Shown: piece by piece, positions 1 through 24,348 of the stretch | Layout of the letters: each line of letters opens with the position of its first letter | How positions within the stretch are numbered: the first letter of the stretch is position 1 | Origin: a virus | Virus record (IMG/VR): IMGVR_UViG_3300042350_004719 | Location: 1-24,348 of that record | Length of the DNA: 24,348 nt | Direction: 5' to 3' (one strand) | Program-made: the position numbers and the translations under genes | Notes under the pieces: model-generated | The model's input: the letters and a program-made list of their open reading frames with translations, nothing else | Told to the model about the DNA's origin: nothing | The model's database searches: none

Positions 1-1
1 G

Positions 2-259
2 GTTCCAGTTACTACTACCTTGCGAGTTCCTACTCCGACATCTCCTAGGGTTTCAAATACAGGCCCAAGAGTTCCTACTCCAACAACTCCTAGAGTTTCA
101 AATACGGGGCCGAGAGTTCCTACTCCAACAACTCCTAGAGTTTCAAATACGGGGCCGAGAGTTCCTACTCCAACAACTCCTAGAGTTCCCACCCCGAGCG
201 TTACTCAAAGAGCCCCAGTGAAGCCTGTGCAAACGGTCAAACCGGGCGGTGTGCGGTAA
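2..259 (+). CDS. C-terminal end of a Pro/Thr-rich repeat protein (5' truncated by window edge)
   Basis: The reading frame is open from the first bases of the window, so this is the end of a longer gene. It encodes about three and a half copies of a 15-residue unit of the form RVPTPTTPRVSNTGP, followed by a basic tail ending in KPGGVR. Such Pro/Thr/Ser-rich repeats usually form extended, protease-resistant linkers in surface or virion-associated proteins, but no domain is present here to name a function. The TTG at position 20 is not a convincing start because the same repeat-like composition continues upstream of it. A terminator follows within 12 bases of the stop, so this is the last gene of its transcription unit. 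What protein it belongs to cannot be judged from this window. Confidence 0.7.
   Translation, partial: VPVTTTLRVPTPTSPRVSNTGPRVPTPTTPRVSNTGPRVPTPTTPRVSNTGPRVPTPTTPRVPTPSVTQRAPVKPVQTVKPGGVR
23..202 (+). repeat. 45-bp in-frame tandem repeat, about 3.5-4 units
   Basis: Units of 45 bp start at 23, 68, 113 and 158. The second and third are identical at the DNA level, the first differs at a few bases, and the fourth diverges in its second half. The unit length is a multiple of three, so copy-number change would keep the frame. The near-identity suggests recent duplication. Confidence 0.9.
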
Positions 260-270
260 AAATTAATTTG

Positions 271-297
271 CCCCCTCATCAAGGGGGGTATTTTTTT
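271..297 (+). terminator. Intrinsic terminator after the repeat-protein gene
   Basis: CCCCCT (271-276) pairs with AGGGGG (282-287) around a 5-base loop, followed by GTA and a run of seven T. It lies 12 bases after the stop of the repeat-protein gene and just before a TTGACA element. It therefore separates an upstream transcription unit from the replication module. Confidence 0.8.
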
Positions 298-301
298 ATT
301 T

Positions 302-331
302 TTGACACCCCAATCCTTTTCGGTTCATTCT
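302..331 (+). promoter_or_regulatory. Candidate promoter for the replication module
   Basis: A perfect -35 hexamer TTGACA (302-307) is followed after 18 bases by CATTCT (326-331), a weak -10. The 12-mer TTTGACACCCCA (301-312) recurs exactly at 17694-17705, again in an intergenic gap and with the same 18-base spacing to a -10-like hexamer. Predicted initiation would be near 338, almost on the ATG at 340, so the first transcript could be leaderless. The poor -10 keeps confidence moderate. Confidence 0.45.
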
Positions 332-339
332 CGTAACTT

Positions 340-528
340 ATGGACAATCTCAATTTCCCAAAAATGAAAAACAAAAAAGAAATCCCCGAATGTGTGCGCG
401 AGTACCTGAGTGCGCTTGGTAAGAAGGGCGGAAGCGTTAGCAGCGAAGCGAAGCGCCAGTCCTGCATTATCAATGGTCTCAAGGGCGTCGAGGCACGCAG
501 AAAGAAAAAAGAAAAGTTGGAAGAATAA
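340..528 (+). CDS. Small basic Lys/Gly-rich protein, first gene of the replication module
   Basis: This 62-residue protein has a Lys-rich start, a central GKKGGS motif followed by an Ala/Arg/Lys helix and a second GLKG motif, and a highly charged tail (EARRKKKEKLEE). The KGG-containing, basic, predicted helical character would suit a DNA-binding or stress-type small protein, but I do not recognise a specific family. The ATG at 340 gives the full ORF. An in-frame ATG at 364 (MKNKKEIPEC) is an equally reasonable start, because the conserved-looking part begins there. No Shine-Dalgarno precedes either. It is the first gene after a TTGACA element and lies 40 bases upstream of the nuclease gene, suggesting co-transcription and an early role. 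Confidence 0.65.
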   Translation: MDNLNFPKMKNKKEIPECVREYLSALGKKGGSVSSEAKRQSCIINGLKGVEARRKKKEKLEE

Positions 529-568
529 GCATTGACCCAATCTGGTTCGCTTAGTAATCTCCTGACTT

Positions 569-1711
569 ATGCCAACAAAACCCACACATCAACCCAAACC
601 GATCGTTACCCATGCCGACTCCGAAACGCGCCCTCATCATCCCTACGGCCCAAGTTCGCTCAAGAACTACGAGGCATGTCCCAGCTACAAAAGCAAAGGA
701 GGATCAAACCCCATCGCCGAAGCTGGCACAAGGATCCACAACGCGATCGAAAAAGGAAACCCCAGCCTCCTCATCGACGGGGAGGAGCAGTCTCTCGCCG
801 AAACATGCTTGGACTTTCTTGATGACGTCCGACGAGCTCGTGCAGTCTCTGCAAATCTTATCGCTAGCCATCAGGAAGTATTTTTTGAAATTGATCTTGG
901 CGAGCACTCAACTTACGGGACGTGTGACCTCTTGGATATTTACGATGACGGTGATGCTACGCTTTTCGACTGGAAGACGGGCTACGGATCTGTGGACGAT
1001 GCTGAGACTAACAGCCAAGGTATCGCCTATTGTCTGGGAGCTTTTGCCGCTTTTACAGACATCAAAAGAATTCAGCTCTATTTCGTCCTCCCTAGGCGAC
1101 ATGAGGTTTCCATGGCTGAATTCACGCGAGACGACATTCCTGCGCTCAGTCTTAGAATCTCAACAATCATTGCTCGAGCAAAAGAGCTCGCTGGAAAAGA
1201 GTTTAATCCAACGGAAGGCGTCTGCAACTACTGCTCGTTCCAAGGCTCCTGCAAAGCGCTCGCGGGCCGTGCGCTCGTAGTCGCTCAGAAGGCTGGCTTC
1301 GATGTTCCATCCAACATCAGCGGCACTGGGTCTCCAGAGGAGAAGGCACAGCTCTTGAAGCTAGCCAACATCCTAGCCGACTGGTGCGACGCGACGAAGA
1401 AGGAGATGCTGCGTCAGGCGCTTGAGGAGGGAGTGGAGATACCGGGCTACCGCCTCGATCACCGCAAGACCCCGCGCATCGTGGACTCTCCCCTGCTCGG
1501 CTTCGCAGCCGTAAGCGACATGATGACTTTTGACGAATTTCTTGGAGCTTGCACCCGCGTAAGCGTGGTCGAGCTTGAGAAGATAGTCGCGGACAAAGCA
1601 GACCGAGGTCAGAAGGGCAATGCCCGTCAGACCTTGGAGTGCCGACTACGTGACAAGGGAGCGCTGAAGGATGAAGGAATTATCCACGTCCTGAAGGCGA
1701 TCCGAAACTAA
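569..1711 (+). CDS. Cas4/RecB-like PD-(D/E)XK nuclease with Fe-S cluster cysteines
   Basis: This 380-residue protein has the layout of RecB-family phage nucleases (Cas4/AddB-like, and DUF2800-type phage proteins). A helix ends in AGTRIH with His57. The core reads GTCD (Asp120) and FDWKTG, where Asp134-x-Lys136 forms the PD-(D/E)XK signature. A QGIAY motif follows at Gln150-Tyr154. Four cysteines sit as in iron-sulfur members of the family: one near the N-terminus (Cys37, in the NYEACPS motif) and a CxxC-x5-C trio at 219, 222 and 228. Such enzymes resect DNA ends in recombination or replication. The position beside a putative ssDNA-binding protein and upstream of DNA polymerase fits that role. 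The C-terminal ~150 residues are helical and of unknown function. The start at 569 has no Shine-Dalgarno. Confidence 0.85.
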   Translation: MPTKPTHQPKPIVTHADSETRPHHPYGPSSLKNYEACPSYKSKGGSNPIAEAGTRIHNAIEKGNPSLLIDGEEQSLAETCLDFLDDVRRARAVSANLIASHQEVFFEIDLGEHSTYGTCDLLDIYDDGDATLFDWKTGYGSVDDAETNSQGIAYCLGAFAAFTDIKRIQLYFVLPRRHEVSMAEFTRDDIPALSLRISTIIARAKELAGKEFNPTEGVCNYCSFQGSCKALAGRALVVAQKAGFDVPSNISGTGSPEEKAQLLKLANILADWCDATKKEMLRQALEEGVEIPGYRLDHRKTPRIVDSPLLGFAAVSDMMTFDEFLGACTRVSVVELEKIVADKADRGQKGNARQTLECRLRDKGALKDEGIIHVLKAIRN

Positions 1712-1739
1712 ACAACAAACCCAAAATAACAACCATACC

Positions 1740-2474
1740 ATGGCTACACTAACACTAACGCCGAAAGGCACCACCAAGCCCGCCACCGCCCCCGTCGAGA
1801 TCGTCGAGGAATCCAGCGAGCTCGTAACCGCGCAGTCCGCTCTCGTGGCTCCAGTCAAGGTCTCGGCCTCGGGAATCGAGGGAGAGATCACCACGGCGGA
1901 CGTCAACACTCCACGCATCAACCTCGTCCAGAAGTCTGGTCAGCTGGTCGATAACTTCAGCCCGGGCACCTTCCTCCTCGTCAAGGAGGTCGTTCTCGCC
2001 AAGCCGAACGAGTCGTTCAAGTTCACTCCGCTTCGCCTGAAGAAGTACTACCAGCTCAAGGTTGAGTTCGGTACGTCTCAGGACATGCCTCCCAAGTTCA
2101 ACACCATGCAGGAAGTCATCGACTTCGGCGGGTCGTTGCAATACGGCGACGAGAAGTACTGCGTCGAGATGGCGGACATCCTCATGGCCGTCGAGGCTCC
2201 TGAAGGTGCCGACGATCAGCTCTTCCCGTACAGCGACGGGACGAACAACTACGCGCTCGCCCTCTACACCGTGGGCAGCAGCTCGTACACGTCGCTCGCA
2301 AAGCGCCTGATCACCGACTCGGTTGGTCTCCTCCGCAGCGGCCTTTACACGGGCTGCTACGAGATTCACAGCGAGCTCCGCAAGAACGCAGTCAACAGTT
2401 GGTACGTGCCAGTCGCCAAGTTCATTGGCAAGCATCAGGATCCCGAGTTCTTCAAGAACATCGCGGGTCTCTAA
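1740..2474 (+). CDS. Putative replication-associated protein, possible ssDNA-binding protein
   Basis: This 244-residue protein has a low-complexity Thr/Ala/Pro/Val N-terminus (about 45 residues), then a compact domain opening with TPRINLVQKSGQL and FSPGTFLLVKEVVLAKP. I recall similar PRxxLLQ-type openings in phage proteins of the replication region that are often annotated as possible ssDNA-binding proteins, but I cannot confirm homology. Sandwiched between an exonuclease-like gene and a polymerase, an SSB role is the best guess. The start sits in an A/C-rich leader with the context ACCATGG. A strong hairpin terminator follows at 2482, so this gene, probably needed in large amount, may be transcribed more than those downstream. 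Codon use is strongly biased to C-ending codons, in line with high expression. Confidence 0.6.
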   Translation: MATLTLTPKGTTKPATAPVEIVEESSELVTAQSALVAPVKVSASGIEGEITTADVNTPRINLVQKSGQLVDNFSPGTFLLVKEVVLAKPNESFKFTPLRLKKYYQLKVEFGTSQDMPPKFNTMQEVIDFGGSLQYGDEKYCVEMADILMAVEAPEGADDQLFPYSDGTNNYALALYTVGSSSYTSLAKRLITDSVGLLRSGLYTGCYEIHSELRKNAVNSWYVPVAKFIGKHQDPEFFKNIAGL

Positions 2475-2481
2475 GTTAATC

Positions 2482-2522
2482 GCGGCCCGTCGTCTTCTCG
2501 GCGGCGGGTCGCCCTACTTTTT
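2482..2522 (+). terminator. Intrinsic terminator after the putative SSB gene
   Basis: A 13-bp stem with three G.U pairs forms between 2482-2494 and 2500-2512 around the loop TTCTC. The sequence CCTACTTTTTAA follows. It lies 8 bases after the stop codon and 13 bases before the next start, so it probably attenuates rather than fully isolates the downstream genes, for which no other clear promoter is visible. Confidence 0.7.
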
Positions 2523-2534
2523 AAGAATTACTTT

Positions 2535-2753
2535 ATGACTGATTGGAAAGAAGAATGGAAGGGCATGCCAGAGTTTGTGCAAGAGGATCTATCCTCGTTT
2601 CGCAAGGTGGTCGTGCACTTCAGGAATCAGGAGGACGTCGATCTGTTTGCCGAGTTGATCGGCCAGAAGCTAACGCCGAAGCAACCCAGCTGCTGGTATC
2701 CTCACCTACCCATCATGCGCGTGCGCGGAAAATTCTACGTGGATGAACCCTAG
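2535..2753 (+). CDS. Small conserved phage protein upstream of the TAGT glycosyltransferase
   Basis: This 72-residue protein has a VVHFRNQEDVDLFAELIGQ core, then LTPKQPSCWYP and a KFYVDEP end. I recognise this pattern (hydrophobic strand, acidic helix with phage-type LIGQKLT, Trp-Tyr-Pro, terminal Tyr-Val-Asp) as a recurrent small protein of unknown function in phage genomes, often near DNA-modification or ParB-like genes. Its last 11 bases overlap the start of the glycosyltransferase gene, which implies translational coupling and possibly joint function. No catalytic residues are evident. It could be an accessory subunit or a small DNA-associated adaptor. Confidence 0.7.
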   Translation: MTDWKEEWKGMPEFVQEDLSSFRKVVVHFRNQEDVDLFAELIGQKLTPKQPSCWYPHLPIMRVRGKFYVDEP

Positions 2754-3612
2754 TCATCCCGTCTACATCATATCCAAGGGACGCTGGGACAAGGGGCTTA
2801 CAAGCAGGGCGCTTGATCGCCTAAAGGTTCCGCACTTCGTTGTAGTGGAGCCGCAGGAGTTCTTGCTGTACGCGTCTACCATGGACGAGTCGAAGCTCCT
2901 CATGCTTCCGCAGAGTTATCTTAAAGATTATGATACGTGCGACGATCTTGGGTTGACGAAGAGCGTGGGCCCGGGCGCTGCACGCAACTTCTGCTGGGAT
3001 CACTCCATAACGCGTGGCGCTACACGTCACTGGGTAATGGACGACAACATCGCAGCCTTCAACCGCCTGAATCGAAACCTGCAATGCAAGGTCACAAGCG
3101 GCACAATCTTTAAATGCGCCGAGGACTTCGTCGAACGCTACGAGAACGTCGCCATAGCTGGCTTTCAGTACGACTTCTTTATCAAGGCCAAGACCATCGT
3201 GCCACCCATCATCATGAACACGCGCATCTACTCGTGCCTGCTCATCAAGAACGATATCCCCTACCGCTGGCGCGGACGCTACAACGAGGACACCGACCTA
3301 TGCCTACGCGCTTTGAAGGACGGGCTCTGCACCATAGAGTTCAACGCGTTCACTCAGGAGAAGGCTACGACCCAGACCATGGGCGGAGGCAACACCGAGG
3401 AGTTCTACAAGCACGAGGGCACCATGGCTAAGTCCCAGATGCTAGCAGACCTTCATCCTGACGTAGCCAAAGTCGTTTGGAAGTTTAACCGCTGGCATCA
3501 TCAGGTAGACTACAAGCCTTTCAAAAACAACAAGCTCATTCGGAAACCAAACCTCGTAATCCCAGAGGGCATCAACAACTACGGGATGAAACTTATCGAC
3601 ACACTATCATGA
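2743..3612 (+). CDS. TET-associated-type glycosyltransferase (TAGT), probable DNA base glycosyltransferase
   Basis: This 289-residue GT-A-fold protein opens with VYIISKGRW and carries GPGAARN (residues 76-82), an acidic metal-site motif WVMDDN (Asp100-Asp101) and a second acidic motif NEDTDLCLRA (Glu182-Asp185). The order of these motifs matches the TAGT family described in phages beside TET/JBP dioxygenases, where members are proposed to glycosylate hydroxymethylated cytosines. The gene overlaps both neighbours (11 bases upstream, ATGA with the polymerase downstream), embedding it in the replication operon, as expected for an enzyme acting on phage DNA. No TET-like dioxygenase or dCMP/dUMP hydroxymethylase is visible in this window, so the acceptor base is open. 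Alternative: glycosylation of a protein or of a host polymer. Confidence 0.8.
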   Translation: MNPSHPVYIISKGRWDKGLTSRALDRLKVPHFVVVEPQEFLLYASTMDESKLLMLPQSYLKDYDTCDDLGLTKSVGPGAARNFCWDHSITRGATRHWVMDDNIAAFNRLNRNLQCKVTSGTIFKCAEDFVERYENVAIAGFQYDFFIKAKTIVPPIIMNTRIYSCLLIKNDIPYRWRGRYNEDTDLCLRALKDGLCTIEFNAFTQEKATTQTMGGGNTEEFYKHEGTMAKSQMLADLHPDVAKVVWKFNRWHHQVDYKPFKNNKLIRKPNLVIPEGINNYGMKLIDTLS

Positions 3613-5363
3613 TCGTTGCACTCGACACTGAAACTTATTACGACGACGAGGTCTCCATCAAGACGCTCGGGACTTGGCACTACCTTCGTCACCCAAAGGC
3701 CGATCTGTACCTGCTCTCGGTAGCTGCTGACAACGGGCTCAGATGGGCGGGTCACCCCAAGGATTTTGACTGGTCGCAGATCGTTGGCCCCGACGTCACT
3801 TGGCTCTCTCACAACGTCTCGTTCGACTCCATGGTCATCGAGCGGCTGCAGGAGCTGGGACACGCTCCAGAGAGCATCGAGATCGCGGAGTGGGTATGCA
3901 CAGCCGACATGGCCGCGTACCTAGGACACAATCGAAGCCTGAAGGAAAGCGCCAACAGCCTGCTTGGAGTCGAGATGACGAAGACCATCCGCGACAACAT
4001 GAAGGGCCAGCGCTGGGAGGACATGGACGTGTTCTTTCGTGACGACGTGGTCAAGTACGCTCTCGACGACGCGGTTCATTGCCTCAACCTCTACCTGCAG
4101 CACGGAGACAAGTTCGTGGAGCACGAGCGCGAGATAAGCGCCATGACGCGCACCATGTGCTCACGCGGAGTTCCCCTCGACGTGCCCGCTCTCGACAAGG
4201 CGATCACCAAGCTGCAGACGGCTATCTGGCAGGCCAAGCTCGACATCCCATGGGCCGATCGTGAGTCGATACTATCGCCGCTGGCCGTGCGTGCTGAGTG
4301 CGAGAAGGTAGGCATCTGGGCACCAGCGTCATTCGCCAAGGGCGACGACGAGGCGGAGCGCTGGGAGGACGAGTTCTCCCACCTGCACCCATGGATCAAG
4401 GCTGTACGTAACTTCAGGCGCGGCAACAAGCATTTGAGCACACTTGAGACCATGAGAAGCCGCTGCAGGGAAGATGGGACTATGCCCTACGGCTTGAAAT
4501 TCTTCGGAGCTCACACGGGAAGGGACAGCGGCGACGGCTCTTGGAACGCGCAGAACCTTCCCAAGGGCGAGGTCTTCGACGTCGATGTCCGCAGCATGAT
4601 CAAGGCTCCCGAAGGCTACACCTTCGCGATCGTTGACCTCAGCCAGATCGAGCCACGCGTGCTTCACTGGCTCGCTGGCGATACCAAGATGCTTGAGCAC
4701 ATCCGCCAGTGCCCCGACTTCTACGAGGCTCAGGCGCGTGCCATGGGGCTCTGGAGCGGAGACGAGCCCCTGCGGACTGACCCCAAGAAGCGCCACCTGA
4801 TCAAGGGATTGAACCTCGGCTTGGGATACGGCATGGGCGCGAAGAAATTTGCGTCGGTCGCGAACATCCCCACCGATGAGGCGGAGCGCCTAACGCGTCT
4901 GTACCGCGTCAAGAACCCCCTCGTAACTAAGCTCTGGAAAGACTTGGAGGAGGTGCTACGTAGCACCGCGACTAGTAAGGACGACAAGAACGCGGAGATC
5001 GAGATGCCTTCGGGTCGCAAGATGACATATCGAAACGTGTCAGTGGATCACGGCGGACTCACCGCGCAGATACCGCGCCAAGGCAAGTTCATGCGCTTAG
5101 GATTTTGGGGCGGAGTCGTTACGGAAAATCTCGTGCAGGCGACGGCCCGTGACGTGTTCATGGATTGCTGCCTACGCATCGAGGCGCAGGGATTCCCAGT
5201 AATCATGCGGATCCATGACGAGGTCGTGTGTCAGGTGCCAGCTGGCGACGAGGGCAAGCGCTGCTTGGACACCATCGTCAAGATCATGTCAACCGCCCCA
5301 GAATGGGCCGAGGGACTTCCCCTTTCCGCCGAGGGCTCACTCTCAGACGTCTACAAGAAATAA
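3609..5363 (+). CDS. Family A DNA polymerase with 3'-5' exonuclease domain
   Basis: This 584-residue protein has a DnaQ-like N-terminal exonuclease with DTET (Asp6, Glu8), LSHNVSFD (motif II) and YALDDAVH (motif III). The polymerase domain has motif A VDLSQIEPR with catalytic Asp343, motif B with Arg395-x3-Lys399 and Tyr407-Gly408, and motif C IHDEV with His536-Asp537-Glu538. Aligning motif B with E. coli Pol I places Leu403 at the position of Phe762, the Leu762 type known from many environmental phage polymerases. There is no 5'-3' exonuclease domain. The gene overlaps the TAGT gene by an ATGA. It is the phage replicative polymerase, acting with the primase-helicase encoded about 600 bases downstream. 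Confidence 0.96.
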   Translation: MIVALDTETYYDDEVSIKTLGTWHYLRHPKADLYLLSVAADNGLRWAGHPKDFDWSQIVGPDVTWLSHNVSFDSMVIERLQELGHAPESIEIAEWVCTADMAAYLGHNRSLKESANSLLGVEMTKTIRDNMKGQRWEDMDVFFRDDVVKYALDDAVHCLNLYLQHGDKFVEHEREISAMTRTMCSRGVPLDVPALDKAITKLQTAIWQAKLDIPWADRESILSPLAVRAECEKVGIWAPASFAKGDDEAERWEDEFSHLHPWIKAVRNFRRGNKHLSTLETMRSRCREDGTMPYGLKFFGAHTGRDSGDGSWNAQNLPKGEVFDVDVRSMIKAPEGYTFAIVDLSQIEPRVLHWLAGDTKMLEHIRQCPDFYEAQARAMGLWSGDEPLRTDPKKRHLIKGLNLGLGYGMGAKKFASVANIPTDEAERLTRLYRVKNPLVTKLWKDLEEVLRSTATSKDDKNAEIEMPSGRKMTYRNVSVDHGGLTAQIPRQGKFMRLGFWGGVVTENLVQATARDVFMDCCLRIEAQGFPVIMRIHDEVVCQVPAGDEGKRCLDTIVKIMSTAPEWAEGLPLSAEGSLSDVYKK

Positions 5364-5365
5364 TT

Positions 5366-5635
5366 ATGAAACCAGAACACAAACCCGTATACATGGTCTT
5401 CCGCGTTGGCGGAGGATCTCCATCACAAATGCACGCAACGCGTGAGAAGGCTAACGAGGAGGCTGTCAGGCTGTGCCACAAACACCCCAGCAACACGTTC
5501 TACGTGCTGGAAGCTGTGTCCGCCTACTCGTCTGTAGTAAAAGTAGAAAACACTCATTTTAAACCCATTCACGAAAGAAATCAGTGGTGCAGCTGCAACG
5601 ACTGCACTTATTACTACAGCCATAAATTGCAATGA
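5366..5635 (+). CDS. Small hypothetical protein with Cys-rich C-terminus
   Basis: This 89-residue protein starts at the ATG two bases after the polymerase stop. The frame is open further upstream but only as a shadow of the polymerase. It has an N-terminal strand KPVYMVFRVGGG, a region resembling a short alpha/beta unit (EEAVRLCHKHPSNTFYVLEAV) and a C-terminal WCSCNDC cluster that could bind zinc together with nearby His residues. The stop overlaps the next start (ATGA). It lies between polymerase and deaminase-like genes and is surely co-expressed with them. I do not recognise a family and see no catalytic motif. Confidence 0.65.
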   Translation: MKPEHKPVYMVFRVGGGSPSQMHATREKANEEAVRLCHKHPSNTFYVLEAVSAYSSVVKVENTHFKPIHERNQWCSCNDCTYYYSHKLQ

Positions 5636-5925
5636 GCTGCGCTAAGAAAAAAGTTCTCTGTTTTCTCATCTCCGAGGATTTAGAGGTTTTCATCGGAGAA
5701 AACAACTGCTTGAATCCCCAACCAGCTTGCCCCCGAGAGCAGGGCGAGGGATACGAAAAATGCAAAACAATCTGCCAACAAACCGCACACGCCGAGGTCA
5801 ACGCAATCGCGAAGGCTGGAGCAAAGGCACGGGGAGCCAAGGCACTCGTGCTTCACAAGCGCGTGTGCTGCGATTGTCAGAAGGCGCTCGATAGCGCTGG
5901 AGTAAAGTCAGTAACGCTAGTTTAA
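5632..5925 (+). CDS. Small cytidine/dCMP deaminase-like zinc protein
   Basis: This 97-residue protein has the two zinc-site motifs of the cytidine deaminase superfamily: HAEVNAIA (His53, catalytic Glu55) and, about 24 residues on, a CxxC (Cys79 or Cys80 with Cys82) in VCCDCQKAL, followed by the usual strand AGVKSVTLV. The proline of the canonical PCxxC is replaced by Val. Phage dCMP deaminases convert dCMP to dUMP for thymidylate or modified-pyrimidine synthesis and are typically around 150 residues or longer, so this is a minimal form. Lying in the polymerase operon with a TAGT-type glycosyltransferase, a role in shaping the pyrimidine pool is plausible. A nucleic-acid deaminase cannot be excluded. 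Confidence 0.75.
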   Translation: MSCAKKKVLCFLISEDLEVFIGENNCLNPQPACPREQGEGYEKCKTICQQTAHAEVNAIAKAGAKARGAKALVLHKRVCCDCQKALDSAGVKSVTLV

Positions 5926-5953
5926 ACACACACACACACACACACACACACAC
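5926..5953 (+). repeat. (AC)14 dinucleotide repeat forming the leader of the primase-helicase gene
   Basis: Fourteen uninterrupted AC units fill almost the whole gap between the deaminase stop and the primase-helicase ATG, leaving only CGAACCAT. A shorter (AC)7 lies at 8677-8690 directly before another start. The position, and the lack of any Shine-Dalgarno, suggest an unstructured ribosome-landing leader. Slippage could also tune leader length. Confidence 0.9.
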
Positions 5954-5961
5954 CGAACCAT

Positions 5962-8142
5962 ATGAAGTTATTCTCACTGAAGAACCTCGTCACACACGAG
6001 ATCCTCGAAACCGACGACCTGTACCTAGCTGGAACCGAGAACCCGCGCAACCTGCTCGACACGCCCCTCAAGACCAAAGAGGAGTACTCGAACTGGTGCG
6101 CCGACGCAACGACCAGCGGCGTCTTCCTATCAGCTGCTGAGGGCGTCAATCCTCACGATAGAGTGAAGGATGGCAACCCCGCTAAAAGGTTGCACGGCAT
6201 CATCGGCGATTACGACGCGGAGACCGCCATGGACAACATCGACAAGCTCTCGAAGAGCACCGCGTACATGCCCGCGTACATCATCAGCACCTTTACGCCG
6301 GGCAAGGTTCGCCTCATCTGGGCCTTCGAGGCTCCAGTCAACGTGCTCAACGAGGCCATTACCGAGAAGTTCCTGCAGGAGCTCAACAAGGCGGTTCGGA
6401 TCTCGTCGGCGCTCCCGGGCTTCGACAAAAAGTCCTTCGAGCTCAACCAGTACTTTGAGATGGGCACGCAGTGGAACGCGGTCACGATTGACGGCGCGGC
6501 TCCAGTTCTTCCCTCCACGCTACTCGAGACCTGCCTGCTGCAGGGCGCTGAAAAGGCCAAGATCCAGCCCACCGACGCACCACTCATCCCCATCGAGATC
6601 GTCGCAGCTGAGGTCGAGCAGCAGTTCCCAAACCGCATTCAGGGAGCCTTTGAGATCGGCAAGAAGCAGCCCCTGTTCTGGATAAACGACGGCATCGATC
6701 GCCTCGCGTCTGTCATCTCGGAGAACGGCATGGTGATCTTCTCAGACCGCGAGGGCACCAACTTCAAGACGTGGCGTCAGATCCTAGGCGGAAAGTTCGT
6801 CGAGCGTTTCGAGCAGGAGCAGACTGGCAAGGCGGCTCAGATGTTCTGGTTCGATGGCAAGACGTACTGGACGAAGCACCACGCGGACAACTTCGTGTAC
6901 CTAGCCAAGGAGGACGCCAAGCTCCACCTGCGGGGCGCGGGAGTCAACGATCGTCCCCAGCGCGGGCAGCAGGTCAGCGACGTGGAGCGCGTGCTCATTC
7001 ACGTGCAGACTCAGCGCCGAGTCACCGCAGCGGTTCCCATCCTGTTCTCACCAGAGGAGACCGTGGACTTCGGCGGCGAGCGCTACCTCAACATCAGCAA
7101 CAAGCGCGTCACGCAGCCCGCTAGCAGCGCGTCAGTGGATCAGTTCCCATGGCTGCACGACTTCATCACCAACGCGTTTGACGGCGAGCTGGACGGCATC
7201 CCAGCGTACGAGTACTTCCTCGGGTGGTTCAGGCGCTTCTACGAGTCAGCGCTGAACTGCAGGCCGCTCCCGGGTCAAGTCATCATCGTCGCTGGCGACG
7301 CTCACACTGGGAAGTCGTTCATCAACAAGTGGGTCATCGGCGAGGCGCTGGGCGGATCCGTTGACGCGGAGCCCCTACTCATGAAGGAGACCAGCTTCAA
7401 CAAGCAGGGCGCTGAGTGCGCTCTATGGCGCTGCGACGACGCCGCTACAGACGGCAACTGGAAGACCCGCGAGATGTTCACCAAGAGCCTGAAGCAGATG
7501 GCCGCGAACCCATCGCAGCTCTACCAGCCCAAGTTCAGGGACAGCGTCGAGCTCCCATTCCTAGGGCGCGTTGTCGTCACCTGCAATACTGACCCCGAGT
7601 CGCTGCGAATCCTCCCAACTCTCGACGGCACGATCCGAGACAAGATCATGCTCTTCAAGCTCAAGGAGGGATACCGCCCCCACTTCCACGGCACCAACTA
7701 CGACAACGAGCAGCGCGTGTGCAAGGAGCTTCCATTCTTCCTCCGCTGGCTGCTCGATCGTGAGATGCCAGAGGGCATCATTGATCCAGTGTACAAGCGC
7801 TTCGGTGTGAAATCGTTTCACCACGCGGAGCTCGTGACTTCGGCGCAGACAACGCAGAGCGAGTACGTGTTCTCGGAGATCCTTGACGCGTGGCTCAACG
7901 CGAAGCGCGAGGAGAAGGTCAAGGCCGTCGAGGTAACTGCTACCGAGCTCAGGACGCAGCTAGCAGCGGTGCTGGGTCAGGGCGCGGATCTGTCCAACTT
8001 CAAGACGGTGAGCATCGGCAAGCAACTTTCCAAGCTGATGCAGCAAGACATGGTGCGAGAGCTCAAGGGCAAGCGCATGCTCGATGGAAAGGTCAAGTAC
8101 CAGTTCGTATTTACGGACGCGCCAGTCGAGCAGCCGTTCTAA
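5962..8142 (+). CDS. Primase / superfamily 3 helicase fusion protein
   Basis: This 726-residue protein has a helicase domain with Walker A GDAHTGKS (445-452), Walker B WRCDDAA (Asp492-Asp493) and motif C VVVTCNTD (Asn542), the signature of SF3/D5-like phage and viral replicative helicases. The N-terminal region contains HGIIGDYDAE (Asp83, Asp85) and later PGKVRLIWAFE, which fits an archaeo-eukaryotic-type primase (AEP) or a degenerate relative. The usual motif II histidine is not obvious, so primase activity is inferred from architecture. The C-terminal ~120 residues look like a winged-helix DNA-binding tail. It would unwind and prime phage DNA for the family A polymerase. The start follows an (AC)14 leader, and a terminator follows the gene. 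Confidence 0.85.
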   Translation: MKLFSLKNLVTHEILETDDLYLAGTENPRNLLDTPLKTKEEYSNWCADATTSGVFLSAAEGVNPHDRVKDGNPAKRLHGIIGDYDAETAMDNIDKLSKSTAYMPAYIISTFTPGKVRLIWAFEAPVNVLNEAITEKFLQELNKAVRISSALPGFDKKSFELNQYFEMGTQWNAVTIDGAAPVLPSTLLETCLLQGAEKAKIQPTDAPLIPIEIVAAEVEQQFPNRIQGAFEIGKKQPLFWINDGIDRLASVISENGMVIFSDREGTNFKTWRQILGGKFVERFEQEQTGKAAQMFWFDGKTYWTKHHADNFVYLAKEDAKLHLRGAGVNDRPQRGQQVSDVERVLIHVQTQRRVTAAVPILFSPEETVDFGGERYLNISNKRVTQPASSASVDQFPWLHDFITNAFDGELDGIPAYEYFLGWFRRFYESALNCRPLPGQVIIVAGDAHTGKSFINKWVIGEALGGSVDAEPLLMKETSFNKQGAECALWRCDDAATDGNWKTREMFTKSLKQMAANPSQLYQPKFRDSVELPFLGRVVVTCNTDPESLRILPTLDGTIRDKIMLFKLKEGYRPHFHGTNYDNEQRVCKELPFFLRWLLDREMPEGIIDPVYKRFGVKSFHHAELVTSAQTTQSEYVFSEILDAWLNAKREEKVKAVEVTATELRTQLAAVLGQGADLSNFKTVSIGKQLSKLMQQDMVRELKGKRMLDGKVKYQFVFTDAPVEQPF

Positions 8143-8171
8143 AAATTTGGGGTCGGTAGTAGTGTGTAAAA

Positions 8172-8213
8172 GGGCTCCAGTCGTCTTCGGATGGCTGGAG
8201 CTCCTTTGTTTAT
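8172..8213 (+). terminator. Strong intrinsic terminator with UUCG tetraloop
   Basis: A 12-bp stem between 8174-8185 and 8190-8201, with two G.U pairs and extendable by two more pairs, is capped by C(UUCG)G. The moderately T-rich CCTTTGTTTA follows. It closes the replication operon 30 bases after the primase-helicase stop. A smaller AACCC-TTC-GGGTT hairpin follows at about 8233-8245. Confidence 0.85.
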
Positions 8214-8274
8214 GCGGGTCTAGGAGCCATTGAAACCCTTCGGGTTAGGGGGTCAAAATTATTAAAACTTTTTC

Positions 8275-8303
8275 TTGATACCGAAGCGGAATTGGACAAT
8301 GAT
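8275..8303 (+). promoter_or_regulatory. Candidate promoter for the accessory gene block
   Basis: TTGATA (8275-8280) is followed after 17 bases by AATGAT (8298-8303), four of six matches to TATAAT. It lies in the 205-base gap between the replication-operon terminator and the first accessory gene, where a new promoter would be needed. The match is ordinary and unverified. Confidence 0.4.
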
Positions 8304-8347
8304 CACTCCAGTCAGTAACAACAACCCAAACCAAAAAAACCACTACA

Positions 8348-8662
8348 ATGAGCAACAAGATCAAATACATCGCCACCGCCCCCAACGGAAACACCACGAC
8401 CGTCACCAGCACCCGCGCTGTCAAGAATTGCCACATCGCCATCAACAAGGAGACAGGCGAAATCAGAGTGGCTCGCTGGACGACTAACGACAACCCACTC
8501 GCTTCCGCTTCCGCTTCTTCCTGCGGATTCTCACTTGGGTACTGGAAGGGATGGAGTCGAGACCGCAAGGCGCAAGCCGAGCAGAACGCTCTCGCCGACG
8601 CCCATAAGGCCGAACTCGAAGCTCTGTACACCTTCCTAATCGTTCCAGCCATCGCAGCATAA
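8348..8662 (+). CDS. Small hypothetical protein, first of the accessory block
   Basis: This 104-residue protein has a beta-rich N-terminal half (KYIATAPNG, TTTVTSTRAVKNCHIAINKETGE, RVARWT), a Ser/Ala stretch and a C-terminal amphipathic helix rich in Ala, Lys and Glu. The start follows a CA-rich leader with no Shine-Dalgarno. No family is recognised. Thr/Ser-rich strands followed by a helix would suit a small binding protein. It is followed by a 32-base gap with an (AC)7 leader for the next gene, so the two are probably transcribed together from a promoter upstream at about 8275. Confidence 0.6.
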   Translation: MSNKIKYIATAPNGNTTTVTSTRAVKNCHIAINKETGEIRVARWTTNDNPLASASASSCGFSLGYWKGWSRDRKAQAEQNALADAHKAELEALYTFLIVPAIAA

Positions 8663-8694
8663 TCACCAACCAACCAACACACACACACACGACC

Positions 8695-9156
8695 ATGGGA
8701 TACACACACTACTACACGTTTAACAGGGCCGCGCTGACGCCAGCGGAAATCGCCACGGGCTTCGCGAGCGCTGCTAAAGAGATCAAGCGCCTGAAGCAGT
8801 ACCTGCCAAAGGATATCAAGATCAAGGGCGGGCTAGGAACAGGCGCTGCAGCAATCAACGAAGAAGAGATCTGGTTCAATGGCGACGCCAAGCACGGCCT
8901 CGACCACGAGACCTTCAGCGTAGAGCGCGACGCGGATCCATTGTACCCAGAACGCAACCGTAACTTCTGCAAGACTGCACGCAAGCCTTACGACGTCCTC
9001 GTGTGCTGCGCGTTGATTAGCCTGAAGCGCCACCTGCCCGGGGCATTTACGTTCACCAGCGACGGCGATCGCAGCGACTGGGCCAGCGCAATCGCGTTCT
9101 ACGACGCCAATGCAGGCGGGCATCACGGCACCAACAACACCACACACCTCCAATAA
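8695..9156 (+). CDS. Conserved phage/plasmid hypothetical protein, MGYTHY family
   Basis: This 153-residue protein begins MGYTHYYTFNR and contains an IWFNGDAKHGLDHETFSV segment, FCKTARKPYDVLVCCAL and a TSDGDRSDW motif near the end. This combination (MGYTHY/MGYTNY start, G-D-a-x-x-G-x-x-x-E-x-F, KTARKPYD, SDG) is a recurring family of unknown function in phages and plasmids. The conserved Tyr/His/Asp residues look like a binding or catalytic pocket, but no activity is known to me. The start context is ACCATGG after an (AC)7 leader, and the stop overlaps the next gene by TAATG, so the two should be translated together. Confidence 0.75.
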   Translation: MGYTHYYTFNRAALTPAEIATGFASAAKEIKRLKQYLPKDIKIKGGLGTGAAAINEEEIWFNGDAKHGLDHETFSVERDADPLYPERNRNFCKTARKPYDVLVCCALISLKRHLPGAFTFTSDGDRSDWASAIAFYDANAGGHHGTNNTTHLQ

Positions 9157-9401
9157 TGAACAAGCCACCACTACACAAACGCGGAGACCTGAGCCCATGC
9201 GGCACCAAGCAATTCTGGCAGTACCAGAAGCACGTGTCCAAAAAGACTGGGCAGCGCTGCGAGCGATGGATCCCAGTAGAAAACTACGATCGGTACCGAA
9301 AGCAGGCGTGTTTTAACAACGAGCTGTGCTGCGCTCGATCCGAGTACATCAAGACTCAACAAGCGAGAGCAAGGGCCAAGGCAAAATCAGAATGCAATTG
9401 A
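9156..9401 (+). CDS. Small basic Cys-containing hypothetical protein
   Basis: This 81-residue protein is strongly basic, with a GDLSPCGTKQFWQYQ segment, a central QRCERWIP and a later CFNNELCC cluster followed by a Lys/Ala/Arg-rich tail. The spaced cysteines might bind a metal, though they do not form a clean CxxC pair. It starts at a TAATG overlap with the MGYTHY gene. Small basic Cys-containing proteins like this often act as nucleic-acid binders or host-takeover factors in phages, but nothing here shows which. No family recognised. Confidence 0.6.
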   Translation: MNKPPLHKRGDLSPCGTKQFWQYQKHVSKKTGQRCERWIPVENYDRYRKQACFNNELCCARSEYIKTQQARARAKAKSECN

Positions 9402-9541
9402 CTCGAGCAGCCGCAGACGTTCAGGATGCAAAGAGGATTCGCAAAGCATCAACAACCTCAAAGCAGAACTATGAAACCCAAGATCAAAGCCTCACTCCCC
9501 ACGTGCGCCGAATGCGGTCGATTGGCCCCCGTAAGCGTTAA
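9392..9541 (+). CDS. Doubtful small basic ORF overlapping the zinc-ribbon gene
   Basis: An ATG ten bases before the previous stop opens a 49-codon frame, rich in Ala, Arg, Lys and Gln. Its last 71 bases run out of frame through the zinc-ribbon gene that starts at 9471. It would fill the otherwise empty interval 9402-9470. The first ~27 codons look plausibly helical and basic, while the remainder (VRRMRSIGPRKR) is a shadow of the zinc-ribbon gene. Either it is a real overlapping gene, or translation reads it to keep ribosomes moving to 9471, or it is spurious. Confidence 0.3.
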   Translation: MQLTRAAADVQDAKRIRKASTTSKQNYETQDQSLTPHVRRMRSIGPRKR

Positions 9542-9578
9542 AACCAACAAGTGCATCAGGTGCGACAAGGCAAAATGA
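9471..9578 (+). CDS. 35-residue zinc-ribbon micro-protein
   Basis: This tiny protein, MKPKIKAS followed by a CAEC (Cys12/Cys15) and CIRC (Cys28/Cys31) pair separated by 12 residues, is a textbook rubredoxin-like zinc knuckle of two CxxC motifs. It probably folds round one zinc ion and could bind nucleic acid or a partner such as host RNA polymerase; that role is inference. The stop overlaps the next start in an ATGA, so it belongs to a chain of coupled small genes. The conserved spacing of four cysteines in so short an ORF makes a chance origin unlikely. Confidence 0.65.
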   Translation: MKPKIKASLPTCAECGRLAPVSVKTNKCIRCDKAK

Positions 9579-9691
9579 GCTCAATACTTGCACTACAATG
9601 CTTCGGCGTGGGGGCAGCGGGCGCTTTCATCATGTTTTTGGTGATATGCTTCATACCAGAGATCGAGGAATTCTTTAAGAACAGAAAATGA
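9575..9691 (+). CDS. 38-residue single-span membrane peptide
   Basis: This protein begins MSSILALQCFGVGAAGAF, has a continuous hydrophobic stretch to about residue 28 (GAFIMFLVICFI), then a charged cytoplasmic-type tail PEIEEFFKNRK. It is a single transmembrane helix with the positive charges after the helix, suggesting N-out/C-in orientation. Both ends are ATGA overlaps (with the zinc-ribbon gene and the first coiled-coil gene), which strongly supports it being translated. Candidate roles include a membrane-acting peptide such as a superinfection exclusion factor, a regulator of lysis or an anchor for the adjacent coiled-coil proteins. None can be shown from sequence. Confidence 0.65.
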   Translation: MSSILALQCFGVGAAGAFIMFLVICFIPEIEEFFKNRK

Positions 9692-10284
9692 CAACCGACA
9701 CACCACGAACCGATGCCGCTCGTGAGCGCTACTATGACGGTAAAACCTCAGACTGGGTGCATTACACAATCTGCCGAATGATTGAGCAAGAACTCGCCGC
9801 ATCCAAAGCCGAGGTTAAAGAGATCCGAGCCGCATTAGGTGACGACCTGCTGGAGTGGAAAATATCAAATTGCACTCTTAGTGCCGAGGTCGAGAGGCTG
9901 CAAACGCTTCCAGAGTCTCGCCATAAAGCGTTTTTAGATTTGCTTGAGCGAGGCGAGAAAGCACAGGCCGAGGTCAAAGAGATCCGAGCCGCACTAGGTG
10001 ATGACGGCAGGAGAACTCACAAGGAGTTAATTGAATTAGCAACCAAGGCTTCAGGGTGGCGTGAATGGAAGCAGAGATTTATCGACCTGCGAAACGCTCA
10101 CATAGCAGAGGGGCAAGACCCCGCTGGAACCATCTGGGAACACGCAGACAAATTGCAGAAAGAGTTGAAAGAAGCAAAGGCCGAGGTCGAGAGGCTCAGG
10201 GTCTTGCTCGACAAGGCAATCCCTGCCGTTTCCTCAACCGTCTTCATGCTTCAACTCCGCGACGAGCTAAACAACACCAAATGA
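9688..10284 (+). CDS. Coiled-coil protein of the TDTPRTDA family, copy 1
   Basis: This 198-residue protein begins MTTDTPRTDAAR, a signature shared with the genes at 10613 and 11317. The rest is mainly helical coiled coil with heptads such as KAEVERLR. It contains an internal duplication: AEVKEIRAALGDD appears twice, at about residues 41 and 94, with near-identical DNA (about 9818 and 9977). I recall TDTPRTDA-start coiled-coil proteins as frequent hypothetical proteins of environmental phages, with no known function. The start is coupled by ATGA to the 38-residue membrane peptide and the end by ATGA to the next paralogue. Confidence 0.75.
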   Translation: MTTDTPRTDAARERYYDGKTSDWVHYTICRMIEQELAASKAEVKEIRAALGDDLLEWKISNCTLSAEVERLQTLPESRHKAFLDLLERGEKAQAEVKEIRAALGDDGRRTHKELIELATKASGWREWKQRFIDLRNAHIAEGQDPAGTIWEHADKLQKELKEAKAEVERLRVLLDKAIPAVSSTVFMLQLRDELNNTK

Positions 10285-10616
10285 GCCTAGCAAAAGAATT
10301 GGCAAAATTAAGAGCCGCGCTAGACGCGCCTTGGCCCGAAGAAATATGGAAAGCGAAAGCCGAAATAGCTGAGCGCGAACTGTCTGCAACAAAAGATGAG
10401 TATTGCGAAACGGCGTTTGCTTTGACCGAACAGACAGAACGAGCCGAGAAAGCCGAGGCCGAGGTCGAGAGGCTTCGGGGACTCCTCAATGCCCACGCCG
10501 AGTTTCTTATTAAAAACGGATTCTACCGAGAATCACGCGACCTGATGGGAGGTTCGTGGTCAGACGGATTTGTAGCCCTCGCAAAGAAATGCGGAATCAA
10601 TCCTTGCGACCAATGA
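10281..10616 (+). CDS. Coiled-coil protein related to the TDTPRTDA family, copy 2 (no signature N-terminus)
   Basis: This 111-residue protein starts MSLAKELAKLRAAL at an ATGA overlap with the previous gene. The frame is open upstream, but that part is a shadow. It has the coiled-coil stretch EKAEAEVERLRGLL shared with its neighbours, and at the DNA level the segment GCCGAGGCCGAGGTCGAGAG is identical to one in the next gene. The N-terminal TDTPRTDA signature is absent, so it may derive from a partial duplication of the family. The C-terminal part (FYRESRDLMGGSWSDGFVAL, then CGINPC) is distinct. No function recognised. The stop overlaps the next start by ATGA. Confidence 0.65.
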   Translation: MSLAKELAKLRAALDAPWPEEIWKAKAEIAERELSATKDEYCETAFALTEQTERAEKAEAEVERLRGLLNAHAEFLIKNGFYRESRDLMGGSWSDGFVALAKKCGINPCDQ

Positions 10617-11320
10617 ACCACGAAACCGACGTATCCCACGCTTTCAAAGACGGAGTGAACGCAACCCTAATTGACGACCCGAAAAACGAGGTTGCCCGAT
10701 TTTTTAATGAGGTTAACTGCAAATTTTGCGGGGCTGAAACTCAAGAAAAACCAAAAATGACCACCACCACCGACACACCACGCACGGATGCCGCAAGATT
10801 TGAAGCTTTGCGATCATCGGCGTTTCGACAGGACTGCATCCCATTGAAGCTTGGGCAGGAGCTAGAGCGTGAGCTAAAGGCATCTAAAGCCGAGGTCGCC
10901 CTACTCCAGAAGGAGCTAGACGCAACTTGCAATGCTGAAGAACTGCGGCAGGAACGCGAGACGAGGAAGAGAGCCGAGGCCGAGGTCGATTTCTACAAAA
11001 AGAGCGTCAAAGCCTATGTCCATGTCTGCGAACCAATTCGAGGAATGGCTGACAAGCTGGGTCTTCGGCTAGGTGAGTGCATAATCCAACATGGCGTTCC
11101 TCTACTATTGGAAGGCCATAAGAAAGCCGAGGCCGAGGTCGAGAGGCTTCGATCGCAGCTCGCAAGATCCATCGAGATTGCTGAAACAGCGTGTAAGTAC
11201 CTAGATACTGGCGGCTGGAATGAGGACGAGATGTATTCTGGAAAAGATGGATGGGTAACGGAGACGGAGATAGATGAGGTGTGTGCCACCCTCGCCGCAC
11301 TCAAATCTGAAATCAAATGA
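10613..11320 (+). CDS. Coiled-coil protein of the TDTPRTDA family, copy 3, with N-terminal extension
   Basis: This 235-residue protein has about 48 extra residues (MNHETDVSHAFKDG..., with a CKFC pair) before MTTTTDTPRTDAARFEAL, the family signature. That internal ATG at 10757 is in frame, so this could be a small leader gene fused to a family member, or two products from one frame. The body is coiled coil (ELERELKASKAEV, KAEAEVERLR) interrupted by a globular segment around FYKKSVKAYVHVCEPIRGMADKLG. The C-terminus LAALKSEIK resembles that of copy 4 (LASLKAEIK). An ATGA couples it to copy 4. Confidence 0.7.
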   Translation: MNHETDVSHAFKDGVNATLIDDPKNEVARFFNEVNCKFCGAETQEKPKMTTTTDTPRTDAARFEALRSSAFRQDCIPLKLGQELERELKASKAEVALLQKELDATCNAEELRQERETRKRAEAEVDFYKKSVKAYVHVCEPIRGMADKLGLRLGECIIQHGVPLLLEGHKKAEAEVERLRSQLARSIEIAETACKYLDTGGWNEDEMYSGKDGWVTETEIDEVCATLAALKSEIK

Positions 11321-11565
11321 CAACTGACACACCACGAACTGATGCGGTCATGGCTTCATCAAATTGGCCATATCACATTACATTCGAGATGAAAAAACTA
11401 GAAAGAGAACTCTCCGCATCAAATGCGGAGGCCGCAAGGCTTCGGGAACAACTCGCAAGCGCCTTCGAGATCGCGCAGGAATTTCGAGCGTTCAAGGCAC
11501 TCCATTACCAGTGCAGCTGCGACATGTGCAAGAAGTTGGCATCGCTCAAAGCGGAAATTAAATAA
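11317..11565 (+). CDS. Coiled-coil protein of the TDTPRTDA family, copy 4 (short)
   Basis: This 82-residue protein begins MTTDTPRTDAVM, continues with one coiled-coil helix (KKLERELSASNAEAARLREQLASAFEIAQ) and ends with a CSCDMCKKLASLKAEIK segment whose cysteines could bind a metal. The REQLASAFEIA stretch parallels RSQLARSIEIA of copy 3, and the ends of both proteins match (LxxLKxEIK), so it is an internally deleted paralogue of copy 3. It starts at an ATGA overlap. Function unknown; a hetero-oligomeric coiled-coil assembly of the four products is an attractive inference. Confidence 0.7.
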   Translation: MTTDTPRTDAVMASSNWPYHITFEMKKLERELSASNAEAARLREQLASAFEIAQEFRAFKALHYQCSCDMCKKLASLKAEIK

Positions 11566-11570
11566 ACCAC

Positions 11571-11861
11571 ATGAACTATGAATGGGTTGCTTTCATATTA
11601 TTATTCCCTGTATCCGCAATCCTTGGATGCATATCCGCAAAATTGATGACCCACAACAAAAGAAAAACAACCAAGAACCCCATGAAAATAAAGATAAAAC
11701 TATCTTCGAATCAGGAATCAAAGATCGTCGCAAAGAGCCTGCAACAGGCGTACGACCTAAACTATGGAATGGACAGCGGGATCAACAAGGGCGACATCCA
11801 AGAACTTCAAGAGGCGCTGCGAATCGTGTTTCACTACTACACGGGAAAGACACTAAAATGA
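11571..11861 (+). CDS. N-terminally membrane-anchored small hypothetical protein
   Basis: This 96-residue protein has a hydrophobic N-terminal segment (YEWVAFILLFPVSAILGCISA) followed by a basic stretch HNKRKTTKNP, giving an N-out/C-in single-span anchor. A soluble part begins at an internal in-frame ATG at 11682 (MKIKIKLSSNQES) and resembles a small alpha/beta domain (SKIVAKSLQQAYDLNYG, DIQELQEALRIVFHYYTG). Either the anchor and soluble part are one protein, or two products are made from the same frame. The start follows the previous stop by five bases and the end overlaps the next gene by ATGA. No family recognised. Confidence 0.6.
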   Translation: MNYEWVAFILLFPVSAILGCISAKLMTHNKRKTTKNPMKIKIKLSSNQESKIVAKSLQQAYDLNYGMDSGINKGDIQELQEALRIVFHYYTGKTLK

Positions 11862-12064
11862 AAGCAACACTCACCTTCGACCTGCCAGAAGAGCAGCCAC
11901 AACACCTCGCAGCTGTCCATGGCATGGACTGGAAACTCGTAGCTTGGCGCATGAACGAGTTCCTCAGGCGCTGCAGGAAAGACGATATCAATGCGTCAGT
12001 GCAGCAGATTGAGGAGCACCTGCACGAGCAGATCGAGATGCTGGGCTTGTCGCTCGAGGAATGA
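11858..12064 (+). CDS. Small conserved-type phage protein with FDLPEE motif
   Basis: This 68-residue protein starts MKATLTFDLPEEQPQHLAAVHG, a short strand followed by helices, and continues WKLVAWRMNEFLRRCRKDD and a C-terminal acidic helix. Proteins opening with xxFxLPEEx(x)E/Q and a helical WxxxxxxxxxxLR are frequent in phage accessory regions and I believe this belongs to that loose group, but the function is unknown. The longer open frame upstream is a shadow of the preceding gene; the ATGA at 11858 decides the start. Its stop overlaps the next start by another ATGA. Confidence 0.65.
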   Translation: MKATLTFDLPEEQPQHLAAVHGMDWKLVAWRMNEFLRRCRKDDINASVQQIEEHLHEQIEMLGLSLEE

Positions 12065-12264
12065 GAAGCGATTGTCCGCAGGATTGGAGCGATTGTCCCG
12101 TGTGCTCGAGCCCGGGCCGCGTCGTGCGTCACTGCAGGATCCTGAAGCGCGGCGACATTTGTCCCACGAGGAAATTGCTCTTCATGGGAGGCTCGACCTT
12201 CAAGCGACCCACGTGGTTCAGGCGGCTGAAGTGCTGGTACGACAACTGGCTATGCGGCATCTAA
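12061..12264 (+). CDS. Small Cys-rich, basic hypothetical protein
   Basis: This 67-residue protein is rich in Cys, Arg and Trp. It opens MRSDCPQDWSDCPVCSSPG, a CPxC-like knuckle, followed by HCRILKRGDICPTRK and a C-terminal WFRRLKCWYDNW segment. Cysteines at 5, 12, 15, 25 and 34 could form a small zinc site. Basic, aromatic and metal-binding character suggests nucleic-acid contact, but nothing specific is recognised. It starts at an ATGA overlap with the upstream gene. The following 43 bases before the next ATG contain a TTGACT element but no convincing promoter. Confidence 0.55.
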   Translation: MRSDCPQDWSDCPVCSSPGRVVRHCRILKRGDICPTRKLLFMGGSTFKRPTWFRRLKCWYDNWLCGI

Positions 12265-12307
12265 ATAGCGGTTGCAATGTTGCGAAAAGTTGACTTATTG
12301 TAGTTGC

Positions 12308-12721
12308 ATGACAACTACTGACAAATCAAAAAGGCTACACAAGCAGGGTGACATTCGGGAAGACGGCAAAATATTTTTCAAATATAGTGCGCGTATGGAC
12401 GGCGCTCTTACCGAGCATTGGGTAACGACAAAGTACTTTGAAGAATACAAAAAGTACGGCGAAAAATGGAGAAAACAAAACAAAGGACTCATCCTGAGAT
12501 ACGGAGAAATTCGGAAAGAAACAAATTCTAGGTTGAAGAAAGGGAGAATCAAACTAGAGATACCAGCCGAAAGATTACGTCCAGAAGACACAAGTAAGTT
12601 GGGAATTAAACGTAGTCAAAAGAAGGCCGAGCTTCAGGCTTATCGACAACAATGTGAAGAAGCAGCCAAACAAAATCTATCGAAAGCGACGAGTAATTTG
12701 GCACCAGAATGGAATCTGTAA
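12308..12721 (+). CDS. Lys-rich hypothetical protein, last accessory gene
   Basis: This 137-residue protein is highly charged. It starts MTTTDKSKRLHKQGDIREDGKIFFKYSA, has a YFEEYKKYGEKWRKQNKG helix and ends in a basic/helical tail with QKKAELQAYRQQCEEAAKQN. The N-terminal GDIREDGKIFFKY beta-hairpin and the WVTTKYFEEY helix resemble small sequence-binding or endonuclease-associated domains of phage, but I cannot assign a family. The ATG at 12308 is preferred to an upstream TTG at 12272, because the intervening Cys-rich codons look non-coding. The gene is richer in A/T than its neighbours, which may mean later acquisition. It precedes the 1.1-kb gene-free region. Confidence 0.6.
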   Translation: MTTTDKSKRLHKQGDIREDGKIFFKYSARMDGALTEHWVTTKYFEEYKKYGEKWRKQNKGLILRYGEIRKETNSRLKKGRIKLEIPAERLRPEDTSKLGIKRSQKKAELQAYRQQCEEAAKQNLSKATSNLAPEWNL

Positions 12722-12743
12722 AGCTAAACGTGTAAATAAATAC

Positions 12744-12792
12744 ATGTTACATTGATTCAACGCGTCAGGGCTTCAGTGCTTCAAAGTAACAT
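12744..12792. repeat. 12-bp inverted repeat after the last accessory gene
   Basis: ATGTTACATTGA (12744-12755) and TCAAAGTAACAT (12781-12792) are inverted copies with one mismatch, enclosing 25 bases. A second small hairpin (AACGTGTA/TACATGTT) overlaps its left arm. No T-run follows, so a simple terminator is not obvious; a protein-binding palindrome or an RNA structure are alternatives. Confidence 0.6.
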
Positions 12793-12893
12793 CAATTAGC
12801 TCGCTTTGTTAAGTGGGAGTGGGGAAGAAAAATACGGGGGAAATGAAGTCCACTACAGCTAAGTGACTAATAGACAGGAAATTACAAACAAAA

Positions 12894-13019
12894 AAGTGGA
12901 GAAGTGTAGAAGTGCGTAAAAAAAAAACCTCGGCGGCGGCGGCGGCGGCGGCGGCGGCGGGGCCTATATCTATATATTTTCCCTACAATAATTTATATTA
13001 TTACTCCACTTCTCCACTT
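12894..13019. repeat. 13-bp perfect inverted repeat built of 8-bp tandem units, enclosing (CGG)10
   Basis: AAGTGGAGAAGTG (12894-12906) is the exact reverse complement of CACTTCTCCACTT (13007-13019). Each arm is made of tandem 8-mers: AAGTGGAG, AAGTGTAG and AAGTGCGT from 12894, and CTCCACTT twice from 13004. Between the arms lie a poly-A tract, ten CGG units and about 40 bases of A/T-rich sequence (12964-13003). The iteron plus AT-rich layout is reminiscent of replication origins. Confidence 0.8.
12931..12960 (+). repeat. (CGG)10 trinucleotide repeat
   Basis: Ten uninterrupted CGG units follow a poly-A tract. The run would give poly-Ala in one frame, which explains the spurious long ORF across it. 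Such tracts can form hairpins or slip during replication. Confidence 0.9.
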
Positions 13020-13687
13020 CCACTGGCCTTTGGCCCTGTGTCTATGCGGCTGCGCGGCGGAGTGGAGATGAAAAAATCAAGTCCACTTTACCCCACTTGT
13101 CTCTGTACAACCCCACTTCGGGTTCTCGTAACTTCTGCAGCGGTCTCCTTTGTACCAGTGTATCGGGTTTCATTGCTTCAGGGTTACAGAGTAAACCTCA
13201 TGGCTCGTCTCTGTTCAGGCGTCTCGATCATGCGCTGGGTGCTTTCTCTGATCGCGTCGCTCTCTTATGCGGCCCTTTGCCGCGTCGCTAAGGCACCCTG
13301 CGCTCGTTTTCAGTGTCGCCCTGCTGCATTGTCGCGAACCAACTTGGAAAACTCGATAGCGGGGCTTTAAACGCTTTCGGTAATCGGCGGCTCAATATTA
13401 AATTAGTTATATGCTGCATTGCTGCAGTGAATCGGTGACGCATTGTTTCGGCTCCTAACACCATGTTAATGTTTTAACGATATTATGGGTAGTGATCCAA
13501 GCGCTTCGATTACTCTGTCCGAACCTGATAATCGTCCATAACATCAGATAACCTTTGTCATGGATACTTCTCGCGTATTCGTATCACTATCTCACTACTT
13601 ACTACCTAAGTGCATCATACACACAGGGTTACCTATGTTACTCAACCATGCCATCGACGGCTCGGCGGGCGGGCTGGGCGATCGATC

Positions 13688-13741
13688 GGGCTGGGGGTGG
13701 GGGGAGGAGGAGGAGGGGGGGTAGGGGTAGGGGGAGGAGGG
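13688..13741 (+). repeat. G-rich tract with G-quadruplex potential
   Basis: At least seven runs of three or more G occur in 54 bases, including runs of 5, 6 and 7, separated by one to a few bases. This easily satisfies the G3+N1-7 quadruplex pattern on the + strand. It lies about 120 bases upstream of the small terminase start. The complementary C-rich strand would be the template strand for the late genes. Confidence 0.8.
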
Positions 13742-13763
13742 ACGCGTCCCGCCAGCGGCGCGG

Positions 13764-13800
13764 CCCCCTCAAATAGGGGGGTGGCGAAATTTTTAGAAAT
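13764..13800 (+). terminator. Possible hairpin terminator upstream of terminase
   Basis: CCCCCT (13764-13769) pairs with AGGGGG (13775-13780) around CAAAT, almost the same hairpin as the terminator at 271. The T-rich stretch begins about ten bases later (ATTTTT and then TTTTTTT at about 13803), so termination efficiency is uncertain. It could insulate the late genes from upstream transcription. Confidence 0.4.
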
Positions 13801-13859
13801 AATTTTTTTAGATTGCCTTGTCCTACCTATTCGACATAGGGTCTCCAACTGCTACACCC

Positions 13860-14420
13860 ATGCCAGTCTTAGAAAACCTCACACACGAACGATTCTGTTC
13901 CCTCATCGCCGAGACGGGCGATACGGCGGCGGTTGCATACGGAAAGGTGAATCCTACCGCCAAGGCTCCCAAGGTCTACGCGAGCAGCCTGATGAAGCGG
14001 ACAGATATCATTTCGCGCATCGCCGAGATCCGTACGGAGGTCGCCACCCGTAGCGTCGCCGTCATTGGACGAAAGCGTGAGATCCTACGTCTCATGATCG
14101 AGGGTGCGGTGCCCACCAAGGTTGTCAACCGAGCCAACGGCGTGGAGGAGACCTACGACAAGCTAGCGGCCATAGCGCTGGACGCAAAACTCGCCGGGGA
14201 ACTCTCGGACAACATTAACCTCACGGCGAGCAGCGACCTGAAACTAAACTTCACGGTTCGCGACCGCGATAGCAAAACCCTAGATGGATCAGGCGTCATG
14301 GACGCCGTACTCATTCCCGACGCAAACGACGAACCGCTAGCGCTTCCCGAGCCAGAGCCCGACGTCGAATTTGCCCACCTCGTAGATGACGACCAAACCT
14401 CCCCAGACACCAGCGCGTAA
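13860..14420 (+). CDS. Terminase small subunit
   Basis: This 186-residue protein has an N-terminal helix-turn-helix-like region (RFCSLIAETGDTAAVAYGKV, PKVYASSLMKRTDIISRIAEIR) typical of phage small terminases, which bind the packaging site. A helical oligomerisation segment (GRKREILRLMIEG, YDKLAAIALDAKLAGEL) follows, then an acidic C-terminus rich in Glu, Asp and Pro. The ATG at 13860 is chosen over an upstream in-frame TTG because the homology-like region begins just after it. Its 3' end overlaps the large subunit gene by 35 bases, the expected small-large order. It recognises phage DNA and regulates the large subunit motor. Confidence 0.8.
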   Translation: MPVLENLTHERFCSLIAETGDTAAVAYGKVNPTAKAPKVYASSLMKRTDIISRIAEIRTEVATRSVAVIGRKREILRLMIEGAVPTKVVNRANGVEETYDKLAAIALDAKLAGELSDNINLTASSDLKLNFTVRDRDSKTLDGSGVMDAVLIPDANDEPLALPEPEPDVEFAHLVDDDQTSPDTSA

Positions 14421-16272
14421 CGTAAGCCACGCCCTGAAGCTCGCTGAGGAGATCCGCAAGCAGGTCGATAGGGACGAGGAGAGGGGCATTCTTTACGGCG
14501 CTAGCCACATCCTGCGACACGCTACGGCCAACGCCAACAACGTCGTTCTCGACGTCCCCAAGGCCAAGGCGATTGTACTGCAATTTGTACAACACCTGCT
14601 CGATAAGAATCAGTTCGAGGCTGCGGCTACGATCCTATGGGGGTCTGAGGTGTACGACTGGAGACCAGAGTCGGCACGAGACACATGGCGCTGCCTGTTC
14701 AAGTACGACAAGCTACTCATTCAGGGTGCGGGAGCCATGGGCAAGTCGTTCAACGGAGCCGCGTGGTTCTACCTCGATTGGCTGAGGGATCCCTTTTATA
14801 CCTGTATCAAGGTCATCAGTCTTACCCGCGAGCACGCGGAGCGAAACATCTACGCGCACATCAAAAATTTTCACAGGTCGGCGCTAGTCAAGCCCGAGTT
14901 CCCGAAGGGCGAGGCGCTGGTCACATCGATTCAGGCCAACGAGGATTCCAAGCAGGGCATTCACCTAGTCGCAATTCCTCGCGGAGACAGCGGAGCGGGA
15001 ACGCTGCGCGGGTTCCACCCAGCACCGCGATTCGGAAAGGCGCACCCAAAGTACGGGCGGCTGTCTCGGATCAGGGTTGTCTTGGATGAGGCGGAGGAGA
15101 TCCCGGGCGGCGTCTGGGAAGGCGTAAACAACATCGCCTCCTCCATGGACGACGAGCACTTCGCTGGGCATATCAAAATTCTCGGTGCGTCAAACCCCAA
15201 GGATCGCACCAGCGACTTCGGCGCACGCTGCGAGCCCAAGAACGGGTGGGCTAGCGTTGACTGCGAGGACGACTTCGAGTGGACAAGTCGCGACGGCTTC
15301 AGGGTACTTCGCGTCGATGCATCAAAGTGCGAGAACGTCATCGAGAAGAAGATCGTCTACGCGGGATTGCAGACGTACGACGGCTACATGAACTACGCGA
15401 ATCGTGGTCACACGGCGGAATACTTCACGATGGCACGTGGCTGGTTCCCCGAGGAGGGCATAGCCATGGCCGTCATGACCCCATCGATGCTCGACAATGC
15501 CCTAGGAACCGTCCGATTCATCGGCCCAGTAGTTCCCCTCGCAGCGTTCGATCTAGCGCTTGAGGGCAACGATAGCGTCGTCTGCAGCTACGGACGCTTC
15601 GGGCTATCCGATGGCTATACGCCGCAGTCTGGGAAGTTTGTCCCCTACGAGAGTCCTAGAACCGTCCTGCAGCTCGATTCTCAAATCACCTTCCCCAAAC
15701 GCGCCACGCTCGAACAGACGACCGCGATCATCAAGTTCTGCCAGCAGATGAAGATCAGTCCCAACTGGCTGTGCGTCGATAGAACTGGCAATGGGTCGGG
15801 AATTCACGACGGGCTCTGCACGCTCTTCGGGGAGGAGGTGATGGGCGTGAACTACTCGTGGGCGGCTACTGACTCGCGCATCCTTGGAGATGACTCGCAG
15901 CTAGCGAACGAGCTGTATAGCGGAGTCGTCACCGAGCTGCTCTTCGGACTCGCGAAGTACATCGAGTTCGGGTATCTGAAGATTTCGCCCGGGTTCCGAA
16001 CCGAGGATCTCATTCGTCAGGCCACGGGGAGGAGGTACAAGCAGAAGGGCAAGGGACTCGTGCGCGTGGAGGCCAAGGCGGAGTACGTCAAGCGCACGCG
16101 CAGCAAGTCACCAGACGCGCTCGACTCCCTCTCACTACTCGTGTACCTCATGCGTCAGCGCTCGGGCGTCGCAGCCGAGATGGTAACCGACAAACCCAAG
16201 GAAAAAAGAATTAGGGAGCGACGACTCGAAAGTTTGGTAGATGCCATGTCTTATGTTGACATGTCGGAATAA
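14386..16272 (+). CDS. Terminase large subunit
   Basis: This 628-residue protein has an ATPase with Walker A GAGAMGKS (114-121), Walker B RVVLDEAEE (Asp234-Glu235) and the coupling motif GASNP. The C-terminal RNase H-like nuclease shows AAFDLAL (Asp389), WLCVDRTG (Asp465) and SPDALDSL (Asp577, Asp580). The gene drives DNA translocation into the prohead and cuts the concatemer. The first ~100 residues form an extra helical N-terminal region. It overlaps the small subunit gene, and an intrinsic terminator follows 24 bases after the stop. The start may be later, since the overlap with the small subunit is long for coupled genes, but no alternative ATG is clearly better. Confidence 0.95.
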   Translation: MTTKPPQTPARNVSHALKLAEEIRKQVDRDEERGILYGASHILRHATANANNVVLDVPKAKAIVLQFVQHLLDKNQFEAAATILWGSEVYDWRPESARDTWRCLFKYDKLLIQGAGAMGKSFNGAAWFYLDWLRDPFYTCIKVISLTREHAERNIYAHIKNFHRSALVKPEFPKGEALVTSIQANEDSKQGIHLVAIPRGDSGAGTLRGFHPAPRFGKAHPKYGRLSRIRVVLDEAEEIPGGVWEGVNNIASSMDDEHFAGHIKILGASNPKDRTSDFGARCEPKNGWASVDCEDDFEWTSRDGFRVLRVDASKCENVIEKKIVYAGLQTYDGYMNYANRGHTAEYFTMARGWFPEEGIAMAVMTPSMLDNALGTVRFIGPVVPLAAFDLALEGNDSVVCSYGRFGLSDGYTPQSGKFVPYESPRTVLQLDSQITFPKRATLEQTTAIIKFCQQMKISPNWLCVDRTGNGSGIHDGLCTLFGEEVMGVNYSWAATDSRILGDDSQLANELYSGVVTELLFGLAKYIEFGYLKISPGFRTEDLIRQATGRRYKQKGKGLVRVEAKAEYVKRTRSKSPDALDSLSLLVYLMRQRSGVAAEMVTDKPKEKRIRERRLESLVDAMSYVDMSE

Positions 16273-16296
16273 CAACAATACTTTTCAACGTAGTAA

Positions 16297-16347
16297 ACCG
16301 ATTGGGCCTCTGCACATGCACGCTATCTCTCAGTCGGTCTTCTTTTA
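16297..16347 (+). terminator. Intrinsic terminator after terminase
   Basis: ACCGATTG (16297-16304) pairs with CAGTCGGT (16331-16338) with one G.U pair, and weaker pairing extends inward. The sequence CTTCTTTTATC follows. It lies 24 bases after the terminase stop and before the tRNA genes. Confidence 0.6.
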
Positions 16348-16456
16348 TCACATATTCGCCCCATTCCCTCTCCATGATTTAAAAGTTGTGTGAAGGCCAA
16401 GGCGCGGCTTCCCGACAAGCCACAATCCACTGACGAGTGGAAGTCGGTAAATTTAT

Positions 16457-16530
16457 CGCGCGGTAGTGAAGAAGCCTCACGTTGCTTTCATACGGCAAAA
16501 ACTCTGGTGCAATTCCAGACCGCGCCACCA
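16457..16530 (+). tRNA. tRNA with CAT anticodon (tRNA-Met or lysidine-type tRNA-Ile)
   Basis: Seven-base acceptor strands CGCGCGG and CCGCGCC pair except at C1.C72, followed by A73 and encoded CCA. U8-A9 are present. The D-stem is GTGA/TCAC, the anticodon stem TTGCT/GGCAA has one G.U pair, and the loop TTCATAC gives anticodon CAT. The T-stem is TCTGG/CCAGA, with loop TGCAATT lacking the usual T55. The anticodon stem lacks the GGG/CCC of initiators despite the open 1-72 pair. Elongator Met or Ile2 (after CAT modification) are both possible. Confidence 0.75.
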
Positions 16531-16545
16531 AATAAAATTCAATTT

Positions 16546-16619
16546 TACCCTTTGGTGTAACGGTAGCACAGATCGCTTTGACCGATCTAGTCATGGTTCA
16601 AATCCATGAGGGGTAGCCA
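16546..16619 (+). tRNA. tRNA-Gln (anticodon TTG)
   Basis: A clean cloverleaf: acceptor TACCCTT/AGGGGTA (one G.U), discriminator G, encoded CCA, anticodon stem GATCG/CGATC with loop CTTTGAC (anticodon TTG), and T-arm CATGG/CCATG with canonical loop TTCAAAT. The first pair U1-A72 and G73 are bacterial glutamine identity elements. It lies 15 bases after the CAT tRNA, and the two are likely co-transcribed. Confidence 0.92.
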
Positions 16620-16667
16620 AAAATTTCCACTTGCCACGCAACACGCGTTGCATTACAAAAGCGTCTT

Positions 16668-16808
16668 ATGGGACTATATTCTAACATCCACGCAAAGAAG
16701 AAGCGCATCAAGGCTGGCAGCGGAGAACGCATGAGGAAGGCGGGATCTGCAGGAGCCCCTACGGCAAAAGCATTCAAGCAGTCCGCCAAGACCGCAAAGA
16801 AGCGATAA
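16668..16808 (+). CDS. Conserved small basic phage protein (GLYSNIHAKKKRI family)
   Basis: This 46-residue protein is dominated by Lys, Arg, Gly and Ala: MGLYSNIHAKKKRIKAGSGE followed by RMRKAGSAGAPTAKAF and a basic end. Tiny proteins with GLYxNIHAKxxRIxxGSGERMRKxGxxGAPT are recurrent in phages, often near tail or head genes, and I recognise the pattern although the function is not known to me. The stop TAA overlaps the endonuclease start (TAATG). It is too short for many gene finders, but the family match makes it one of the better-supported small genes here. Confidence 0.85.
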   Translation: MGLYSNIHAKKKRIKAGSGERMRKAGSAGAPTAKAFKQSAKTAKKR

Positions 16809-17473
16809 TGGAAAAACAAGCGGGTGTATATGAGATTGAAATTGCTGGCTATAAATACTATGGCAGTAGCATCAATATCTACGCTCGCAAACGAAACCAT
16901 ATAGCAAAACTACGATCTGGAAAACATCGCAATCAACGACTGCAAAGATGTTTTGATAAATATGGAGAAGATGCAATAGCATTCAAGACACTTGTCCTTT
17001 GCGATAAAGAATCTGTTCTCGATGAAGAGCAAAAATACTTGGACAAGAATATCGGTAAAGATAATTGTTTAAACTTTTGCAAAAGCGCATCTGCTCCAAT
17101 GGCTGGAATTAAATTTTCAGATAACCATAAAAAGAAAATGTCAGACTCGCAGGTCAGAAATAAATACATTTTTTATTATGACTGCGGCAAAGTCGAATCG
17201 TTTGATAGCTTGAAATTAGCTGGGAATAGATTCAATGTAAAAAGGGCGATTGTTTCAAAATGGTTTAAGAGAAAAGACCTTGGAAGAAAACACGGCATAC
17301 TACGATCCAGTAGGATTATAAAAGCTGAAAAAATTGGAGATGAAAATATTATCCTTCTACCTTGGCAATACAAACAAGAGCCGTGGATAGTAGCTGGAGC
17401 AACAAGCAAAAATAATTACTACAAAGAAAAAAGAAATGAAATCAAAACCCACAACAGGCAAAGCGTCAGTTAA
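16808..17473 (+). CDS. GIY-YIG homing endonuclease
   Basis: This 221-residue protein has an N-terminal GIY-YIG nuclease domain: GVY (residues 6-8), YYG (17-19), the catalytic Arg27, His31 in RKRNHIAKL, and an LDEEQKYL helix with acidic residues at 73-74 supplying the metal ligand. The C-terminal half (KYIFYYDCGKVESFDSLKLA, VKRAIVSKWFK) looks like a NUMOD1-type DNA-binding module that reads a recognition site. The gene is clearly more A/T-rich than its neighbours, a sign of recent transfer. It sits free-standing between two small phage genes, with no intron boundary seen, and overlaps the next gene by 38 bases. It probably cuts related genomes to spread itself. Confidence 0.9.
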   Translation: MEKQAGVYEIEIAGYKYYGSSINIYARKRNHIAKLRSGKHRNQRLQRCFDKYGEDAIAFKTLVLCDKESVLDEEQKYLDKNIGKDNCLNFCKSASAPMAGIKFSDNHKKKMSDSQVRNKYIFYYDCGKVESFDSLKLAGNRFNVKRAIVSKWFKRKDLGRKHGILRSSRIIKAEKIGDENIILLPWQYKQEPWIVAGATSKNNYYKEKRNEIKTHNRQSVS

Positions 17474-17681
17474 AATAGTAAAAAATCCAGAGACTGGAAG
17501 AACCAACAAGGTTTCTTACGGACAAAAAGGAGCGAATGTTGATCCGGGATCAAAACGTGCAGACGCGTACTGCGCTCGCTCCAACAAGATCAAGGGAGAC
17601 TGGCGAGACGATCCAAACTCTCCCAACAACCTGAGTCGCCGCAAGTGGAAGTGCATCGGCGGAAGAAGCAAGCGCGGATAG
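17436..17681 (+). CDS. Small basic phage protein with Gly/Lys/Cys-rich C-terminus
   Basis: This 81-residue protein starts inside the 3' end of the endonuclease gene and reads MKSKPTTGKASVKIVKNPET, then VSYGQKGANVDPGSKRADAYCARS and ends RKWKCIGGRSKRG. The PGSKRADAYCARSxKIKGDWxxDPNSPNNLSRxKWKC pattern looks like a conserved small protein motif of phages, reminiscent of cyanophage-type short basic proteins, but no function is known to me. The two cysteines and many basic residues suggest nucleic-acid or virion association. Base composition returns to the phage average within this gene. Confidence 0.7.
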   Translation: MKSKPTTGKASVKIVKNPETGRTNKVSYGQKGANVDPGSKRADAYCARSNKIKGDWRDDPNSPNNLSRRKWKCIGGRSKRG

Positions 17682-17694
17682 TTTTGATTGTTGT

Positions 17695-17724
17695 TTGACA
17701 CCCCATGCATCCCTTGATTATTTT
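17695..17724 (+). promoter_or_regulatory. Candidate promoter of the small RNA
   Basis: TTGACA (17695-17700), 18 bases, then TATTTT (17719-17724), four of six -10 matches. The 12-mer TTTGACACCCCA (17694-17705) is identical to the one at 301-312. Predicted start is at about 17731, exactly where the structured RNA begins. Confidence 0.55.
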
Positions 17725-17730
17725 AGTCGT

Positions 17731-17817
17731 CTAAACCCAGTACCGCGAAAGCCGTACAGGGGTTTAGGGGAAAAAACGCTCTCCTGCTTCCTATGAGGCA
17801 GGGGAGTTTCTTTTTTT
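17731..17817 (+). ncRNA. Candidate small non-coding RNA with GAAA-tetraloop hairpin and terminator
   Basis: CTAAACCC (17731-17738) pairs with GGGTTTAG (17760-17767). Inside, GTAC (17740-17743) pairs with GTAC (17754-17757), and a GC pair closes a GAAA tetraloop (17747-17750). A spacer GGGAAAAAACG leads to the terminator hairpin at 17779-17806. A promoter-like site starts 36 bases upstream. The result would be an ~87-nt transcript between gene blocks with no ORF. It could also be a 5' leader or attenuator for the gene at 17868. I do not recognise a known RNA family. Confidence 0.55.
17779..17817 (+). terminator. Strong intrinsic terminator of the small RNA
   Basis: A 12-bp stem with two G.U pairs (17779-17790 with 17795-17806), CTAT tetraloop, then TTTCTTTTTTT. 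It is the strongest terminator-like structure in the window and lies 50 bases before the next gene. Confidence 0.9.
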
Positions 17818-17867
17818 AAAAGATAAATGCTTGCGTCGTAGTACAATGTTGAGTAATTTTCGCGCAG

Positions 17868-18449
17868 ATGGCAAAACCCATTAACGGAATGATCCCGCCC
17901 AACGGGTGGCATTACTTTCAAAGTGATGTCAAGCTGGTTGGAGATTCGCTCGATGATTTGTATAAAGTCGTCGAGAATTTTCGTGCCAACAACTCGTATC
18001 CAGCTGGAGACGTGAAGGGGGACGTGGATGGATACATCTGCGGAAACTATCCATCGTTCTGCCATGGCGTGGACGACGTCACGATCAACCTTGTAAGCAG
18101 ACAAGCAGCGACACGCTCGGGAGAATTGCTGCAGGACGTTTCGACGTGGGCCAACAACATGCTCCGATCCAAGGAGCCCATCAAACTTGTTCAGGACGAC
18201 GAAGCGGAGCGCCGTGCCAAGATCTGCAAAGCGTGCCCGCACAACGCTAGCTGGCGATCGGGATGCATTTCATGCATCGTCAGTGCTGACCGCATCAGTG
18301 CTTCAGTGCGTCAGGCGCGTGATACGGATACCTCCAAGAAGCTGGGCGGGTGCCACTTGCTCAGGCACGACAACAGGTCAGCTGTATTCTTTGAGAAAGA
18401 AAATCTTGCAACGACTGGCGATTTGCCTACTAATTGCTGGCTAACGTAA
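17868..18449 (+). CDS. Zinc-finger protein upstream of the portal gene
   Basis: This 193-residue protein has an N-terminal segment rich in aromatic and Gly residues (PINGMIPPNGWHYFQSDVKL, then DGYICGNYPSFCHG) and a central helix (LLQDVSTWANNMLRSKEPIK). A zinc-finger pattern follows, CKAC-x9-CISC (Cys120, 123, 133, 136), with a later LGGCHLL and terminal LPTNCWL that add further possible ligands. It lies immediately before the portal gene (four-base gap), so it is co-expressed with head genes and could be a head-assembly factor or a connector component. No known family is recognised. The start follows a terminator by 50 bases, which suggests either readthrough or an unrecognised promoter. Confidence 0.65.
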   Translation: MAKPINGMIPPNGWHYFQSDVKLVGDSLDDLYKVVENFRANNSYPAGDVKGDVDGYICGNYPSFCHGVDDVTINLVSRQAATRSGELLQDVSTWANNMLRSKEPIKLVQDDEAERRAKICKACPHNASWRSGCISCIVSADRISASVRQARDTDTSKKLGGCHLLRHDNRSAVFFEKENLATTGDLPTNCWLT

Positions 18450-18453
18450 GACT

Positions 18454-20838
18454 ATGGCATCTGACATCAAACCACTTCCTCCGCGCATTACCGACGTATT
18501 TGCAAACAAGTCGGCGCGTATCGACGACCAGTCGAAGCCCAGAATACTTGGTTTGGATGTGGTAAATGCTGACAACAGCACGTCCGATACGGTCAACCCC
18601 GAGACGCTACAAGTACGTCGTACCTTTAGGGATTCACGTCAGGCGCACAGCGCTTACCGCAGGTTGAAGCAGCAGAATCTTGAGCGCAACCGCAAGAACC
18701 AGCTAATCCAAAAGAAGCTGAACCTCGAGCCACCCTACCAGAACAAGAAGTTGGAGAGCATGGGCCAGAGCTGGAGGAGCAATCGTCCTACTGGGTTCTT
18801 GTCCACCATGGTCAGTAGGATCCAGCCCCCTTTCCGAGAGGTCATCGAGACGGCTCCGACGCTCACCTACAGCAAGTACCCGCTTGAATCGGTTGACTCT
18901 GAAAACAAGACAAAGGTTTTCCGCGAAGAGATCACAAAGACGATCCGCGCATGGAAGGGACACGACGATATACTCGCTCAGACGACACACGAAAACACTT
19001 GCTTTGGATTTTGCGGTTGGGTATGGGATGACTTGCGCGATTGGAAACCTGAATTCCTAAGACAGGACTACACGTTTTTCTCGATCGAAACACCACAAGT
19101 AACTGATGCAACACCTATTTGGGCTCGTAAACGTCGCTATCAAATCTCCGAACTGCTTCCAGTGCTTGAGAAGCCTGAAATATCCGCGCTGGCGGGATGG
19201 CATATCAACAACCTCGTCACGTCTATCAACAATGCGATTCCTGCTGGACGAACTTTGGACTCAAACGACGACGCTCGTCGATACGAAGATTGGATCCGCG
19301 AAGGATCTTACGGCGCGGCTTACGAGAACGACGCGAAGTATGTTGAACTAGGCGAGATCTTCGTCAAGGAGCCTCACGGCAAAATCTCCAGATACTTGTT
19401 TGACGACAAGAGCGGAGAGGAAATCTGTACGCAGGTCGATCGCTACAACAGCATGTCCGAGTGCTTGGCACTCTTCTCCGTTGAGATTGGAAGTGGAAAC
19501 CTCATGTCTAGCCGAGGAGCTGGACGCGATCTTTACAACACGCACGTGGCGATTGAGAAGGCGCGTAACCTTGTCATCGATAACGTCTATCTCAAGGGTC
19601 TTCTTCTCCTGAAAAAGGGGCCGAATGCACGTCCCGATACCGCGCCACTTTCTGTAGCACATCCTGTTGCGTATGTTTCCGATGGATATGAAGTTATCCC
19701 GCAGCAGATTCCTGCCGATGTGGATGACTTCTTGAGGCTTGACCAGTTTGTCAGCGGACTGGCTGAGATTCAAGTTGGGACGTTCCTCCCCGGAGCGGCT
19801 ACCGAGTCTGGAGGTGGAAGAAAAACCGCGTCCGAGGTCAACCGAGTCGCCGCCATCGAGAACCAACTTCGTCAGGGAATTCTCATGCGCTGGTCTCGCC
19901 AGTACTCCAAGGGCATCGAGCGCATGCAGCGTGGAATCTGCCACCCTGAACACGTAAAGGCCGCTGCAGATCTCTATGGAATGCTGCAGCAGGTGCGTAT
20001 GGTAGACCCTTCGGCAATCTGGGCTCGCAAAGAGATTGTAGACGCCTTCAAGCGCTCAGAAATTGAGATGCCGAGATTCCTAGTTCCTTTTGAGATCGAT
20101 CAGCATCTGGATGAAGACGCCGTAGCGTGTTGCTTGGCGATGATGGATAGGAATCTCCCCCCATCCGACATCCTGCTTATGGCTTATAGTTCAGCGTCCG
20201 AGCTGCTTGTTGACGACACACTTCAGATCAATCAGATGATCGACTTGGTGGTTCAGCGCTACATCGGAAACCAGAACATCAATCAGGACGAGCTCATGAA
20301 ACTCGACCTCGCTTCCAAGGTTGGAGCTGCAAAGGCGAATGCGCTTGTGCTTCCGAAGGATCACGTCGAAGCGGTCGGCATCGAGGCAACTCGCCAGCAG
20401 GTAATCGAGCTTCAGTCCATCATGTCTGGTCAGGACATTGGAGTGTCTCCTCGTGACAATGACATCGTGCATCTTGAGACAATGACGCAGAGACTCATGC
20501 CGCTCATTGAGCAGGCTCCCGCTGGATCACTTTCACCTGAGATCATGGGGCCGCTGCAGGCCGCTGTTCAGCACTACGCGAACCACATCAAGCAGGCCGA
20601 CGCCAAGGGCGTGCATGGTCAGATTACTGGGCCATTCAAGAAGGCGCTCAACGCTGCTGTCAATCATCTCAGCGCAGGCGCTATCAAGAACGTCCCTACG
20701 GACGTGGGGCCAGCCGCTGCGATGCCCGCTATGGGTCGCTCGCGTGGGCCAGCTCCCCTTGAAATTGGAACAGAAGCATCTCAGGCTGGAATCGTTGAAA
20801 GCATAGCGACACCTCCAAAGCCACCAACTGCGGCATAA
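18454..20838 (+). CDS. Portal protein (head-tail connector)
   Basis: This 794-residue protein stands between terminase and scaffolding-type genes, the canonical portal position. It has an early helical, Arg/Gln-rich region (SAYRRLKQQNLERNRKNQLIQ), an ETAPTLTYSK segment, and a later region typical of podovirus and P22-like portals: GLAEIQVGTFLPGAATES followed by KTASEVNRVAAIENQLRQG and MRWSRQYSKGIERMQRG. The C-terminal ~200 residues are helical. Portals form a 12-mer ring that is the DNA entry and exit channel and docks terminase. The size exceeds T7-like portals (about 530) and is nearer P22-like lengths. No Walker or enzyme motif is present. Confidence 0.8.
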   Translation: MASDIKPLPPRITDVFANKSARIDDQSKPRILGLDVVNADNSTSDTVNPETLQVRRTFRDSRQAHSAYRRLKQQNLERNRKNQLIQKKLNLEPPYQNKKLESMGQSWRSNRPTGFLSTMVSRIQPPFREVIETAPTLTYSKYPLESVDSENKTKVFREEITKTIRAWKGHDDILAQTTHENTCFGFCGWVWDDLRDWKPEFLRQDYTFFSIETPQVTDATPIWARKRRYQISELLPVLEKPEISALAGWHINNLVTSINNAIPAGRTLDSNDDARRYEDWIREGSYGAAYENDAKYVELGEIFVKEPHGKISRYLFDDKSGEEICTQVDRYNSMSECLALFSVEIGSGNLMSSRGAGRDLYNTHVAIEKARNLVIDNVYLKGLLLLKKGPNARPDTAPLSVAHPVAYVSDGYEVIPQQIPADVDDFLRLDQFVSGLAEIQVGTFLPGAATESGGGRKTASEVNRVAAIENQLRQGILMRWSRQYSKGIERMQRGICHPEHVKAAADLYGMLQQVRMVDPSAIWARKEIVDAFKRSEIEMPRFLVPFEIDQHLDEDAVACCLAMMDRNLPPSDILLMAYSSASELLVDDTLQINQMIDLVVQRYIGNQNINQDELMKLDLASKVGAAKANALVLPKDHVEAVGIEATRQQVIELQSIMSGQDIGVSPRDNDIVHLETMTQRLMPLIEQAPAGSLSPEIMGPLQAAVQHYANHIKQADAKGVHGQITGPFKKALNAAVNHLSAGAIKNVPTDVGPAAAMPAMGRSRGPAPLEIGTEASQAGIVESIATPPKPPTAA

Positions 20839-20858
20839 CAACTAACCAAACTACGACC

Positions 20859-21092
20859 ATGGGCGGCGCAAATCCAACAGCAACAGAAAATTACAGAAAG
20901 TTTCAAAATCAACTTCCAGCTCAAAAAGTTGGGTATGGAGTTGGTGGTGAGATGTTGGCAAAACCAGCTTCTACTCCCGAAGCAAAAGCATCCGAAACTC
21001 CAAACTTTTTTGGACGCGATGCTAGCAAGCCCCTGAGCGCCGACGAACAAGTTGAGATGGAACTTCGCAAGAGTGAGCTCGGTAAAAAATAA
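20859..21092 (+). CDS. Small hypothetical protein after portal
   Basis: This 77-residue protein is Gly/Ala/Pro-rich in its first half (MGGANPTATENYRKFQNQLP, GVGGEMLAKP) and has a charged helical end (SADEQVEMELRKSELGKK). The start has the context ACCATGG in an A/C-rich leader. Low complexity suggests an extended or disordered virion or assembly protein. It precedes a similarly small gene and the scaffolding candidate, with three-base gaps, so all belong to one head-gene operon. No family recognised. Confidence 0.65.
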   Translation: MGGANPTATENYRKFQNQLPAQKVGYGVGGEMLAKPASTPEAKASETPNFFGRDASKPLSADEQVEMELRKSELGKK

Positions 21093-21095
21093 TTT

Positions 21096-21341
21096 ATGTG
21101 GACACAAACAGACGCGGTTAATCTTAAAGAATATCTTGGTCACTCTAGGGCCAATCTGATTCATCACTTGAAGGAAATTGTACCCGCTTTTTCCGTTGAG
21201 ATTGATTCCAAGGTAGAGGGCATTGCCCTTCGTGGAGCCTACAAAGAAGGGTTCCTCCTAGCCATTCAGCGCATCGAAGAGATGTCTGTACCCACAAGCA
21301 AACAGGACGACGCTGCAACCAGCTCGTTCGTATCCATGTAA
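21096..21341 (+). CDS. Small helical hypothetical protein
   Basis: This 81-residue protein starts MWTQTDAVNLKEYLGHSRAN and is mainly helical (LIHHLKEIVPAFSVEIDS, IALRGAYKEGFLLAIQRIEEM) with an unstructured Ser/Thr end. The leader is AAAAAATAATTT before the ATG with no Shine-Dalgarno. The RGAYKEGFLLAIQ segment resembles helical segments of small phage head proteins, but no family can be named. It is part of the portal to scaffold operon, with three bases to each neighbour. Confidence 0.65.
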   Translation: MWTQTDAVNLKEYLGHSRANLIHHLKEIVPAFSVEIDSKVEGIALRGAYKEGFLLAIQRIEEMSVPTSKQDDAATSSFVSM

Positions 21342-21344
21342 TTT

Positions 21345-22622
21345 ATGTCAAACGATACAGAAAACGACAACGTAGTACCAGAATCCAACGCCATTAACGG
21401 CATGCTTGGAGCACCATCACTCGATGCTGATCCCATCGAGGAGTCAACATCCGATCTCCTAGACTCTCTGCTCGATAGCGCGGAGGGAATTAGTAACGAG
21501 ACTTCTCCTGAAATTCCTGAAATTCCTGAAAGTGTTGAGGAAGATCTTGCCTTGGAAGAGGTTGCTCCAGTTCCCGTTGAGGAAGTCGTTCCTGAAGCAG
21601 CTCCAGAGCCGATCGCTGCTCCCGAAGTAGACATTGACCCTGAGATCTCTTCAATCCCGCAGCCCCGTAATCTTTCCGAGGCCAACCAAAACAACTGGAA
21701 GAAGCTGCAGGAGACCGCGACGAACTACAAGAAGCAGGCGGCGGAGGCCGAATATCTGCGTCAAAAAGTTCAAGAGCTTGAGCAGCGCCCAAGCCAGACG
21801 CCTCCCGACTACGACGAGCTCAAGAAGTTCCGCGCTATCTTCGATACCGAGAACGATCCCGAGTTCAAGAGCAAGTACGACGTGCCCATCGCTACCGCGA
21901 AGGAAAACATCTACAACATCCTAAAGAAGAATGGCGCAAGCGAAGACGTCATCAACTCCATCGAGTCCGCTGGTGGCCCCGACAAGATCAGTCAGGAGTG
22001 GTGGAAGAGCCAAGCCATCGACAAGCTGCCCATGATCGACGCGGAGCGCCTGAAGAAGGATCTCTTCAACGTCATCGACCTCAAGGAGGGACGCACCAAG
22101 GAGATCGGAGATACCGCCGAGAAGCGCGACGAGTTCCTTCAGTCCAGACAGACCGAGCTTGTTGAGAACTTCAAGAAGCAGAACGAAGAGATCTACAGCC
22201 ACACCGACGAGATCACCAAGGAGATTCCATGGGCTCGTTACAAGGAGATCAATCCGAACGATCCTCCCGAGGTTCAGGCCGAGATCGAGAATCACAACGC
22301 AAAGGTTCAAGATCTCTCGAACAAGTTTGAAGCCGCTCTATGGCCCAAGACCCCGCAGGAACGCGCCGATGTCGCCGCTGCTGCCTCTGGGTTCCATGTC
22401 GTTGTTGGACAACTTCGCTACGAGCAGGAGACCAAGCAGGCGATGCAGGCCAAACTTGAAGCGATGACAAAGGAGCTTACCGCGCTGAAAAACGCGGGAA
22501 GGATGCCCAAGGCTAATCCTACTCCAGCAAATGCCAAAACAAGTACAAACGTCCAAGACCGCATCAAAATGAATGCGTCCGACGCAATTGATCTTGGCCT
22601 CGATGAGGCTAGTGGCTTCTAA
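21345..22622 (+). CDS. Probable scaffolding protein
   Basis: This 425-residue protein has a highly acidic, Pro/Glu-rich, probably disordered N-terminal ~105 residues (repeats of EIPEIPESV and EEVAPVPVEEV), then a coiled coil from about residue 115 (NWKKLQETATNYKKQAAEAEYLRQKVQELEQ), and helical segments with EKRDEFLQSRQ and KKQNEEIYSHTDE. The C-terminus is basic and helix-forming (AKTSTNVQDRIKMNASDAID), the typical coat-binding end of scaffolding proteins. Position after portal and before (expected) capsid genes supports scaffolding. Alternative: a decoration or tail-completion coiled-coil protein. The major capsid gene is not seen immediately downstream. Confidence 0.65.
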   Translation: MSNDTENDNVVPESNAINGMLGAPSLDADPIEESTSDLLDSLLDSAEGISNETSPEIPEIPESVEEDLALEEVAPVPVEEVVPEAAPEPIAAPEVDIDPEISSIPQPRNLSEANQNNWKKLQETATNYKKQAAEAEYLRQKVQELEQRPSQTPPDYDELKKFRAIFDTENDPEFKSKYDVPIATAKENIYNILKKNGASEDVINSIESAGGPDKISQEWWKSQAIDKLPMIDAERLKKDLFNVIDLKEGRTKEIGDTAEKRDEFLQSRQTELVENFKKQNEEIYSHTDEITKEIPWARYKEINPNDPPEVQAEIENHNAKVQDLSNKFEAALWPKTPQERADVAAAASGFHVVVGQLRYEQETKQAMQAKLEAMTKELTALKNAGRMPKANPTPANAKTSTNVQDRIKMNASDAIDLGLDEASGF

Positions 22623-22627
22623 AGTAT

Positions 22628-23638
22628 ATGCCTGATCCCATCATCACTCCCCTAGTAAACGTAACTGCTAGGGCACTGGAGTCGTTCAACCCCATGGGCG
22701 GAACGATCGTAGATCAACCTCTGTCAGCTCAGAGGCTTAAACTCTCCCCGAAGGCCGAGGCTCCTGAAGACGTTGAAGAGGAAACGCCAATTGAAGTCGA
22801 AGAAGACGACTTCGAGTTTGATTCGATCGAACCGATTGTTGAGAAGGCACCTGAACCAGAGGTTGTTGTGGTGGAGAAGAAGAAACCCACCAAGAAGGCT
22901 AAGAATCCTATCATCGAGACGCGCTCCAAGGAGGGACTGCCCTCGTACCGCTGCGAGTTTGAAGGCAGGGATATTTTTGTGGGTTTCCCATGCTACAAGA
23001 CAACCAATCCAGTTACCTGTTTTTCTCTCATCGCAATGGCGCTGGATTTTGGCCGTGACAAAATTCGTTTTGATATGGCGATCGGCGATAGCAAGATCGA
23101 ACACGCACGCAATCGACTGGCTCACAAGTTTCTGGAAACTGACGCCAAGTGGATGTTGATGATCGACGACGACATCATTCCATGTATCGGAAGACCCGAA
23201 TGGTCAAAGTACTGGGTTCAGAATCTCAGAAATGTTCCTGAACTGCCCTTAAAACGTCACGTTCTTCACAGGCTAATGGGTGCTGGTAAAACCCTAGTGG
23301 GAGCTTCGTACTTCGGAAGGCAGGAAGGGGGAGCACTTATGGCTAGCGATCAGTCACTTGTCCCTCGCGCACGTGCGTACGAAGACGCTGTAGTTGAGGT
23401 GGATTGGGTAGCTACAGGCTGCATGCTAGTCCACCGAAAGGTATTTGAAGACATTCGTGAAAAGTTCGGCGACGAGCTGAAGATCGAAGTTCCAGACTAC
23501 GACTACGATTACTTTCGTCCGTTTGATAGCGCACACGGCGAGGACGTTTCGTTCTGCAAACGTGCGAAGCAAGCGGGACATCAACCCCACTTGGACTTGG
23601 GTCTCCCAGTATCACACTTGGGGTACAAGACGTATTAA
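22628..23638 (+). CDS. GT-A glycosyltransferase with acidic N-terminal extension
   Basis: This 336-residue protein has about 100 residues of acidic then Lys/Val-rich linker (EEETPIEVEEDDFEFDSIEP, then KKKPTKKAKNP) followed by a catalytic domain. It carries IFVGFPCYKTTNPVTCFSL at the nucleotide-sugar-binding start, KWMLMIDDDIIP with the metal-binding Asp180-Asp182, and a GEDVSFCKRA motif (Glu305-Asp306) like the acceptor-site ED of GT2/GT62-like enzymes. It likely transfers a sugar, but the acceptor is unknown. The N-terminal extension may tether it to an assembling virion. It follows the scaffolding candidate directly, six bases apart, and looks like part of the late operon. Confidence 0.8.
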   Translation: MPDPIITPLVNVTARALESFNPMGGTIVDQPLSAQRLKLSPKAEAPEDVEEETPIEVEEDDFEFDSIEPIVEKAPEPEVVVVEKKKPTKKAKNPIIETRSKEGLPSYRCEFEGRDIFVGFPCYKTTNPVTCFSLIAMALDFGRDKIRFDMAIGDSKIEHARNRLAHKFLETDAKWMLMIDDDIIPCIGRPEWSKYWVQNLRNVPELPLKRHVLHRLMGAGKTLVGASYFGRQEGGALMASDQSLVPRARAYEDAVVEVDWVATGCMLVHRKVFEDIREKFGDELKIEVPDYDYDYFRPFDSAHGEDVSFCKRAKQAGHQPHLDLGLPVSHLGYKTY

Positions 23639-23639
23639 G

Positions 23640-24203
23640 ATGAAAAAGAAGATCTACGCTTACTACGAGTCGATTCCTTCCATACGTCAGGAGGAAGAGT
23701 TCGCCTGCTCCAATCTCTGGAAAGGATCTTGGGAGAGTAATGGATGGGAATGCAACATGCTGAACAAGACGCACGCCGCAGTCAGTCCGCTATTCAGGTC
23801 TTTGATGGGTAGATTTTTAAAGTACGAAGGAATAGCTCCATCCGCCATGGCTAGGTTTTCTAGGTGGTGCGCCCTGCAAGCTGCAGGAGGCGGCTGGATG
23901 AGTGACTACGACGTTTTGAATTTAGGATTTACTCCTTCTCTGGCAACGGAGATCGAGTCTGTGCATCCATTGCACATGGTGGCGGGGAAGCGTTCGCATA
24001 TTTTTTATGCGACACAGGAGAAGGCCGAGGAGGTGATTGGGAGCTTCATTGCGAAAGAAATTCTTAGCAATGGGGCTCCCATCCCCGAATCGGAGATCGT
24101 TGATTGCAAAGTGTTTTTTCCAACATTCGATAATTTGTTTCACCCTGAGCGAGATGGAGAGCTAACTCGATCTCAACAAATGGTTCAGAAAATTTCTAAC
24201 TAG
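23640..24203 (+). CDS. GT32-like glycosyltransferase (DXD-containing sugar transferase)
   Basis: This 187-residue protein starts MKKKIYAYYESIPSIRQEEE (the ATG at 23640 is preferred; the open frame extending upstream is a shadow of the previous gene). It has FSRWCALQAAGGGWMSDYDVLNLG, which matches the RxxxLxxxGGxYxDxD sugar-binding core of the GT32/OCH1-like and toxin-glycosyltransferase group, with Asp89 and Asp91 as the DXD pair. Proteins of this kind in phages are rarely characterised; a role in modifying virion or host surface glycans is plausible. It is placed between two other glycosyltransferase-like genes, suggesting one glycan pathway. Its stop is followed after 15 bases by the next start. 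Confidence 0.75.
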   Translation: MKKKIYAYYESIPSIRQEEEFACSNLWKGSWESNGWECNMLNKTHAAVSPLFRSLMGRFLKYEGIAPSAMARFSRWCALQAAGGGWMSDYDVLNLGFTPSLATEIESVHPLHMVAGKRSHIFYATQEKAEEVIGSFIAKEILSNGAPIPESEIVDCKVFFPTFDNLFHPERDGELTRSQQMVQKISN

Positions 24204-24218
24204 TTCCACGTAGAACAA

Positions 24219-24348
24219 ATGGAATCCCCCTTCTCCAGACAGGTAATAGTGCTGCACCAAGGTCATATTGGTGACATCATTGCATTCATACCTATCTACA
24301 GAAAACTAGGAGCGACTAGGCTTTTAGTTACTGACGCGTCGTGGGGAG
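24219..24348 (+). CDS. Glycosyltransferase-like protein, GT9-type start (3' truncated by window edge)
   Basis: The first 43 codons read MESPFSRQVIVLHQGHIGDI, then IAFIPIYRKLGATRLLVTDASWG, and the frame is open at the window end. A Q/R-x-GxIGDIxxxxP motif followed by a short helix and a second strand LLVTDAS is the typical opening of ADP-heptose-type (GT9) and related GT-B glycosyltransferases. If so, this is the third glycosyltransferase in a row. The DNA gap before it contains a near-palindrome GTTCCACGTAGAAC. The assignment rests on a short stretch and needs the rest of the gene. Confidence 0.5.
   Translation, partial: MESPFSRQVIVLHQGHIGDIIAFIPIYRKLGATRLLVTDASWG

Follow-up and report, generated by a model that had tools for sequence, protein, structure and literature searches.

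A small-RNA gene is predicted in a phage genome, consisting of a promoter-like site, a nested hairpin with an internal C-C mismatch, a short linker and a terminator hairpin with a U-rich tail. The window, meaning the whole stretch of DNA analysed, is a 24,348-base virus record, and the RNA found in it belongs to a family of 17 distinct sequences (window included) from 19 phage records; the window's own RNA sequence is also carried by two other records. Judged from the sequences, the unit very probably has the form of an autonomous phage small-RNA gene, with a promoter-like site, a structured RNA of ~87-97 nt and varied loci. The whole explanation proposed here, a small-RNA gene whose product would act as a protein decoy, is given a probability of roughly 0.42.

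The features of the window and of related loci are collected in Table 1. The first-pass annotation, made from the letters of the window, had described a TTGACA/TATTTT element with an 18-base spacer, a nested stem closed by a GC-bounded GAAA tetraloop, and an 11-base spacer leading into a 12-bp terminator stem with a T-run; all of these are present (17695-17724, 17731-17767 and 17768-17817, respectively). The C-C mismatch and the recurrence in other phages with compensatory changes were absent from that annotation. The RNA size of ~87 nt and the start near 17731 are predictions. The TTGACA-18-TATTTT site scored 10/12, the top plus-strand promoter-like score in 9000-24348, where one minus-strand site ties with it; as 16 promoter-like sites were found in this region vs 11.7 expected from shuffles, a single such site proves little. 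The terminator (17779-17817) ranked first among terminator-like sites, of which 23 were found vs 17.5 expected. The minimum free energy of the RNA was -45.7 kcal/mol (z -6.54) and none of 200 shuffles was equally stable; the fold of the RNA in the window is beyond chance. The first-pass annotation had also stated that no ORF covers the element, and this holds for plus-strand ORFs of at least 50 aa; on the minus strand, an ORF at 17718-18242 overlaps the RNA and is antisense to the 193-aa gene, and it is regarded as spurious.

Table 1. Coordinates of the predicted small RNA, its parts, its neighbours in the window and the abiF RNAs of related records (window positions unless a locus is named).
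Feature	Position	Strand	Basis or remark
-35 hexamer TTGACA	17695..17700	+	promoter scan and family pattern
-10 hexamer TATTTT, 18-nt spacer to -35	17719..17724	+	promoter scan and family pattern
Predicted small RNA, ~87 nt: hairpin 1, linker, terminator hairpin, U-rich tail	17731..17817	+	fold, covariance model
Hairpin 1, whole	17731..17767	+	fold, family alignment
Hairpin 1 outer stem, CTAAACCC with GGGTTTAG	17731-17738 / 17760-17767	+	
Hairpin 1 inner stem, GTAC with GTAC	17740-17743 / 17754-17757	+	
Hairpin 1 1x1 C-C mismatch	C17744 / C17753	+	
Hairpin 1 tip, 2-bp GC/GC stem closing GAAA tetraloop	loop 17747-17750	+	
Linker GGGAAAAAACG, 11 nt; GGAAA part conserved	17768..17778	+	column counts of alignment A5
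Terminator stem-loop, 12 bp; CUCUCC/GGGGAG base invariant, upper half covaries	17779-17790 / 17795-17806	+	
Terminator T-rich tract TTTCTTTTTTT	17807..17817	+	sequence, terminator scan
Upstream neighbour, 81-aa protein	17436..17681	+	weak match to PHROG 10346, a PHROG of unknown function
Downstream neighbour, 193-aa conserved phage protein	17868..18449	+	no Pfam or PHROG match
Promoter-like site of 193-aa gene, TTGCGT-17-TAATTT, 3' of RNA	17831..17859	+	by eye in alignment A1, weak
Variable island, terminase gene to 193-aa gene: tRNA-Met, tRNA-Gln, GIY-YIG homing endonuclease, small genes, RNA	16272..17868	.	gene and tRNA calls
abiF RNA	L115:5915-5951	+	Rfam, above cut-off
abiF RNA	L106:6150-6186	+	Rfam, above cut-off
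abiF RNA copy, 30.2 bits, below Rfam cut-off 37	L152 ~1501-1543 (record of L103)		Rfam

The window carries phage genes by PHROG matches (exonuclease, DNA polymerase, terminase and homing endonuclease), together with tRNA-Met and tRNA-Gln. Its 794-aa protein is the presumed portal from gene order, and Pfam gave no match to it. The presumed portal, terminase and primase had no tblastn match among 50,697 phage records, the tblastn matches of the DNA polymerase and endolysin in phage records were remote only, and no convincing DNA relatives of the window were found among annotated phages and plasmids. The protein encoded at 2743-3612 matches PHROG 842 (beta-glucosyl-HMC-alpha-glucosyltransferase, E 4e-50), which suggests that DNA glucosylation or another sugar transfer is possible. 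The motif TPRTDA was observed near the start of several predicted proteins at 9688-11565, and also in the 81-aa gene adjoining the RNA in L013, L015 and L111.

Relatives of the RNA were reached by three routes. Seven related loci were obtained through the 193-aa neighbour protein; an RNA unit with an altered hairpin was present at the equivalent place in L006 (same record as L010), and L004 and L005 (193-aa protein identity 97% and 94%) were without the unit. The second route was pattern searches of viral_contigs, and the third was a covariance model, R1, built from six type-B sequences with the window's sequence and type left out. R1 matched the window with 56.1 bits (E 4.5e-14) and L097 with E 2.0e-14, and also found L014 and L016; the type of these last three is likewise outside the model. 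Over 93 entries (92 distinct records), R1 identified 15 carriers with one copy each and had no match in 77 of the 92 records searched, many of them fragments; weaker minus-strand matches over the terminator were seen in some carriers. Members L145-L148 were added by pattern search after the R1 record search. The 17 copies share a mean pairwise identity of 77%, with a minimum of 61%, and a further covariance model, R2, gave nothing above 19.3 bits over 33 non-member loci. Pattern matches judged to be chance were L012 (1 of 4 rows), L098-L101, L104, L105, L107 and L108 (8 of 14 rows), L109, L110, L112 and L113 (4 of 14 rows) and L149 (1 of 19 rows). The exact search patterns bias members so found toward an invariant CUCUCC/GGGGAG base, and some also toward the GGAAA linker; both elements were present in all ten members that can be reached without a pattern (window, L010, L013, L014, L015, L016, L097, L102, L103 and L106).

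The shape of the RNA is conserved by paired changes. Because the inner stem was misplaced when both types were first aligned with MAFFT, the model was built from type B alone, with the other sequences aligned to it. In the resulting alignment, A5 (17 sequences), whose pair counts lean toward the structure because it was fitted to the model, 95.5% of cells are paired and both partners have changed in 12 of the 28 pairs (46 cells), a level of covariation reached by none of 500 shuffles; with the partner slid by 1-3 columns, 41-56% of cells were paired. A search for covariation in homologues had been proposed by the first-pass annotation, and the compensatory changes it asked about occur in both hairpins. 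Hairpin 1 alone has 95.8% of cells paired (slid controls 25-47%) and two-sided changes in 6 of 12 pairs, its count of further pair types being unexceptional (61 of 500 shuffles). In the terminator (helix 3), 100% of cells are paired, with all 12 pairs formed in all 17 copies and four of them changed on both sides, and the T-rich tail that follows is visible in the family alignment. Hairpin 1 and the terminator were also recovered by unsupervised RNAalifold. With 80.6% of cells paired, the outermost stem, P1, is weak; RNAalifold favours pairing of the linker with the U-tail there, and several type-B copies pair linker and U-tail rather than closing P1; P1 was not relied on.

Several of these changes can be read without the model. 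The inner stem GUAC/GUAC of the window type becomes GUGC/GCAC in L147 and GAGU/GCUC in L145, and UGC/GCA in the terminator becomes UAC/GUA in L097 and L147; the upper stem of the terminator is rebuilt in L102, L103, L106, L146 and L148. Both mismatched Cs, as well as ACC before and GGG after the inner stems, are invariant in 17 of 17 copies. The same is true of CUCUCC/GGGGAG with its internal U-G pair, an invariance partly built in by the search patterns. The hairpin loops are conserved neither in sequence nor in size (GAAA, GCAA, GUAA, CUUGU and UUUAACUA), and the linker varies in length among copies. Fold z-scores of all 17 copies range from -3.3 to -6.6; one of 200 shuffles of L013 folds equally well, and the minimum-energy fold of L016 is without hairpin 1, its centroid keeping the inner stems.

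The RNA is accompanied by its own sigma-70-type promoter-like site and occurs in different surroundings. The pattern TTGN3-N18-TAN3T lies directly 5' of the RNA in 15 of 17 copies vs 31 of 6482 background 49-nt windows. L014 and L016 are the copies without the canonical pattern; in the promoter's stead, an 11-bp inverted repeat, TGCACACTACA...TGTAGTGTGCA, starts inside TTGCAC (L014:446-476 and L016:1576-1606, one position wobbling in L016), which is possibly an operator or an extra hairpin. Just 5' of the promoter in L103 (~1806-1877), a tRNA-like sequence, GTTGGATC...GTTCAAATCCCACTCCAACTC, was observed, to which neither ARAGORN nor Rfam gave a tRNA call. Four settings were distinguished. In the window and L010, the RNA precedes the 193-aa gene with a gap of 50 nt. 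Ten copies precede a ParB-like gene, itself upstream of the 193-aa gene, with a gap of 32 or 88 nt. In L013, L015, L102 and L111, the RNA follows a glycosyl-hydrolase-108 endolysin among lysis genes, and an 81-aa gene begins 37 nt after it in L013, L015 and L111; in L102, the 81-aa gene was found by tblastn and is absent from the ORF table. L145 stands alone in the fourth setting. The promoter-like site of the 193-aa gene in the window has only 6/12 consensus matches and was missed by the promoter scan, and a similar sequence is present in L006 as well as in L004 and L005, the last two lacking the RNA. A conserved inverted repeat, ATAGTCTAA...TTAGACTAT (L115:6329-6362 and equivalents), lies between the RNA and the ParB-like gene; it is retained in L056 and is likely a control region of the ParB-like gene.

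Comparison across the settings points to movement of the unit. For nine copies from four settings (28 cross-setting pairs), the RNA aligned with z 8.7-52, vs z -1.4 to 2.8, near chance, for the flanks. L056 is an empty site, in which promoter, RNA and terminator are missing as a block and both flanks are present; its ParB-like protein and that of L115 share 94.6% identity. The RNAs of L013 and L115 are 93% identical. The lineage of the lysis-gene setting is remote from the window, with 23% identity of the portal (L102 and L013) and 25% of the terminase (L102 only), and L115 belongs to the window's lineage (terminase 70%). From the conservation of the RNA across settings, the empty site and the 93% identity between remote lineages, we infer transfer of the RNA gene from phage to phage as a single unit.

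In the window's lineage, the RNA is part of a variable island that separates the terminase gene from the 193-aa gene. Among 80 loci fetched via the presumed portal, both genes were visible in 74; 49 of these had at most 250 nt between the two genes, and the other 25 had 600-2923 nt. In the seven distinct RNA carriers that could be measured, the interval was 1599-3132 nt. The cargo of the island includes tRNAs, GIY-YIG and HNH endonucleases, the ParB-like protein, the small RNA and, in L115 and L106, an abiF RNA (RF03085; 43.8 and 41.9 bits vs the Rfam cut-off of 37). In L115, the abiF RNA lies ~280 nt upstream of the small RNA and has a TTGACG-17-TATCTT promoter-like site from 5873. The stem of the abiF RNA varies (CCUUUC/GAAAGG and CCCAUC/GAUGGG). 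All records of the 17 carriers, many of them fragments, were searched, and only these two had an abiF RNA above cut-off, with L103 as a third, sub-threshold case. AbiF belongs to Abi_2, and the 14 records tested for Abi_2 proteins had none; the orphan phage abiF RNA is a possible AbiF decoy. A second conserved non-coding element was observed in the same island (alignment A7; L056:2461-2530, L103:1709-1806, L004:2781-2866, L021:2874-2968 and others). It consists of a 10-bp stem enclosing variable hairpins and a conserved AGCGACCUGA, with 110 of 110 cells paired and two pairs changed on both sides, a pair count within that of shuffles (287 of 500), and without an Rfam match in the loci scanned. 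The window at 16347-16402, just 3' of the terminase gene, resembles the 5' part of this element (nhmmer E ~1e-4).

None of the 17 copies matches Rfam 15 at the family cut-offs, and the window gave two tRNAs only. A permissive Rfam scan of 17690-17830 returned eight matches, all sub-threshold, the best being the PyrG leader (21.2 bits, terminator only), the PyrR binding site over the whole length (20.5 bits vs a cut-off of 54, E 0.52) and BSnc120 (16.1 bits); identity with a known family was rejected. RF03085 did not match 17690-17830 at E up to 10, nor the window record at E up to 0.1. In the literature, searched by topic rather than by sequence and with partial coverage, no title among the matches listed was recognised as being about the RNA. 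The terminator pattern was also searched over bacterial genome_contigs, where six of six matches were non-members and no copy was found beside a toxin. R2 found nothing in 398 genomes of the phylum of Aeromonas media, a weak search in which only 10 candidates per genome were scored; a 32.5-bit match in one bacterial genome was essentially the terminator alone and was rejected. The RNA would represent a new family of phage small RNA, a known kind of molecule. The proposal of the first-pass annotation, an autonomous small RNA of no known family, is well supported by the covariation, the promoter-like site in 15 of 17 copies and the absence of Rfam matches.

The same annotation had offered a leader or attenuator of the next gene as an alternative. 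Here, transcription would start at the promoter and mostly stop at the terminator, with signal-dependent read-through into the downstream gene. A gene in the same direction follows, the gaps are short and constant within settings (32/88, 37 and 50 nt), the PyrR binding site, which is an attenuator, matches over the whole length, though below threshold, and RCd22, the RNA of AbiF, is described as having two modes of action, one as a terminator leader and one in trans (PMC12373285). Constant gaps within one setting may, however, reflect simple descent, and the downstream gene differs among the four settings (193-aa, ParB-like or 81-aa), whereas the downstream gene and its 5' region persist in the sites without the unit (L056, L004 and L005). 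Inspection of the 17 folds gave no convincing antiterminator pairing; the candidate pairing of linker GGGGA with UCUCC was dropped, being poorly formed, by eye, in type B and L145. A leader function is disfavoured and considered improbable, and the sequences are best read as a small-RNA gene that is autonomous and moves horizontally, not as the leader of one particular gene. Still less probable is a strong bidirectional terminator or insulator with a stabilising hairpin between gene blocks and no RNA function. It would fit the A- and T-tracts that flank the terminator and the weak minus-strand scores there (up to 25.1 bits), but a terminator needs neither the covariation nor the invariant C-C mismatch of the upstream hairpin, and a promoter-like site precedes that hairpin in 15 of 17 copies.

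If the unit is a small-RNA gene, its product might pair in trans with host or phage mRNAs through the unpaired purine-rich linker (GGGAAA...), the hairpins providing stability and termination. The unit shares its own promoter-like site and U-rich terminator tail with typical bacterial regulatory sRNAs, and the conserved GGAAA linker, present in all ten copies that can be reached without a GGAAA pattern, could be a base-pairing seed. Against this, hairpin 1 is kept by compensatory change and an invariant mismatch, beyond the needs of a stabiliser, the linker varies in length and is predicted to pair with the U-tail in several copies, and the phages sharing the RNA are remote, so that a common mRNA target is not obvious; we regard base pairing as unlikely, though the strongest of the alternatives. 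A virion structural or packaging RNA, or a modulator of host RNA polymerase or ribosome without an anti-defence role, would likewise depend on protein binding, and in the window the RNA sits between the terminase gene and the presumed portal gene. This is a rather remote prospect, less so than an insulator, as the RNA adjoins lysis genes in other phages and 77 of 92 records (many of them fragments) had no match, L004 and L005 with their 94-97% identical 193-aa neighbours included; its absence from these near relatives and from most records indicates that the RNA is dispensable.

Protein binding in trans is considered at least as likely as gene regulation; the shape and the internal C-C mismatch are kept while the loops change, which suggests binding by a protein. 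Under the proposed decoy mechanism, the RNA gene would be transcribed by host RNA polymerase upon infection and the RNA would act in trans. A protein would recognise the folded hairpin 1, the linker and the terminator base, rather than the RNA acting through a loop seed. The bound protein would probably be the host's, possibly a defence nuclease or a toxin controlled by an RNA antitoxin, and the RNA would occupy or inhibit it, like the phage pseudo-ToxI and Racr RNAs. A counter-defence role is suggested by the accessory character of the island and by the orphan antitoxin RNA found there. Against the decoy explanation, the RNA also occurs outside the island (after lysis genes in L013, L015, L102 and L111, and elsewhere in L145), and the unit precedes a same-direction gene wherever the neighbour was identified, as a leader would. 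Occupation or inhibition of a host defence protein in trans, argued by analogy, is put forward tentatively, at somewhat less than even odds.

The closest comparison is with the abiF RNA (RF03085; RCd22/AbiFr) of the AbiF type III-like toxin-antitoxin system, which similarly has a promoter, a structured RNA of ~100 nt and a Rho-independent terminator. The abiF RNA is reported as the antitoxin of AbiF, binding it in trans (PMC12373285, PMC12737573), and RCd22 as acting in trans by protein binding (PMC12373285). The phage RNA, by contrast, has one nested hairpin with a C-C mismatch, neither abiF motifs nor a match to RF03085, and no recognisable downstream toxin gene. It also differs from type III toxin-antitoxin RNAs, as its downstream genes, in the settings where they were typed, are the 193-aa, ParB-like or 81-aa gene and no toxin, and from their tandem-repeat form, with one copy per record searched. 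Pseudo-ToxI of phage PhiTE is described as a phage-borne non-coding RNA by which a host suicide system is evaded (PMC3475682). ToxI is built of repeats, whereas the present RNA is a single nested hairpin, and no ToxI family was among the permissive Rfam matches. Racr anti-CRISPRs (solitary repeat units) are described as small non-coding phage RNAs with their own promoter that mimic a defence RNA (PMC10651486). No CRISPR-repeat family was among the permissive Rfam matches of 17690-17830. Rfam holds CRISPR-repeat families, and a long hairpin with a C-C mismatch is, to our knowledge, no known CRISPR-repeat shape. The phage regulatory sRNAs covered in a review (PMC12197685) are likewise small phage RNAs with a promoter and an intrinsic terminator. 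The present family differs from them in having no Rfam match and in being defined by covariation across metagenome phages. We know of few phage small RNAs defined by comparable comparative evidence.

With its promoter-like site, structure, terminator, empty site and signs of transfer, the RNA gene can be cloned and tested as is. It is doubtful, though conceivable, that the RNA is the first representative of a new class of anti-defence RNA genes in phages, a mobile RNA moron inactivating an RNA-controlled host defence protein, in an island that would collect such RNAs (this RNA, the orphan abiF RNA and at least one further structured RNA). The adjoining orphan abiF RNAs make the idea of antitoxin RNAs being collected by phages directly testable. 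If the RNA is a decoy, there should be a host defence protein under the control of a still undescribed RNA, and the cellular counterpart of the phage RNA would reveal that defence system.
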